This document shows, in pieces, positions 1-64,000 of a stretch of 64,000 nt of DNA. A program made the translations under genes and the position numbers. The stretch lies in assembly GCA_018820315.1 (NCBI GenBank), contig JAHJOQ010000121.1, forward strand, positions 1 through 64,000. Reading direction: 5' to 3'. Position 1 is the first letter of the stretch. Every line of letters starts with the position of its first letter. This stretch comes from Candidatus Zixiibacteriota bacterium. GTDB lineage: Bacteria > Zixibacteria > MSB-5A5 > JAABVY01 > JAHJOQ01. Below the pieces are notes generated by a model. The model was not told the origin of the DNA and searched no databases. It worked only from the letters and a program-made list of their open reading frames with translations.

Positions 1-297
1 CTCTTCTTAGATAATATCTTCAAGTCTCAGCTTGTTAAAACTAACGCAAGGGGGTACCTTCATGTTCAGTATCCCTAATCATTTCGTTGCAGCTATTGCG
101 GGCAGCGCCAAAACTGCGCGTTAGTCCGAATGGGGCAGACGAGGAAGTTGCGATTCACGCGATCCTCTGTCAGCGCACAAGGACATGCGCCATCCGCAAT
201 CGGCTTGACATCGTGTCAATGACATCGTGTCAATCTTCTTGACAGCTCATTAGGCTGAGGTTAATTAGTATTTTGTCACACAGACAGACAACTGTGA
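1..297. other. Gene-poor left edge
   Basis: No convincing gene. A 20-codon ORF (62-124) follows a G-rich stretch but has no recognisable product. The only clear structure is the tandem palindrome at 206-234, described separately. Confidence 0.5.
206..245. promoter_or_regulatory. Tandem palindromic operator-like repeat
   Basis: A 14-bp unit (GACATCGTGTCAAT) stands twice in direct tandem at 207-220 and 221-234. The first copy is preceded by T, giving TTGACA-tcg-TGTCAA, a perfect 6-3-6 palindrome; the second copy has TGACA-tcg-TGTCA. A further TTGACAG follows at 239-245 and could double as a -35 box, although no good -10 box follows at 16-18 bp. The symmetry and the position 55-90 bp before the acetyltransferase gene suggest binding by a dimeric repressor at two adjacent sites. 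The regulator is not identifiable. Confidence 0.45.
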
Positions 298-822
298 TTG
301 CCCAATATGCAGATTCAACTCGAACCGCTGACAAGAGATAACTTCCCAATCATCCGTGATTGGATTGATCCACATGTGTTTCACATATTCAGGGCTCCTG
401 TTGACGATACTCAACTCGAAAAGCTGCTTTCGAAAGAGAGCGGCGGCGTTCTAGCGGAAATCGGAATGCGTGCTGTTGATCCCGAAACGCACAATATTGT
501 TGGTTTGCTCCACTCCGTTCTCGATTGGCAAAATGATTGCGCTCACATCCAGCAGATCGTTGTTGATCCTGTCAGACGCGGTAAGGGTTACGGATCTGCA
601 ATACTCGCTGATTTCCTGCAACTTTGCTTCGACGGCCACAAACTTCATCGCGTTCAGATCTTCACAGAGGAGAACAACAAGGCTGCTATGGCATGCTACG
701 AGAAAGTCGGCTTTCAGATCGACGGTCTTCTTCGTGACAGAGTAAAGACTGAAGTCGGATACCTCGGAACATACGTCTTTTCTATACTGAGCAGTGAATT
801 GTCTCCTGGAACGGATTCCTGA
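298..822 (+). CDS. GNAT family N-acetyltransferase
   Basis: A 174-residue GNAT protein, the family that moves an acetyl group from acetyl-CoA to an amine. The acetyl-CoA-binding motif A is visible at about residues 87-103 (VVDPVRRGKGYGSAIL), with a C-terminal 'AAMACYEKVGFQIDG' typical of RimI/RimJ-like members. The reading frame opens with TTG at 298 and has ATG at 307; neither has a clear Shine-Dalgarno sequence, so the start is uncertain by three codons. The gene stands alone behind the tandem palindrome at 206-234. Substrate cannot be told from sequence. Confidence 0.85.
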   Translation: MPNMQIQLEPLTRDNFPIIRDWIDPHVFHIFRAPVDDTQLEKLLSKESGGVLAEIGMRAVDPETHNIVGLLHSVLDWQNDCAHIQQIVVDPVRRGKGYGSAILADFLQLCFDGHKLHRVQIFTEENNKAAMACYEKVGFQIDGLLRDRVKTEVGYLGTYVFSILSSELSPGTDS

Positions 823-993
823 CGGTGCTTCGCGCTGCTGATGTTTGCAGGCAAGATGTCAGGATCTCCTTACTTCGTTCGGACCTGCTCTTCGCTTCGC
901 TCAAGCAGGCAAGGATCACTGACCTACGCATCTATGCATAGTCGATGCAATTTGGTCATTGCGATAATACCGTAAATCGTTATCTTCGGGGCT

Positions 994-1395
994 ATGATGG
1001 AGGGCACTAAGAGCTTCTACAAGTATGTCTTGCCCGCAATTCTATATGCGGTGGTGATCTTCATTGTATCGTCGATCCCGTCGCTGACTCCCCCCAGACT
1101 CGGTACAAGCTGGGATGACAAGATATATCACTTCATAGAATATGCAGGTTTCGGTTTCCTGATTTTCCGGGCATTCCTGTCCTGGAAACAGACAAGTCCG
1201 GTCGGACGACGCACCCTGCTGACTCTGCTGATCGGCATTTCCATCGGTGCTGTCGATGAACTCCACCAGCATTTCATTCGAAATCGTGTGCCGGAGTTTT
1301 CCGATTGGTATGCCGATTCCGCCGGTATTGTCGCAGGCACAATCGCCGCTTTGCTGTTGGTCTGGTTTGTCCGGTCCCGTCTTAGGGGCAGATAG
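994..1395 (+). CDS. VanZ-like family membrane protein
   Basis: A 133-residue protein with four predicted membrane segments (about residues 12-31, 48-65, 74-91 and 107-127). The segment around residues 88-112 contains the family pattern DELHQ followed by the polar pattern R-x-x-E-x-x-D-W-x-x-D-x-x-G, typical of VanZ-like proteins. VanZ gives low-level teicoplanin resistance in enterococci, but most relatives have no known role. A second ATG follows the first directly. It ends about 80 bp before aspS and may be co-transcribed with it. Confidence 0.8.
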   Translation: MMEGTKSFYKYVLPAILYAVVIFIVSSIPSLTPPRLGTSWDDKIYHFIEYAGFGFLIFRAFLSWKQTSPVGRRTLLTLLIGISIGAVDELHQHFIRNRVPEFSDWYADSAGIVAGTIAALLLVWFVRSRLRGR

Positions 1396-1475
1396 CTGCA
1401 TCATTTCTTGCTTTTTGGGCAATCAGTCCATATTTTACCCGCCGAAATCTTGGAAATGCAAAGGTGATCGACAGA

Positions 1476-3302
1476 ATGAGACAATTCAGCGAGCTTCAAA
1501 GAACACATACATGCGGTGAACTGTCACTGGCAGACGCCGGCAAGATCATAACACTCAATGGCTGGGTGCATGGCAGGCGTGACCACGGCGGGCTGATTTT
1601 CATCGATCTGCGTGACCGCTACGGTGTCACCCAGGTTGTCTTCCGGCCAGAGACTGTGTCGGCAGACATTCTCAAGACTGCCGGGAAGCTCGGGTATGAA
1701 TTCGTTGTTTCTGCGAGCGGAAAGGTGGTTCCTCGCCCCGACGGGATGAAGAATCCCGATATGGTTACGGGCGAGATCGAAATCGAGGCCACCGAGCTGA
1801 CCATTCTGTCTGAATCTGCTACACCGCCGTTTCTGATCGAGGATAATCCCGACGCCAGCGAGGAGCTTCGCCTGACATACAGGTATCTCGATCTGCGCCG
1901 TGAACCGCTGAAGAATAACATGATCTTACGGCACAGATTCGTGAAATCGATCCGCGATCATCTCGACAGCGAGGGATTCCTCGAAATCGAGACCCCGATG
2001 CTGATTAGGTCGACGCCGGAAGGTGCGCGAGATTATGTGGTACCGTCGCGTGTGAGTCCGGGAAGATTCTATGCATTGCCGCAGTCACCGCAGTTGTTCA
2101 AGCAGATTTTGATGATTTCCGGTTTCGACAAGTATTTTCAGATGGCGCGATGCCTGCGAGATGAGGATCTCCGCGCCGACCGTCAGCCGGAGCATACGCA
2201 GATCGATATGGAGATGAGCTTTGTCACTATAGATGACGTATTTTCGACGACCGAGCGGATGATGGCGTATGGTTTCAAGAAGACAATCGATGCCGATATC
2301 AATACACCGTTCCCGCGCTATAGCTACGATGATGTCATGAACCGCTATGGCTCCGACAAGCCGGACCTCAGAATCAAGCTCGAGTTGGTGGATCTGTCTG
2401 AGGCGGTCAGGGAGTGCGGATTCAAAGTTTTCTCCGATACGGTGGAATCGGGAGGAGTCGTCAAGGGACTCACGATTCCGGGCAAGGCTGACTTATCCCG
2501 CAAGCAGATATCCGACATCGAGGAATCAGCAAAGGCGCTTGGTGCGAAAGGACTTGCATATATTGGCAGAGCCGATGATAAGCTGAAGTCGTCAGTCGCG
2601 AAATTCTTTGGTGAGACAGAACTTGAAGGCATATTCAAAGCTGCAAATGTCAATATCGGCGACATGCTGTTTATCGTGGCTGATTCGAGGACAACTGCGA
2701 ACAAGGTGCTTGGCGGATTGCGCACTCAGCTGGGGCGTGAATATGGTATCGTCGATAATGCGAGATGGAATTTTCTCTGGGTGATGGATTTCCCGCTGTT
2801 TGAGTATAATCCGGACGAGAAGCGCTTTGACGCGATGCACAATATCGTAACGTCCCCCAAAGAAGCCGATATTCCGTTGCTTGATGCCGGATTCGATCAG
2901 TCCGTCGAAGAGCTTGGCGAGGATCACCCGTGGGGGAAAATTCTCGCGAATCAGTATGATCTTGTCCTGAATGGAACAGAAATAGCGTCGGGCGGCATTC
3001 GTAATCACCGCAGAGATATACAACAGAAAATTCTGAATGTCCTTGGAATGAGCGACAGTGAAGCCGAAGAACGTTTCGGATTTCTCCTAAAAGCTCTGAC
3101 TTTTGGCGCACCTCCTCACGGCGGCATAGCGCCGGGACTCGACAGGATTGTGGCTATTATGTGCGGCTCGACATCGATTCGCGATGTGATAGCATTCCCG
3201 AAAACTACGGCTGCACAATCACTTATGGATGCCGCGCCATCGACTATCGACCCGAAACAGCTTCGGGAATTGAAGCTCAGAGTGGTCGATGATGACAAGT
3301 GA
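1476..3302 (+). CDS. aspS: Aspartate--tRNA ligase
   Basis: Class II aminoacyl-tRNA synthetase charging tRNA-Asp. Domains in order: N-terminal OB-fold anticodon-binding domain (about residues 18-110, with GWVHGRRDHGGLIFIDLRDR), catalytic core with motif 2 (CLRDEDLRADRQPEHTQID) and motif 3 (GIAPGLDRIVAIM), and the bacterial GAD insertion domain between them. The length of about 608 residues is normal for bacterial AspRS. The frame is open from GTG at 1464, but the ATG at 1476 fits the family N-terminus better. No terminator is obvious before phoH. Confidence 0.97.
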   Translation: MRQFSELQRTHTCGELSLADAGKIITLNGWVHGRRDHGGLIFIDLRDRYGVTQVVFRPETVSADILKTAGKLGYEFVVSASGKVVPRPDGMKNPDMVTGEIEIEATELTILSESATPPFLIEDNPDASEELRLTYRYLDLRREPLKNNMILRHRFVKSIRDHLDSEGFLEIETPMLIRSTPEGARDYVVPSRVSPGRFYALPQSPQLFKQILMISGFDKYFQMARCLRDEDLRADRQPEHTQIDMEMSFVTIDDVFSTTERMMAYGFKKTIDADINTPFPRYSYDDVMNRYGSDKPDLRIKLELVDLSEAVRECGFKVFSDTVESGGVVKGLTIPGKADLSRKQISDIEESAKALGAKGLAYIGRADDKLKSSVAKFFGETELEGIFKAANVNIGDMLFIVADSRTTANKVLGGLRTQLGREYGIVDNARWNFLWVMDFPLFEYNPDEKRFDAMHNIVTSPKEADIPLLDAGFDQSVEELGEDHPWGKILANQYDLVLNGTEIASGGIRNHRRDIQQKILNVLGMSDSEAEERFGFLLKALTFGAPPHGGIAPGLDRIVAIMCGSTSIRDVIAFPKTTAAQSLMDAAPSTIDPKQLRELKLRVVDDDK

Positions 3303-3374
3303 GGCTGCATATTTAACTCTCCGACAGCCAAAAAACTTTTGAACTTTTGACCGATATAATTTATAATTGATGGA

Positions 3375-4361
3375 TTGGAGGCTGACTCTTCGATTTTGGA
3401 AGATACTGTTCGAAAACAGATTACTTTGGACGGCGTGGACCTAAGACTTGTCTTTGGTCGCAATGATGTCCATTTGAAGATAATCGAAGATCAGTTCAAC
3501 GCCCGCATTGTAGCTCGCGGGTCGGAGATCAGTATTGAAGGGGATAGTCAGGAAGTAGATCGGGTTATCAGTCTCTTCAATGATCTTTCCACCTACCTAA
3601 GCCGGAATTTTGAACTTCCCGAGCGATATCTCTGGTACGCTATAACTATGATTAAGGAAAATGGCGAGGGGCCTGCTGAGAGCCTTGACGCAGAGACTGT
3701 CATCTCCACGCTGTCGCAGGAGCCTGTAGCCCCGAAAACGCTGGGACAGAAAAGGTATACCTCAGCTGTCGCTAAACATGACATCGTGTTCTGTATCGGT
3801 CCTGCCGGAACGGGAAAGACATATCTGGCAGTCGCGCTCGCAGCGGCTGAGCTTAAACGGAAGTCTGTCCAGAGGATAATTCTGACACGGCCGGCGGTGG
3901 AGGCTGGTGAGTCACTTGGATTTCTTCCAGGGGATATCCGCGCCAAAGTCGATCCGTATCTGAGGCCGGTCTACGACGCCCTGCATGACTTAGTGGAGCC
4001 GGAGAAGACAAAGAAATTGATGGAACTCGGCATTATCGAGATTGTTCCTCTGGCGTTCATGCGTGGAAGAACGCTCAACAATAGCTTTGTTATTCTCGAT
4101 GAAGCCCAGAACACGACTACGGCGCAGATGAAGATGTTTCTGACCCGTCTCGGATTGAATTCTCGGGCTATCATAACCGGAGATGTTACACAGATCGATC
4201 TTGACAAGAGCAAACTGTCGGGGCTGATAACGGCTGAAAGGATCCTGAAGGGTATTTCCGGAGTGAAGTTCGTGCATCTTGATGAGAAGGATGTTGTCCG
4301 CCACCATCTCGTGATGGAGGTCATCAAGGCATACGAGCGCCACGAGAAGCGCAGGAAATAA
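3375..4361 (+). CDS. phoH: PhoH-like ATPase
   Basis: A 328-residue PhoH/YbeZ-type P-loop ATPase. A KH-like N-domain (about residues 15-75) precedes the ATPase core. Walker A is GPAGTGKT at about residues 142-149 and Walker B is FVILDEAQ at about 237-244. No in-frame ATG is near the conserved N-terminus, so the start is TTG at 3375 or TTG at 3396; the ATG at 3370 is out of frame. PhoH and YbeY are neighbours in many bacteria and take part in ribosomal RNA processing and quality control. Here phoH heads a tight four-gene run with the HD hydrolase, ybeY and a CNNM protein. Confidence 0.95.
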   Translation: MEADSSILEDTVRKQITLDGVDLRLVFGRNDVHLKIIEDQFNARIVARGSEISIEGDSQEVDRVISLFNDLSTYLSRNFELPERYLWYAITMIKENGEGPAESLDAETVISTLSQEPVAPKTLGQKRYTSAVAKHDIVFCIGPAGTGKTYLAVALAAAELKRKSVQRIILTRPAVEAGESLGFLPGDIRAKVDPYLRPVYDALHDLVEPEKTKKLMELGIIEIVPLAFMRGRTLNNSFVILDEAQNTTTAQMKMFLTRLGLNSRAIITGDVTQIDLDKSKLSGLITAERILKGISGVKFVHLDEKDVVRHHLVMEVIKAYERHEKRRK

Positions 4362-4373
4362 TGGCCATCACTT

Positions 4374-6590
4374 ATGTTTAGATTACTTCAAAGAGCAAAG
4401 AGATTCATTCGGGCGAAGCTCAAACTGGAAACGGCCCGCACGGTCTGGGAGGAACGTCCTCCGAGATGGACCCTGAAAATTACCGCCCTGATCCTGGTGA
4501 TAGCGCTAATAACGGCAATATATCCGATCAGGATGACATTCCTGCCAATCTCGCTTCCGAAACTTGGAGACATTGCAACTGAGGATGTCATTGCTCCGAT
4601 CGACTTTCCTGTCGAGAAGAGTCCGGAAGTGTTGCAGGAGGAGACGGCGAACGTCGTCAAGCTGGCTCCACTTGTTCTTGATTTCAATGAGTTCACGTAT
4701 GATAGCATCATTACGAGGATTGACTCATTCTTTTCTGCAGCTCTGAACCTAAAGGCAGGTAACAGTAACCTCGACAATCAGACCCGGCGTCTGAGACTTT
4801 TCTTTCCCGAATTCAATGAGAGCACTTTGAGGCAGTTTCTGACTCTTGATTCCATCCGGAACTACAAGGCCCCTGTCAAGGCCGCTGTCTCGGATGTCTA
4901 CTATGCGGGAGTGTTTGAGAACAGCGATGCAATCCAGAATATTGATAACGAAAACGTGCTGATTGTCAAATCGAATGTCAGGACTCCGCTGAAGAGGGAC
5001 CAGATTGTATCGATGGACGAAATCGAAGCATTTGCAGCCCGTTCGTTCAATTATCAGGACCAGACAATCGGTAAGTTGCTCGCCACATTAATCGCCGGTC
5101 TTGCCAGGCCGACTCTTACGGTGGACTATCCGCAGACCGAACGTGAGAAGACTCTTGCTATAGCTCGTTTGCCTCGTGAGGAATTATCGTTTAAGGCGGG
5201 TGACGTGGTACTGCGCCGCAATCACAAAGTAGAGTCAGTGCATCTGAAATGGCTCGATGCTCTGGCGGAGCACAGGGTAAAGACGGAGGAGAGTGCAAGT
5301 ATCTGGCAGTTGATACTGCCGATTCTGACCAGGGCTATGTTTGTTGGGTTCATCCTGTCGATATTTGCCGCCTTTCTCTATTTCTTCAAACGGCGCGAGG
5401 CATTCACCGGGGCTGGTATTCTGGCGGTCATCATTTTGATACTTCTTCAGGTTACTCTGGATTACCTGATCGGATTCAAACTGGATCTCTCGTCCTATCT
5501 CGTTCCATTTGCGATAGGATCGCTGTTGTTCGCAATCCTGTTTGGTCTCGAAGTCGGTCTTGTGGCGACTTTTTCCCTCGCAATTCTGACCGGAGTCCTC
5601 AACAATTTCGATTTCACTTCGGCGTTCGTGCATATGGCCACCGGTTCGGTAGCCTGTTTCTCTGTGCGGGTTGTCCGACGCAGGTCCGATTTCTATCGAT
5701 CGATACTCTACATTTCTCTGACATATATATCGCTGATCTATCTGCTGGAGTATCTGCGCTTCACCGAGCCGGAGCAGATGATTGTCGAGTTCGGCTATGG
5801 CATACTGAATGCAGTCCTGGCGCCGATTCTGGTCATGGGCATATTGCCGATATTCGAATCGATTTTCAATTTGACTACCGACATAACGCTGCTTGAGCTT
5901 TCCGACATGAATCATCCGCTTCTGCGGCGCCTGGCAATCGAGGCACCCGGCACATATCATCATTCGATAGTTGTCGGAAATCTCTCGGAGAAGGCGGCTG
6001 AAGCAATCGGAGCCAACTCCCTTCTCGCGAGGGTCGGTGCATACTATCACGATATCGGAAAGATGGAAATCGCGGAATATTTCGTCGAAAACCAATCCGG
6101 GATCAGGAATAAACATGAGAAGCTTACGCCGAGCATGAGCGCACTGATCATCGGCTCTCATGTCAAGAAAGGTGTCGATCTTGCAGATCAGTTTGATCTC
6201 CCTGACAAGATTTCTTATTTCATCGAGGAGCATCATGGCACCACTCTGATGTCGTTCTTCTACAGCAAAGCGAAGGAATCAGGCAGTAACGGCGATTTGA
6301 ATGAGGACGATTTTCGTTATCCCGGTCCCCGGCCGAATTCGCGCGAGACTGCAATTGTCATGCTGGCAGATTCCATTGAGGCAGCCAGCAGAACGCTTGA
6401 TGATCCTAAACCGAGCAGAATTCGCAATATGGTAAAACGGATTATCAACGACAAATTCCAGGCGGGAGAACTTTCGCACTCCGAATTGACTATGCACGAT
6501 CTTGGTTTGATCGAGGAAAGCTTTGTCAATATGTTGATTGGTGTATTCCACGCTCGGATCGACTACCCTCAGAAGGAGGAAGCTGAGTGA
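4374..6590 (+). CDS. HD-family membrane phosphohydrolase, PgpH/YqfF type
   Basis: A 738-residue protein with the architecture of c-di-AMP phosphodiesterase PgpH. There is one N-terminal membrane anchor (about 33-52), a large extracytoplasmic 7TMR-HDED domain (about 55-300), a multi-pass 7TM region (about 313-510) and a cytoplasmic HD domain. HD-domain residues are visible: TYHHSIVVGNL near 525-535, the H559-D560 pair in YYHDIGKM, and EEHHG further on. In Listeria this family hydrolyses cyclic di-AMP to pApA; that activity here is inferred from architecture. It starts 12 bp after phoH and its TGA overlaps the GTG start of ybeY, so the genes are translationally coupled. Confidence 0.93.
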   Translation: MFRLLQRAKRFIRAKLKLETARTVWEERPPRWTLKITALILVIALITAIYPIRMTFLPISLPKLGDIATEDVIAPIDFPVEKSPEVLQEETANVVKLAPLVLDFNEFTYDSIITRIDSFFSAALNLKAGNSNLDNQTRRLRLFFPEFNESTLRQFLTLDSIRNYKAPVKAAVSDVYYAGVFENSDAIQNIDNENVLIVKSNVRTPLKRDQIVSMDEIEAFAARSFNYQDQTIGKLLATLIAGLARPTLTVDYPQTEREKTLAIARLPREELSFKAGDVVLRRNHKVESVHLKWLDALAEHRVKTEESASIWQLILPILTRAMFVGFILSIFAAFLYFFKRREAFTGAGILAVIILILLQVTLDYLIGFKLDLSSYLVPFAIGSLLFAILFGLEVGLVATFSLAILTGVLNNFDFTSAFVHMATGSVACFSVRVVRRRSDFYRSILYISLTYISLIYLLEYLRFTEPEQMIVEFGYGILNAVLAPILVMGILPIFESIFNLTTDITLLELSDMNHPLLRRLAIEAPGTYHHSIVVGNLSEKAAEAIGANSLLARVGAYYHDIGKMEIAEYFVENQSGIRNKHEKLTPSMSALIIGSHVKKGVDLADQFDLPDKISYFIEEHHGTTLMSFFYSKAKESGSNGDLNEDDFRYPGPRPNSRETAIVMLADSIEAASRTLDDPKPSRIRNMVKRIINDKFQAGELSHSELTMHDLGLIEESFVNMLIGVFHARIDYPQKEEAE

Positions 6591-7030
6591 GCGGGGTACG
6601 AACATCAGTGATAAATACAACGAGAAGACGACCGATACCTTCAAAGAGGATCGCCCGGCTCGCCAGATTAATATTCACCGGTGAGCGCAGGGCAGGGCAC
6701 CTCAATATCATAATGGTTGGCGATACGAAGATGAAGTCACTAAACTCCCGGTTTCGCGGGACCGATCGAACCACTGACGTTTTGTCTTTCTCTATCGATG
6801 AGGACGAGTCCGACCAACCTCCCTCTCTGACAGGCGAAATTTACATTTCCGTTCCGCAAGCCGTTCGGCAAGCGAAGTCTGCGGGCCATGATGTCTCCGA
6901 CGAAATACTATTTCTAGCCTCGCATGGAATGCTGCATCTTCTCGGCTATACACATTCGACGAAGCGCGATTTTAAGCGTATGGTAGATAAGCAGATACAT
7001 TACCTCAACAGGCTCTACAGGGAATCATGA
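6587..7030 (+). CDS. ybeY: Endoribonuclease YbeY (rRNA maturation)
   Basis: A 147-residue YbeY/UPF0054 metalloprotein, the endoribonuclease needed for 16S rRNA 3' maturation and ribosome quality control. The zinc-binding signature is HGMLHLLGYTH at residues 113-123, giving H113, H117 and H123. The usual family form ends GYDH or GHDH, so the Asp before the last His is Thr here. The start is GTG at 6587, overlapping the previous stop. The stop overlaps the ATG of the CNNM gene by four bases (ATGA). Confidence 0.95.
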   Translation: MSGVRTSVINTTRRRPIPSKRIARLARLIFTGERRAGHLNIIMVGDTKMKSLNSRFRGTDRTTDVLSFSIDEDESDQPPSLTGEIYISVPQAVRQAKSAGHDVSDEILFLASHGMLHLLGYTHSTKRDFKRMVDKQIHYLNRLYRES

Positions 7031-8301
7031 TAATTGCGGCACTCATACTGATATATGTAATCATTATCTACCTTGCATTCACGGTGAATGTATTTCAGTT
7101 CGGTCTCCTGCTGTTTGATAATGCCGACGGGGACTCGTTCAGCGATCTTGATGATTCTCGGCGCAGGAAGCTCAACGTGTTCTTCGAAGATCTGACATCA
7201 TTCAATCATTTCGTGACCTTGTACGATAACTTTGCAGCCATCACTACTGCTGCGATAGCCCTCTATTTCGCCGGTAAGCTGTCTAATGGGACCCCCATCC
7301 TCTATGCCGCGTGGGCTGTGCTGGCACTGATCGTGACCCTTCTCGTGAATCTTGTAGTAGCGCAGACGATGTCCAAGAGAGTTCCGAGCAGGTGGATAGA
7401 GAAAACTCTTAAGTCACGTTTATCCATGATTCGGTTTCTCTATATGCTGTTCAGACCATTCGTTCGGGCGCTCGGCATACTCATGGAGAAATTCAAACGG
7501 GAGCATCTTTCGGAGGAGCAAAAGGAGGATATGGTGGAACGGGCGATTGAATCTCTAGCAGATTCCGCCGGGCTGAATGAGCCTCTCGTCGAGGAGGATG
7601 AGAAGGAGATGATCGGGAATATCTTCGAACTCGATCAGACTGCGGTGAAGGAGATCATGGTGCCTCGGACAGAGATGACGGGAATATCTATTTTTGCTGA
7701 TTTTGATGAGATACAACGAATAGCCATTGCCTCCGGACACTCACGGTTTCCTGTGTTCGCAGAAGACCTGGATAACATCAAGGGAATTCTGTATGTCAAA
7801 GATTTGTTTGCCAATTTCCCCCTGCCCATAGACAACTTCAGCGTCTCGGATTTCATGCGCAAACCGTACTTCGTTCCAGAGACCAAGAAAATATCTGACC
7901 TGCTTAACGAGCTGAAGCTGAGTCATAAACACATAGCGATCGTCGTCGACGAATACGGTGGCATCGCCGGCTTGATCACGTTGGAAGATGTGATTGAGGT
8001 AATTGTGGGTGACATCCAGGATGAACACGACATCGAGGAGGCTGATATCGTCAAGCTGGACAATGGTTCGATCAGGGTCGACGCAAATATCTCGATAGAG
8101 GATATTGCAGATCATCTGGGGGTTGAGATCGACGACGGCGAGTTCGAGACTGTAGGGGGGCTGATCTATGATCTGGTCGGAAGCCTTCCTCGCGTGGGGC
8201 AGATTGTCTCAAGTGAGCATTTTGAATTCACCGTTGAGAGAATGGAAGGTCAGCGCATCGAAACAGTCAGAGTGCAATTGCGCCAGAAGAACTCACATTA
8301 G
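7027..8301 (+). CDS. CNNM/CorC family transporter-associated protein
   Basis: A 424-residue hemolysin-C/CorC/CNNM-type protein. An N-terminal DUF21/CNNM membrane domain (about residues 1-190, with three to four membrane segments) is followed by a pair of CBS domains (about 205-330, with IMVPRTEM and VVDEYGGIAGLITLEDV) and a C-terminal CorC_HlyC domain (about 340-418). The family is linked to magnesium or cobalt efflux and to adenine-nucleotide sensing through CBS. The order ybeZ(phoH)-ybeY-ybeX(corC) is known from enterobacteria, and this cluster keeps it. Its 3' end overlaps the convergent gene on the minus strand by nine bases. Confidence 0.92.
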   Translation: MIIAALILIYVIIIYLAFTVNVFQFGLLLFDNADGDSFSDLDDSRRRKLNVFFEDLTSFNHFVTLYDNFAAITTAAIALYFAGKLSNGTPILYAAWAVLALIVTLLVNLVVAQTMSKRVPSRWIEKTLKSRLSMIRFLYMLFRPFVRALGILMEKFKREHLSEEQKEDMVERAIESLADSAGLNEPLVEEDEKEMIGNIFELDQTAVKEIMVPRTEMTGISIFADFDEIQRIAIASGHSRFPVFAEDLDNIKGILYVKDLFANFPLPIDNFSVSDFMRKPYFVPETKKISDLLNELKLSHKHIAIVVDEYGGIAGLITLEDVIEVIVGDIQDEHDIEEADIVKLDNGSIRVDANISIEDIADHLGVEIDDGEFETVGGLIYDLVGSLPRVGQIVSSEHFEFTVERMEGQRIETVRVQLRQKNSH

Positions 8302-10470
8302 TTGCATCCGCTTTCTTATCGCCCATTCAGTCGACAGAAGTAAAAGCACCGCAAGCATGATTATCCAGTGATTCGCGAGAGGATATTCCTTCCTCGATCT
8401 GAGCTCACCGGATGCAAAATCCGCCTGGGTCAGAAGGCTATCCAGCATCGAAATCGGATAGTGTCGGCCTCCCGTGGTCGCAGCAATTTCCCGAAGCAGG
8501 TCTTCAGTTTCGTAGAGAGTCTCTTCTTCCAAAGAAAACGCCTCCACCACAAACCTGCCTGAGATCTTTGCTTCCGTCTTGTCGCCGCGAATTAGTTCTG
8601 CCGAATAGCTGTAGTTGCCATGGTCCAGCAAATGCATGTCTGTCTTCATTTTTCCGGGTGCAATTCTGACCATCGAAGAAATCAGCGTGTCGGATGTGGT
8701 GGCGGAATCCGGAATGACAGTCAGGATCACCGATCCATCATCGATCGCCTGATAGCTTTCGTCCAGCAACGATGCCGAGAATGTCACACGTTCACCCGAT
8801 TTAAAGACTGATTTGTCAGGTGCAATTCTGACCCTGTCGACATCTTCGGTCGTCACGAGCCACCTGACGCAACTGTTGATGAATGTGCGGTACTCATCAC
8901 CGGTACCACCGCGACCTTTCGAGAGAAACTCAGCCTTCCAGAGCGGGACGAAGCAGGTCGTGAGTACCTTGCCTTTCTCCACACGATTGATCGTGACGAG
9001 TGGAATCAGATTGCCTCCGAAATCGGGGTTCTGATGTACTGCGAGAACGGTGGCCCCCGGTTTCTCTTTGCCGGCCGTCACATATGCCTCAAACGGTGGC
9101 ATGTCATCCCATTGTTTCTGCAATCGCGAAGCTGTTTCGGCAATCTGCATCACCGGATGATACTCTCCCTGCTTGGTCAGACGCAGGTGGAAATCTCCGT
9201 CCTGACGGAGGGTTGGCGGACTGGCGAATTCAAACGGGAGCAGATCGGCGAGCGGTCCGGACGGCGTCGAACGTGCGAATTCCGCACCAAGCAGGAAGAA
9301 TACTGCCTTGCCATAGCTCGAAAGGTAGCTCGAAAGCGCATCGCCCTTCGATGCGAGTATCGAAGGCGAGTAATCCACAAGAATGACAAGGTCGTATTCG
9401 GCCAGCTTATCGGGGGACTGAGGAAACGGCGTTGTTCTTAGCTTTCCGGATCGATCAAACACCGAAAGATCGCAGTCGAAATCTTCCGATTCGTCGAGAA
9501 CGCGCTTCAGGAATGTGACTTCCCAACTCAGGTATCCCGCCGCGACAAGAATCTTCTGCTTGGATTTCAATATTTTCATCGAGAATGACCGAACGTTGTT
9601 GTCTGTGAGTTCCTCCCCGGACTGCTTTGGCAACGAAACCGAGAATGTCCTGATCCCTTCTTCCGGGGGCACGAAATCGATTGTCCTGGTCTGTCGTGAT
9701 GCCCCGCCTGTGAGAGTGATGTCTTCTGTAGCGAGTGTTTTGCTACCTGATCTGATCCTTACCGGAAGAGATAGGCCATCATACCCGCGAGATTCGATCT
9801 CGACTTCGATCTGAGACTGACGGCCCGCGTAACCGACCTCATCGTGAGTCATTCTGACTATCCTCACGTCATTCGATGATCTCTGCGGCCCGAGATCAAG
9901 CGCATAGACCGGCACCGACAACTCCGACGCTGCTTTCAGAGGGTTGGTGCCGCTGTTTACCAGACCATCGGAGATGACTATAACTCCCTGCAAGTTCTGC
10001 TCGCTATATTTCTCTCTCATATTGGTCAGGCAGTCGCCAAGGGCAGTACGTTTCCCGTCAAAACCGAGCGTATCATCGAGCGTCTCAATCGAATCTGAGA
10101 ACCGATAATCATCTCTGATGAACTCGTCGCCCACCTCGCCGGGAAATGGGTTCTCCGACAGCCACTTCAACACTTCCCGCTTAGTCTGGAAATCCTCGAC
10201 GTTCTTCACGCTTTCACTGTTGTCGAACAGCACAGCCACATGCGGAGGAAGCTCTTTTACAAGCAGATAGGAAAAGACCGGCTCTGCCAGAGAGAATAGA
10301 AGCAGAGTTATTGCAGCTGATCGCAGGATGCCAAGAAAGACTCTCATACCTTTCGAGAGGGGCGGATTGGTGCGACGATAATAAAACAGGACAAATGTCA
10401 GCAATGCTATCGCCAATAGTATTGCGGTCATAAGCCAGTAACCGCCAAATGATAAGAACATATCCTGCAA
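8293..10470 (-). CDS. Membrane protein with von Willebrand A-like domain
   Basis: A 725-residue protein with two N-terminal membrane segments (about 12-31 and 44-63) and one C-terminal segment (about 701-718) followed by basic residues. A VWA-like domain starts near residue 77 and carries the metal-binding MIDAS pattern D-x-S-x-S as DNSES (83-87); further on 'GVIVISDGLVNSG' fits the second MIDAS region. The central region (about 330-520) resembles the glutamine-amidotransferase-like fold seen in Bat-type membrane proteins. This build is common in FCB and planctomycete genomes; the function is unknown. It is transcribed alone, convergent with the CNNM gene. Confidence 0.75.
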   Translation of the reverse strand: MQDMFLSFGGYWLMTAILLAIALLTFVLFYYRRTNPPLSKGMRVFLGILRSAAITLLLFSLAEPVFSYLLVKELPPHVAVLFDNSESVKNVEDFQTKREVLKWLSENPFPGEVGDEFIRDDYRFSDSIETLDDTLGFDGKRTALGDCLTNMREKYSEQNLQGVIVISDGLVNSGTNPLKAASELSVPVYALDLGPQRSSNDVRIVRMTHDEVGYAGRQSQIEVEIESRGYDGLSLPVRIRSGSKTLATEDITLTGGASRQTRTIDFVPPEEGIRTFSVSLPKQSGEELTDNNVRSFSMKILKSKQKILVAAGYLSWEVTFLKRVLDESEDFDCDLSVFDRSGKLRTTPFPQSPDKLAEYDLVILVDYSPSILASKGDALSSYLSSYGKAVFFLLGAEFARSTPSGPLADLLPFEFASPPTLRQDGDFHLRLTKQGEYHPVMQIAETASRLQKQWDDMPPFEAYVTAGKEKPGATVLAVHQNPDFGGNLIPLVTINRVEKGKVLTTCFVPLWKAEFLSKGRGGTGDEYRTFINSCVRWLVTTEDVDRVRIAPDKSVFKSGERVTFSASLLDESYQAIDDGSVILTVIPDSATTSDTLISSMVRIAPGKMKTDMHLLDHGNYSYSAELIRGDKTEAKISGRFVVEAFSLEEETLYETEDLLREIAATTGGRHYPISMLDSLLTQADFASGELRSRKEYPLANHWIIMLAVLLLLSTEWAIRKRMQLM

Positions 10471-10726
10471 ACAGACTCCTCGGTTACTCGGAACAATCCC
10501 TCTATAAAGGGTTACGAGAAGGGTGTGTCAAGCGCATTATGCCATGCACGTTAAGGCATACGTCGACAGCGGCCTGCGGTTCCCGGTGTGATTGTGCTTT
10601 CGCAAAGGGCCGAGAGCTGTTAATTTGCGAATCCTGTCTCTGCATTAATGGCTGCGAGCTGGTCTTTGATCAATATGCAGGACAGTCCGGATCTTAGGAA
10701 CTCTGAAACCATGAAAGGAAGATCTC

Positions 10727-11095
10727 ATGAGACTGGTAGGAGTATTATTGGCGGGTGTTCTTGTTCTGTCAGCGTGTGCCGTCGCCGGTGATTTCGATAT
10801 GGCGCCAATCACCAACGAGATATCATTCTACAAGAATACAAATGACAGCTTCAACGAACTCGGGCAGACACTGCAGATTATCTCAATCAATTCATTCAAG
10901 TCGCTGACATGGTTCAATTTTGAATTCACGGGGGATTTCAACTGGGACATGACCGAGGGGCAGGATTATGACTACTATATAGAACTTAGCCTGGTGAAGA
11001 ACATCACATCCAAGCTGAGCTTCAATTATCAGCGCATCTACGGCACTTTTGTTACCGAACCGGTCAATCAATTTGGGCTGAGGTTGTCGCTGTAG
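10727..11095 (+). CDS. Small secreted beta-rich protein
   Basis: A 122-residue protein with a clear signal peptide (about 1-21, ending SACAVAG). The rest alternates hydrophobic and aromatic residues (FEFTGDFNWDMT, YDYYIELSL, LSFNYQRIYGTF) and ends in Leu, as in outer-membrane beta-barrel strands. It resembles a fragment-sized version of DUF481-type barrels but is too short to assign. The start is supported by GAAAGGAAG upstream. A perfect hairpin follows five bases after the stop. Confidence 0.6.
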   Translation: MRLVGVLLAGVLVLSACAVAGDFDMAPITNEISFYKNTNDSFNELGQTLQIISINSFKSLTWFNFEFTGDFNWDMTEGQDYDYYIELSLVKNITSKLSFNYQRIYGTFVTEPVNQFGLRLSL

Positions 11096-11099
11096 CTAC

Positions 11100-11125
11100 G
11101 CTGTCAGGAATCCTTTCCTGACAGC
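11100..11125. terminator. Perfect 11-bp hairpin after small secreted gene
   Basis: GCTGTCAGGAA, loop TCCT, TTCCTGACAGC: a perfect 11-bp stem with a four-base loop directly after the stop at 11095. No T-run follows on the plus strand, so it may be a Rho-independent-like pause site, an mRNA 3' stabiliser or part of an intergenic repeat rather than a classical terminator. Confidence 0.55.
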
Positions 11126-11370
11126 TGAGTAAATCGGGCAGGAAAGGAATCCAGCCCGCGCGGAACATGACGAGATTGCCACGCTTCGCTCGCAATGACA
11201 GCGTTTGGGGTTTTTCAACAATCCCGAAGGTGGGGACCCATTGCCAGCAGCGCGGACCATGAACTCGACAGCTTGCTAGCCACTGTTGTTCTGTTGAAGA
11301 ACGGCATCCAGAAAATCGGCAGAACCCTTCGAAGCTCAGGGGTTGCCACTCCGCTACGCTTCGGGATTCT
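11126..11370. repeat. Intergenic repeat-like stretch
   Basis: Non-coding. The text at 11169-11200 (GAGATTGCC, then GCTTCGCTCGCAATGACAG) has the look of a dispersed intergenic element found in many unrelated bacterial genomes. Similar 'TTCGCTTCGCTC' text is at 890-905 and a related stretch is at 26541-26580. No ORF is supported. Confidence 0.35.
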
Positions 11371-11373
11371 GCC

Positions 11374-12564
11374 CTACAGTGCCGCTAGCAGACTCTCCGT
11401 GATCACCTTGGCGCCATGAATCGATTTGATATTTCGACCAGACGTGACCATCGATGTGAGATCGCCGGATGTGCGCAGTCTTGTGATCATTTCGCCGAGT
11501 GTTTCAAATTGATGCCGATTTGTCAATTCCAACCCGCATTTGGATTGCAGCACGAAGTCAAGATTCTGCGGAGCAAAAGTCCCGATAGGGGGTGCAATCA
11601 TCAGCATCGGCAGACCAGCCCCCACCGCCCAGTTGACTCTTTCGTGCGGAGCCGCACAGAAGAGATCGAGTTGTGGCAAGTAACTCATACTCCTCGTGGT
11701 CTCTTCTTCTCGTGACTCTGCAGAGACGACAACGGTTGTTCTACAGGCCAACGCTACTTCATTACCGAAATCAAGCGCAGCATTCTCATCGAATCGCCGG
11801 ACTTTCTGTACAAGTCTATCGATCTGGCGTTTGTCACTCCCCCAGAAGAATTGAACGCGATGACCTGCTCTGCGACAAGATTCGGCGGCAGCGAGCATGA
11901 GATCGATATGTCTTTTAGGATACGCTCCCGATATGAAGAAACCTATTGTAAGGGGCGTGTAATGTCGTTCGATTCTCGCAAGTCGCGCGTTCACAACTTC
12001 GTCCACATCGGCTAAGAGCTCCGGTTCCAGCACAAGCCCCGTCTCAAATAGAGAATCCGCGTCAACTCCCTGACTTCGCATCTTCTCGGCTGTTTCGGGA
12101 AGGGGGACATAGATTCTCTCGACGCCCGAGGTGACACTTTCTCTCGGAGCGGCGATTTCACCGTGGAGATAGAATACGCGATGATCGGATTTGAGCATGT
12201 TTGCCAGCAGCGGATGCGCAACCAGGCAGATGCCGTCGTAGTTATCGACATACTTCAGTAAATCGCGCTGTAGAATCTTTATCAGATGCGAATCAGGATC
12301 AAATTCAGATTTGCCTGACCTCAGGCTGCCATAGATATCCGAGATCAATCCCCCTCTCGATCCAGTGCGATATAACCACTTGATAGCCTTCCATGCCGTA
12401 AGAGCTGTGCCTCTGGATACTTCGAATATCGATGTGATCCGAAGCTTCTCACATTCCTGCGGATGGTGCACCCGCATATATCTCAGCACGGAATCGAGAT
12501 AATTCGGATGCCCCCTGCCGATGTCGGTATATATGATTGTGATGGATGGTCTATCTATGGTCAT
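11374..12564 (-). CDS. Glycosyltransferase-like (GT-B fold) protein, function unknown
   Basis: A 396-residue protein without signal peptide or membrane segment. Its N-terminus (TIIYTDIGRGHPNYLDSVL, with GRGH at 16-19) resembles the GGGH-type loop of MGDG-synthase/MurG-like GT-B enzymes. A second Rossmann-like half begins near residue 203 (LTIGFFISGAYPKRHID) and a donor-site-like stretch lies near 300-340. I read it as a GT-B-like protein, possibly involved in lipid or cell-wall glycan synthesis, but the family is not recognised with confidence. It lies 52 bp downstream of nadE on the same strand and may be co-transcribed. Confidence 0.55.
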   Translation of the reverse strand: MTIDRPSITIIYTDIGRGHPNYLDSVLRYMRVHHPQECEKLRITSIFEVSRGTALTAWKAIKWLYRTGSRGGLISDIYGSLRSGKSEFDPDSHLIKILQRDLLKYVDNYDGICLVAHPLLANMLKSDHRVFYLHGEIAAPRESVTSGVERIYVPLPETAEKMRSQGVDADSLFETGLVLEPELLADVDEVVNARLARIERHYTPLTIGFFISGAYPKRHIDLMLAAAESCRRAGHRVQFFWGSDKRQIDRLVQKVRRFDENAALDFGNEVALACRTTVVVSAESREEETTRSMSYLPQLDLFCAAPHERVNWAVGAGLPMLMIAPPIGTFAPQNLDFVLQSKCGLELTNRHQFETLGEMITRLRTSGDLTSMVTSGRNIKSIHGAKVITESLLAAL

Positions 12565-12616
12565 CTCAACGAGCTTGCTGCGGTGTGGTTTCTGCGGTTT
12601 TCACGCAACACCTGAG

Positions 12617-14368
12617 CTACTCAAATTTATATCGGTTTGTGATCGGCATGCGGCGATCTTTTCCGAATCCGCGTGGGGTGATTTTCACGCCGGGTGCGGC
12701 CTGACGCCGTTTGTACTCGTTGATATCGACCATGCGGATCACTTTTTGTACTTCTTCGAGATCAAATCCGAGTTTGGCAATCTCCCGGGGAGACTCACCG
12801 AATTCCACATAGCGTTTGAGCATCGCATCGAGTATGTCATAAGGCGGGAAATAGTCTGTATCGACCTGATTTTCCCTCAGTTCTGCGGAAGGTGGCTTTG
12901 AGATAATTAGTGGCGGAATGATACTGCCGAGTCCATACTTTCGGGACATTCGATTCATCCATCTCGCCAGACTAAACACCATTGTCTTGTATAAGTCTTT
13001 CAGGATCGCAAACCCACCCGCCGTATCGCCGTAGAGCGTACAGAATCCGATTGCGACCTCGCTCTTGTTGCCGGTGTTGAGAACAAGCCAGTTGAATTTG
13101 TTCGCAAGCGCCATGAGGATATTCCCCCGTATGCGCGCCTGGATATTCTCCTCTGTGACGTCTTCTTCCAGCCCTTCAAATGTAGAACTGAGAGTGTCGG
13201 TATAATTCTTCAGTAGTCCATCGATCGGATATTCTACAAGTTTGACGCCGAGATTCTGAGCAAGTTTGCGGGCGCCGAGGGCGCTTTCCTTGCTGGTGTA
13301 ACGCGTCGGCATAAAAACCAGATGCAGGTGGTTGCTGCCGACAATATCGTGCGCAATCGCAGCCGTCAGCGCTGAGTCTATGCCTCCCGATAATCCGATC
13401 ACAACATCCGTGAATCCGTTCTTCTTGATATAGTCACGTGTGCCCGTCACCAGCGCGTTGTAGATTTCCTCTTCACGGGAGCGCGGGGGATCGGCGATCT
13501 GTGTCGAGATGCGAATCGATTTGGCCACAGGGCTGTATTTAACGGTGATCTCGGTAACATCGGGGAATTGATCGGCAAGCTTGACGATACGTGGGGTGAA
13601 TTTCTTCCGACGGGACCGCTTCTTCAACTGCTCGATAGGAATGTCTACCGTCAAAAGATCTTCGTGAAACATCCCGGCAAGCGCAATCAGCTCACCGTTC
13701 GGGTCCATCACGAAAGACGATCCGTCGAATACAAGCTCGTCCTGACCACCGACGATGTTTACGTACGCATAATATACGCCGTTGCGCTTTGCGAAGCGCT
13801 TGAACATTTCGAATCGCTCCCTGCTCTTGCGGATATGATAGGGGGAGGAGTTGATGGTCATAACAAGCCCGGCGCCGTATGCTGACTGCAGTTCGCCTGG
13901 CCCCGGATTGACCCAGATATCTTCGCAGATGTTGATTCCGAAACGGAAATCACCAAGATCATATACTGGAATTTCGGGTCCGCTCACAAAATAACGCTGC
14001 TCATCGAACACGCCGTAGTTGGGTAAACAGACCTTCTTGTACGAATGGACGAGCTTGCCGGAACAAATCAGCGCAGACGAGTTGTAGAGCCTGCCTCCAC
14101 ACTCCTCGACATAGCCGATCACGGCCATCGGAGAGAATCGCTGCCTGACAAGTTCCTTCAGGTATTTCAGATTGTCCCGACAGAACTGTTGCTCGAGCAT
14201 CAGGTCCTCGGGAGGATATCCCGGCAATGCCAGCTCGGGGAACAGCACGATATCAGATTGCCTGTTCTCCGCCTCGTGGATCGATTCGAGTATCAACTCT
14301 GAGTTGTGTCGCAAACCTCCGACAATCGGATTTATCTGAGCAAGGGAGATCCTGAATGATGTACTCAT
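12617..14368 (-). CDS. nadE: Glutamine-dependent NAD(+) synthetase
   Basis: A 583-residue two-domain enzyme making NAD from deamido-NAD, ATP and glutamine. The N-terminal nitrilase-like glutaminase domain has the triad E45 (LFPELALPGYPPEDL), Lys near 111-112 (KKVCLPNYGVFDE) and C148 (NICEDIW). The C-terminal synthetase domain has the PP-loop SGGIDS at 327-332 and the tail GFGKDRRMPITNRY. The length is normal for the glutamine-dependent form. Its leader lies next to the terminator of the upstream minus-strand operon, so it has its own promoter region. Confidence 0.96.
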   Translation of the reverse strand: MSTSFRISLAQINPIVGGLRHNSELILESIHEAENRQSDIVLFPELALPGYPPEDLMLEQQFCRDNLKYLKELVRQRFSPMAVIGYVEECGGRLYNSSALICSGKLVHSYKKVCLPNYGVFDEQRYFVSGPEIPVYDLGDFRFGINICEDIWVNPGPGELQSAYGAGLVMTINSSPYHIRKSRERFEMFKRFAKRNGVYYAYVNIVGGQDELVFDGSSFVMDPNGELIALAGMFHEDLLTVDIPIEQLKKRSRRKKFTPRIVKLADQFPDVTEITVKYSPVAKSIRISTQIADPPRSREEEIYNALVTGTRDYIKKNGFTDVVIGLSGGIDSALTAAIAHDIVGSNHLHLVFMPTRYTSKESALGARKLAQNLGVKLVEYPIDGLLKNYTDTLSSTFEGLEEDVTEENIQARIRGNILMALANKFNWLVLNTGNKSEVAIGFCTLYGDTAGGFAILKDLYKTMVFSLARWMNRMSRKYGLGSIIPPLIISKPPSAELRENQVDTDYFPPYDILDAMLKRYVEFGESPREIAKLGFDLEEVQKVIRMVDINEYKRRQAAPGVKITPRGFGKDRRMPITNRYKFE

Positions 14369-14557
14369 AGTTTCCTAAAATAGTACGAACATCCGATACT
14401 GTCAAACGGATTGATTTGAAATCTTGAAGGGGGCCCGATGACACGAATTTCGCCTGTTGGCGACACACGGGGAATTTACTCCTTGACCAAAGCCTTCCCA
14501 TAGGCGGCCTACGTCCCTACGCTCCAGTATTCGTAGTTGATAGAACCGTAGCAGTGA

Positions 14558-14596
14558 CAGAAAAGAAACCTCAGGTCTGGCTGACCTGAGGTTTGC
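14558..14596 (-). terminator. Intrinsic terminator of the TonB receptor-PorV operon
   Basis: AAACCTCAGGT (14566-14576) and ACCTGAGGTTT (14584-14594) form a perfect 11-bp stem with a seven-base loop. Read on the minus strand, the stem is followed by TTTCTTTTCT. It lies about 40 bp past the stop of the PorV-like gene (14632), so it ends the minus-strand transcript. Confidence 0.8.
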
Positions 14597-14631
14597 TGAA
14601 ACGCAGTTTATGAAGAAGTGGGGAATCTGCT

Positions 14632-15654
14632 TTAGAATCTGATTCCAAATGAGAATCTGTGCACGGAGTCGAGACTTCCGAAGTCTGACCATGCGTAGTC
14701 GATGACCAGAGCCGAACTCTGCGTCGGACTCAGGATCACACCGGCACCAAGCGTCAAACCTTCCTCTTCATACTTAAACTTGTATCCTGCCCTCATAGCG
14801 ACCATGCTATTCCAGAGATACTCGCTTCCGAGCGAAAGCTGTTGAACATTATCGTTTGGATGCTTCGCTTCGGCAGCGATTGTCCAGGTTGACATTGAAG
14901 TCTCGACGAGATCATAGGCGCATCCAATCCTGAATGTCAGAGGAAGATCGTATTCTTCAGTCAGGTACGATGCGTTGATCGGGTCGTAGTTTGCATTGTC
15001 CGGATCTCTGCTATATTTGAAATTGAGATCTGATCCCGAGAATTTCAGGCCTTGCCCCAGATTCGAAATGTTCAACCCGACTCTGAGGTTTTTATACCCG
15101 GTCTTGAACAACGTACCAATATCGAATGCGATGCCCCTGCTGCGAGCCTGGGCAATGCGCTCGGAAACATACTTCATCTTGATTCCGGCAGAAAATCTGT
15201 CGGTCAAACTGCGAGCATATCCCGCCGATATCGAGAAGCTTGATGCATCAAAAGTGTTACCGGTGCCATTCGGCTCAAACACAGTAGTCTCTTCCATCTC
15301 ACCGATGCCGAGTATCGTAGCCGAAAGGCCGAGTGTTCCTCCGAAGCCCATCGGTCTCACAAAGCTGATGAAATTCAGGCTCACATCTTCGATCCAGTCT
15401 ACGCTGGTGAATGCGAATTCTGTTTCTTCCATCACGGCCATTCCTGCCGGATTCCAGTACATTGAATAGGCATCATCTACCACGGCTGAGGAAGCCTCGC
15501 CCATGCCGATATAGCGAGCGCCCATTCCGATTTTCAGGAATTGCGCTCCGGCGGTTCCGACCTTCGAGAATTCGCCCGCGTATCCTGCTGAAGCGATCAG
15601 CAGAAACGTGACAATTGCGATTGCAAGTATTTTGTATCTACTCAAGTTCATCAC
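14632..15654 (-). CDS. PorV/PorQ-like outer-membrane beta-barrel protein
   Basis: A 340-residue protein with a signal peptide (about 1-26, ending ASAGYAG). The mature N-terminus has the hallmark of the PorV/UPF0164 family: FLKIGMGARYIGMGEA, then a YWNPAG motif near residue 68. It ends in Phe, as outer-membrane barrels do. In Bacteroidetes PorV shuttles type IX secretion cargo to the cell-surface attachment complex; FCB relatives often lie beside secreted proteins with C-terminal sorting tails, as here. It follows the large secreted protein by seven bases, so the two belong to one operon. Confidence 0.85.
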   Translation of the reverse strand: MMNLSRYKILAIAIVTFLLIASAGYAGEFSKVGTAGAQFLKIGMGARYIGMGEASSAVVDDAYSMYWNPAGMAVMEETEFAFTSVDWIEDVSLNFISFVRPMGFGGTLGLSATILGIGEMEETTVFEPNGTGNTFDASSFSISAGYARSLTDRFSAGIKMKYVSERIAQARSRGIAFDIGTLFKTGYKNLRVGLNISNLGQGLKFSGSDLNFKYSRDPDNANYDPINASYLTEEYDLPLTFRIGCAYDLVETSMSTWTIAAEAKHPNDNVQQLSLGSEYLWNSMVAMRAGYKFKYEEEGLTLGAGVILSPTQSSALVIDYAWSDFGSLDSVHRFSFGIRF

Positions 15655-15661
15655 GCCACCC

Positions 15662-18340
15662 TCACTTTATTACAGCAAACTTACCGATTTTCGAACCATA
15701 CTCGGAATCGACTGCATAGTAGTAGATTCCGGGGGCGATCCCTTGAGCATTCGACGAGCTGAGATCCCATGAAGCCGTACCGCCATTCTGAGAATGCTCA
15801 ACAGTGCTGACCAGATCACCGGCCAGTGTGTATATCCGAACCGTGCAAATATCCGGGAGGTTTATGAACTCGAGTTTCCGCTGACCCTCGTTGTACTCCC
15901 ATCCCGCACTGACAATGTACGGATTCGGAACGACCTTGATGTTGTCCAGACCATCTCTGGCAGCAGCGAAGTCGATACCGGAACCTTTGAATGTGAATAC
16001 GTCATTCGGGCCGTTGATCGGTGCGCCATAGATTGTGATCGCGTCGCCGGGCCCCCATGTGTCCACGCCATCCGGATCGAGAACCAGCACCCAGCCTTGA
16101 TGATACGGGAATCCTTCCGGATGCGGTGAACCGTCGTATGGGATATTCACAACCACGATATAGTCCATTGTGCCATCGTCGGGATTGTATGCCGTCCATT
16201 CGCCATCGTAATCCCAGTCGATGATCTCGGCTATCACCTGCTCATTGGTTGTAGTGTTCCATATTTCGAACGGAATTGCGACCGGTGTAACGTCATCCCA
16301 CCACCAGTATCCTTCGGAGCCTTCGGTGGTGAATCTCAATTCGAAATCAGATCGGAAGTGCATTCCTCCGCCAAGCGGATAACCGGTCAGATCGCTGAGT
16401 GGCACCGGATCGTACGCAAGGCGCAGAGTCGTGTCTGACCCTGATGCAAACTCTGTCTGGTAGTATGCCTTTGAGCTGATTTCGCCATCCTGCACAAGCA
16501 GTCTGAATCCTTCGGTAACCAGCGCTTTCTCTTCGTCCGCCGTCTGATCGATCTGATGTGAGAGCAGTGTGTCACCGGTAGTGACGTTCAGGAGATGCCA
16601 GTATGTATAGTATGGATCATCGCTGAATCTCACTTCGTATTCATGGTCGACCATTTCAGCAGAGTTGAACTCGGTGACGACAATTCTGCCATCGCTGATC
16701 GCTCCGCTGTTTTCCGCCGTGTGCTTAACCGTGTTTTCGATAGGATAGTATCCCGCCGGCAAAGAATGCGGAATCACTGAGGCTGCATTCGATTCGCTGC
16801 CGGGATTGCCGTAAGCGGTCGAAAGCGGATCGAGATTCAATTCCGCGTTACCGACATCGTATGATACAATTGAGTACCAATATTCAAAGCCATTGATAGC
16901 GGTGCTATCGATGAAAGTGTGGTTTACGAAATCCGATTCATCCTGCTTTTCGAAGACAGCGAGTGGCATATAGCCAGGCCCCTCACTCAGATCGGGATTG
17001 ACAATCTTCTTGCCCCAGGTCAGACCAAAATCGGTCGACCGGTACACTTTATAGCCAAGGAAGTCGATCTCGCCGCTGAATCTATCAGCCGTGGTCTCGG
17101 AGGCGTTATCCCACCAAAGCTTGACCATGCCGTCGTCAGCTTTCGCCGAGACTGTCGCCTCTTTCGGCGGCTCCGGTCCAATGAAATTGCTATTATAAAT
17201 CGCTTGCGCCATATCGGCGTTGGCTTTCAAAATATCTTCATTAGGAGCTGCGACCAGCGCATACACTACGCGGACAGTCTTGCCGGCCTCCAAATTGATA
17301 CCGCGAGTGCATTGAATGTAGTACTGGTCAGTGGGTGGAAGGCTTTCATCGAATTGCTCGCTGTCGATGAGCTCGAACTTTCCGGGATCGTTATCGGGAA
17401 GGTAATCCCACTGCCCGGTGCGAAACGCAGTCATACCGATTCCATCGGGAGTTTCGATATACTTTGTGCCCATCACTCCGGTCTCTGAGCCCCATCCTTC
17501 ATCGTATCCATCTTCCTCGTAAGTCCACGCGAGGTTTCTCTCCTCATCGAAAGCAACCAGATCGCCCAGCCGTCCATTCTCATTTGTCGGTTCGTAGTAG
17601 CCACCGATGTCGAAGTCACAATAGAGACCGAACGCGAACTCGGAGTAATCTTCATCACTTGTATTAGTGATCTGCAGCACCACGAAAAGGTAATCCTGGT
17701 TGTAGCTGTAGTTCCACTGATATACCGTATGAGCTATCTCAATTCCTAAAAGGCTTGATCCGAGTGCATCGTCTGCCATCCTGAAATGGCTTTCCTGCTG
17801 TGCAATCGGTCCACCTTCAAGGTAAGTCTCCGTTGTCGGATCCCAGATCTGATTGTGCACCCAAATGCGATTATCAGGGTCCCAGACTTCCCAACCGTAT
17901 GCCGGGTAGCCAATGCCGAATCCAATCGTATCCGACACATCGTACTCATAAGTGTCACTCGCTGTCGACACACTGATGCCGTACGTCTCATCTCCACTGA
18001 CAATTCGCGGAATCGGCATCAAATCGTCATCTGTGTTGACAACAAGCGTATCGCCCGAGGCAGTTATCGCGCCCATCCAGTACTTAGCCTCAGCAAGATA
18101 GTCGTGGCCTGAGTTTTTGGGCCACTCGCCGGAAGGCAACCACTGGTAGCTGTATCCTCCGATAATGCCCCAGTTTCCCACAGTCGTCACGATATTACCC
18201 TTATCGTGAGTAATAAGATCGCGAACTTGCGGCGGCGGCAGTTGGGGCGCCATGTTGATCGCATATGCAGTCTGCGCAAGTAATGCAATCAGTACTGCGA
18301 CTGCGACCGGAACTGCTCTTGAAACCTTTTTGACAACCAT
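15662..18340 (-). CDS. Large secreted protein with T9SS-like C-terminal tail
   Basis: An 892-residue protein with a signal peptide (about 1-27, AQTAYA). The long extracellular body is rich in Tyr, Trp and Asp with beta-sandwich character, and a fibronectin-III-like stretch lies near 395-500. The C-terminal 80 residues (from KVVPNPYIVSAGWEYNEGQ to IGKFAVIK) match the FlgD-like/Por-secretion tail style that directs proteins to the type IX machinery. It sits between a TonB receptor upstream and a PorV-like protein downstream, which fits a surface-attached substrate-binding or structural partner of the receptor. No catalytic domain is recognised. Confidence 0.75.
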   Translation of the reverse strand: MVVKKVSRAVPVAVAVLIALLAQTAYAINMAPQLPPPQVRDLITHDKGNIVTTVGNWGIIGGYSYQWLPSGEWPKNSGHDYLAEAKYWMGAITASGDTLVVNTDDDLMPIPRIVSGDETYGISVSTASDTYEYDVSDTIGFGIGYPAYGWEVWDPDNRIWVHNQIWDPTTETYLEGGPIAQQESHFRMADDALGSSLLGIEIAHTVYQWNYSYNQDYLFVVLQITNTSDEDYSEFAFGLYCDFDIGGYYEPTNENGRLGDLVAFDEERNLAWTYEEDGYDEGWGSETGVMGTKYIETPDGIGMTAFRTGQWDYLPDNDPGKFELIDSEQFDESLPPTDQYYIQCTRGINLEAGKTVRVVYALVAAPNEDILKANADMAQAIYNSNFIGPEPPKEATVSAKADDGMVKLWWDNASETTADRFSGEIDFLGYKVYRSTDFGLTWGKKIVNPDLSEGPGYMPLAVFEKQDESDFVNHTFIDSTAINGFEYWYSIVSYDVGNAELNLDPLSTAYGNPGSESNAASVIPHSLPAGYYPIENTVKHTAENSGAISDGRIVVTEFNSAEMVDHEYEVRFSDDPYYTYWHLLNVTTGDTLLSHQIDQTADEEKALVTEGFRLLVQDGEISSKAYYQTEFASGSDTTLRLAYDPVPLSDLTGYPLGGGMHFRSDFELRFTTEGSEGYWWWDDVTPVAIPFEIWNTTTNEQVIAEIIDWDYDGEWTAYNPDDGTMDYIVVVNIPYDGSPHPEGFPYHQGWVLVLDPDGVDTWGPGDAITIYGAPINGPNDVFTFKGSGIDFAAARDGLDNIKVVPNPYIVSAGWEYNEGQRKLEFINLPDICTVRIYTLAGDLVSTVEHSQNGGTASWDLSSSNAQGIAPGIYYYAVDSEYGSKIGKFAVIK

Positions 18341-18363
18341 TTATACTACTCCAACCTTCTCAG

Positions 18364-21039
18364 TTAAAATACGAATTCCAGGCCCCAGCGAATCCTTCTC
18401 GGTGTATCGAAATTCTGTGGATCCATCGCTAAGAGGCTATAAACGCGATTAACATCCGCTGTGGTGATTGGTCCCGGCCCGTCAGGATCAACAGTGAGTG
18501 AGAAATCTCTTCCATCGTCGTCCGGCTTGCCGGTGTTAGAATAGACAGCCAGAACATTTCTGCGGTCAAACAGATTCTCTACCTCTACGAAGAGCGATAT
18601 GAACGTTTCGCCAGTCTCGCCGAAATAGTAATCCTTGTTCAGTTTGAGGTCGACCGTGTATGTGGCTGGCTTGCGTCCTTCGTTCAGCAGGCCAATTCTG
18701 TTTCCATCCTGATCGGTCTTTGTATACGGCATTCCGCTGCCATAGCTGAACAGAACGTTTGCACCCCAGGCGCTCGGCATGCTTATGCCGAACATGCTCG
18801 CCTTGTAGTCCCGTGGAACACGATAGTCGACGTTGACCGACATAGTGTGCCTCTGGTCAAAAGCGAGTGGATACTCTCTGACCGGAACTATGGGGGGATT
18901 GTCCACGGTATAGTAGTCATAGTATCCTTCATACGGATAGGAGGCATTTCCACGGGCTATCATATAGCTGTAATTTATCGATCCGGAAATGTTGTTCGAA
19001 CGACGCTTTGTCAGCACAACGTCAAGTCCCTTCACCGATCCGTAATCTGCGTTCTCATAAGCGACGTATGATCCTCCCGGGTACCGCACAAGTTCGGTCG
19101 TCGTTAGATTGGATATATCCCGGTAGTAGGTGACAAGTCTCAATGCGGTGTTGTTGTCGATCATATGACTCACACCGAGTTCGTATCCCACCGTTTCTTC
19201 AGGCTCGAGATTCGGATTTCCAACCAGCGGGAAACCGGAGTTGAGCTCCGCCTGCAAATTCGTGTACATGTACGAGTAAAGCGGCACCTGGAAATAAAGA
19301 CCGTAGTTGAAATGCACGACTGTGTTCTCAGAAATCGGATGAGACATGCCGAATCTAGGCGATATCTGGAACTTTGGATCCGCAGTCAACCAGTTATCTT
19401 TAGTCACCGGATTATCCCAGTAGCCTATAGAGGCATCCACGTAATCGAACCGGACACCTGCATTGAGAACCATATGCTTCATCTCGATCTTGTCCTGCAC
19501 ATACCCTGATGCATATTTCGGCGTCACCTGGTACTGTTCGCCATAAGGGATCTCGTTAAAGAACTGCTTGCTATCCCAGTGCAGTCTATTGAAACGATAC
19601 TCTGCACCAACCTTGAGCTGGTTGTACTTGTCGACCTGCATCAGAAAATCACTCGAGATGCTCTTGTATGAACTGAACCTATACGAGTATACCGGATAGA
19701 AGTCCGAACCTTCGGTGAAACCGGAATAGAAATAGAGCGTATCCGGATTATAGTTTCTCAGGTGGATAGTCCCGTTATAGTTGCCGTTCTCATCCTCGGA
19801 ATACCCCGGCCATTCGCTCCAGTATTTATCAAACAAGTGCTCTGGAGCGAGCTTGGTCCAGCTTTCGAAATGATTCAACCTCGCAGTGAGAACGATATTC
19901 TCCTGAGGTGCGTATGTCCAGCGAACTCCAAGTCTCGATGACTCGCTCTTGATCAACCCAAGGCCATCAAGATTGAAATCGTAGGAGATGTTATTGACAT
20001 CACGATGAACGTACCTGTTCAGCCTTCCTTTATAGTAGTTGCCGAGGACATTGAATTTCATTCCCGGAAGTGGCTGAAACGTGAGCTTACCGGTCTGAGA
20101 GAATGAGTTCAACCTATTGTGGGGCAAATAACCATCGATGTCACGGAATTCGGTCGAACTGAAAAATGTCGCTCTGTACTTGTCATAGAAGTATGGAACC
20201 GGTCCGCCGAGATTGCCGACACCGCTGTTCCTGCCGATTCTCTGCACATCCTGAAATTGCCCGGAGTTGGCATCATAGGTCTTGACCAGACCGTCATAGA
20301 ACTTCACCTTGCCGTGGTACTCGTTAGAACCTTCCTGAGTCATCGCACTGATCACACTAGACAAAGCTTCACCATATTCCGCAGAGAATCCTCCGGGAAC
20401 GATGTCGATCTCTTCGAGGGCATCAGGTGCAATTCGAGTTCCTGCAGTGCCGAAGAATGGATCCTGAATGAGGACATCGTCGAAATAGTAACTGTTCGTG
20501 CCATCTCTCCCACCTCGAACATGAAGCTGTCCACGGGCATCAGTCACTGTGCCGGCTGTTACGTCAATAATCTGATCGATAGAGAGAGCATTGGGCAGAT
20601 TCCGCAGCTCATCACGTGTGACGACATTAACCGATGCTGTCCTGTCTCTACGAACCAGCGGCCGCTCAGCACGCACTGTCACCACCTCGTCGGTAGCGAT
20701 TGTAGATGGGATTAGTTCGAAATCGATCGGTGTTGTCAAATCGAGCAGCACCTTGACCTCAGACTTGGCAATGCTGCTGTATCCGATTGACCGAGCCATC
20801 AGCGTGTAGGTGCCAACTGGAACATTGATCACGAAGAACTCGCCGTCGGCATCGGTCAGGCAGGTGACGTCCAGCTCCTCAATTCTAATAGAGGCTCCCG
20901 CCAGAGGCTCCCCGTTTTCGGAATTCTGGACTGTTCCTGCGATCTTGCCTGAAGTTCCGGCAAATGCAGAGGCTGCCGTGCAGAGAACAACGGCTGCCAG
21001 GAACCAGATTGATAAGACTCCGTTTCTTTGTTTCTTCAT
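18364..21039 (-). CDS. TonB-dependent receptor with carboxypeptidase-regulatory N-domain
   Basis: About 891 residues from the ATG at 21039; the frame stays open to 21093, but the signal peptide begins with MKKQRNG. Order: signal peptide (ending AASAFAG), a CarboxypepD_reg beta-sandwich (about 5-90 of the mature protein; VQNSENGEPLAGASIRI), a TonB-box-like stretch (DEVVTVRAERP), the plug (VNVVTRDELRNLPNAL, LHVRGGRDGTNSYYFDDV) and a 22-stranded barrel ending in Phe. It imports an unknown ligand across the outer membrane using TonB energy. It is the first gene of the operon with the secreted protein and PorV-like gene and is divergent from a sensory operon. Confidence 0.93.
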   Translation of the reverse strand: MKKQRNGVLSIWFLAAVVLCTAASAFAGTSGKIAGTVQNSENGEPLAGASIRIEELDVTCLTDADGEFFVINVPVGTYTLMARSIGYSSIAKSEVKVLLDLTTPIDFELIPSTIATDEVVTVRAERPLVRRDRTASVNVVTRDELRNLPNALSIDQIIDVTAGTVTDARGQLHVRGGRDGTNSYYFDDVLIQDPFFGTAGTRIAPDALEEIDIVPGGFSAEYGEALSSVISAMTQEGSNEYHGKVKFYDGLVKTYDANSGQFQDVQRIGRNSGVGNLGGPVPYFYDKYRATFFSSTEFRDIDGYLPHNRLNSFSQTGKLTFQPLPGMKFNVLGNYYKGRLNRYVHRDVNNISYDFNLDGLGLIKSESSRLGVRWTYAPQENIVLTARLNHFESWTKLAPEHLFDKYWSEWPGYSEDENGNYNGTIHLRNYNPDTLYFYSGFTEGSDFYPVYSYRFSSYKSISSDFLMQVDKYNQLKVGAEYRFNRLHWDSKQFFNEIPYGEQYQVTPKYASGYVQDKIEMKHMVLNAGVRFDYVDASIGYWDNPVTKDNWLTADPKFQISPRFGMSHPISENTVVHFNYGLYFQVPLYSYMYTNLQAELNSGFPLVGNPNLEPEETVGYELGVSHMIDNNTALRLVTYYRDISNLTTTELVRYPGGSYVAYENADYGSVKGLDVVLTKRRSNNISGSINYSYMIARGNASYPYEGYYDYYTVDNPPIVPVREYPLAFDQRHTMSVNVDYRVPRDYKASMFGISMPSAWGANVLFSYGSGMPYTKTDQDGNRIGLLNEGRKPATYTVDLKLNKDYYFGETGETFISLFVEVENLFDRRNVLAVYSNTGKPDDDGRDFSLTVDPDGPGPITTADVNRVYSLLAMDPQNFDTPRRIRWGLEFVF

Positions 21040-21093
21040 CACTAATACCTCGCCCTTTTGTGCGTGGTCAGAATGGGTTTCTTTCCGTTGCAA

Positions 21094-21588
21094 GTTTTCA
21101 CCTGTTATTTATTCATTATCGAACTCTGTTCTTGTTGCGAGTGTTCGAATCTCCTTATCTGCAGGAGTTATCGACAGGGCAGCATCAAACTTTAGGCACA
21201 AACTTACCCCCGTTGGTGCTCTGAAAGCAACCTCCGTACAATATGTCTCTCATCATTCTCTTCGGCAGATGCCACATGTTACTGCAGTCGATCAACGATC
21301 ATTCATAATAATAGGGGCAGATGATGCAGCAATGGACTATTGGGATTACCAGAGCTATCGCTCCGGGAATGGCTTCATACTCAATTGTACTCGGTGCGTA
21401 TGAGAGGCGTATATGCAACCGAGTTTGATTTCAAAGAGAAATCGAATGCCCAGTAAAGGTCTCAAGCAATCGAGACAACTGCCGATAACCTTCGAATAGG
21501 TAGACACTTCTCGTATGAGACTGCCAGAGCAGTGCTTCATTTGGCCATGATGCTGCTCGAACGACCGTCATAGGAGACTTTTTTAACT
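21094..21588. promoter_or_regulatory. Divergent intergenic region between receptor and sensory operons
   Basis: About 500 bp without a supported gene between two divergent operons. It must hold both promoters, but I could not pick out a convincing -35/-10 pair or a strong operator palindrome by eye. Confidence 0.4.
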
Positions 21589-22560
21589 TTGTACAAAGGC
21601 CTTCTACATAGAAAATGCATCCGCACTGTCCTCTGCCTCGCGGTAGTGATGATTCTGTTTGGGTCCGCTCAGGTTTTAGCTGAGGGTGCAAAAGTCCTCA
21701 TCATCTGCAGCGATCAGCAGGAATCAACACTGAGATCCGTCAAAGGCATCAGGCAGACCGTCGAAACTGGCAGGATACCTGTCGAACTTGAAGTGTACAT
21801 CGCGATATCGGGTGATTCCGCGGCTGATGCAGTGAGAACGAAGGTTACGGAGTTTTCACCCAGCGTGATAGTAACAGTCGGATCGCGCAGCACGCGTCTT
21901 GCAAAATCACTCGATTTGAAGATTCCGATAGTATTTTCCTCGGTACTGAGTCCGGTCACGAGCGGTCTGGTTGCCAGTTATGAGCATCCTGGCGAATTCT
22001 TGACGGGAGCATCGCTCGATATTGATGTCAATATACAGCTTGAGCGGTTCAAGCGGCTGGTTCCGAAGGCAAAGAGAATCGGCGTCCTCTATTCGGAGCG
22101 CACAGCATATATGGTCGAGCAATCGCTGGTTTGGGCCTCGCAACACTCGCTGGAGATGGTGCCATTTGAGGTTAAGTCTCCGAAAGACGTACCGACCGGT
22201 GTAGATTCCCTCACACGTTCATGCGATGGCCTGTGGGCAATTCCTGACGAATTGATTTACACTCCGCAGTCAACCAGGTTTATTCTGTTGGAGTCGTTTA
22301 GAAACATGATCCCGACAATGGGCTTTTCTCCCTCATTCGTGCAATCGGGTGCCCTGTTTGCTCTGGTAGTGGATCACAAATTTGTGGGAGTGCAGGCCGG
22401 CGGATTGGTGACCAAGATACTTAACGGCACTCCAGCCAGCAAACTATCTGTGACGACACCCGAGGCTCCATATCTCTACCTGAATCGCAACACAGCGGAG
22501 AAACTGAGACTGGACATTCCCTCTGACTATTATTCCGTCGCTAAGGAGGTATACGAATGA
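21589..22560 (+). CDS. ABC-type substrate-binding protein (PF04392-like)
   Basis: A 323-residue protein with an N-terminal hydrophobic signal (about 10-30, AVVMILFGSAQVLA). The body follows the PF04392 type-1 periplasmic-binding fold: VLIICSDQQESTLRSVKGI, ITV-type strands such as VIVTVGSRSTRLAKSL, IPIVFSSVLSP, and RIGVLYSERTA. No transporter permease or ATPase gene is near; a histidine kinase overlaps its 3' end (ATGA). It is therefore more likely a ligand sensor for the kinase than part of a transporter. The start is TTG at 21589; no in-frame ATG precedes the signal sequence. Confidence 0.8.
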   Translation: MYKGLLHRKCIRTVLCLAVVMILFGSAQVLAEGAKVLIICSDQQESTLRSVKGIRQTVETGRIPVELEVYIAISGDSAADAVRTKVTEFSPSVIVTVGSRSTRLAKSLDLKIPIVFSSVLSPVTSGLVASYEHPGEFLTGASLDIDVNIQLERFKRLVPKAKRIGVLYSERTAYMVEQSLVWASQHSLEMVPFEVKSPKDVPTGVDSLTRSCDGLWAIPDELIYTPQSTRFILLESFRNMIPTMGFSPSFVQSGALFALVVDHKFVGVQAGGLVTKILNGTPASKLSVTTPEAPYLYLNRNTAEKLRLDIPSDYYSVAKEVYE

Positions 22561-24248
22561 GACACTTCGTGTCATTCTCAAGCCTCCGGTTTAGGGCGAT
22601 GGTTGCAATATCTGGCCTGATCATTCTCACATCGGCGGTCTTGGGTGCCTTCCTGTTCAATCACCTCAGAAGTGAGATGAAACAGGAAGTACTCAAGAGA
22701 GGCGAAACAACCATCAGGCAGATTGCCAGCAGCTGCGAGTACGGAGTGCTAACCGAGAACAGAGTCGAACTCCACAGAATCCTCGAAGCTCTTACGCTGC
22801 AGGATGATTTCGCATACGCAGTCGTCCAGGACAGCACGGGCGAGATCCTGGCGCAGTTTGACCGGATCGAGGCGGCAGAGCTTGTAACCTGGATAGCAAA
22901 CAAAGATTTCAGGACTCGCCACAACGCGGACTCGATAGTAGTTCATTATCGTGAAGTTCCTGAGCTTCAGATGGATCTGGTAGAGTTCTGCTCCCCAGTG
23001 AGAACGACGACATTCGATATTTCACTCGAGGATCTGGGAGCAACCGCCGTCGACGAAAGCGAGTATGGCAGCAAGAGAGAGATGATCGGAATGGTCCGGA
23101 TCGGTCTGTCGCTCGAGCGAATGTACGGTAGGATTTATGACGTAGCGAAGATGATAGTCGTAATCATCTTCTTCGTTACACTTGCAGTAATCGGCCTGAC
23201 TGCGCTGATGGTAAATGTGATCATCAAACCGATTGATCGACTCGTGGATGCGACCGAGAAGATTGCAAAGGGCGAACTTGCGCACCTGCAAATCATAGGA
23301 TCGATGGACGAAATCTGCAGACTCGCCAAATCATTCAACGTGATGGTAGAGTCATTGCGCGACTCCAGAGACGAGATCGAGATGTACAACCGTACACTGG
23401 AATTGAAGATAGCTGAACGAACCAAGGAGCTGGAAGATGCCCAGACGCAGCTCGTGCAATCGGAGAAAATGAGCGCTGTCGGCCAGTTGTCAGCAGGGAT
23501 CGCACACGAGTTGAACAATCCTATGGGTGGCATTTTGGGCTATGCGCAATTCGCACTCGAGAAGCTGTCAAATCTGAAGGCTGGGGATGTGAGAGATAAG
23601 GACATAGAATCCCAACGCCGGTTTCTCTCCGATATCGAACAGCAGGCAAGACGATGTCGGCTGATCATCAAGAATCTCCTGAAGTTCTCGAGAGACACTG
23701 ACAAGACAGAGTGGGAGCCGTTCGAGCTGAACACGACATTGATCGACACGATCTCTCTGATCCAGCACCAACTCGATCTTGGCAACATTGAACTTGTCAA
23801 GACGTTCGCCGATGACTTGCCGAAGCTTTACGGCAACACCAGCCAATTACAGCAGGTCTTTACCAATCTGCTGTTAAATGCCCAGCACGCTATGTTGGAA
23901 GGAGGCCAGATTCACCTTACCACAAGGCTGGCACCGCAACTGGGTGAATTCTCCGGATGCATCGAGGTAATCATCAAAGATAATGGTGCAGGTATTGCCC
24001 CAGGACACATTAACAAGATTTTTGAGCCGTTTTTCACGACCAAGGCAACCGGACAGGGTACCGGCCTCGGTCTCTCGATTAGCTACGGGATCATCAAGGA
24101 TCATGGTGGCGACATAACGGTATCCAGCGAACTCGGTAAGGGAACGGAGTTTACGGTCATTTTGCCGCTTGAGAGTAGCGGTTCGGCTCCTAAGGACAAG
24201 AGTGACGAATCCGACATGGGCAAAATCAGAGCTATGATATCCGAGTAA
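22557..24248 (+). CDS. Membrane sensor histidine kinase
   Basis: A 563-residue kinase. Membrane segments at about 15-35 and 194-217 flank a periplasmic sensor of about 160 residues. A HAMP linker (about 218-270) is followed by a coiled coil (about 270-305), HisKA with the phospho-accepting His317 (AGIAHELNNPMGG), and the HATPase domain with DNGAGIAP and GQGTGLGLSIS. It overlaps the binding-protein gene by four bases, so ligand-bound binding protein probably acts on its periplasmic domain. No DNA-binding response regulator is in the operon. Confidence 0.93.
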   Translation: MRHFVSFSSLRFRAMVAISGLIILTSAVLGAFLFNHLRSEMKQEVLKRGETTIRQIASSCEYGVLTENRVELHRILEALTLQDDFAYAVVQDSTGEILAQFDRIEAAELVTWIANKDFRTRHNADSIVVHYREVPELQMDLVEFCSPVRTTTFDISLEDLGATAVDESEYGSKREMIGMVRIGLSLERMYGRIYDVAKMIVVIIFFVTLAVIGLTALMVNVIIKPIDRLVDATEKIAKGELAHLQIIGSMDEICRLAKSFNVMVESLRDSRDEIEMYNRTLELKIAERTKELEDAQTQLVQSEKMSAVGQLSAGIAHELNNPMGGILGYAQFALEKLSNLKAGDVRDKDIESQRRFLSDIEQQARRCRLIIKNLLKFSRDTDKTEWEPFELNTTLIDTISLIQHQLDLGNIELVKTFADDLPKLYGNTSQLQQVFTNLLLNAQHAMLEGGQIHLTTRLAPQLGEFSGCIEVIIKDNGAGIAPGHINKIFEPFFTTKATGQGTGLGLSISYGIIKDHGGDITVSSELGKGTEFTVILPLESSGSAPKDKSDESDMGKIRAMISE

Positions 24249-24376
24249 GCTGCTCAGTAAATGAGATTAATGCGTTCGTGCGATTCACGTTGGCAGGAGC
24301 ACTATATAGGACTGAAGTAGTGTGCTTTAGAAGATGGGACTTGTGACCGATAAGACTTGATAGGGTAATCGATATT

Positions 24377-24784
24377 ATGACAGCATCCAAAACTATAAAA
24401 AAAATATTGATAGTGGACGACACTGAAGTCATCCGCAATCTTTTGAGCGAGCTCCTTGCCTCAGAAGGCTATGAAGTCCTCTGTGCAAATGACGGTATCG
24501 AGGCAATCCCAATAATCCAATCTGAAGAGATTGATCTCGTCTTCTGTGATATTCATATGCCGCGAAGGAATGGACTTGACACTCTGATGTGCTCCAAAGC
24601 ACTCAAACCCAATCTTCTATTCGTCATGACAGACAGTCTTCCCGACGAACTGGCCGAGGCTGCGCAACAGAATGGCGCAATCAAATGCATCAGCAAACCA
24701 TTCGATCTGGAAGAAATCAGAGACAGCGTACTCCGCGCCGAGTCGATATACTCGAAAGGCATAAATGTCGAAAGCACCAGGTAG
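24377..24784 (+). CDS. Single-domain response regulator (receiver)
   Basis: A 135-residue CheY-like receiver with no output domain. Acidic pocket D14-D15, phospho-acceptor D58 (VFCDIHMP), switch Thr near 85 and Lys107 (CISKPFD) are all present. It lies 128 bp after the membrane kinase and overlaps the next gene by 20 bases, so it probably passes phosphate within a relay. Confidence 0.92.
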   Translation: MTASKTIKKILIVDDTEVIRNLLSELLASEGYEVLCANDGIEAIPIIQSEEIDLVFCDIHMPRRNGLDTLMCSKALKPNLLFVMTDSLPDELAEAAQQNGAIKCISKPFDLEEIRDSVLRAESIYSKGINVESTR

Positions 24785-26456
24785 CGAATCCAACCGGGCA
24801 AAGCTCCTTGTCGTCGATGACGAGGAGATCATCCTCAATATAGCGACCGACGTTCTTGAGAGCGAAGGATACGAAGTCAGGACGGAGACTAACCCTCTTA
24901 ATGCGCTCAAGGCAGTGACCCAGGAAAAATTCGATTTTGTACTGACCGACATAAACATGCCACAAATGAGCGGCCTCGAGATGATCAAGAAAATCCTCGA
25001 GATCGATTCTGAAATCGGCGCGATCTTTATGACAGGGTATGCAAACCTCGAGACCGCGAAAGAGGCAATCAAGACCGGCGCATACGATTATATCATGAAG
25101 CCATTCGAGTTGAGCGAACTGCGCGCGGCGGTCACAAAAGCAGTTGAGAAAAGGCGCGAGCTGGTAGCCAAGTCTGATGCCGGCCGTCTCGATCGATTGT
25201 CGGACCTCGTCGAGGTCCTTTATACCGTCGGTGACAAAACAAGCCTGCTCAAACTCTCTCTCGGTCTGGCTTTGATCAACTCAGGGTTGACCACCGGTGT
25301 GATCTCCTGCTGGGAGAAAAAGTCAAGCGAGTTGGTTCTCATTTGGACTGACAATGTCAGGCAGAGCGATTTCAAAGAATTGTCAATCCAGCTTGATGAT
25401 GCACTTGCCGCCGAATGCTTTGACTTTGAGGCGCCATTGAAGCTGAAAGGGCTGAACGATCACCCTCTAATGACAAAGCTTGTGAAGTCTTCCCCTGAGG
25501 TCAATACCGCTGTCAAGTATTTCAACCCCGAATACGGCAACACATCGTTGAAGGTATTCCACAGAGATCAATTCTTCGTCATGATCTGCGTACAGGACAA
25601 GTCGCCGGAAGAACCGATATCGGAAGGCGACCTCAAGCTGCTGAACATAGTCCTTAACATGGCGATGGTCGTGGTTGACAATATCCTCCTGCTCGGAGAG
25701 TCCCAAAACGCACTGAATGAACTGGAGAAGCTGCACGATCAAATTGTGAATCTGGAACGGGTCGCCACGCAGGGGATTATGTCGGCGGAAATCGGTCACG
25801 AGTTGAACAACTATCTCAACATCGTGCGCTCAAACTTCGAACTCCTTCAGTTGAAAGCCAAAATCACAAATCCCGACGACATAGGCAAATACATGCGCGG
25901 TATCGAGGAAAGTCTCGGTCAGATGACGAGGTTCACTTCGGGACTGGCCGATGCAGCCACGCTCAAGTCAGAAAAGACCGAAGTTGATTTGAACGCACTG
26001 ATTGATGATATCATATCATTCCTCTCTCCACAGAGGAAGTTCAGAGAAATCAAGTTGCAGCATGTTCAGAAATCTGAGGTCCCCCAGTTAGTTGCCGACA
26101 CTCGTCAACTCCAGCAGTTGTTCTATAACACTCTGAACAATGCCGCAGAGTCATTTGCGACAGTGGAGAGAGACGAAAGAGAGATAACCATTTCGACCGG
26201 TTTCTCCGAGGGCGCCGTATCTATCGAAGTCTCGGACAACGGCAGCGGTATTCCTCAGGAACTGTTGACCAAAACCTTCCAGAACAGATTCACTACCAAG
26301 AGCAATGGACATGGATTTGGACTGATCGTCTGCAAGAAAGTCGTGGAAAACCACGACGGTACGATTGTGATTGACTCTGCCGAAGGCGAAGGGACTACTT
26401 TCAGGATCAAGATACCCCTTTCTTCCCCACAGAATCCAGTATCCCAGGACGTTTGA
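24765..26456 (+). CDS. Receiver-histidine kinase hybrid, soluble
   Basis: A 563-residue protein with an N-terminal receiver (D62 in LTDINMP, K112 in MKPFE), a middle region of about 200 residues with GAF-like character (about 140-310), a coiled-coil linker (about 315-340) and a kinase core with His345 (SAEIGHELNNYLN) and HATPase motifs (EVSDNGSGIPQEL, GHGFGLIVCKK). No membrane segment. With the neighbours it forms a four-part sensing chain: binding protein, membrane kinase, receiver, receiver-kinase. The final output is not in the operon; methyl-accepting, enzymatic or trans-acting targets are all possible. Confidence 0.9.
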   Translation: MSKAPGSESNRAKLLVVDDEEIILNIATDVLESEGYEVRTETNPLNALKAVTQEKFDFVLTDINMPQMSGLEMIKKILEIDSEIGAIFMTGYANLETAKEAIKTGAYDYIMKPFELSELRAAVTKAVEKRRELVAKSDAGRLDRLSDLVEVLYTVGDKTSLLKLSLGLALINSGLTTGVISCWEKKSSELVLIWTDNVRQSDFKELSIQLDDALAAECFDFEAPLKLKGLNDHPLMTKLVKSSPEVNTAVKYFNPEYGNTSLKVFHRDQFFVMICVQDKSPEEPISEGDLKLLNIVLNMAMVVVDNILLLGESQNALNELEKLHDQIVNLERVATQGIMSAEIGHELNNYLNIVRSNFELLQLKAKITNPDDIGKYMRGIEESLGQMTRFTSGLADAATLKSEKTEVDLNALIDDIISFLSPQRKFREIKLQHVQKSEVPQLVADTRQLQQLFYNTLNNAAESFATVERDEREITISTGFSEGAVSIEVSDNGSGIPQELLTKTFQNRFTTKSNGHGFGLIVCKKVVENHDGTIVIDSAEGEGTTFRIKIPLSSPQNPVSQDV

Positions 26457-26586
26457 TTAGGTTCATACAAGAGATCTGCTCCTGGCGGTTCCCTGAACAG
26501 AACAGCGCAAACTCATAGCAACATCGCGCATTTCTGATGTACTGTCATCACGAAGACTGTAGCGACGCAGTGATCTGTCACGCGTG

Positions 26587-29355
26587 CTATTGTGATCCCG
26601 CGCATCCATACGTCGGTGCTTCACCGCCAAGATAAATATAGGCTATCAAATGCAGTAGATCGAGAATATCGAAGACACAGTCATTGTTGACATCGAGCCT
26701 GTTGACATCACCCTGCATACCGCCTCCGGCATACAATATCTTGATCATGAGTATTATATCGAGAAGGCTCTGCCGCGTGTCATCGTTTATGTCGCCTGCA
26801 ACATCTCGCGGCACTCCCATCAGCGCCGCTACTGCATTTATTATACCCCGTCCCGAATCGAGCTTCATGTGAAACAGTGGCAATCCGAGATACATCATCG
26901 CGACGCTATCTTTTACCGTGTAGAGCCCGCAAACCTGACCATCGGACTGACTGCCGGGATCGCTGGAAACGTAGCGGTACGCTGGCGTAGAGACATCATG
27001 GTCGAATTCCACCCAGGGCACGAGTTTCAACTGCCGGTCATCACCAAAGTTGTTATAGTAGGAGTTGACAGTGGAATCGACAATGGCATCGGGCCAGAAT
27101 GGTTCTCCCTCGGAATAAACGAAGTCGGTTATATCCGGTTCTGTGTAGTCTGTGAGGCCGAACCAGTCCTGAGTATCTTGAAACAAGGAGACAACCGGGG
27201 TATAGCCGCCTATGAATATGTCGCCTCCCCAATCAGCGAACCATCCGAGATCATCCATCTCATTGCTGAGATTGGAGGACAGATCACTGAACCAGAAAAC
27301 CGACTTGTATTGCCCGAGTTCCTCGATCGGCAGGTCTGATTCTGGTAATCCACCCAGAAAAGTCACGAGATCATACCGGATATCAGAGAAGAAGTATCGA
27401 TATTTTGACAAGCTCATCGAGGAATCGACTGCCCACGGGGTAACATCAACAACGACCAGGGCGTTGCGATTGAAAAAGAGACCTCGGCTTGTCATCGTGT
27501 CGGTCGGCACCGAATAATTCGAATCGACATCCATCGCAACGATATAGTAATCATAATAGCTCTCCTGCAAAACTCCAGAATCAGTCAATTTATCATTATC
27601 CCTGACAGCAACGGTATCGAAATCGTTCTCGCCACTGATTGACCTTAGGACCAGATACTCGACAACATCGGGATGTATCGATCTTTCCCATTCCAGATCT
27701 ATCGCCCGCAGGCCGGGAGACGCAGTGATATTCGTGGGAGCAAATGGAAGCGAATACGGTAAAGCCGACCCGGTGGGATTGATGATGCTCTCTGAAGTCT
27801 CATCAATCACAGTTCCGACCGAGATGAAGTACTCTGTTCCTTCCGTAAGCTCGTCGATTACGAACGAGGTCTCAGTCTTCGCGACATAATGAAATCTCGT
27901 ATAGATACCGGGAGAAGTCCCAACTCTGATTTTGTATTCAAAGTCTCGCGAGTCATTTGCATCGGTCCACTCAACCAGAAGGTGATCGCCGGTTCCCATG
28001 TCCGTTATGGTGATATCCCGGATTACCGGTGGAGCGAATGCAATTTGATAAGCAGTCGCCACACAGCCTTTAACAACCTCGGTCATATAGACGAAGTCGA
28101 GATTGTCTGCAATATCGGATGGCGAGTGGTAGAAAGGAGAAAATCTGGCTTCGTGCACGAATACTGCACTATAACCTGCCTGCTCGAATGGTGCGTGATC
28201 CGATCTGCCACTATTGCCGCCGCCGATGTCAGCGACCAGGTCCGTGTACAGATCCATGCTTTCTTCAAACAGAAGTGCGTAAGGTCGTGACGGAGAGTTG
28301 TGCAAAATTCTAATCACGGTATTTCCGCCGGAGTTGTTGGCTATCATGTCGGCGTTAATCATAATTTCAATATTCACACCAGAATGATCATCTACATATG
28401 CCCCGCTTCCGACAAGCTGCTGCTCTTCACCTGAGAAGCAAATGAACCGTATTGCCTTGGGAGTCTCGAAATCCTGCAGGATTCTCGCGAATTCGACACA
28501 AAATGCTGTGCCGCTTGCATTGTCGTCGGCACCGGGAGCTATCACTCTGGGGTTTCCGGATGAAGTAGCGTCGTAATGTGCGCCTACCACGATATACGTT
28601 TCAGGAGCTGTCGCACCGGGATGGTCGGCAACCACGTTATATGATGGATCGTGTACCGGATTACTCCAGGTGGGATGATACGGATCAAAAGAGACATCGA
28701 GCCCGTACGCTTCGAACTTCTCGGCAATCCAGTCTCTGGCAGCCATTATCGAATCTGAATCGGAATGCCGCGACACAAATGCCTCCAGCCTCCGGACATA
28801 GGATTCGATGCTGTCCATTGAGATCAAGCTGACAAGGGAGTCGATCAGTTCGAGATCCTGGAGTTGAAGCGGCGCAAGCTGTACGACTTCGTATCTAACG
28901 GGTATATCGAATCGGGGCAGCTCGATAAGCATGACGCCATTTGCGGGCTGCTGAAGCAGCTTGCCAGCCTCTCTTTTGACCAGCAACTCGTCGCCAAAAA
29001 GAATTCGATCGCCGGTAGCCAGACTGAGTGTTTCAGACTTCAGATCAATGCGGCGATTCTCGGATACTGCAATCACCCACTCGCTCGGATCGAAAGCGCT
29101 GTGCACAATCTCACACCGCACGCCACCGTTGACTATCCTGTCAATCGCTTCCTCGTCTCCTATTACCAGATATTGGTTGTATCCCCGCAGGAGGACATCC
29201 ACTCCGGAGTTTCGTACGATTTCAGCATCGCGGTAGCTATCTAAAGTCACCTGATATAGATTCCCCGGGGTATCGTCTCCGATTGTCTCAATCGGCACGC
29301 TGAGTATCAGAGACAAAGCGAGAACCACGCCGACAATCATGCTATTCTTTATCAT
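26587..29355 (-). CDS. Secreted M28 zinc peptidase with fibronectin-III and dockerin repeats
   Basis: A 922-residue secreted aminopeptidase-like protein. Signal peptide about 1-26. The M28 domain (about 185-445) keeps all metal and catalytic residues: H260 and D262 (GAHYDAT), D278 (PGADDNASG), E310-E311 (FSGEEQQ), D336 (NADMIAN) and H387 (GRSDHAPF). A fibronectin-III module follows (about 450-540), then a second beta-sandwich and a large domain of unknown role. The C-terminus has a pair of dockerin-type calcium repeats (GDINDDTRQSLLDIILMI and LDVNNDCVFDILDLLHLI). It stands alone, divergent from the M16 pair. Confidence 0.9.
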   Translation of the reverse strand: MIKNSMIVGVVLALSLILSVPIETIGDDTPGNLYQVTLDSYRDAEIVRNSGVDVLLRGYNQYLVIGDEEAIDRIVNGGVRCEIVHSAFDPSEWVIAVSENRRIDLKSETLSLATGDRILFGDELLVKREAGKLLQQPANGVMLIELPRFDIPVRYEVVQLAPLQLQDLELIDSLVSLISMDSIESYVRRLEAFVSRHSDSDSIMAARDWIAEKFEAYGLDVSFDPYHPTWSNPVHDPSYNVVADHPGATAPETYIVVGAHYDATSSGNPRVIAPGADDNASGTAFCVEFARILQDFETPKAIRFICFSGEEQQLVGSGAYVDDHSGVNIEIMINADMIANNSGGNTVIRILHNSPSRPYALLFEESMDLYTDLVADIGGGNSGRSDHAPFEQAGYSAVFVHEARFSPFYHSPSDIADNLDFVYMTEVVKGCVATAYQIAFAPPVIRDITITDMGTGDHLLVEWTDANDSRDFEYKIRVGTSPGIYTRFHYVAKTETSFVIDELTEGTEYFISVGTVIDETSESIINPTGSALPYSLPFAPTNITASPGLRAIDLEWERSIHPDVVEYLVLRSISGENDFDTVAVRDNDKLTDSGVLQESYYDYYIVAMDVDSNYSVPTDTMTSRGLFFNRNALVVVDVTPWAVDSSMSLSKYRYFFSDIRYDLVTFLGGLPESDLPIEELGQYKSVFWFSDLSSNLSNEMDDLGWFADWGGDIFIGGYTPVVSLFQDTQDWFGLTDYTEPDITDFVYSEGEPFWPDAIVDSTVNSYYNNFGDDRQLKLVPWVEFDHDVSTPAYRYVSSDPGSQSDGQVCGLYTVKDSVAMMYLGLPLFHMKLDSGRGIINAVAALMGVPRDVAGDINDDTRQSLLDIILMIKILYAGGGMQGDVNRLDVNNDCVFDILDLLHLIAYIYLGGEAPTYGCAGSQ

Positions 29356-29572
29356 AGTATCATCACCTCTCGTATCTCAAATTCCACTATCCTAGGATAT
29401 CTGACGCACTCAATGGCGACCTGTCCAATATATACATCAATTTAGCGCATGCTTGCAGATAAAACGGATATCAGTAACGCACCGTTCCATCGCTCCATGA
29501 CGCGCAATCTGCTTGCTTTTGGGATAATGTCAGGCTAAATAGGATGAACTGAACCTGTCACAGGAGTGATCC

Positions 29573-30919
29573 ATGAAAACGATCTGCCTGGTTGCAACAG
29601 TCGCTTCACTTTTGAGTCTTGGGAATGCATTGGGTCAGTTCGATCTCGACATAGAAACGACCGTCCTCCCCAATAGCCTGACTCTTCTGACCTATGTAGA
29701 CACTACCGTGCCTACGGTATCGTATCAGACGTTTATCAACGCCGGTTCGCGCGATGAGACCAAGCCGGGCGCTTCCGGTATCGCGCATGTATTCGAGCAC
29801 ATGATGTTCAGGGGAACAGAGAAGCATCCCGACTACGATGAAGCTGTATCGTATATGGGTCCACAGACCAATGCATATACGTCAGAGGACTATACATGCT
29901 ATTTTGTCAATGCCAAGGCTGAGTTTCTCGATCAGATTATTGAGGTGGAATATGACCGGGTGCGAAACCTCCTATTCACCCAGGAGGCTTTCCGCCGCGA
30001 GCTCGGACCGGTCAAGGAGGAGAGGCGCAGAGGAGTTGACGACGATGCCGGAGGGTACATCTATCAGGAATTGAACAGGCTTGCGTACAGGAAGCACACA
30101 TATCGTCACCCCGTCATAGGATGGGAGCAGGATCTCGAGAAGAACCTCAAGTACGCCGACGCCGCTGACTTCAGAAAGTTGTTCTATGTTCCCAACTACA
30201 CAACGATCGTAATCAGCGGCAATTTCGATCGTGCAAAGACAGAAGAACTGGTGCTTCAATATTACGGCGACTGGAAGCCGTCACTGCCGCCGACCTCACA
30301 GGTGAGACAGGAGCCGAAGCAGGATAAAAAGCGCCGGAAGGATTTCGAATGGAAAGACAGTCACACTCCGGCAAGGATGCTTGTTGCCTACAAAGCGCCC
30401 GACCTCAATTTCGACTCACCAGATCTTGTGGCGCTTCAGGTTCTATCCAACATACTATTCTCCAAAACCGGCAGATTGGTCAAAAGGCTTAAGACCGATC
30501 AATCAATGGTGGAGGACATCTCAGGACAAATGGACGGCAGAAAGGATACCGGACTCTTTCTGATAGACGCCTCGCTTAAACCGGGACAGGAATTCGACTC
30601 TGTCCTCGCGATTATCGAATCCGAGCTAAGCGAGATAACGAAGAACGGCGTGACGGAGGATGAACTTGCCCGGGCGGTCAATCCGATGAAGTCGAGGTTT
30701 CTTTTCAGGCTCAGTACTCCAGCCAGAGTCGGTGGCACTATCGGATATTATCAGATGACCGGTGGTGACTACAGGATGATGTTTAAGTACTACGACATGC
30801 TCGGTTCACTGAAGGTCGGAGATATCCGCGCTGCTGCAACTGCCTACCTGCAGCCGATAAACTCGACAATAGTCACTCTCTCGCCGCTACCGTCAAACCA
30901 GGGAGATACGGCGCTATGA
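29573..30919 (+). CDS. M16 family zinc peptidase, catalytic subunit
   Basis: A 448-residue pitrilysin-type protease with a signal peptide (about 1-21). The inverted zinc motif HxxEH is HVFEH (H72, E75, H76), with the downstream Glu ligand in the ELGPVKEERRRG segment (about 145-156). Only one M16 repeat pair is present, as in the catalytic subunit of two-gene systems. The start has AGGAG upstream. The stop overlaps the next M16 gene by four bases. Confidence 0.92.
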   Translation: MKTICLVATVASLLSLGNALGQFDLDIETTVLPNSLTLLTYVDTTVPTVSYQTFINAGSRDETKPGASGIAHVFEHMMFRGTEKHPDYDEAVSYMGPQTNAYTSEDYTCYFVNAKAEFLDQIIEVEYDRVRNLLFTQEAFRRELGPVKEERRRGVDDDAGGYIYQELNRLAYRKHTYRHPVIGWEQDLEKNLKYADAADFRKLFYVPNYTTIVISGNFDRAKTEELVLQYYGDWKPSLPPTSQVRQEPKQDKKRRKDFEWKDSHTPARMLVAYKAPDLNFDSPDLVALQVLSNILFSKTGRLVKRLKTDQSMVEDISGQMDGRKDTGLFLIDASLKPGQEFDSVLAIIESELSEITKNGVTEDELARAVNPMKSRFLFRLSTPARVGGTIGYYQMTGGDYRMMFKYYDMLGSLKVGDIRAAATAYLQPINSTIVTLSPLPSNQGDTAL

Positions 30920-32415
30920 AATCGACAGTCATTACTCTAATCTCAATAGTCGCGATCCTTACGCTATCATGCTCGCTCGAGAAGCAGCAATATGGTACCG
31001 AGTCTGTACAAATGGTTCAGTTGCACAAGGGCGGTATACCTGTTGTGATAATCCAGGTGCTGGTAAAATCCGGTTCTGCGGATGATCCAGTCGGTAAGGA
31101 AGGTCTGGCGCGATTCACCGCGAGTTTGATGGAACGCGGTTCGGCCAAATTCAGCAGGGATCAGATCGAAAGTACCCTTCAGCTACTCGGGACCGAGCTG
31201 AATATTCGAGTCAATCGCGAGACAATTCTGTTCACATGCCAGACTCTGAAAGAGAACCTGGATCAATCCTACGATATCCTCTCTGACATTCTGTTGCATC
31301 CGGGCTTCCCGGGCGATGAAGTGAGTCGGCTGATATCGGAGCAGCAGGATGACATTGACGATATCGTCGAGGACGATTCCCGCCTGTCGTTGGCGATCCT
31401 ACAGGGTTCGCTTTATGTCGGCCATAGATATGCGCATCCCGTGCCGGGTGTCAAGTCTGCTGTCGGGACATTTACTACCAGCGATGCTGAATCGTTCTAT
31501 GCTGCGAACTTCAAAGCTGACAATATCATCATAGGCATTGCCGGAGATTATCCTCCAGAATTCGCCAACAGATTTAGGGAGGATTTCGAGACTTTGAAGC
31601 GAGGATTCGCAAGACATGATCGAGGCACCGCGATTCCGGTTTCCGGAAGAAGAGTAGTGCTTGTCGAAAAAGAGAATCGTTCGCAGACACATTTCAGGAT
31701 CGGCAATATCATGACATACGATCGCAACAGCCCAGACTACTACCCACTGCTGGTTGCGAACACATATTTCGGACAGCACAGGGAATCGTTCGGCAGGCTG
31801 TACCAGACAATTCGAACAGAGCGAGGCTTATCTTACGGCGCGTATGCCTACGCTGAGCATTTCATGCAGTCGGGATGGTCGAAATTGCCGCAAGCCCTGA
31901 TACGCTGGTCGCCGACATATTTCTCGATTTGGACATATCCGAAGGCGGAGAATGCAGAGTTTGCCATCAAGCTGGCGCTGCTGGAGTTGACGAAGCTGAC
32001 GACCGGCGCACCGCCGGAGGAAGATATCGAGAAGATGAAGCAGTTTGATATCAACCACTTTCCGTTTATGTATGAGACACCCGAGCAAAGACTGACTCTC
32101 GAGATGGAGCAGCTGTACTCCGGCGACTCAGCATACATTGCCGACTATCCGAATCGGATTGCCCGTGTAACTGCTGCAGGGGTGTTCGATGTTGCGAAGC
32201 GAAACTGGTCGCCTGAAGATTATGTCCTTGTTGCGGTTGTCTCGGACGGTGAGAAATTCAGGGCGGAGCTTCTTGATAGTCAAACGACGATCGACTACCC
32301 GTCCGGCGCTACAGATGTCGGACTGGAAGATGTCGATGAACAGGTGAAGCGATTCGATTTGAAGCTGACAGAGAATGATTTCACGATATTGAGGGCGTCG
32401 GATCTGTTTAGATAA
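30916..32415 (+). CDS. M16 family peptidase-like protein, non-catalytic partner
   Basis: A 499-residue M16-like protein with a lipoprotein-type signal (ILTLSCSLEKQ, lipobox Cys near 19). At the position where HxxEH belongs it reads GLARFTASLMERG, so the zinc site is lost. Such inactive partners pair with a catalytic M16 protein, as in mitochondrial processing peptidase and bacterial two-gene M16 loci. The four-base overlap with the catalytic gene supports a heterodimer anchored in a membrane. Confidence 0.88.
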   Translation: MKSTVITLISIVAILTLSCSLEKQQYGTESVQMVQLHKGGIPVVIIQVLVKSGSADDPVGKEGLARFTASLMERGSAKFSRDQIESTLQLLGTELNIRVNRETILFTCQTLKENLDQSYDILSDILLHPGFPGDEVSRLISEQQDDIDDIVEDDSRLSLAILQGSLYVGHRYAHPVPGVKSAVGTFTTSDAESFYAANFKADNIIIGIAGDYPPEFANRFREDFETLKRGFARHDRGTAIPVSGRRVVLVEKENRSQTHFRIGNIMTYDRNSPDYYPLLVANTYFGQHRESFGRLYQTIRTERGLSYGAYAYAEHFMQSGWSKLPQALIRWSPTYFSIWTYPKAENAEFAIKLALLELTKLTTGAPPEEDIEKMKQFDINHFPFMYETPEQRLTLEMEQLYSGDSAYIADYPNRIARVTAAGVFDVAKRNWSPEDYVLVAVVSDGEKFRAELLDSQTTIDYPSGATDVGLEDVDEQVKRFDLKLTENDFTILRASDLFR

Positions 32416-32428
32416 GATTGAGGGATGC

Positions 32429-32800
32429 CTATCTGCGCTCGACATGCGCAACAGCGATAGCGTATGTCTCCGTGTGTGAAATCGATATTGATATCTCGAC
32501 GTCAGGGCAGATTTGAAGCGCTTTAGATGATAGATGAGCGACCGGGGCTTTGGTAGGTCCGTCGAGAACCTCGATATCCTTCCACGACAACCCTGAGACT
32601 CCGAGTTGATAGAGGGCTTTGTAGACAGCTTCTTTAGTCGCGATCTTCCCTGCCACACTCTGCAAAAAATTGACTTTGGAGCGGCAATATTGGTTCTCGC
32701 GAGGGGTCAGTACACGGGTAACAAACTTATGCCCCCACCGAGCGAATGATCCCCGGATTCTCTCTATATCGACTATGTCGGTGCCTACGGTTGCTTTCAT
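32429..32800 (-). CDS. acpS: Holo-[acyl-carrier-protein] synthase
   Basis: About 123 residues from the ATG at 32800; the frame is open to TTG at 32809. It transfers 4'-phosphopantetheine from CoA to acyl carrier protein. Hallmarks: VGTDIVDIERI at the N-terminus (Mg-binding Asp) and KIATKEAVYKAL near residue 55 (Glu ligand), with the SISHTETYAIAVAHV strand at the end. It is convergent with the M16 pair, only 13 bp apart. Confidence 0.95.
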   Translation of the reverse strand: MKATVGTDIVDIERIRGSFARWGHKFVTRVLTPRENQYCRSKVNFLQSVAGKIATKEAVYKALYQLGVSGLSWKDIEVLDGPTKAPVAHLSSKALQICPDVEISISISHTETYAIAVAHVERR

Positions 32801-32861
32801 TCTAATCAATTCCGGATAGATAAATAATATACTAACATATGCATTCGCATTGCAAGGAGAT

Positions 32862-33668
32862 TCACATCCAGGGGTGGGACATCCAGGGGCAGAAACCGTA
32901 AGCTACATCATACCTCTTCTCACCTTGACTCTCCTCCCGTATCAACGACTCAACATACGGTAAGCTGCAACATCGCGCCAGGTCTACAGCCAATATCTTC
33001 TTGCCCCTGTAAACCAAGTGACGATCACCCTTCAGCCTGATTATGAATTGCAGCCGCTGATCAAGGAAGTAGTCATATAACCACCCGCGGTCACCACCTC
33101 GATCCATTACCCAAATACCTTTGTTACCCACACCTATACAGACCCTCCTGACAGCCTTGAGTCTCTCCGCGTTCTCACCTTCGAAGTCGGGAGCCTTTGC
33201 CGAATACAAGCGGCTGTACAAAGGCATCTTCTCTGAACTGACAGTTTCCCCACCAATCACATGCATCGTCCAGTAACCATCCGCCAACTCCTTCTTGCTA
33301 CCATCCCGAACACGACCCAGATACTCCATCTTCTTCGCATATAGCTTCGAAATGTCGCTCGTATCTACTATCAGAAGAGTCTTATCTCCGATCTTCCCTC
33401 TGCACATCCTCAGGATCTTCGATGTTATCTCATGCCAAAGCTCCTACCGATCCAACTGGCGCGACAAACGATCGACTGTCCTGGAAAGGGAGGGCTTCTC
33501 CTTCAGAGACCGACACCATTCGCTGAGGTGCAGAGACTGGCGAGCGCAGATGCCAAAGAGAGCTTCCTCAACAAATCTGCCCGCAACTCTCGGAAGACCA
33601 AAAGAAAGTTCTCCCGAAAAAACATGCATTTGTTCCTTTAACTTCCCGGTCACTTTTGCTACATTCAT
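32862..33668 (-). pseudogene. IS4-type transposase remnant (amber stop, C-terminus lost)
   Basis: One reading frame on the minus strand from ATG at 33668 (GGAG upstream) encodes the N-terminal two thirds of a DDE transposase. It is interrupted by a single in-frame TAG at 33444-33446; on both sides the frame is the same (QLDR-stop-ELWHEI). Recognisable parts: KVTGKLKEQM at the start, LLIVDTSDISKLYAKKMEYL and GIWVMDRGGDRGWLYDY with catalytic-type Asp residues. The frame ends at 32862 shortly after DVAYGF, about where another 150 or so residues with the last catalytic acid would be expected. I infer a dead insertion-sequence remnant; the exact IS family is uncertain. Confidence 0.8.
32866..32889. 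repeat. Short direct repeat at the broken transposase end
   Basis: CATCCAGGGG occurs twice, at 32866-32875 and 32880-32889, separated by four bases, exactly where the transposase reading frame loses its expected sequence. It may mark the deletion junction. Confidence 0.5.
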
Positions 33669-33968
33669 ATGGGGCTCCTGTTGTGCCGAAAGGCCTTATC
33701 TCTCTTCAGACAAATAAGCCTACAACAGCGAGACCCTCTGTGCAAAATCAAATAAAACGAGAGTTTCCCCATCTTCCAAAAACCGATAATTCCACTTACG
33801 AAAAACAACAATCCCTTGATCATGATTGCAGGACGCCAAATTAGCCAACATTATTGGGGAAGGTACTGGGAAGATACCGCCAGTGGCTCATGAGCGATCT
33901 CATATACCAACTAAGTCTACATTTGGGATTGCTCGAACGACTGCTTTTTCGTATTTTGTCCAACAGCT
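33669..33968. other. Gene-less stretch
   Basis: About 300 bp with no supported gene. It would contain the promoter-side end of the old insertion sequence; I saw no clear terminal inverted repeat. Confidence 0.35.
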
Positions 33969-34385
33969 ATGAAGACACCTGCTGCAGAAAGAAAGACACT
34001 CGTACTTCTCGCGGGTGCAGTCTGGTCGATTGTCGGAGTCAGTCTGATAGTGGTTGGACTCAAGTGGCTGATATCCGGGAACGGAAATATTGGTGTGTCT
34101 CTTGCTATCGGCGTCGCCGTCGGAGCAGCCGTTCACTTCTTCGGATTCTCCACGCTCGTCACCACCAATCTGAAGAGGATATACTCCCAGTCTCCGGGGA
34201 AAAGCAAAGTCTGCGTATTCGCATTTCAGAACAGGCGTAGCTATCTGATGATCGCGATTATGATACTGATGGGATACATCATGCGCCACTCACCGATACC
34301 GAAAATCTATCTCGCACCAATGTACCTGACAATCGGCTTCGCACTCCTGCTATCGAGCATTCGATACTACGGAAACGCGCGGTGA
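33969..34385 (+). CDS. Hypothetical membrane protein
   Basis: A 138-residue protein with four predicted membrane segments (about 12-32, 40-60, 91-106 and 111-131) and a basic cytoplasmic loop between the second and third (TNLKRIYSQSPGKSK). Both termini are basic. No family is recognised and no Shine-Dalgarno sequence is clear. It is isolated between a transposase remnant and a convergent lipoprotein gene. Confidence 0.65.
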   Translation: MKTPAAERKTLVLLAGAVWSIVGVSLIVVGLKWLISGNGNIGVSLAIGVAVGAAVHFFGFSTLVTTNLKRIYSQSPGKSKVCVFAFQNRRSYLMIAIMILMGYIMRHSPIPKIYLAPMYLTIGFALLLSSIRYYGNAR

Positions 34386-34442
34386 GTGGATCGTTGGCCG
34401 CAATCGATTCCCGGCCAATATCGGCTCAGGCCGAGTTAAGTC

Positions 34443-35297
34443 TCAAAAAGTATAGACTGCATGCCGATGAGACTGCGGTGTATACTCGGAGTACTCGAAC
34501 ACATTGAGGACAATCGAGTCACCGCTGTCGTACATCTGATTGAAACGATCCCGCACAGGCGTTAATATGAATCTTCTGGTTTCTGTTATCCAGGCATCGC
34601 ACGCATCGTCATGGTCATCGTGACGAAGATAGAGATTCGCCTGAACCGGATATGACTCTAAGAATGCATCCGGCGACATGAACAGCAGAAAATCGTGACT
34701 CCCGCAACCGCCGCCATAACTCAAGGTGATACTCAGAGTGTCACTTGCGACAGAGACGTAACCGAGCGTAAAGGGATCAAGCTGAATCATCTCTGGTGGT
34801 AAGTCGGTTATGATAACTGTAGTGTCGATATCAGGATATTCGTAATCGGAAATTCTGAGTGTTGCAACATATTGTTTTTGCTCGATAGGACCCGGCCACT
34901 CCGGATAAGGTATGAGCGAGAGCAGATCGACCCGGTATCCGAGCGCTGTGTCGGAGAGCATGCCCATAAGTCGGGGGTTGAATCCACCTCCCGAGATTGA
35001 AGGAGATGCAGACGCTGTGCCAAGGCCTGATTTGGTCAGTTCAATGCTGGCACTGGCTATTCCGGCCCAGAAACACTGCACTCTGGTTGGACAGCGAGAT
35101 TCTAATGGAACTGACTCGAAGTTAATCCTGAGGTGGTCTGATTCCCGATAGGCAGTTTCACCGAGCGAAAGGCTGAGAGTGTCTCCCGCAAGTATCTTGT
35201 TCACTCCCTTTCTTCCAGAAATGCCGTCGGAGCAACCGTAGAACATAACCGCAGCTATTAGCAGCGCAAGAGCCAAAATAAGCGATTTGTGCATCAC
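34443..35297 (-). CDS. Hypothetical lipoprotein
   Basis: A 284-residue protein with a lipoprotein signal: hydrophobic segment 5-20 and a lipobox ending at Cys21 (VMFYGCSD). The mature part is beta-rich with scattered Cys (CPTRVQCFWAG, GGGCGSHDF, HDDACDAW), suggesting disulfides outside the cytoplasm. No enzyme motif is seen. The phrase RCPTRVQCFWAG resembles a short motif found in many small bacterial lipoproteins of unknown role. Confidence 0.7.
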   Translation of the reverse strand: MMHKSLILALALLIAAVMFYGCSDGISGRKGVNKILAGDTLSLSLGETAYRESDHLRINFESVPLESRCPTRVQCFWAGIASASIELTKSGLGTASASPSISGGGFNPRLMGMLSDTALGYRVDLLSLIPYPEWPGPIEQKQYVATLRISDYEYPDIDTTVIITDLPPEMIQLDPFTLGYVSVASDTLSITLSYGGGCGSHDFLLFMSPDAFLESYPVQANLYLRHDDHDDACDAWITETRRFILTPVRDRFNQMYDSGDSIVLNVFEYSEYTPQSHRHAVYTF

Positions 35298-36563
35298 CCT
35301 CTTCCTACTACTATATATGACGGCCTGAGGACAAGAATGTTCAATAATTTAAGCTCTTGAATTTGTGCTATTTCGAAAAGCATCTCCGCTCAGTAGGAAG
35401 TCGTATCTGAAGGGCATTCTCCAAATATTCTCTCCGGCTTGGTACGCGCACCGGAAACCGGCCAGAAATCGGATCCAGCTATTGCAGTAGTATCGAGGAG
35501 GCAATAGCACTCTCCGACTTCGTCATCAAACCACCACGGCTTGTTGTCCAGCACAACAACAGAGAATCTCCTCTCTTCAAGCGCACCAAGTAGCTCCGCA
35601 GTAAACTGCGCTTTGATTGAACCATCTTCCCCTTTGAGAATATCCCTTAAGGCCATGCTGTGCGCGTACGGTGGTTTGCCTGCCTGCACTGCCAGATATG
35701 GATGATTGGGGATGTAAATATCTCCCGGCATGCCACTCAACATGCTCACAAATTGCTCTCCCGCAAGAGCATCCGAGTCTTTGGGGAGACGATCAAATGG
35801 ATTGTACACGAGCGAGGCAAACTGAATGATGCAGGCGACGTAGATATATGAAATGATGGTCGAACGGTGATTGCGGAGAGCTGTCGCCGCTGCCCGCAAC
35901 GCCTCCCGAACACCGAGTCCGAACAGGATAGCAATGCATGCGTACGCAGGCATCAGCGAGTTGCTGTCGGACCCAAGATGAGATATCGAGATCCACGAAG
36001 CTCCGAGCATGCCTATGGACATCAACAGATAATACCACGTTGCCTCTCGATCAGATTTTGATATGAGCCTGTGGATGTATGCAATTGCTGCAATTACGGC
36101 TACGGACATCGGGAGAATTATGGAAAGCGGCCAGAACTCCATAAACGGAAGGCTCCAGAATTGATGCTGACTTGGGAGATCGAAAGCATAGTAGCTATAC
36201 CACCCTCCGTGAATGCTGTCCATCCAATATGTTGAGGCAACCAGTGTCACCGTCAAAATCCCGGCGAATATCGCGAATCTCTTTCGATTGCTAAGCAGAC
36301 AGTAAATCGCTATCGGAACGGCTACGGTCAGTGCCGACTGCTTGGTCATGAAGGCGAGGAAGAAGAGCAAACCTGCGGCAAAATACGAAGCTGAATTTCG
36401 ATAGTGCCTCAGCAGGTACAGTGCTCCGAGCATCCACAGCATAAAGAGCGAATCAACTCTCGCAAGATCGAAGTATGTTCCGGTGAGATCATATGTGGCG
36501 ACGTAAAGAGAGCAAGCAAGGACTCCCGCATATGTACTGCCCGACTCCTTTCTCACGAATTGA

Positions 36564-36587
36564 TACTAAGTTGCGTTCATTATTCAA
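36564..36587 (+). repeat. Left terminal inverted repeat of the IS630-type element
   Basis: 24 bases that match the inverse of the right end at 18 positions, including the blocks TTGC and TTCATT. Confidence 0.85.
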
Positions 36588-36631
36588 TTATATTATGATA
36601 TTGGCTGGACTTGAAGTCAAGGAGGCCGATA

Positions 36632-37102
36632 ATGAAGGAAGAGATGGTGGAACGGTTGCTGGTGCTCCAGAAGCAAGCTCGAAACATCAGGGAATGGCGG
36701 AGGTTGGAGGTGGTCTGGTTGCGGGAGAGGCTTGGGCTAAGCGGCCCGGAGGTCTCAGCAGCCCTGAACTACAAGCTTCAGACCGTCCACGTCATTTGGC
36801 ATCAATGGATCAGGGAAAAGGAGTTGCTCTTTCGGCGACCCGCTCCCGGCGGTCGCAAACACGCCTATCTGACGCTGGAAGAAGAAAAGGAGTTTCTCGC
36901 TCCCTTTTTCCGAACGGCCGAAGCGGGCGGAGTACTTACTGTCACCGAGATCAAAGAGGCCTATGAAGGGCGGGTGAATCGGAAGGTTGCTCCGTCCACC
37001 GTTTATCGTTTGTTGCACCGGCACGGCTGGCGGAAGATAGTGCCTCGCAAGAGACATCCGAAAAGCGACCCGCAGAAACAGGAGAAGGCAAAAAAAACTT
37101 GA
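36632..37102 (+). CDS. IS630-type transposase, N-terminal frame (orfA)
   Basis: About 156 residues from ATG 36632, which has AAGGAGG six bases upstream; the frame is open from 36611. It is a helix-turn-helix DNA-binding region: REWRRLEVVWLRERLGLSG is a first HTH, and a winged-helix part with NRKVAPSTVYRLLHRHGWRK follows. It ends in KAKKT just after a run of eight A (37090-37097), where ribosomes can slip back one base into the catalytic frame. Confidence 0.85.
   Translation: MKEEMVERLLVLQKQARNIREWRRLEVVWLRERLGLSGPEVSAALNYKLQTVHVIWHQWIREKELLFRRPAPGGRKHAYLTLEEEKEFLAPFFRTAEAGGVLTVTEIKEAYEGRVNRKVAPSTVYRLLHRHGWRKIVPRKRHPKSDPQKQEKAKKT
37090..37097 (+). promoter_or_regulatory. Slippery A8 site for -1 frameshift
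   Basis: Eight A residues lie directly before the orfA stop (TGA 37100-37102). A -1 shift here moves the ribosome into the frame of the catalytic ORF, giving a fused transposase of about 347 residues. The frames differ by exactly -1. Confidence 0.75.
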
Positions 37103-37674
37103 TTCGCCGGGCAATGGCTGCGGGACAGGCCGCGGCCAGTGCGCGAAAAGCGGAGGATATCCCGGTGCGAATCATGTTCATGGACGAAGCAAGGTTTGGC
37201 CGGATCAGCGAGGTGCGCCGCTGCTGGGCGCCAGCCGGTGTCCGTCCTGTGGCCTTAGCCCAGGTGGAGCGGGAGTACAGCTACGCCTATGCCGCCTTGA
37301 GCCCCTTCGACGGCGAATTGATCAGCTTGGTACTACCCTGGGTCAACACAGAGATGATGTCGCTCTTTCTAGGAGAAGCATCGCGTCGCTATCCCAACGA
37401 ACAGCTGGTAATGATCATGGATCAAGCTGGCTGGCACAAAGCTAAACGCCTCAACATTCCCGACAACATAACCTTGCACTGGTTGCCACCATACAGCCCA
37501 GAACTGAATCCCGTCGAGCATCTGTGGGACGACATCCGGGAGAAATGGTTCTCCAACAAGGCCTTCAAGAGCCTCCACGCGGTAGAGGTACAACTCGTAG
37601 AGGCACTACAACACTATCTGTCCTCCACATCAGAACTCAGATCCCTGACACTCTTCCCATGGATGAAACTTTAA
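37099..37674 (+). CDS. IS630-type transposase, catalytic DDE frame (orfB)
   Basis: A 191-residue DDE domain. The three acids are visible: Asp in MFMDEARFG (about residue 30), Asp in MIMDQAGWH (about 110) and Glu in SPELNPVEHLWDD (about 145). The TTG at 37099 overlaps the orfA stop, but expression is more likely through the frameshift. The stop TAA (37672-37674) lies inside the right inverted repeat, as is usual in compact elements. Confidence 0.88.
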   Translation: MIRRAMAAGQAAASARKAEDIPVRIMFMDEARFGRISEVRRCWAPAGVRPVALAQVEREYSYAYAALSPFDGELISLVLPWVNTEMMSLFLGEASRRYPNEQLVMIMDQAGWHKAKRLNIPDNITLHWLPPYSPELNPVEHLWDDIREKWFSNKAFKSLHAVEVQLVEALQHYLSSTSELRSLTLFPWMKL

Positions 37675-37693
37675 CAATGAATGCAAAGTGGTA
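37670..37693 (-). repeat. Right terminal inverted repeat of the IS630-type element
   Basis: The inverse partner of 36564-36587; it includes the last bases of the catalytic frame. Confidence 0.85.
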
Positions 37694-38166
37694 TGAAATA
37701 TCAGTACGAAACAGAGAATTGCGGAAATGAATGATATGAGACGCAATGGAAAGTAGCCGGTTCCGATGAGGTATGTGCTTAGCGCAGAGACGTAGAAATA
37801 TACAGGCGTATATATGAAAGGGACGAAATCAATTGATGGGCTGACGTACAGTTTTTCGCCAGCCACAATTCTTTCGGTCTGCAGAATCGACCCACTTTCC
37901 AGATATTCGAGCTCAAATTCATAGTCTATTCTACTGAGAGATACAAACAGGAAGAGCAATATATACGATACGGCGACCGCGATTGTGATCAGTTTGAGAC
38001 TCTTTGCAATACTGTATGACATATAATATCAGCGCAAGCTTCCCTCAATACTGTGCCTATCAGTATTCAGTGAATATCTCCATTCTTTGCTTTGAATTAA
38101 GAACATTGCCGGATAATTGGCAAGTCAATCATTCGTACACATGCTGAGCAGCAATCCAGCCTGCTC

Positions 38167-39750
38167 TCAATCTTTCGGGGTCAGAATCAACGTGTAATAG
38201 GCAAGCTCTTTCTCAAGAAACGATTTCTGCAGTACTATGCTGATTGTCTTCGTTTCCGGATTCCAATATGATGATTCCGGCGAGAACATGGTGATATACT
38301 TCGCACTCAGCAGATTGAGATAATAATCATAGAGCCCTGCCTCGTTGACATCGAACACCAGGCCATACTTCTCTCCGTTGTATTCATGCCCTGGAAGTTG
38401 CTCCGTGAACATCCAGCTCCGATATGACCCGGACACATAAGACGATGTATCCGCAAGCAATAGAATACCGCTTGGTTCACCGCTGTCTGATCTCACTTTG
38501 ATACGATAGGTTGCTCCGGTGTCCCGTATGCTAATCGTGAGGTTCTCAGCCTCCAAATGGAAACCGGGGAGTGAGGAAAAGTCGTTGCCGTTCGGGTACA
38601 ACCCGCTCGACTCATACTGCTTTGCACAGGCATCTAACTTATCAAGAAGCTCCTCCCAACTCCATCCAGTTCTCGCTTTCAGGTCCGCCTTCACCTGTTC
38701 CACCGTGAACGATCTCACCGTCTCATCAGACCCTGACAGATCGCGATAGAGCTGCTTGAAACCATCGATTCCACACTGTTCTATAAGCAAACTCACTAAT
38801 ATCCCCGCTGCCGGATAGGAGATATCGGCCAGCCCTATAACCGTGCAAAAACCATCATATGTGAGAAGATCTTCAGGATTACATATTTTGCGTGAAAGGA
38901 GGCAATATCCGAGCTGCATAATGACTTCCGGTGACTTACCCCACCGACCGCCCATCGAAACAGCAAACCCCTCCTGGATAAATGGCGTTGTATGCAGAGG
39001 TATTTCTTCGAGAGCAAGATTGATCAGGAGATGAGCCAGCTCGTGAGTGTGCGGGAGGTGCCGGGCAATGATTGCATCCGACTGCAGGTCGCATACTCCG
39101 TGCGCACTATGGCCCGTCAGCAATTCGAAGTCAGGCTTCGAACAAATGTAATAGTCAATTTTTCGATCGGCAAGCAACTGCATCCGCGCATCCGAAATCT
39201 CGAGGGTCCGCGCGATCTTTTCTATGGCCTCATCCAGCGCCTGAAGAGCAAATCTGTTGATCAGGCTGCTGTCAGCGAAGTGTACACGTGCGTATCGTGT
39301 TTCCAATTGATTCCATTTTCGAGTCAGTGCACAGAGTCGAGAAATCAGCATCCAGCTTCCCTCCGCTTCTACTGCATAGTAGGTGGTTTCCAGGGTGTCG
39401 CTGCCGCTTGTCAGATGGACTGCCAAAGTAGAATAGTCAGCACAATCGGATACGCCGATCACCGAAACGTCAACATGTCTCGATACTATCTTCTCAAGAT
39501 TGGAGATCACAGGAGAGGCGCAGTCGTATTTTGGGACCGTCCCAGCGTAGCTTATGTTCAACCGCCGGGAATTCTCGATCTCATCAGGAAGCCAGCAAAG
39601 TTCAGCTCCCTGCAGATCACCGGTTTTCAGAGCATTCACATATTCGATGAATACCGCCTCCGCCCCGGATGAGGTCGTTTGTGCAAATAGTGGTGCTGTC
39701 AAGCTGGCTGCAAGCAGAAGACAGCTCGCAAGGTTTGTGCCATTCCTCAT
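38167..39750 (-). CDS. Secreted protein with HExxH (gluzincin-like) motif
   Basis: A 527-residue protein with a signal peptide (about 1-23, LTAPLFA). Residues 25-145 resemble a small alpha+beta NTF2-like region. The middle domain has HELAH at 236-240 and a glutamate 20 residues later (FIQEGFAVSMGG, E260), the layout of peptidase MA/gluzincin-type metallopeptidases. The C-terminal 140 residues are beta-rich. Peptidase activity is inferred from the motif only; the substrate is unknown. Confidence 0.65.
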   Translation of the reverse strand: MRNGTNLASCLLLAASLTAPLFAQTTSSGAEAVFIEYVNALKTGDLQGAELCWLPDEIENSRRLNISYAGTVPKYDCASPVISNLEKIVSRHVDVSVIGVSDCADYSTLAVHLTSGSDTLETTYYAVEAEGSWMLISRLCALTRKWNQLETRYARVHFADSSLINRFALQALDEAIEKIARTLEISDARMQLLADRKIDYYICSKPDFELLTGHSAHGVCDLQSDAIIARHLPHTHELAHLLINLALEEIPLHTTPFIQEGFAVSMGGRWGKSPEVIMQLGYCLLSRKICNPEDLLTYDGFCTVIGLADISYPAAGILVSLLIEQCGIDGFKQLYRDLSGSDETVRSFTVEQVKADLKARTGWSWEELLDKLDACAKQYESSGLYPNGNDFSSLPGFHLEAENLTISIRDTGATYRIKVRSDSGEPSGILLLADTSSYVSGSYRSWMFTEQLPGHEYNGEKYGLVFDVNEAGLYDYYLNLLSAKYITMFSPESSYWNPETKTISIVLQKSFLEKELAYYTLILTPKD

Positions 39751-39929
39751 AGTCCTGCCCTTACGTTGGATCAGTGATGTGACATATCATGAAATTGTAC
39801 GCCGCAAGCCCCCTTTCGTTCGCACATAGATTATGACAACTTTTCTGCCTGAGTTTGCGTACACAAGATTGCTACTGTTGAAATTAATTCGGCGACGGCA
39901 AGGCTTGCCGGAGCAGAGGGAGGTATACC

Positions 39930-40775
39930 ATGTATTCGCGTTTATTGCATTCAATTCTTGTAATCGCGCTAATTGTCAGTCTGCCGATCACAGCATCGGC
40001 CAGGAAAATCCGTGGCTCGGGAGAGGTGGTAACGGAGAATCGTGATGTGTCCGGCATTGACGGAGTGGAGCTTGCCACGATCGGCACACTTCATATCGAA
40101 ATCGGAGATACCGAGAAACTGACCATCGAGGCCGAGGACAATCTGATCGAGTACTTCGATACAGAAGTGCATGGCGGCACACTCGTTATTGATAACAATA
40201 GTCGGTTAAGTCTGCATCCACGGAAACCGATCCGCTATTTTCTCACCGTTAAGGAACTGAAAGACATCGAGATATCGAGTTCCGGAGGCATCGAAGCTCC
40301 CGACATCAAGACCGAACGGTTCCGCGCTACCATCAGTAGCTCAGGAAATTTCCAGGCCGGCAATTTGGAAGTCAAATCTCTCGATATACGAATCAGCAGT
40401 TCCGGCAATGTCGAACTCGGAGAAGTGATTGCCCAGGATATTGAAATCGATATCAGCAGTTCCGGTGATGTGACGCTCGAGAGTCTGAATGCCAAGATGC
40501 TCATTGTCGATATAAGCAGCTCCGGTGACATAGAAATCTGGGGTGGCCATGTCGATGAGCAGGAGGTCACTATCAACAGTTCCGGCGATTACATGGCCAA
40601 GAGACTTGAGAGCAACACCGCGCAGGTCTATTCCGGATCGAGCGGAGATGCCACAATCTGGGTAGTTGAGGACCTCGAGGCTCGTCTAGGCTCCAGCGGT
40701 GATGTTAACTATGCCGGCGACCCTCAAGTAAGAGAAAGAGCTGGGTCCTCCGGCAGGGTGCGCCACATCCGTTGA
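39930..40775 (+). CDS. DUF2807 (head GIN domain) secreted protein
   Basis: A 281-residue protein with a signal peptide (about 1-25). The mature part begins KIRGSGEVVTENRDVSGIDGVEL, the usual opening of the DUF2807 auto-transporter-adhesin-head GIN family, and continues as a beta-helix with repeated I-S-S-S-G-D/N turns about every 20 residues (residues about 110-270). The family is common in Bacteroidetes-like genomes and its function is unknown. GAGGGAGG at 39916-39923 sets the ATG start. Confidence 0.88.
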   Translation: MYSRLLHSILVIALIVSLPITASARKIRGSGEVVTENRDVSGIDGVELATIGTLHIEIGDTEKLTIEAEDNLIEYFDTEVHGGTLVIDNNSRLSLHPRKPIRYFLTVKELKDIEISSSGGIEAPDIKTERFRATISSSGNFQAGNLEVKSLDIRISSSGNVELGEVIAQDIEIDISSSGDVTLESLNAKMLIVDISSSGDIEIWGGHVDEQEVTINSSGDYMAKRLESNTAQVYSGSSGDATIWVVEDLEARLGSSGDVNYAGDPQVRERAGSSGRVRHIR

Positions 40776-40893
40776 AGACATCTCATTGACGTATGGATTT
40801 GAGCGGGTATATTTCTTCACGACGATGATTCGATACGGATTATAGTCTCCTGTGTAAGCATCGTCTGGCGCACAAAACAAGAGGAGGTAGCGC

Positions 40894-41277
40894 TTGGACA
40901 AGCATATCACCATTATCGGGATTCTCTACATTGTCTTTGGAGTGCTTGGTCTGCTGGCCGCAGGTGTAATCCTCGTTGTCATTGCGGGCAGTGGATTAGT
41001 CTCAGGTGATCCGGAGGCAATGGCGATAACCAGTATTGTGGCTATCGCGGTGTCCGGATTTCTTGCAATCATTTCGGTACCGGGAATCATAGGCGGGATA
41101 TTCCTGCTGAAGCGGAAACCATGGGCGAGAATTTTCGTGCTGGTTCTCGGATTCCTGAATCTGATCGATCTACCGTTCGGAACGGCGCTCGGCATCTACA
41201 CGATATGGGCACTCATGAATGATGAGACGATTCGCCTCTTCGGGCAGGGAATAGCTGTAGTGCCGTCCACGAATTAG
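40894..41277 (+). CDS. Small four-helix membrane protein (DUF4064-like)
   Basis: A 127-residue membrane protein with segments at about 5-30, 45-68, 79-98 and 101-116. The start is TTG at 40894, decided by a strong GAGGAGG at 40882-40888, six bases upstream; no ATG is near. The opening 'ITIIGILYIVFGVLGLLAAGV' style matches small DUF4064-type proteins common in FCB genomes. Function unknown. Confidence 0.75.
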   Translation: MDKHITIIGILYIVFGVLGLLAAGVILVVIAGSGLVSGDPEAMAITSIVAIAVSGFLAIISVPGIIGGIFLLKRKPWARIFVLVLGFLNLIDLPFGTALGIYTIWALMNDETIRLFGQGIAVVPSTN

Positions 41278-41306
41278 AGACTTTCCCCGGATGGGGACGC
41301 GAAAGA

Positions 41307-41854
41307 CTATTCCTTTCTTTCTCGCCATTCGGAATCGAGGATTGCGAACAGCAGCGAGTCCCACCATCTGTCATGCATCCAGCGGCGATTCTTGAACCGT
41401 CCCTCTTCCCTCATCCCCAGACGATCCACGAGTTTGCATGCAGCGTCGTTCTCGGCGATACATTCCGCAAGGACTCTGTGCAACTTCAGTTCATCGAATC
41501 CGAATTCCAGCATTCTGGTTGCCGCTTCGACAGCATAGCCCTGGCTCCATTCCGATGGGTCCAGACCGACGCCGAGGTCGGCCTCGCCAAGTTCCGGATT
41601 CTGCACACGCAGGCCAACCGTGCCTACGACACGACCATCTTCGGGCAGGACTATTGCCAACTGGTATTTCTGGCGAGGTGATTCACCGCTCCATTCAATG
41701 AACTCATTTATCAGCCTGCGGACATTCTCCTCACCACCAACCGGAATATGATAGTATTCCGTATGCGCCGGGTCGGACATATACGAATAGACTGCATGCC
41801 AGTCATCAGCCTCAAAATCCCGGAGCAACAATCGTTCTGTTTTGATCTGCACCA

Positions 41855-41855
<1 letters not shown>
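41307..41855 (-). CDS. RimJ/RimL-like GNAT acetyltransferase
   Basis: A 182-residue N-acetyltransferase. It opens IKTERLLLRDFEADDWHAVY and shows motif A and the C-terminal signature VAEAATRMLEF-type helix, then LHRVLAECIAENDAACKLVDRLGMREEG, the RimJ/RimL hallmark. Its ATG overlaps the TAA of the tyrosine phenol-lyase-like gene (TAATG), so the two are translationally coupled. The acceptor substrate is unknown. Confidence 0.88.
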
Positions 41856-43318
<1,463 letters not shown>

Positions 43319-43330
43319 TCAAATCAATTG

Positions 43331-43360
43331 TTGACAAAACCGAGTTCTCACATTTATTAC
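43331..43360 (+). promoter_or_regulatory. Promoter of the Rrf2-cysK operon
   Basis: TTGACA at 43331-43336, then 18 bases, then TATTAC at 43355-43360. It lies 25 bp before the Rrf2 start, with TAGGAG as ribosome site. The Rrf2 protein probably binds here on itself and on the divergent lyase gene. Confidence 0.55.
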
Positions 43361-43385
43361 AATAAACCGATAGGAGAAACGTAAT

Positions 43386-43820
43386 ATGGCAGGTTCTAAA
43401 CTCAGTTTTGCGATATCAGCCCTAATCGAAATCTGCAAGGCCGGAATGAAAGGTCCCGTAGGAGCGCGTGAGATAGCAGACGCTACCGGGCTTTCGAAAC
43501 GCTACCTTGAGCAGGTTCTTGGGCTACTAAAAAGGTCTGGAATAGTTACCAGCTCGCGCGGCAAGAACGGGGGATACGAGCTGGCTTTTCCACCCGACAG
43601 GATTAGCCTTTCGGACATCTGGCGCGCGATCCGTGAGGAGGTAACGATATCGGTCAACGAGGTAAACCAGCCGGCTCAGACCAGTGAACAATCTGGCGCA
43701 AGAGCCGTGGCATTGCTCCGAGAAGACCTATATCACCTTGTTTCAGATTACATGAATGACAAATCGCTTGGGGTGTTGGCATTGCTTGATCTGGAAGCGG
43801 ACGAAATGTATCATATCTAA
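43386..43820 (+). CDS. Rrf2 family transcriptional regulator without Fe-S cysteines
   Basis: A 144-residue winged-helix Rrf2 protein: KLSFAISALIEICKAG, ADATGLSKRYLEQVLGLL (recognition helix) and SRGKNGGYELAFPPDRISL (wing) are typical. The three-Cys cluster found in IscR and NsrR is missing; the only Cys is near residue 17. This is the state of CymR, the cysteine-metabolism repressor of Firmicutes that binds CysK. It lies 30 bp before cysK, so a cysteine-responsive role is likely but inferred. Confidence 0.88.
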   Translation: MAGSKLSFAISALIEICKAGMKGPVGAREIADATGLSKRYLEQVLGLLKRSGIVTSSRGKNGGYELAFPPDRISLSDIWRAIREEVTISVNEVNQPAQTSEQSGARAVALLREDLYHLVSDYMNDKSLGVLALLDLEADEMYHI

Positions 43821-43850
43821 TCTACCGGCTCTGAACACCTGGAGGACCCA

Positions 43851-44780
43851 ATGAAAATAGCGAACTCGATGCTTGATCTGGTGGGTGGAACTCCCCTTGT
43901 CAAGCTTAGCAAGTTGAGCAGCGGCCTGAATGCCACAGTTGTCGGAAAACTCGAATTCTTCAATCCATGCTCATCGGTGAAGGACAGAATCGGACTCTCG
44001 ATGATTGAAGCGGCTGAGCGCGATGGTAGAATCCGCAAGGATACTGTGATAATCGAACCAACCTCCGGTAATACCGGCGTTGGCCTGGCATTTGTCTGCG
44101 CAGTCAAGGGATACAAACTCATGCTGACAATGCCGGACACTATGAGTCTCGAACGTCGAGCTCTGCTGAAAGCTTTCGGGTGCGAACTCATTCTGACACC
44201 GGGAGCCGACGGGATGCCGGGAGCTGTCAGCAAAGCGACGGAGATAGCGAACTCAGATTCGAAGTATTTCATGCCGCATCAGTTCCAGAATCCTGCCAAT
44301 GTGGAAATACATCGGCGCACCACTGCTGAAGAATTGTGGAATGACACAGATGGTAAGATCGATTTTCTCTGCTCTGGTGTCGGCACGGGCGGCACGCTGA
44401 CAGGAGTCGCAAGTGTGATCAAAGAACGGAAGCTGGCATTCAAGGCTATAGCAATCGAGCCTGCTGCATCGCCGTTTCTATCTAAAGGTGAGAAGGGACC
44501 TCATCCTATTCAGGGAATCGGTGCCGGATTCAAGCCTGACATTCTCCGCATGGATCTGATCGATGAGATTGTCACAATCGAGAATGCCGAAGCCGTAGAT
44601 ACAACTCGCAGGCTCGTACGGGAAGAGGGTATCCTGGCAGGGATATCATCCGGTGCGATTGTCGCTGGTGCGCTCAAGGTCGCCGCTCGTCCAGAGAACA
44701 CCGGCAAGCTGATTGTGGCGATCATTTGTGACACGGGTGAAAGATATCTCTCGACTCCGACATATTCGGAGCTGTCATGA
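43851..44780 (+). CDS. cysK: Cysteine synthase (O-acetylserine sulfhydrylase)
   Basis: A 309-residue fold-type II PLP enzyme making cysteine from O-acetylserine and sulfide. PLP lysine K44 lies in SSVKDRIGL; the substrate loop [10 protein letters not shown] is near 71-80 and the phosphate loop [11 protein letters not shown] near 175-185. The length matches CysK. It follows the Rrf2 gene by 30 bp with a GGAGG site, forming an operon. Confidence 0.95.
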
Positions 44781-44918
44781 GCTTTCGAATCTATCTCATC
44801 TGAGGTCTACCAAAGAGTACGCCCAAACGCGATCGTCAGCGATGCGTAGCAATCTGCCCGCCATTCATAGTGAGCGCTGGACCTGTGCTCCTGTGATTAG
44901 TCGCAGAGATGTCGCAGC

Positions 44919-44957
44919 TTTCTCGATCACATTTCTCGATCACATTTCTCGATCACT
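44919..44957. repeat. 13-bp tandem repeat, three copies
   Basis: TTTCTCGATCACA repeated at 44919-44931, 44932-44944 and 44945-44957 (last base of the third differs). It lies between cysK and the tRNA, about 57 bp before the tRNA start. Confidence 0.85.
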
Positions 44958-45013
44958 TTCCTGTTGCCAAGTGCCGATGCTATTGTTATACTGGAAAGCC
45001 TTTTGAATATGAC

Positions 45014-45100
45014 GGAGAGGTGGCCGAGCGGCTGAAGGCAGCTGCCTGCTAAGCAGTTATACGTTAACGCGTATCCAGGGTTCGAATCCCTGCCTCTCCG
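45014..45100 (+). tRNA. tRNA-Ser (anticodon GCU)
   Basis: Acceptor stem GGAGAGG (45014-45020) pairs with CCTCTCC (45093-45099), followed by discriminator G. D-arm GCCGAGC-type, anticodon stem around CCTGCTAAG with GCT, a long variable arm typical of class II tRNA-Ser (TACGTTAACGCGTA region) and T-arm GGGTTCGAATCCC. The CCA end is not encoded. A tyrosine recombinase follows at 115 bp, so this tRNA may be an integration target. Confidence 0.95.
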
Positions 45101-45214
45101 CTTGATTTGTTGCGGCTCCTGTAAGATTATCCTAGACATAGGCTTATGACTATCCTTCTTGGACTTATGAAGTTCGTGTGCGCAAGATGTGACCAGTGAA
45201 AAGGAGTCGTTCTC

Positions 45215-46312
45215 ATGGGTTCTATCTACAGACGAGGAAAAACCTGGTATGTTGACCTCTATGTCAGAGGCCGACGTATCCGCAGGAAGGTTGGCAGATC
45301 AAAGAAAATCGCCGTGCTTGCCCTCAAGGATGCTGAGGTAAAGGCTGCCAGAGACGAGTTCGGATTCGCAAAGAATGACATCGCCATCGAGAAGCTCCTG
45401 GCTCAGTTCTTGGAATACTCTCAGGCAAACAACTCACCAGCTACATTCACTCGTTACCGCGCAGTGCTTGATCACTTCAACGAATTCCTGAAGGATCATC
45501 AGGATGTTGTCTTTCTGTCCCAGGTCAACCCACGATTGCTCGATGAATACAAGGTCGGTCGCAAAAACGAATGGGTGAATCCGAATGGTGGCAAAGTTGA
45601 ATCGGATGATGATATCACCGATCACACTCGCAAAGGCGCAAGAGCACACACGATCAATTTCGAGATTGATGTCTTCCGAACGATATTCAACCTTGCGATC
45701 AAATGGGGATACTTGAAAGAGAATCCTACGAAGGCTGTTGATCGACTGAAAGTAAAGGACTCCAAGACACCTCGCTTTCTGACCGAGAAGGAATGTCAGC
45801 TGTTGATCGAGCACAGCCCTGATCACCTCTACCCGATCTTCTTCACCTTCCTAAACACTGGCATGCGTAAGGCCGAGCTGGAGAATCTCGAATGGGCAGA
45901 TATCGATCTAAAGCGCCGCAAAATCAAGATCCGCAAGAAAGACTTCTGGCATCCGAAGACGGGTGAACGAGAGATACCAGTCGGTCAGAAGTTACTCGAC
46001 CTCTTAACCAACCTGAATCAGCAGAATGACCAAGGTATCAAGAGCAGTTTTGTATTCCCTGACAAGAGCGGCGGCAAGATCCGAATGAAGCTGCGAGAAC
46101 AACTGATTCGCATCGCAAGGACAGCCGGCATCGAGAATCTCACTCAGCTTCATGCCCTTCGCCACATATTCGCCAGTCACCTCATGATGAAGGGCGTCGC
46201 TCTCCCCAGTGTTCAAAAACTCATGGGCCACTCCGATATCCAAACCACGATGATCTACGCCTACCTTGCACCAGACCATCTGTCAGATGCCGTGGATAAG
46301 CTGGAGTTCTGA
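45215..46312 (+). CDS. Tyrosine recombinase / phage-type integrase
   Basis: A 365-residue site-specific recombinase. N-terminal arm-binding-like stretch (GSIYRRGKTWYVDLYVRGRR), SAM-like core-binding domain (about 55-170) and catalytic domain. Catalytic residues are visible: R218 (NTGMRKAELENLEW), H313-R316 (LHALRHIFASHL), His in LMGHSDIQTT and nucleophile Y348 (MIYAYL). AAGGAG at 45201 sets the ATG. It directly follows tRNA-Ser, the classical place for an island integrase. Confidence 0.93.
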   Translation: MGSIYRRGKTWYVDLYVRGRRIRRKVGRSKKIAVLALKDAEVKAARDEFGFAKNDIAIEKLLAQFLEYSQANNSPATFTRYRAVLDHFNEFLKDHQDVVFLSQVNPRLLDEYKVGRKNEWVNPNGGKVESDDDITDHTRKGARAHTINFEIDVFRTIFNLAIKWGYLKENPTKAVDRLKVKDSKTPRFLTEKECQLLIEHSPDHLYPIFFTFLNTGMRKAELENLEWADIDLKRRKIKIRKKDFWHPKTGEREIPVGQKLLDLLTNLNQQNDQGIKSSFVFPDKSGGKIRMKLREQLIRIARTAGIENLTQLHALRHIFASHLMMKGVALPSVQKLMGHSDIQTTMIYAYLAPDHLSDAVDKLEF

Positions 46313-47055
46313 TATCCGGCACATTTCGAAGTTCGAGTCTCGTCAACCCCCGTTTATCGGACTCGAACATTGCTACCGCCGCCTCATGACGCGACCGAAA
46401 CTGAAAGCGTGTGACTGTCAGCGAGTTGCAGCAGCGCGAAACCCGCCAAATCTGATGTCGTGCCCATCTTGTGACCAACGATCCTGGTTCATCCACAGGA
46501 TCGGCGACCACTGCCATTGCGCTGTAGTCCTCTGACAATTCACGATGGGAGTGTATATCTTCAGGCAAAGTGGGAGTAGTGTTCTGCAACTGAAGACGCA
46601 GCTCGTCTGATGCTGGCTCCCTCTCGACAGAATCCATTTCGGCATTTCATCGCAGTTTGACTCTTTCCCTCCCTCTGCTGTCTGCGCTAATGGAGGAATC
46701 ATTTTATCACTCGGTGCAGCATTGTGGAAATTTGGCGGCATGTTTTTGAAAGCTATTGTCTAAGATATCGCAATATCAGTTTCTGTCAGAAAGCTAAGTT
46801 CTGCAGTGAACACAGTGGGTGATGTGTTCCATAGATTCGTTGATGCCCTTGCTCCTTGCCGCTCCAGACGATCGAGCTTCTGTGCGGCATTCCTGATCCT
46901 GATAAGCATCTTTCCAGATCAATTTGGGATGCTCTGCAAGTCGTCATCACTCAAACCACTTGCGGATACCGGAGTTAGAACTTATCTTCTCACTGATTTG
47001 ATTGAAATCATTACAGAGGCGGCTCCAACACCGAGCAAGTATCGAGGTAACCATC
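46313..47055. other. Intergenic region between integrase and sugar transporter
   Basis: About 740 bp without a supported gene. It holds repeat copy A, a short hairpin (GTTCGAGTC at 46331-46339 and GACTCGAAC at 46360-46368) and the promoter region for the transporter operon. The overlapping ORFs seen here have no recognisable product. Confidence 0.5.
46359..46476. repeat. Dispersed 118-bp repeat, copy A
   Basis: The first of three related copies. Between 46403 and 46476 it matches copy B at about 86 percent by hand count, with a shared block CAGCAGCGCGA. It begins 46 bp after the integrase stop. Confidence 0.75.
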
Positions 47056-48009
47056 ATGTCGCATCCAAATCCTTTGAAAGTCACAACGTCTCTGATCGTT
47101 GCAAGTCTACTGTTGTTCGGCTGCGGCGAGGAGAATGAAAGCGATCTTAAAGAGGAAGCAAAGACTATGTTCGGGGCGGGCTTGACAATAGGTGTCTCTC
47201 TGCTCACTCGTACCCATCCGTTCTATCAGGATTTGGAGGCAGGCTTGCAGGAGGCGGCTGATGAAAATGGCTACAAACTGATCATCACAACCGGTGAATT
47301 CGACGTCGCTCACCAAAAGGACCAACTTCAGGACTTCACTGTCCGAGGTGTCAATGCGATCATTGTCTCACCGTGTGATTCGCGCTCAATAGGGACTTCC
47401 ATAAAAGCGGCAAATGACGCCGGTATCCCTGTCTTTACTGCGGATATTGCCTGTCTTGCCGAAGGTGTCAAGGTAGTTACACATGTTGCTTCCGACAATG
47501 TGGCAGGCGGACGGCTTGCTGCGCAGGCAATAATCGAAGCCATCAACGGCGCAGGCGAAGTTGCAATAATCGACCATCCGGAGGTGGAGTCCGTCATCCA
47601 GCGAGTCAGTGGATTCGAGGAGGAGATGTCCACTGCCCCCGAAGTCAAGATAGTAGCCAGACTATCAGGTCACGGTGTGAAGGACCAAGCGTTTAGGACT
47701 GCCGAGGATATTCTCCAGGCTCATCCGCACCTTAAAGCCATCTTCGGAATCAATGACGACACTATACTCGGTGCACTTGCAGCTATCGAGAAAGCCGGAA
47801 AGGTCAACGAAATCAAATTGGTGGGTTTTGACGCCGTTCCTGAGGCAAGGGCTGCCATTGCTGAAGGTCGGATCTATGCAGATGTCATCCAGAAGCCGCG
47901 TGAAATCGGCCGGAAGACAATTGAAGCTGTGAAGATGTATATGTCCGGCGAGACCGTGCCACCTGCAATTCTGATTCCATGCGGTCTCTTCACAGCGGCC
48001 GATGATTAG
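47056..48009 (+). CDS. Sugar ABC transporter substrate-binding lipoprotein (RbsB-like)
   Basis: About 317 residues from ATG 47056 (GAGGTA upstream; the frame is open from 47002). A lipoprotein signal ends in LLLFGCGEE. The mature protein has the ribose-binding fold of type-1 periplasmic proteins: TIGVSLLTRTHPFYQDLEAG, VNAIIVSPCDSRSIG, DIACLAEGVKVVTHVASDN and AIFGINDDTILGALAAI. It delivers a sugar to the permease below. It is the first gene of a four-gene operon with an alpha-mannosidase, so the ligand is probably mannose or a mannoside. Confidence 0.92.
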   Translation: MSHPNPLKVTTSLIVASLLLFGCGEENESDLKEEAKTMFGAGLTIGVSLLTRTHPFYQDLEAGLQEAADENGYKLIITTGEFDVAHQKDQLQDFTVRGVNAIIVSPCDSRSIGTSIKAANDAGIPVFTADIACLAEGVKVVTHVASDNVAGGRLAAQAIIEAINGAGEVAIIDHPEVESVIQRVSGFEEEMSTAPEVKIVARLSGHGVKDQAFRTAEDILQAHPHLKAIFGINDDTILGALAAIEKAGKVNEIKLVGFDAVPEARAAIAEGRIYADVIQKPREIGRKTIEAVKMYMSGETVPPAILIPCGLFTAADD

Positions 48010-48015
48010 TGAATT

Positions 48016-49536
48016 ATGTCAGTTCATTCTGATTCTTCCAATGGAATTCCCACGCGCTACAGCCACCCTCTGCTTGCCGCGCTTGAATTGACGAAGTCTT
48101 TCCCCGGAGTCCAGGCGCTCCGTGATATATCTTTTGATCTGCGCTCCGGCGAGATTCATGCTCTTGTAGGTGAGAATGGAGCCGGCAAAAGCACTCTTGT
48201 CAAGATTCTGACTGGCGTCCACATTCCCGACAACGGATCGGTTATGGTCGATGGCACTCAAGTATCATTCGGAAATCCGCTCGAAATAATGCGTCTCGGC
48301 GTGAAAGCCATCTATCAGGAATTATCGCTGGTACCCGCTCTCTCGGTGCATGCCAATCTATTCCTTGGTCAGGAGCGGACCACTGCAGGAATCATCAATG
48401 ATGGGAATGAGCGACGAATTGCGGCTGATGTACTGGCAAGACTTGGTGTGGAGATAGATCCCGATGCACTTGTTCGGTCCCTCAGTGTCGCTCAACAGCA
48501 AATGGTCGAGATCGGGCGGGCGCTTGTGAGCAACTGCCGTATTCTGATATTGGATGAACCTACAGCCGCTTTGTCGCCGACGGAAGTTGCACGTCTGTTT
48601 GATATCCTGCGGGAGCTTGTTCGGCAGAAGCTCGGCATTGTTTTCATAAGTCACCGTCTCGAAGAGGTATTGCAGATTGCGAATCGTGTGACGGTCCTAC
48701 GCGACGGTGCGGTAGTGACGACCCGTGAGAAGAGCGAGTTGTCGCGTCAGCAACTGATAGAATTCATGGTCGGACGCTCGCTTGAGAATGAATTTCCGAC
48801 GCGGCAAAGTGCAGAAATACGCGATGGACTCGAAGTCCGAAATCTCTCTGGTGACAGAGTACATGATATAACATTCGTTGCGCATCGCGGCGAAGTGCTT
48901 GGGTTGGCTGGGCTGATGGGCTCTGGGCGTACAGAGATCGCACGATTGATATTCGGTGCTGACCGGGCGAACACCGGATCGGTGACGCTTGATGGCAGAA
49001 TGGTTGATATCAAGTCGCCTCGTGACGCAATCAGGTCGGGGATATGTCTCCTGACAGAAGATAGGAAGACTCAAGGACTCGTATTGAAGCTGTCAGCTCA
49101 AGATAATTTCGCGCTGGGTAATCTGAGCCGGTGGTCGCAAAGAGGTTGGATAAATGACCGTCTCGAGAGATCGCGGTTCCGAAATCATGTTGATGCATTG
49201 CGAATCCGGTTGGCAGATCCGAAGCAGCACGCAGAAACGCTTTCGGGTGGCAATCAGCAGAAACTTCTTGTGGCACGTTGGCTGGAAGCCGAATCGCAGG
49301 TTGTTATTTTCGATGAGCCGACTCGCGGTATCGATGTCGGCGCCAGATATGAGATGTACTGCCTGATTAATGAGCTGACCTCGCTTCGAAAGGCAGTGAT
49401 CGTCATTTCATCCGAATTGCCGGAATTGCTCGGAATGTGTGATCGTCTCCTGGTGATGCGACGCGGGAGAATTGCCGGTGAGATTACCGAAGTGCAAGAT
49501 GCTTCACAGGAACAGGTCATGGCCCTTGCCGTGTGA
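48016..49536 (+). CDS. Sugar ABC transporter ATP-binding protein (RbsA/MglA-like)
   Basis: A 506-residue protein with two nucleotide-binding domains in tandem. The first has Walker A GENGAGKST, signature LSVAQQQM and Walker B ILILDEPTAALSP. The second has the degenerate Walker A GLMGSGRTE and signature LSGGNQQK with VVIFDEPTRGIDVG, as usual in RbsA. It energises import with the permease encoded next; its stop overlaps the permease start. Confidence 0.95.
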   Translation: MSVHSDSSNGIPTRYSHPLLAALELTKSFPGVQALRDISFDLRSGEIHALVGENGAGKSTLVKILTGVHIPDNGSVMVDGTQVSFGNPLEIMRLGVKAIYQELSLVPALSVHANLFLGQERTTAGIINDGNERRIAADVLARLGVEIDPDALVRSLSVAQQQMVEIGRALVSNCRILILDEPTAALSPTEVARLFDILRELVRQKLGIVFISHRLEEVLQIANRVTVLRDGAVVTTREKSELSRQQLIEFMVGRSLENEFPTRQSAEIRDGLEVRNLSGDRVHDITFVAHRGEVLGLAGLMGSGRTEIARLIFGADRANTGSVTLDGRMVDIKSPRDAIRSGICLLTEDRKTQGLVLKLSAQDNFALGNLSRWSQRGWINDRLERSRFRNHVDALRIRLADPKQHAETLSGGNQQKLLVARWLEAESQVVIFDEPTRGIDVGARYEMYCLINELTSLRKAVIVISSELPELLGMCDRLLVMRRGRIAGEITEVQDASQEQVMALAV

Positions 49537-50927
49537 ACCATAACATGAGCTATCGATCCTCATTTGCACGATTCTTATCCGACTACGGCATGCTCGGTGT
49601 GCTGGTACTCCTGTGTCTGTTGTTCTCAGTTCTAACAATGTCGGATCAGCATCCCGTCGGTCGCGATGCTGCAGTCAGTTTGATTTCAGTGCTGCCTGAG
49701 CTTCCTCCCGACGCCGGAGTGGCGATCGTTGTGCAGTCAAACGGCAGCGACAGTATATTCGCCGAGACTCTATTGGACTCTCTACGAGTTCGTGGCATCG
49801 CCGGACATTTGATTGCCGGCGACCCGGCGGCAATTCGTGAAAGTCTGAGAATCCTGGCAGACGAAGGACTTTCAACCATCGCAGTAACGATGGCACTTGA
49901 GCCGATGGTCAGGGCGATACGCTCATCGGTAGCTCAGTTGAGTGAAGCACAGATAGTCACGCCTCCGGTTACGCGCTGGCCCACATTCCTGCTTGCCGAC
50001 AATGTCCGGAATGTGGCGAATCAGATAGCGGTGATAGCGTTAATAGCAATCGGTATGACAATGGTCATCATTACAGCAGGCATCGATCTCTCTGTCGGCA
50101 GCCTCATCGCTCTGTCAGCAGTGATTGCGGCATGGCTCGTCGGCCAATGGGGAGGTGCGAATGCCTCGACATTCGCGATGATAGCTGCGGGAACGCTCGC
50201 AGTGATTTTCAGTGGAGCTGTCGGAGCCTTCAGCGGTCTTATGATAACGCAGTTTCGCATCCCGCCGTTCATAGCCACTCTGGCAATGATGCAGGTTGCG
50301 GCAGGTCTGGGCTATATCATTTCACAAGGTATGCCGATCTATCAACTTCCGGACGGATTCACGGCCCTTGGGCGCTCGGCTGATCCGTTGCTGAAAATTC
50401 CCTATGCAGTGCTCCTGATGATCGGTTTGTATATCGTCGCTCATCTCGTGATGAGCCGAACAACGTTGGGCCGTTACATCTATGCCGTCGGGGGTAATCC
50501 GGAGGCTGCCCGCCTCGCCGGAATACGCGTCAGTGGGGTATTGGTATTCGTTTATGTGATTTGCGGCATGTTGGCCGGGCTCGGCGGAGTTGTGATGGCT
50601 TCTCAGCTCAAAAGCGGGGCACCGACCTATGGTCTTACGTACGAATTATATGTGATCGCTGCAGTAGTTGTTGGAGGCACAAGTCTTAGTGGCGGCGAAG
50701 GCCGCATCTTCGGAACACTGATAGGCGCATTTATCATAGCAGTAATTCAGAACGGCATGAATCTTACCAATGTCGAGAGCTATACTCAGAAGGTAGTGCT
50801 TGGCCTTGTGATACTCGGCGCGGTATTGCTCGACCAATTGAGACAGCGAGGATTTCTAAAACACCTGGCTATGCAGAGAATGGCAAGAAAGCAGGTGTCT
50901 TCTGACACAGTCGAAGGGAAGGAGTAA
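49533..50927 (+). CDS. Sugar ABC transporter permease (RbsC-like) with an extra N-terminal domain
   Basis: A 464-residue permease, more than 100 longer than usual. The membrane core from about residue 160 is ordinary (IGMTMVIITAGIDLSVGSLIALS, then VYVICGMLAGLGGVV and the C-terminal GTSLSGGEGRIFGTLIGA). Between the first membrane segment (about 19-36) and the next lies an insert of about 110 residues with alternating strands and helices (VAIVVQSNGSDSIFAETLL, LSTIAVTMALEP), reminiscent of one lobe of a periplasmic sugar-binding protein. Start is GTG 49533 or ATG 49545. Confidence 0.9.
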   Translation: MNHNMSYRSSFARFLSDYGMLGVLVLLCLLFSVLTMSDQHPVGRDAAVSLISVLPELPPDAGVAIVVQSNGSDSIFAETLLDSLRVRGIAGHLIAGDPAAIRESLRILADEGLSTIAVTMALEPMVRAIRSSVAQLSEAQIVTPPVTRWPTFLLADNVRNVANQIAVIALIAIGMTMVIITAGIDLSVGSLIALSAVIAAWLVGQWGGANASTFAMIAAGTLAVIFSGAVGAFSGLMITQFRIPPFIATLAMMQVAAGLGYIISQGMPIYQLPDGFTALGRSADPLLKIPYAVLLMIGLYIVAHLVMSRTTLGRYIYAVGGNPEAARLAGIRVSGVLVFVYVICGMLAGLGGVVMASQLKSGAPTYGLTYELYVIAAVVVGGTSLSGGEGRIFGTLIGAFIIAVIQNGMNLTNVESYTQKVVLGLVILGAVLLDQLRQRGFLKHLAMQRMARKQVSSDTVEGKE

Positions 50928-50930
50928 CGC

Positions 50931-53900
50931 ATGAGAATCATAGTGAAGATATTGGTGATCTGCCTTATTCTGGGATGTATGACCAGCTTGGCACAATCGC
51001 CGGAAAATGTGGCGGGATCTGAACGACAGTTGCTGATGGTCGGGACAGCGCATCTGGATACGCAGTGGCGCTGGACTATCCAAAACACGATCAACGAGTA
51101 TATTCCATCCACTTTTCGGGACAATTTCAAACTACTCGATCAGTTTCCGGGCTATGTCTTCAGTTTCGAAGGTGCTTTTCGGTATATGTTGATCAAGGAA
51201 TACTATCCCGACGACTACGAGCTTCTCAAGGGCTACATCAACAGCAACCGTTGGAGAGTGATTGGCAGTTGGGTTGATGCGGTCGATGTCAACATCCCGT
51301 CATTCGAGTCTCTCGTCAGACAGACACTCTATGGCAACGGATATTTCAAACGTGAGTTCGGCAAGACCAGCCGGGATATCTTCCTTCCAGACTGCTTCGG
51401 ATTTGGCTACGCGCTTCCGTCAATCGCACGCCATTGTGGTCTTCAGAGTTTTTCCACGCAGAAGCTCTCCTGGGGTTCCTCTGTAGGAGTGCCATTTGAT
51501 ATCGGCGTATGGACAGGAGTCGACGGCTCGTCAATTTTCGGCGGTCTCAAGCCGGGAGCCTATGTCAATCGCATTGAAGACGACTTGAGTCGCGATACTC
51601 TCTGGCTCGCCCAGATCGATAGTCAGGGAACTGCATCAGGTTTATATGCCGGATACGGATATTTCGGAACGGGAGATACCGGAGGCGCACCCGACTCGGC
51701 GTCTGTCGATTGGCTTCAGCGATCAGAGGCTAGTGACGGTCCCATCAGGGTGTGGTGTGGAGGAGCGGATGACCTTGTCGATATGGCGTTGGAAGCCGAT
51801 ACCAACCTCCTGCCGCATTACCGTGGAGAGCTCCTCATGACTCGTCATGGCGTTGGCTGCTACACATCCCAGGCAGCGATGAAACGTTGGAATCGAAAGA
51901 ATGAACTGCTGGCCGATGCCGCGGAGAGGGCATCGGTGATCGCCTCGCATCTCAGAGGATTCAGCTATCCGGGAGAGACTCTTCGAGACAGTTGGGTACG
52001 GTTTCTGTGGCATCAGTTCCATGATGATCTCACCGGCACAAGCATCCCCGAGGCGTATGAATTCTCGTGGAGTGACGAGATACTGGCGATGAACCGATTT
52101 GCATCGGTGTTAGAGAACGCGGTTGAAGCCACAGTTTCGGCTCTCGATACGCGGGCTGAAGGAGTACCCGTTGTTTTGTTCAATCCTCTTTCGATCGAGC
52201 GGACTGATGTCGTGGAAGCATCAGTCAAGTTCAATGAGTCAACTCCTGAGTACGTGCGTGTGATTGGTCCCGATGGCAGAGAGGTGCCTTCGCAGTTGCT
52301 AAGCACAAATGGCAATGAAGTGATGCTGCTGTTCGCGGCCACCGTCCCCTCAGTAGGCTATTCCGTTTATGACATTAGATCCGCTAATAAGCCATCATCA
52401 ATGTCGAACTCTCTCAAAGTCAGTACGACCGGCCTCGAAAATGAAAGATACAAGGTTGCTATCGACGCCGACGGAAATGTGGCATCGATCTTCGACAAAA
52501 TGCAGCAACAAGAATTGCTTAGCGCGCCGATTCAATATCAGCTTCTCTTTGATAAGCCAAGGCAATGGCCGGCATGGGAAATTCAGTACGAGGATATTAT
52601 GCAGCCCCCTCTGGCTGTGCTCGGCAACCCCGAGTCAATCGAGGTGATTGAAGAGGGACCGGTGCGCGCCGCGGTTAAGGTGATTCGGAAGATCGGCGAC
52701 AGCGAATTTGCAACTATCATTCGGCTCTGTGGTGGCTTGTCTGGAGACCGTATTGAGTTCTTCAATGACGTGAACTGGTATGAGAAGGAACGCCTCCTGA
52801 AGGTCGCATTCCCGGTTACCGCTGCCAATGACAGTGTTACGTATGATCTTGGACTGGGAACAATACGACGCGGCCTGAATCGAGAGAAGCTGTATGAGGT
52901 CCCCGGGCACCAATGGGCGGATATCACGGAAGCATCCGGTGAGTATGGGGTCGCTGTGCTCAACGACTGCAAGTATGGCTGGGATCATCCCGACCGTGGG
53001 ACTCTGCGACTCACGTTGATCCATACACCGGGTGTGTTTGAATCATGGATGTGGGTTGGTGACCAGAAATCGCAGGATTTGGGGCATCACCAGTTTTCAT
53101 TCGCTGTCTCCGGACATCCGGATGACTGGCGGCAAACTGTGCCTTGGCAGGCGGCGCGGTTCAATCAGCCAATTGTCGCATTTCAGACCGACAGCCGTCA
53201 GGGGCCACTGGGCAAGTCATATTCATTCCTGAAGCTGGTTGAACAGTCAGATGGAGGTGATTCCGACGAACTCCCCGGAGCTTTCGTTAACTCAGTCAAG
53301 CAGGCTGAAGAGAGTGACGAGATTATCGTGCGAGTCAAGGAGTTGCAGGGACTGTTTCACAGTAGACTCAAACTGCGCTTCGCTGATGCAGTCGTTTCGG
53401 CGCGAGAGGTGGATGGTTGCGAGGATTCGTTGGACGTCGCTAAGGTGGGAAACGGCGAATTGACCTTCGATCTCAAGCCGTATCAACCGAAAGCGTTTGC
53501 AATCAGATTGCGGCAGGACGAAAATGGCGCGACTGCCCATCCTGAGTCGTGGCGCGTGGATCTTCCTTTCAACGAAGACGGGATCAGCTCTGATCGGAAC
53601 CGGCTGGATGGTGATTTCGACGGTCAAGGAAATACTCTATCAGGCGACTTGCTCCCGGATCACTGCACTTTTCAAAACATTGAATTCAATCCTGGATCAA
53701 CTGATGACGGTCACAACAATATGGTGGCGTGTAAGGGACAGACGATACAGTTGCCTCAAAAACCGTTCAATCGTCTGTACATTCTGGCTGCTTCGACAAA
53801 CGGCCCCTCTTCAGAGACTTTCACTGTGGACAACCGCACATTCGAGGTAGATATTCCTGACTATGCCGAACCGATGGGACAGTGGAATAACCGCGTAAAT

Positions 53901-54863
53901 GGCAGACTGCTGATGGAGGAAGCACATGAAATCGCACCCGCGTTTATCAGTCATGTGCCTGTAGCATGGTATGGCTGTCATCGTCATACGACTGACGGTG
54001 ACAATGAGGCATATCGCTTCACATATCTTCATGCCTATCGCATGGGTTTTCCGAATGGCGCTCGTACTCTTATTCTGCCGGATAATCCACGTGTTAAGGT
54101 GCTCGCAATTACTGCAGCACAGTCATCGTACGCGAATGTTCGGCCGGTTGAGCCACTCTACGACATCGAGTCCGGCACCTTTGCCAGGATCTCCGCCGAA
54201 CGGACCGCTTTCCTCGATCCTGTGCCTGTAACGCTATCGACCCCGATTCCGGGAGCTGCGGTACATTACACTCTCGATGGGACCGACCCAACGGAGACAT
54301 CTCCGATTTATGTCGAGCCAATCACGATAGCCGCGACGTCGACTGTGAAGGCGCGAGCCATCAGACAAGGTTTCGACGACCGGTATGTCACCGCTATGTC
54401 ATTTCAGAAGCTGAGTCCTCATCCGTCGCATGTGATCACTGACGTCGCGCCGGGACTCAACGCTCGGTATTTCGAAGGAAGCTGGAGCAAAGTGCCGGAA
54501 TTCGATACGATTGCTGCTCTCCGCGAGTTTGTGGCGGATCAGGTTCTTCTTCCACCCTTTGCGCGTGATGAAGATTTTGGTATGACGTTCACTGGTCAGA
54601 TCAACGTTCCTGCTGACGGTTTGTATGAGTTTGAGATTAGTTCAGACGATGGCAGCCTTCTCTGGATTTCCGATTCGCTGGTTGTGGACAATGATGGTCT
54701 TCATGGCGGCGGGTTTGTTGGTGGAGCAATTGCTTTGAAGGCTGGGTATCATCCGATTCGAGTATACATGTTCCAGGCCAAGGGTGATCGAGATCTGCAG
54801 ATGCGACTGACGTGCCCTCAAATGCAAGGACAATCTGTACCAGCGGATTGGCTGTTCCATTGA
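50931..54863 (+). CDS. Exported GH38 alpha-mannosidase with CHB_HEX_C and PA14 domains
   Basis: A 1,310-residue exported glycoside hydrolase. The signal peptide includes a possible lipobox (LILGC, C16). The GH38 catalytic domain starts at about 33: zinc ligands H41 and D43 (GTAHLDTQWRW), nucleophile D153 (FLPDCFGFG) and zinc-site His in HQFHDDLTGTSI near 360. Middle and C-terminal GH38 beta-domains follow to about 870. Then come an uncharacterised module rich in Asp and Trp, a CHB_HEX_C_1 domain (YTLDGTDPTETSPIYVEPI, near 1105) and a PA14 carbohydrate-binding domain (about 1160-1305). It starts three bases after the permease stop with GGAAGGAG. Expected role: release of mannose from surface glycans for import. 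Confidence 0.92.
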   Translation: MRIIVKILVICLILGCMTSLAQSPENVAGSERQLLMVGTAHLDTQWRWTIQNTINEYIPSTFRDNFKLLDQFPGYVFSFEGAFRYMLIKEYYPDDYELLKGYINSNRWRVIGSWVDAVDVNIPSFESLVRQTLYGNGYFKREFGKTSRDIFLPDCFGFGYALPSIARHCGLQSFSTQKLSWGSSVGVPFDIGVWTGVDGSSIFGGLKPGAYVNRIEDDLSRDTLWLAQIDSQGTASGLYAGYGYFGTGDTGGAPDSASVDWLQRSEASDGPIRVWCGGADDLVDMALEADTNLLPHYRGELLMTRHGVGCYTSQAAMKRWNRKNELLADAAERASVIASHLRGFSYPGETLRDSWVRFLWHQFHDDLTGTSIPEAYEFSWSDEILAMNRFASVLENAVEATVSALDTRAEGVPVVLFNPLSIERTDVVEASVKFNESTPEYVRVIGPDGREVPSQLLSTNGNEVMLLFAATVPSVGYSVYDIRSANKPSSMSNSLKVSTTGLENERYKVAIDADGNVASIFDKMQQQELLSAPIQYQLLFDKPRQWPAWEIQYEDIMQPPLAVLGNPESIEVIEEGPVRAAVKVIRKIGDSEFATIIRLCGGLSGDRIEFFNDVNWYEKERLLKVAFPVTAANDSVTYDLGLGTIRRGLNREKLYEVPGHQWADITEASGEYGVAVLNDCKYGWDHPDRGTLRLTLIHTPGVFESWMWVGDQKSQDLGHHQFSFAVSGHPDDWRQTVPWQAARFNQPIVAFQTDSRQGPLGKSYSFLKLVEQSDGGDSDELPGAFVNSVKQAEESDEIIVRVKELQGLFHSRLKLRFADAVVSAREVDGCEDSLDVAKVGNGELTFDLKPYQPKAFAIRLRQDENGATAHPESWRVDLPFNEDGISSDRNRLDGDFDGQGNTLSGDLLPDHCTFQNIEFNPGSTDDGHNNMVACKGQTIQLPQKPFNRLYILAASTNGPSSETFTVDNRTFEVDIPDYAEPMGQWNNRVNGRLLMEEAHEIAPAFISHVPVAWYGCHRHTTDGDNEAYRFTYLHAYRMGFPNGARTLILPDNPRVKVLAITAAQSSYANVRPVEPLYDIESGTFARISAERTAFLDPVPVTLSTPIPGAAVHYTLDGTDPTETSPIYVEPITIAATSTVKARAIRQGFDDRYVTAMSFQKLSPHPSHVITDVAPGLNARYFEGSWSKVPEFDTIAALREFVADQVLLPPFARDEDFGMTFTGQINVPADGLYEFEISSDDGSLLWISDSLVVDNDGLHGGGFVGGAIALKAGYHPIRVYMFQAKGDRDLQMRLTCPQMQGQSVPADWLFH

Positions 54864-55089
54864 GGGCTCGCCAGTACGGTGGCTTCTGCGACTCCGTAAT
54901 CCAAAGCGCCGACGTGGCCAAGTAAGCACTCGCCGGTGAGATAGATGATTTCTTTAACCAATGTGTGATAAGGAACGACTTACTTCCAGGATCCGCCCTG
55001 ATTCTGAATGCGAGCTTCATACCACAATCGCAGAGTCTCGTGTTATGCCAGCTCATATCGGAATGAGCTTCAGAGTGGAGTGACTACTG

Positions 55090-55230
55090 AACTCGAAGTC
55101 CGCTATCGACGCCTCTTGCTGCAACTATGCCGGAAAGCGTGTGGCAGTCAGCGACTTGCAGCAGCGCGAGACCCGGTAGATCTGATTTCGTGCCCATATT
55201 TTGACCAAATGCTGCGACTTTTCTGAAAAC
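55090..55230. repeat. Dispersed repeat, copy B
   Basis: Second copy of the repeat. The 118-bp core 55090-55207 matches copies A and C; similarity to copy C continues to about 55230 (shared TTTTCTGAAAA). It lies about 230 bp after the mannosidase stop. Confidence 0.75.
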
Positions 55231-55356
55231 CTGCCCGTGCGGGCGCATATCCACAGAATGCCTGGCAAGGTACCAGTGAGGCTGTTTGGAGCCGACAGTG
55301 TTGCCGACAACGCGAAATTGCGGGCGACACCCGGGTACCCGCTCTATCGGTTCAAT

Positions 55357-55800
55357 CTATAAGCCAGGGGCTTTCTGCATCCCACCTGCAGTGTTCTTCA
55401 ACCAATAGGCGGTCATGGTGATGTCTCCAACCACACGCTCGTAGTGGATGCCTTCAGGAAGTTGTCTACTGTACCTCTCCGGTATCTGACTCCTGTAAAC
55501 TCTTCTGTGATCACGAGGCATCAGAACTCCACTCAGTACTCCAAGCTTACAGATCACGTCCCAGCTGTAACAACTGTTCGCGTAGTCAGATCTCTTAGCT
55601 GTTCGTCTGCAGCGACCCGCTCCTGTCGTCTGTGACCGCTGTGCCCGCAAACACCCCCAACTACCTCTTAGCTGTCAGATTCATTCGATCCTTGAAATCG
55701 TCCCAAGAAACTCCCTTCACTTCCTACCAGCGATGTCGAAAGTCTCTCTCGGTGAACCAGGGCTTACCATTGGGCTTAACCTCTTTCCATTTTCAAACTT
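55357..55800 (-). pseudogene. Broken protein-coding remnant of unknown family
   Basis: On the minus strand, protein-like text appears in pieces. From about 55790 it reads KWKEVKPNGKPWFTERDFRHRW, a TAG, then EVKGVSWDDFKDRMNLTAKR and a second TAG in the same frame near 55672. Downstream in another frame come YSWDVICKLGVLSGVLMPR, YRSQIPERYSRQLPEG and VVGDITMTAYWLKN, ending at 55357. The amino-acid texture is that of a real protein with stops and a frameshift. I do not recognise the family; a mobile-element gene is one possibility. Confidence 0.35.
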
Positions 55801-55957
55801 ACGGTTATGCCCTTTATTTCATCAACTTCTCAAAGTACAAATCATAAGATACACTAACCGCAATCGTCAATCCTTGACAAGCTCTCCTCAAGCACCTATT
55901 TTCAATACAATGACTTACCGGTCATGATTCGCAGCAGCTAAGATCAAAGATCAGACA

Positions 55958-57025
55958 ATGGGCAACACACAGAATATCATCAGGGACTTCTTGAAATCAC
56001 CTCTCGATTTGAGGAAATTCAATGAATTCTATAAGCTGATCTATAGACACACATTAGGCTGCGTTAGCTTTCTTGAACGCAAGGGATACATTCTACCGTC
56101 AGAAACAGGTGACAGGGAGCAACGGCTTTCAGATTTGACTATCGACATACTCGGGACGCTTCTGAGATGCGATGGCTCCCGACCGTTTCATCTCGTATCT
56201 GAGCACTTTGAAAGATATGGGATGCACGATTATGATCAAGTGTCGAGCGAGGATATTCGCTCCTGCCTGTCGGTGCTTCTCAACGGCCACGCCCGGCAGG
56301 AACTCCACAAGTTGCGCAAACAGGATGATCCGCAGATTGACAATCTCAAGAGACGATTCAAGGATATTTTGAAAGGCAAAGAATTCGCTTCATGCAGCGC
56401 GGATTCGGGCCGTGCAGAGTACGTGCATCTGTTGAAGTATGCACATGACTTGAGGAAGGATATGAGGCGCTCGACCGGTGAATTCCTGGAATCGGTATCG
56501 GAGGATGCTTTCAGAGAGAGCAATTCCAGAATCACATGGTGTCATGATATTTTTGAGCGAATAAACGACGAGACCGGCTACCAGAATTTTGCAATCAAGC
56601 ATGAACTCTTGAGCACGGTCGTTTCTATCAACTGTAGAGAATTAGAATTCTATGCTGACCTGATGCACAAACCGGGCGGTCCGAAAGCGGGAATGCTGCG
56701 GCGCGAACTTGATCGAGGTATGGCCGCGACGCTCGAATGGGCCGAGACTGATCTGCTCATCAAGTTTCGCGAGAACGGACGAATCTCTGAGAGTGAATCA
56801 GTCCGATTGATGACTGCGCTGAGTGCATATCTCTCTGATTTTTGTGAGCATGGCCAGACCGACCCGATTCCGAGATACTTCAAGGAGAATATGTCGCCGG
56901 AGGCATGCGACCGGTATCTTGATGACTACAAGTACGTTTTTGAGACGCTCGTGAACAAATCGATTGACTATCTGAAGGAATTTGTCAGAAAAAAAGCTAC
57001 ATCTCTCGGATATGGGGACTATTAG
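55958..57025 (+). CDS. Sigma-70-region-2-like protein, first gene of regulatory operon
   Basis: A 355-residue soluble protein of unrecognised family. The first 130 residues have the layout of an ECF-type sigma region 2: FNEFYKLIYRHTLGCVSFL, then DREQRLSDLTIDILGTLL in place of the 'DAEDLxQEVFL' element, and a helix with NGHARQELHKLRKQDDP before a gap. The remaining 220 residues are helical and rich in charged residues, with no visible region 4. The next gene encodes an anti-sigma-type zinc finger, which supports the reading. It may instead be a degenerate sigma-like regulator. Confidence 0.5.
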   Translation: MGNTQNIIRDFLKSPLDLRKFNEFYKLIYRHTLGCVSFLERKGYILPSETGDREQRLSDLTIDILGTLLRCDGSRPFHLVSEHFERYGMHDYDQVSSEDIRSCLSVLLNGHARQELHKLRKQDDPQIDNLKRRFKDILKGKEFASCSADSGRAEYVHLLKYAHDLRKDMRRSTGEFLESVSEDAFRESNSRITWCHDIFERINDETGYQNFAIKHELLSTVVSINCRELEFYADLMHKPGGPKAGMLRRELDRGMAATLEWAETDLLIKFRENGRISESESVRLMTALSAYLSDFCEHGQTDPIPRYFKENMSPEACDRYLDDYKYVFETLVNKSIDYLKEFVRKKATSLGYGDY

Positions 57026-57054
57026 ATTTATGAACATTTACTGGAGGGCGGAGT

Positions 57055-57909
57055 ATGCATCCGTCAAAGGATAGACTACGACTCTTCGCGGAACAGGGCA
57101 TGCAGGACGCAGCCGAGCGAGAGCGCATCTCCGACCATATCGAAGAATGCGAGTTTTGCTCGGAATTCTGTGAGGATTACAGGTCTTATCTCGAATCCAT
57201 CGAGGCCGTTAAGGATGCCGACATCCCGTCTCATGCGCTGCGTTCTGCGGATACGCTCTTCAGAAGAGCAATTCGCGGTATGACTATCGCCCTGCAGCCC
57301 CTAACCGAAGATGTCTCATCGCCTCTCAAGCTGGCCGCTGACGGCAGCGAGAGCTTCAAGCCCGAAATAGTGAACATAGCGACACTCTGCTCAGAGAGTC
57401 CCGAGGCCATCCTGCGAATAATGCGCGACAGCACTAAGGGAATCGAGTATGTGCAATTGATTTCCGACGACCCGAATTTAACGGGTCATATCATGATACA
57501 GGTTCCGGAGATTGGCTGGGAATTGATCACCGATCGTAACGGCAAGGCAGTTGTCGAGCGCACACCTGAAGTCGAATTGTCGAAATTGAGATGGCAAATC
57601 AAGCTGCCGGATGCGATCTTCTCGATGAAGCCTCTTGAATACGATCCTGATGAGACCACATATTCCGAGAAAGTAGAACTCACTTCGCCGGAATCTGACA
57701 GAATATCGGTCGAATTTCGCGGCAAGAGAGAGGGCAAACAGATCGTGATCCGAATTCTCGAACTCGATGGCAAGCAGGATTTTGGGGAGGTGCGCGTGCT
57801 TGTATCTCAGGGTGACATTTCCAGAACATCAAAGACATCGACAGCGAGCACTGTCTCCTTCGAGCTGACCGATTCGGAATCAGAAGTCGATATCAGGTTA
57901 TTCAGGTGA
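57055..57909 (+). CDS. Zinc-finger (zf-HC2) anti-sigma-like protein
   Basis: A 284-residue protein with an N-terminal anti-sigma zinc finger, HxxxCxxC as H28-C32-C35 in HIEECEFCSEFC (a fourth Cys at 39). No membrane segment follows, unlike most such anti-sigma factors. The C-terminal half (about 95-284) is beta-rich with two Ig-like or carboxypeptidase-regulatory-like halves (IQVPEIGWELITDRNGKAVV; RISVEFRGKREGKQIVIRI). GGAGGGCGGAG precedes the ATG. The stop overlaps the GTG of the Lon-like gene, or is followed five bases on by its ATG. Confidence 0.65.
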   Translation: MHPSKDRLRLFAEQGMQDAAERERISDHIEECEFCSEFCEDYRSYLESIEAVKDADIPSHALRSADTLFRRAIRGMTIALQPLTEDVSSPLKLAADGSESFKPEIVNIATLCSESPEAILRIMRDSTKGIEYVQLISDDPNLTGHIMIQVPEIGWELITDRNGKAVVERTPEVELSKLRWQIKLPDAIFSMKPLEYDPDETTYSEKVELTSPESDRISVEFRGKREGKQIVIRILELDGKQDFGEVRVLVSQGDISRTSKTSTASTVSFELTDSESEVDIRLFR

Positions 57910-60215
57910 GAGCAATGTCCCTGTTAGAATTTGCCAGAGAATTTGCGCGCCTCAAGTCTGACCTGGCGGCTTGCAACATTCCTGATGTCCAGCTCGTCCG
58001 GCTTGTAGATTTCTGGCCAACCCTCCAGCAAAACGCTGACAATCCTTCCTATCAAAGCTATGTCGATGAGCTCGTACCCATCATATTGCATTTAATCAAC
58101 GAAGAGAGCCTATATGATCTGACAATAGAAGAGTTGCAAACGATACAGTCGATGCTGCAGCAACTGCACCTTCTTGAACGGCTGACACCGCTTCACGACA
58201 GACTTGCTGAGCGCAACAGAACAGTCTCTGAGCAGTTGGCGATGCGATACTTCTACGCTGGGTCGATTGAAGATGGTCTGCACGTTGTCGCAGAGATGTC
58301 CGGCGGCACTATTCAGACCAGATTTCCGGAAGATGTCGACGACCTCAGCGAATTCGAAGCGTTCCAAGCGATGATGGAGCACGTACGCGGTCGACACAGC
58401 TCGCTCGACGCATTCCTGAGCAGTCTCCACGAGAAATGGCAAACGCAACGCGAGTCAATCTCTCAGGAGAGAATCTACGCGCTGTTTGTCGACAGAGACG
58501 ATTCCGGCCGTGCATGGCGCGGAAGGATGAAAGCGTTGTCAGGAAAGGTAGAGCTGTTTGGGAAATCAGCGACTACCGACGAGATAACGTTCGATAATCA
58601 GATCAAGTCACCAGATGATCCGTTTATCGGGGTTGCATATCAGTCACTCGAAGCCGTGCGGCAATTGATAAAACGCTCTGGATTCAGAAGACAATGCGAA
58701 GCGTATTATCATGCGCATTTCGGCGTCAAGAATAGTAAGCAGACATTCACCGGCGATTCGATCGGTTTAGCGATTGGACTGCTGACATATACGCAGCTTC
58801 TGAAGCCTGAGATCCTGCGTCAGGATAACTTCATTGCATCCGATATCGCAGTTACCGGCAGTATCGACAGCGGCGGCACGGTCAACTCTGTCAATGACGC
58901 CACTCTCAATCTCAAGATCGAGCGGTCGTTTTTCTCTCCTGTAAGGCATTTGGTCGTACCCGATGCAAACTTGCCTGTCGTTCGGGATCATCTTGAGAAA
59001 TTGCGCGAGCAATATCCACGACGCCGTCTGAAACTGATCGGAGTCGAATCCCTGACCGACGCAATCGAGAACCGAAATATCATCCGCGAAGAGAAAGTTG
59101 GCCTGGGGGTATATGTTGCACGGAAGACACTCCGCCGTACACGCTCAACCAAACTCCAAATCCCAATTCTTCTCGCCCTCGGCTATCTCCTGCTATGCTT
59201 GATATATCCGAAGGCGTGGGTGGGGTTTGATTGGAATCCGCAGTATGTGCGAGTCACGGAGAGGGGATTTCAGGCTTTGAACAGGGATTCGATAGAAGTC
59301 TGGGCCGTTGAATATGAATGCGAGTCAATTCGCGCAAGCTCCAAGTGGGAGATAGGCGATATTGATGGTGATCTACTAAACGAGATTGCGTTCATTCCAA
59401 ATATTTCAGCAGCTAATCCCTGCGAGAGTAATACAATATTGTGGGTATATCAAGATGATGGCAGTCTCATGTTTCAACGCAGCGCCGTTTTGGCTGACAA
59501 TATCCTCGGAGATTCAAGCCGCGAAGTGCCTTGGGCAGCTGGGGGAATCGAATTCGTTCAAGGCAAAGGGAATCATCTTGTAGTAGCATCCATCCTCAGG
59601 TCCTATCCGTCTCAAGCGCATATAACCCTCTGGAGTTTGAGAGGAGAACTGCTGGGTTGGTATGTTCATCCGGGCATGGTGCAAGTCAGCGAAGACCTGT
59701 TTTCGACAGAACGCACAGGGCAACTCGTTTTTCTTGGCATTAACAACGTCATGGGATGCGCATCAATGTTCGCATTACCGATAGACTCTACTGTCGGGTT
59801 CTCTCCGCCCCATGACTGTCGATATTACGATTCCTCCTCATTCGTGCCCGGCAGTCAATTGAGCTACATTCTCTTTCCTCAGACAGACCTCAGCACTTCA
59901 TATCAGAATGAATATAATGGGCCAAACAAGTTGTGGGTATTCCAGAATGGCAGCACGGCAGCTGACATCACTGAACACATACCTGATCAGGAATCTAACA
60001 TTTGCTATGACTTCGATGCGAGTTACAGGATTGCTGGCGTTTCAATTAGTGACGGGTTCAAACAGAGCAGAAATATCCTGGTAAGCGATGGGAAACTCAA
60101 TCCTGTCGACTGGCAATCCTATTCAAACACCTTGCGAGACGCCGTTACTTATTGGTCCGCTTCTGGGTGGGTGACCGAGGGCAAACTCCGCGCTCTTGAA
60201 TCTCTCTCAAAATAG
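57906..60215 (+). CDS. One-pass membrane protein with Lon-protease-like domain and C-terminal sensor region
   Basis: A 769-residue protein of unusual build. Residues 1-230 are helical. Residues about 245-390 resemble the Lon (S16) proteolytic domain: FTGDSIGLAIGLLTYTQLL with Ser285 in the place of the catalytic serine, IAVTGSIDSGGTVNSVND and LVVPDANL. The lysine of the Ser-Lys dyad would be K337, about two residues later than expected, so activity is uncertain. A membrane segment lies at about 417-434 (PILLALGYLLLCLIYP). The last 330 residues would be outside the membrane and hold FG-GAP/propeller-like text (IGDIDGDLLNEIAFI). No AAA+ domain is present. Start: GTG 57906 or ATG 57915. Confidence 0.65.
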   Translation: MRAMSLLEFAREFARLKSDLAACNIPDVQLVRLVDFWPTLQQNADNPSYQSYVDELVPIILHLINEESLYDLTIEELQTIQSMLQQLHLLERLTPLHDRLAERNRTVSEQLAMRYFYAGSIEDGLHVVAEMSGGTIQTRFPEDVDDLSEFEAFQAMMEHVRGRHSSLDAFLSSLHEKWQTQRESISQERIYALFVDRDDSGRAWRGRMKALSGKVELFGKSATTDEITFDNQIKSPDDPFIGVAYQSLEAVRQLIKRSGFRRQCEAYYHAHFGVKNSKQTFTGDSIGLAIGLLTYTQLLKPEILRQDNFIASDIAVTGSIDSGGTVNSVNDATLNLKIERSFFSPVRHLVVPDANLPVVRDHLEKLREQYPRRRLKLIGVESLTDAIENRNIIREEKVGLGVYVARKTLRRTRSTKLQIPILLALGYLLLCLIYPKAWVGFDWNPQYVRVTERGFQALNRDSIEVWAVEYECESIRASSKWEIGDIDGDLLNEIAFIPNISAANPCESNTILWVYQDDGSLMFQRSAVLADNILGDSSREVPWAAGGIEFVQGKGNHLVVASILRSYPSQAHITLWSLRGELLGWYVHPGMVQVSEDLFSTERTGQLVFLGINNVMGCASMFALPIDSTVGFSPPHDCRYYDSSSFVPGSQLSYILFPQTDLSTSYQNEYNGPNKLWVFQNGSTAADITEHIPDQESNICYDFDASYRIAGVSISDGFKQSRNILVSDGKLNPVDWQSYSNTLRDAVTYWSASGWVTEGKLRALESLSK

Positions 60216-60312
60216 TTTCTACAGATTGTTCCTCTGGTACCTATGCATATGGTAGAAGAAAGGCGCGCGCAAGGTGCTTGTACAACAAACTAACTACTGC
60301 GAGGAGGTATCA

Positions 60313-62805
60313 ATGCAACACACTAAGATCCTTTCTATTATCTCTGCTCCGATTCCAGAGGTGTTGCTGGTACTCACGATTCTGTTTCTCGGTGCGCAGA
60401 GCGGCTATGCCGATGGCGCACTCTTCGACCCGGCAATCAACTATCCCGTCGGTAGCAACCCCATTTCAGTTCTTGCCGCCGACCTTAATGGCGATAGCAT
60501 TCCTGACCTTGCTGTGGCCAATCACCACTCAGATAATGTATCTATCCTGCTCAACAGCGATAGTACGTTTCAGGCAGCCATCAACTATGCAGCCGGTAAT
60601 GGACCCTTTTCAGTCTTCGCTGGCGACCTTGATGGTGACGGCTGTAAGGACCTGGCCGTTGCCAATGCCGTTTCAGACGACGTGTCTATCCTGTTGAACA
60701 ACTGCGAAGGCATATTTACTCAGAATGGTGCATACGCAATTGGTGATCACGCCTATTCGGTTTTCGTTGCTGACCTTGATGGTGACGGCCATCTTGACCT
60801 GGCCGTGGCAAACGCAGCGGCGGGCACCTTGTCCATCCTAATCAACAACGGTGACGGCACATTTCAAGATACTATCAACTATCCAGTTGTTGGTGGCCCC
60901 TATTCGGTCATTGCTGCCGACCTTAATGGTAGCGGCCATCTTGACTTAGCGACGGCCAATCCCGGGACGGACAACGTGTCCATTCTCTTCAACAACGGTG
61001 ATGGTACCTTTCAGGATACCATTAACTACCCAGTCGGTGATGCCCCCTTTGATGTCTTTGCTGCCGACCTTGATGGTAACGGCCATCTTGATCTGGCGAC
61101 GGCCAATCAACAGTCGGACAACGCATCGGTACTGTTGAATCATGGTGACGGTACTTTTTCGGATGCCGTCCACTACCCAGCGGGTGATGGGCCGCAGGGA
61201 GTTACTGCCGCCGATTTTGACGGCGACGGAGATTCTGATCTGGCGGTGGCGAATCCTTTGTCGGATGATGTGACTATCCTATTGAACAACGGTGATGGTA
61301 CATTTGCTCTGGATTCCGCGTACACGGTCGGTAGCCATCCCTGGGGTATCTTTGCTTCTGACCTCGATCTGGACGGTGATTCCGACTTGGCGGTGGCCTG
61401 CTATTACGACAACAGTGTCTCGATTCTTGAAAACCTGACCGGGCCGTATACCCGACCCGACACCCTCTTCGTCGGTAATTCGGCTATCGAGCCGAGTTGT
61501 ATGGAAGCTGAATTGCCAATCTATCTGGCCAACCAGGAACCGGTTAGCGCGGGACATATTGTCCTCGACTATAGTGAAGCTGGATGGCCGTTCCATCCGT
61601 CAGATGTTAGTTTTGCTGGTACTCGTGTGGAGTCGTGGAACCCCACGCTGGGTGTAATCGATTCGACAACAATGACTATCGACATTGGATTTTTCAACTT
61701 GAGCGGAACCCCTCTCGATCCTGCCGACGAGATTACGAGAGATATTCCGATCGCTAAGATCATGTTCAATGATGAGTGCGCATTCGCAGGTGAGATGTGG
61801 CTGCAGCCACCGGATACAACGACTCTGTGTGCTGAATTCGATTGCTTCAGCACTTCGCTCGTTGATACGCTCGGTGTACTATATGCGCCTGATGTCACAT
61901 TCGATTCAACTAAGATCTCCGGCTATGTGCCCGGTGACGCCGACGGTTCATGTACTGTTGACATTGATGATGTTGTCTATGTAATCAACTACATCTTTAT
62001 GGGCGGACCAGCGCCTGTTTGTGAAAGCAAAGCAGGTGACGCGAACGGAAGCTGCGGCATCGACATCGATGATGTTGTCTATCTCATTGCATACATCTTT
62101 GCAGGAGGGCCGGAGCCGGTACCGTACTGTTATATCCCACTGCCATTCGAAAAGACCATCGTCGGTAACGCAAGCCTCTCCATCGCAGGCAATGCGAACG
62201 AAGAGAGTTCCACAATCTCTCTCACCGCCGACCGCGATGTGCAGGCTATTCAGCTTGAGTTTGCTGTCGGTCATGACGTTGTGAATGTTCGTGTCGAGAG
62301 TCTTGTCGATGGTATCGAGACGTTCTACGGATATTCTGGTGGTGTGCTTCGTATCGGGCTGCTCGATCTGTACGGCACCCACATGATTCCGGCTGGAAGC
62401 AATGACATAGTCCAAATCACCGGTGCAAATGGCAAGCTGGAATTGACAAATTCGATCATCGTCGCAAAGGGGGGCGGGCATCTGAATTCATCTGTGAGCG
62501 AGCAGGCATCAAGTGGAATCCTGCCGCTTAATTTCGCGCTGAATCAGAACCACCCCAACCCATTCAATCCAACAACCGAGATCAGCTTCAGTCTGCCATC
62601 CGACTCATACGTCAAACTCGAGATTCACAACATCATGGGTCAACGCGTAACAACCCTCGTAGATGATTACAAACAGGCTGGTTATCACACAGTGACATGG
62701 AGTGGTCGCGATGATGGCGGAGCATCTGTTGCTTCGGGAGTATACTTCTATCGAATCGAAGCTGGAGAATACTCTGATTGCAAGAAGATGCTGCTGATGA
62801 AATAA
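60313..62805 (+). CDS. Secreted FG-GAP/VCBS propeller protein with dockerin pair and sorting tail
   Basis: About 830 residues from ATG 60313, set by GAGGAGG at 60301; the frame is open from 60274. Signal peptide (ending QSGYA). Seven or so FG-GAP/VCBS repeats (about 30-385) with the pattern A-D-L-D/N-G-D-G-x-x-D-L-A-V-A-N, predicted to form a beta-propeller. Then a cohesin-like beta-domain (about 395-560), two dockerin-type calcium repeats (DADGSCTVDIDDVVYVINYI and DANGSCGIDIDDVVYLIAYI), a second beta-domain and an 'NHPNPFNPTTEISF' type sorting tail ending in MLLMK. It is a surface or released adhesion or binding protein. Confidence 0.88.
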   Translation: MQHTKILSIISAPIPEVLLVLTILFLGAQSGYADGALFDPAINYPVGSNPISVLAADLNGDSIPDLAVANHHSDNVSILLNSDSTFQAAINYAAGNGPFSVFAGDLDGDGCKDLAVANAVSDDVSILLNNCEGIFTQNGAYAIGDHAYSVFVADLDGDGHLDLAVANAAAGTLSILINNGDGTFQDTINYPVVGGPYSVIAADLNGSGHLDLATANPGTDNVSILFNNGDGTFQDTINYPVGDAPFDVFAADLDGNGHLDLATANQQSDNASVLLNHGDGTFSDAVHYPAGDGPQGVTAADFDGDGDSDLAVANPLSDDVTILLNNGDGTFALDSAYTVGSHPWGIFASDLDLDGDSDLAVACYYDNSVSILENLTGPYTRPDTLFVGNSAIEPSCMEAELPIYLANQEPVSAGHIVLDYSEAGWPFHPSDVSFAGTRVESWNPTLGVIDSTTMTIDIGFFNLSGTPLDPADEITRDIPIAKIMFNDECAFAGEMWLQPPDTTTLCAEFDCFSTSLVDTLGVLYAPDVTFDSTKISGYVPGDADGSCTVDIDDVVYVINYIFMGGPAPVCESKAGDANGSCGIDIDDVVYLIAYIFAGGPEPVPYCYIPLPFEKTIVGNASLSIAGNANEESSTISLTADRDVQAIQLEFAVGHDVVNVRVESLVDGIETFYGYSGGVLRIGLLDLYGTHMIPAGSNDIVQITGANGKLELTNSIIVAKGGGHLNSSVSEQASSGILPLNFALNQNHPNPFNPTTEISFSLPSDSYVKLEIHNIMGQRVTTLVDDYKQAGYHTVTWSGRDDGGASVASGVYFYRIEAGEYSDCKKMLLMK

Positions 62806-62848
62806 AGTCCCTGGGGAACCGGGACGTCCTGCGTGAGGCAGGGACAAT

Positions 62849-62874
62849 GCGGCGGGCTGGTAACAGCCCGCCGC
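62849..62874 (+). terminator. GC-rich hairpin after FG-GAP gene
   Basis: GCGGCGGGCTG, loop GTAA, CAGCCCGCCGC: a perfect 11-bp stem 44 bp after the stop codon. No T-run follows, so it may be a strong pause or mRNA-end structure. Confidence 0.6.
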
Positions 62875-62954
62875 AGCCATTCAAGCAAGCTTTGCGAGAC
62901 TGTTCGCACGAGCTGCTGTCTCATTATCCACAAATTCAGGCGGCGTCAATTTGT

Positions 62955-63098
62955 GGACTCGAACTCCGCTATCGCCGCCTCTTACTGCAACTACAGTGGA
63001 AAGCGCGTGACAGTCAGCGAGTTGCGTTGACGGAGACCCCACAACTTCCTGAACCGTGCCAGTTTTGTGACCAGCTGACAGCATTTTTCTGAAAATCT
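62955..63098. repeat. Dispersed repeat, copy C
   Basis: Third copy. The core 62955-63072 aligns with copies A and B, and the extension to about 63098 aligns with copy B. It carries GCAACT (62987-62992) and its inverse AGTTGC (63020-63025) 27 bases apart. Confidence 0.75.
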
Positions 63099-63494
63099 TC
63101 CGATGTCGCAGCAGGAACCAGGAGTGGCTTCCGAAGATTCAGCATAGTCTGTTTCAAGCTCGCAGTGTCATCCATAATGCGAAATTCGACCGATAATGAA
63201 AAAGCCGGCAAATAGCGCTTGACTGGGATTGTCGACCTTCCTCCGTTAATAATCTTACACGCTGGCAGATTTGCCGCTTGGCGTACAATTATATGCTTTG
63301 AACCGGTGGGGACCTGCGTCAACCGAAATTCACAAGTGTGATTTGGCAAAACTGATGAATACAATCTGCAGGCAGATTCACTTACGGTCATAACGAGATC
63401 TCACCACTATAATGACTTGACTAACAGCTGATTAGTTCTTAATTTTGAATAGATAAACTTGTCCGATATTTATCACGGCAGGAAAAGCTGACTT

Positions 63495-64000
63495 ATGATC
63501 CACGGATCTTCCGCTCGATACTTACAGTCAATCGACAGGATTATGTTGATGGCGGTTGCCATCGTTGCTGTTTCGCCAATGATGTCATCGGCCGCGGTAG
63601 AGCCATATGACCTCAATCTCATACAAGTCTACGTCACACGCAATCATGGAAACTTTCTGGTAGCGGACTTTGATGGAGATTCACAACCTGAATTTCTGGA
63701 ATTGAGCAGTGATAGGCAGACATTTTGTATCAGAGAGTTCAGCTCCACAGAGTTTCTCGCCAATCGTTGGCTTCATCACGGTGAGGAGGACCCCAACGTG
63801 TTCATGAAACATCTCCTTGCGGCTGATGTGGACGGTGAAAGGGGGGATGAGCTAATCAGCCTGATGCAGGACATAAGCGGGGACAGCGCTTGGATCAGAG
63901 TAACCTCTTATTCAGACGAACAGCATCACGTAATCTGCAAGACAAAGGCGATCATAGGGAGCGACATTCGGTCCCGAAAATCATGGCGTGGCCCGGGCTG
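63495..64000 (+). CDS. Exported FG-GAP-like protein, 5' part only
   Basis: A reading frame from ATG 63495 stays open for 168 codons to the window edge. It begins with a hydrophobic signal (about residues 17-35, LMAVAIVAVSPMMSSA). The mature part has calcium-loop-type repeats ADFDGDSQPEFLEL and ADVDGERGDELISL, the style of FG-GAP propellers and of the extracellular half of the Lon-like membrane protein. The rest is off the window; a membrane kinase or sensor with a propeller input domain is one possibility. Confidence 0.65.
   Translation, partial: MIHGSSARYLQSIDRIMLMAVAIVAVSPMMSSAAVEPYDLNLIQVYVTRNHGNFLVADFDGDSQPEFLELSSDRQTFCIREFSSTEFLANRWLHHGEEDPNVFMKHLLAADVDGERGDELISLMQDISGDSAWIRVTSYSDEQHHVICKTKAIIGSDIRSRKSWRGPG

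Follow-up and report, generated by a model that had tools for sequence, protein, structure and literature searches.

The closest precedent for the locus described here is the CalpL/CalpT/CalpS system of type III CRISPR, in which a Lon-type protease, an anti-sigma factor and an ECF sigma factor are combined and the signal-activated Lon protease cleaves the anti-sigma factor (PMC11417357, PMC12751052). Our locus would follow the same tripartite plan of protease, anti-sigma factor and transcription factor, with proteolysis a prediction in our case. It differs from Calp in that the Lon-like protein, P3, lacks a SAVED domain (Pfam, 30 members) and carries a transmembrane (TM) helix and an outer propeller, the anti-sigma-like protein, P2, belongs to the zf-HC2 type, their partner, P1, shows no recognisable likeness to a sigma factor, and a single surface protein encoded next to the three genes appears to be the output. 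Pairs of ECF sigma factors and zf-HC2 anti-sigma factors (RsiW and ChrR types) share with the cassette the zinc motif and an adjoining soluble partner. However, P2 has no membrane segment, P1 has no sigma homology, and the dedicated protease would be cytoplasmic and Lon-like instead of a site-1/site-2 cascade; P2 also departs from the regulated intramembrane proteolysis of anti-sigma factors in not being membrane-anchored (25 homologues). Lon proteases (MEROPS S16) resemble P3 in fold, in the Ser-Lys dyad and in the motifs around the dyad, whereas P3 lacks AAA+, is membrane-anchored, has a propeller outside and contains a two-residue insertion before the lysine. In FecI-FecR/TonB-receptor signalling, an outside signal leads to the dedicated promoter of a surface protein gene, as proposed here, but no component family is shared as far as tested. 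No description of the cassette P1-P2-P3-G4 was found in the literature searched.

Four genes make up the cassette in the window, which is the whole stretch of 64,000 nucleotides that was analysed.

55958..57025, forward strand: P1, 355 aa, a soluble helical protein of no known family and the candidate regulator held by P2
57055..57909, forward strand: P2, 284 aa, a zf-HC2 anti-sigma-like protein with a C-terminal beta-rich domain and without a membrane anchor
57906..60215, forward strand: P3, 769 aa, with a helical N-terminus, a Lon-like domain, one TM helix and an outer propeller-like region
60274..62805, forward strand: G4, 843 aa, an exported FG-GAP propeller with a dockerin-like segment and a T9SS/FlgD-type C-terminal tail, the likely output

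The start of P3 overlaps the stop of P2 by 4 nt, and P1, P2 and P3 form a tight run. Searched singly against Pfam and NCBIfam, none of the three window proteins reached any family. Homologues of P3 were found in 38 of the 133 genomes of the phylum Zixibacteria, and P1, P2 and P3 stand in this order in 29 loci, which with few exceptions come from this phylum, followed by a fourth gene that codes for an exported protein of variable content; this statement covers loci that no contig end interrupts and that show no visible breakage, L052 and L055 being broken or partial. One locus, L034, belongs to Abyssobacteria, where a P3 match occurs in one of three genomes, and none of the plasmid records searched carries P3. 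The preliminary description had proposed three coupled genes and had suggested examining their neighbourhood in relatives; the open reading frames lie where it placed them, and the conservation of their order outside this genome bears the proposal out. The order is kept even where P1 identity drops to about 15%. Protein distances across the 29 loci correlate strongly (Mantel r 0.90 for P1-P2, 0.73 for P1-P3 and 0.75 for P2-P3; 0 of 2000 permutations), which indicates that the three proteins are inherited together, and P1 with P2 is the tightest pair within the trio. Downstream of G4 in locus L044 (about 4180-4345, reverse strand), there is a remnant of a second P3 3' end with a second copy of the DNA element discussed below, a sign of local cassette duplication.

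Taken together, these genes look like an undescribed route to switch on a surface-protein gene in a little-known phylum. On balance, we consider it probable that P1-P2-P3-G4 is a self-contained cell-surface signalling cassette in which P3 cleaves P2 and the freed P1 acts at two DNA elements, E4 and E2. P1 would be made from a sigma70-type promoter and kept inactive in the cytoplasm by the soluble zf-HC2 protein P2. The outer propeller of P3 would sense an outside signal and gate the cytoplasmic Lon-like Ser-Lys protease, which works without an ATPase in this model; activated P3 would then cleave P2 and free P1. As a sigma-like or other promoter-specificity factor, P1 might work at E4 and E2, so that the surface protein G4 would be expressed and P2 and P3 refilled. 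In such a system, a Lon-type protease would form the cytoplasmic domain of a membrane receptor, and this receptor would be tied through gene order to an anti-sigma-like protein and to dedicated promoter-like elements. It would extend the CRISPR Calp logic, in which Lon cuts an anti-sigma factor, to ordinary outside sensing.

The assignment of P2 to the anti-sigma type is carried by its zinc motif and by profile similarity.

57136..57159, forward strand: zinc motif H28-x3-C32-x2-C35 of P2, invariant in 25 of 25 homologues

As is typical of zf-HC2 anti-sigma factors, the H-x3-C-x2-C motif of P2 lies within an N-terminal helical domain. The Pfam zf-HC2 model was matched by 10 of the 25 homologues, and the best PDB match of the P2 profile was the anti-sigma factor RsiW (E 4.6e-4), with the DdvA and ChrR antisigma factors lower in the list. 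No hydrophobic stretch of TM strength was found in the 25 homologues. The earlier reading of P2 as a zf-HC2 protein with H28, C32 and C35 and without a membrane anchor thus holds on all three counts. In addition, all 25 homologues share an invariant Ala-Ala pair, A94-A95 (LAADG/IAAQG), located after the zinc finger and before the C-terminal domain; it is a possible cleavage or contact site.

The identity of P1 is less clear-cut. It is predicted to be helical, and the preliminary description had seen in it a sigma region 2-like texture. A comparison with sigma factors, including its N-terminal half alone, gave nothing above decoys in Pfam, NCBIfam, PDB profiles or hhalign against 16-23 sigma factors of the phylum. 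The hhalign probability of the P1 profile against the phylum sigma factors was 0.2-0.8%, inside the decoy range, and neither region 2 nor region 4 of sigma70/ECF factors was found with Pfam or hhalign. The likeness therefore goes no further than texture, and no profile supports sigma similarity. There was likewise no detectable sequence similarity to DNA-binding families. The AF2 model of P1 is poor (pLDDT 60) because only four sequences were usable, and its fold search returned no significant matches. Assignment of P1 to the sigma factors by homology was accordingly dropped, both the profile tests and the fold search of this low-confidence model having given nothing, and with P1 scoring within decoys, no sequence-recognisable sigma factor adjoins P2. 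Nevertheless, given the promoter-like elements, P1 is more likely to read DNA, as a sigma-like factor or otherwise, than its sequence alone would suggest. The cassette thus poses a choice between P1 as a diverged sigma factor and P1 as a new kind of transcription factor. We think it unlikely that P1 founds a new promoter-specificity family, unrelated in sequence to sigma70 and sigma54, that would work under a zf-HC2 inhibitor and a membrane receptor-protease whose ATPase-less Lon domain replaces the intramembrane cascade.

The E4/E2 element pair is a line of evidence that is new here. The consensus, first seen by comparing the gaps between P3 and G4 across loci, is bipartite and consists of TTTTCTACAAA, exactly 15 nt and CTATT.

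55874..55902, forward strand: sigma70-type promoter of P1, TTGACA-N17-TATTTT, 55 nt upstream of the P1 start
56993..57023, forward strand: element E2, AAAGCTACATC-N15-CTATT, overlapping the P1 3' end, 31 nt before P2; score 0.6
60215..60245, forward strand: element E4, GTTTCTACAGA-N15-CTATG, directly 3' of the P3 stop, 29 nt before G4

In a leave-one-out analysis of the regions downstream of P3, 31 of 34 loci scored 7.6 or more with the 15-nt gap, compared with a 90% value of 5.7 in 262 other downstream regions. The 99% control value, which is raised because further true copies are present among the controls, was exceeded by 19 of the 34 regions. The gap length itself is specific, with 26 regions above threshold at gap 15 and 0-6 at other gaps. 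Across the 133 genomes, the near-consensus element occurred 9 times (5 for the reversed control), and eight of these nine occurrences sit immediately 3' of a P3 gene or fragment. Upstream of P2 the same element recurs in a weaker form, with p 1.3e-7 in a comparison with other genes and solely at gap 15. In clade A this copy shares sequence with the P1 coding end, and in several clade B loci it is intergenic. The E2 copy of the window is weak alone, yet its position and spacing match those of its relatives. Position 7 of the two elements differs between the clades: clade A has A there (12/12 and 19/20) and clade B has G (7/7 and 9/10), although the Fisher values for this position overstate independence because the compared sequences are related. 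Such co-variation would follow from a single co-evolving factor that recognises both elements. The regions upstream of P1 look sigma70-like, those of 27 loci scoring above those of 247 other genes (p 9e-8).

These data describe a dedicated, module-specific, promoter-like element with two boxes at fixed spacing, for which P1 is the candidate reader. Since the element is found only beside the cassette, its reader probably lies inside the cassette, and P1 is proposed because, P2 being of the anti-sigma type, it is the sole soluble protein without another assigned role. The element pair also means that the target genes of the cassette are known in advance. A wider regulon in this genome was considered and rejected: there are four exact matches to the pattern, of which only E4 is intergenic and the rest lie inside open reading frames, and with one mismatch allowed there are 22 matches against 17 for the reversed control. 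Beyond G4, the element copy of L044 trails the duplicated P3-end remnant, and a further copy in L068 is isolated.

The same cassette could also be served by an ordinary ECF sigma factor encoded elsewhere that reads the elements, with P2 inhibiting this distant sigma factor and P1 serving as an adaptor or scaffold, such as another anti-sigma factor or a carrier of the substrate. We regard this as rather unlikely. The lack of sigma homology in P1 speaks for it, as do the 15 Sigma70_r2 matches in the genome and, in L068, an ECF-sigma-like gene (200 aa) paired with a zf-HC2-type gene of its own (196 aa) just 3' of G4 (11543-12749), with an element-like site upstream. However, the sister locus L058, which also has an ECF-like gene of the L068 type, lacks the element-like site, and hardly any copy of the near-consensus element lies away from P3 genes. 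A recognisable sigma gene was present in only five of the examined loci (L055, L057, L058, L060 and L068), so that such linkage is not general; an unlinked sigma factor may be involved. The co-evolution of P1 with P2, the tightest of the three pairs, also argues against a distant partner for P2.

Instead of being promoters, the elements might serve as RNA signals for processing or translation control at one end of a transcript, 3' or 5'; we consider this improbable. Their location at the 3' ends of P1 and P3, with overlap of the P1 coding end in clade A, would suit such signals, and a short CTAT...ATAG repeat follows some of the elements. Against this, the layout of two boxes is asymmetric, with a single fixed gap of 15 nt and promoter-like spacing, and the distance to the G4 start varies. 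Sigma70-like sites are not in excess in the same regions, upstream of P2 and G4.

In the signalling cassette that we favour, the protease would be P3, whose parts are as follows.

58638..59075, forward strand: Lon-like domain, residues 245-390, from profile, hhalign and fold matches
58758..58760, forward strand: codon of Ser285 (GDSIG), the putative nucleophile of the Ser-Lys dyad, invariant in 30 of 30 homologues and aligned with the Lon serine
58914..58916, forward strand: codon of Lys337, the dyad lysine, invariant in 30 of 30 and aligned with the Lon lysine after a two-residue insertion
59154..59210, forward strand: single TM helix, residues 417-435
59238..60212, forward strand: outer propeller-like region, residues 445-769, with FG-GAP matches in 13 of 30 members and a PDB match to YesW

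The 30 homologues share 25-43% identity with the window P3. Taken singly, 6 of the 30 gave weak matches to Lon_C (best E 1.5e-4), while the family profile matched the putative protease La homologue 1z0b in the PDB (E 1.9e-6), and hhalign of the P3 alignment against the Lon proteases of the phylum itself gave 95%. In a PADLOC analysis of the four module proteins, the only match of P3 was a weak one to a CARF-Lon model (E 0.024). A fold search against Lon domains, one of the checks suggested at the outset, was positive: with the predicted structure of P3, Foldseek retrieved Lon protease domains of the PDB with probability 1.00 and a TM score of up to 0.70 on the target. Pfam gave no AAA match, and a Walker A motif was absent from all 30 members, in agreement with the initial view of a Lon-like domain without an AAA+ ATPase. 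The preliminary description had considered the catalytic lysine to be out of its standard place. This can be corrected, as Lys337 occupies the canonical Lon position once the two-residue insertion, which sits where Lon has a GG turn, is allowed for. The 256-position domain profile has only six invariant columns, two of which are this serine and lysine, and the dyad falls exactly on the Lon catalytic positions, so that protease activity is predicted; the pLDDT of the model is below 50 around Ser285, and the position of the dyad is taken from the sequence alignment. That the domain is a non-proteolytic switch signalling through binding only is improbable, since the alignment and invariance of Lys337 remove the main argument for it. 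The low model confidence around Ser285 and the absence of an AAA+ domain from the chain speak for such a switch; against it stand two catalytic residues in place among so few invariant columns.

The topology of P3 also agrees with what had been suggested, namely one membrane pass with the protease-like half inside and a propeller outside. The flanks of the single TM helix have a mean net charge of +4.2 on the N side and -0.5 on the C side in the 30 homologues, and the N-flank is strongly positive in all of them, which places the Lon-like N-terminal half inside the cell. The outer half is propeller-like by its FG-GAP matches and by its similarity to the propeller lyase YesW.

The gene next after P3 codes for an exported protein in most loci, with FG-GAP propeller, LamG, GH43 or lactonase-type domains. 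A T9SS/FlgD-type C-terminal secretion tail was present in eight of the nine G4 proteins tested. The idea that a neighbouring exported protein is the output has gained ground, G4 being the conserved fourth gene and preceded by the module's own DNA element.

Several features were also observed around the cassette in the window. About 1.1 kb directly upstream of P1 (54864-55957) contains no convincing gene. It is preceded by a large exported GH38 alpha-mannosidase with PA14 and CHB_HEX_C domains (50931-54863), which lies behind an ABC sugar transporter set (47002-50927). Two adjoining open reading frames at 36611-37674 resemble a split IS630-type transposase, the helix-turn-helix part being followed by the DDE part. 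Finally, the arrangement of a tRNA-Ser gene (45014-45101) with a tyrosine-recombinase-like gene (45215-46312) directly behind it is typical of an integration site.
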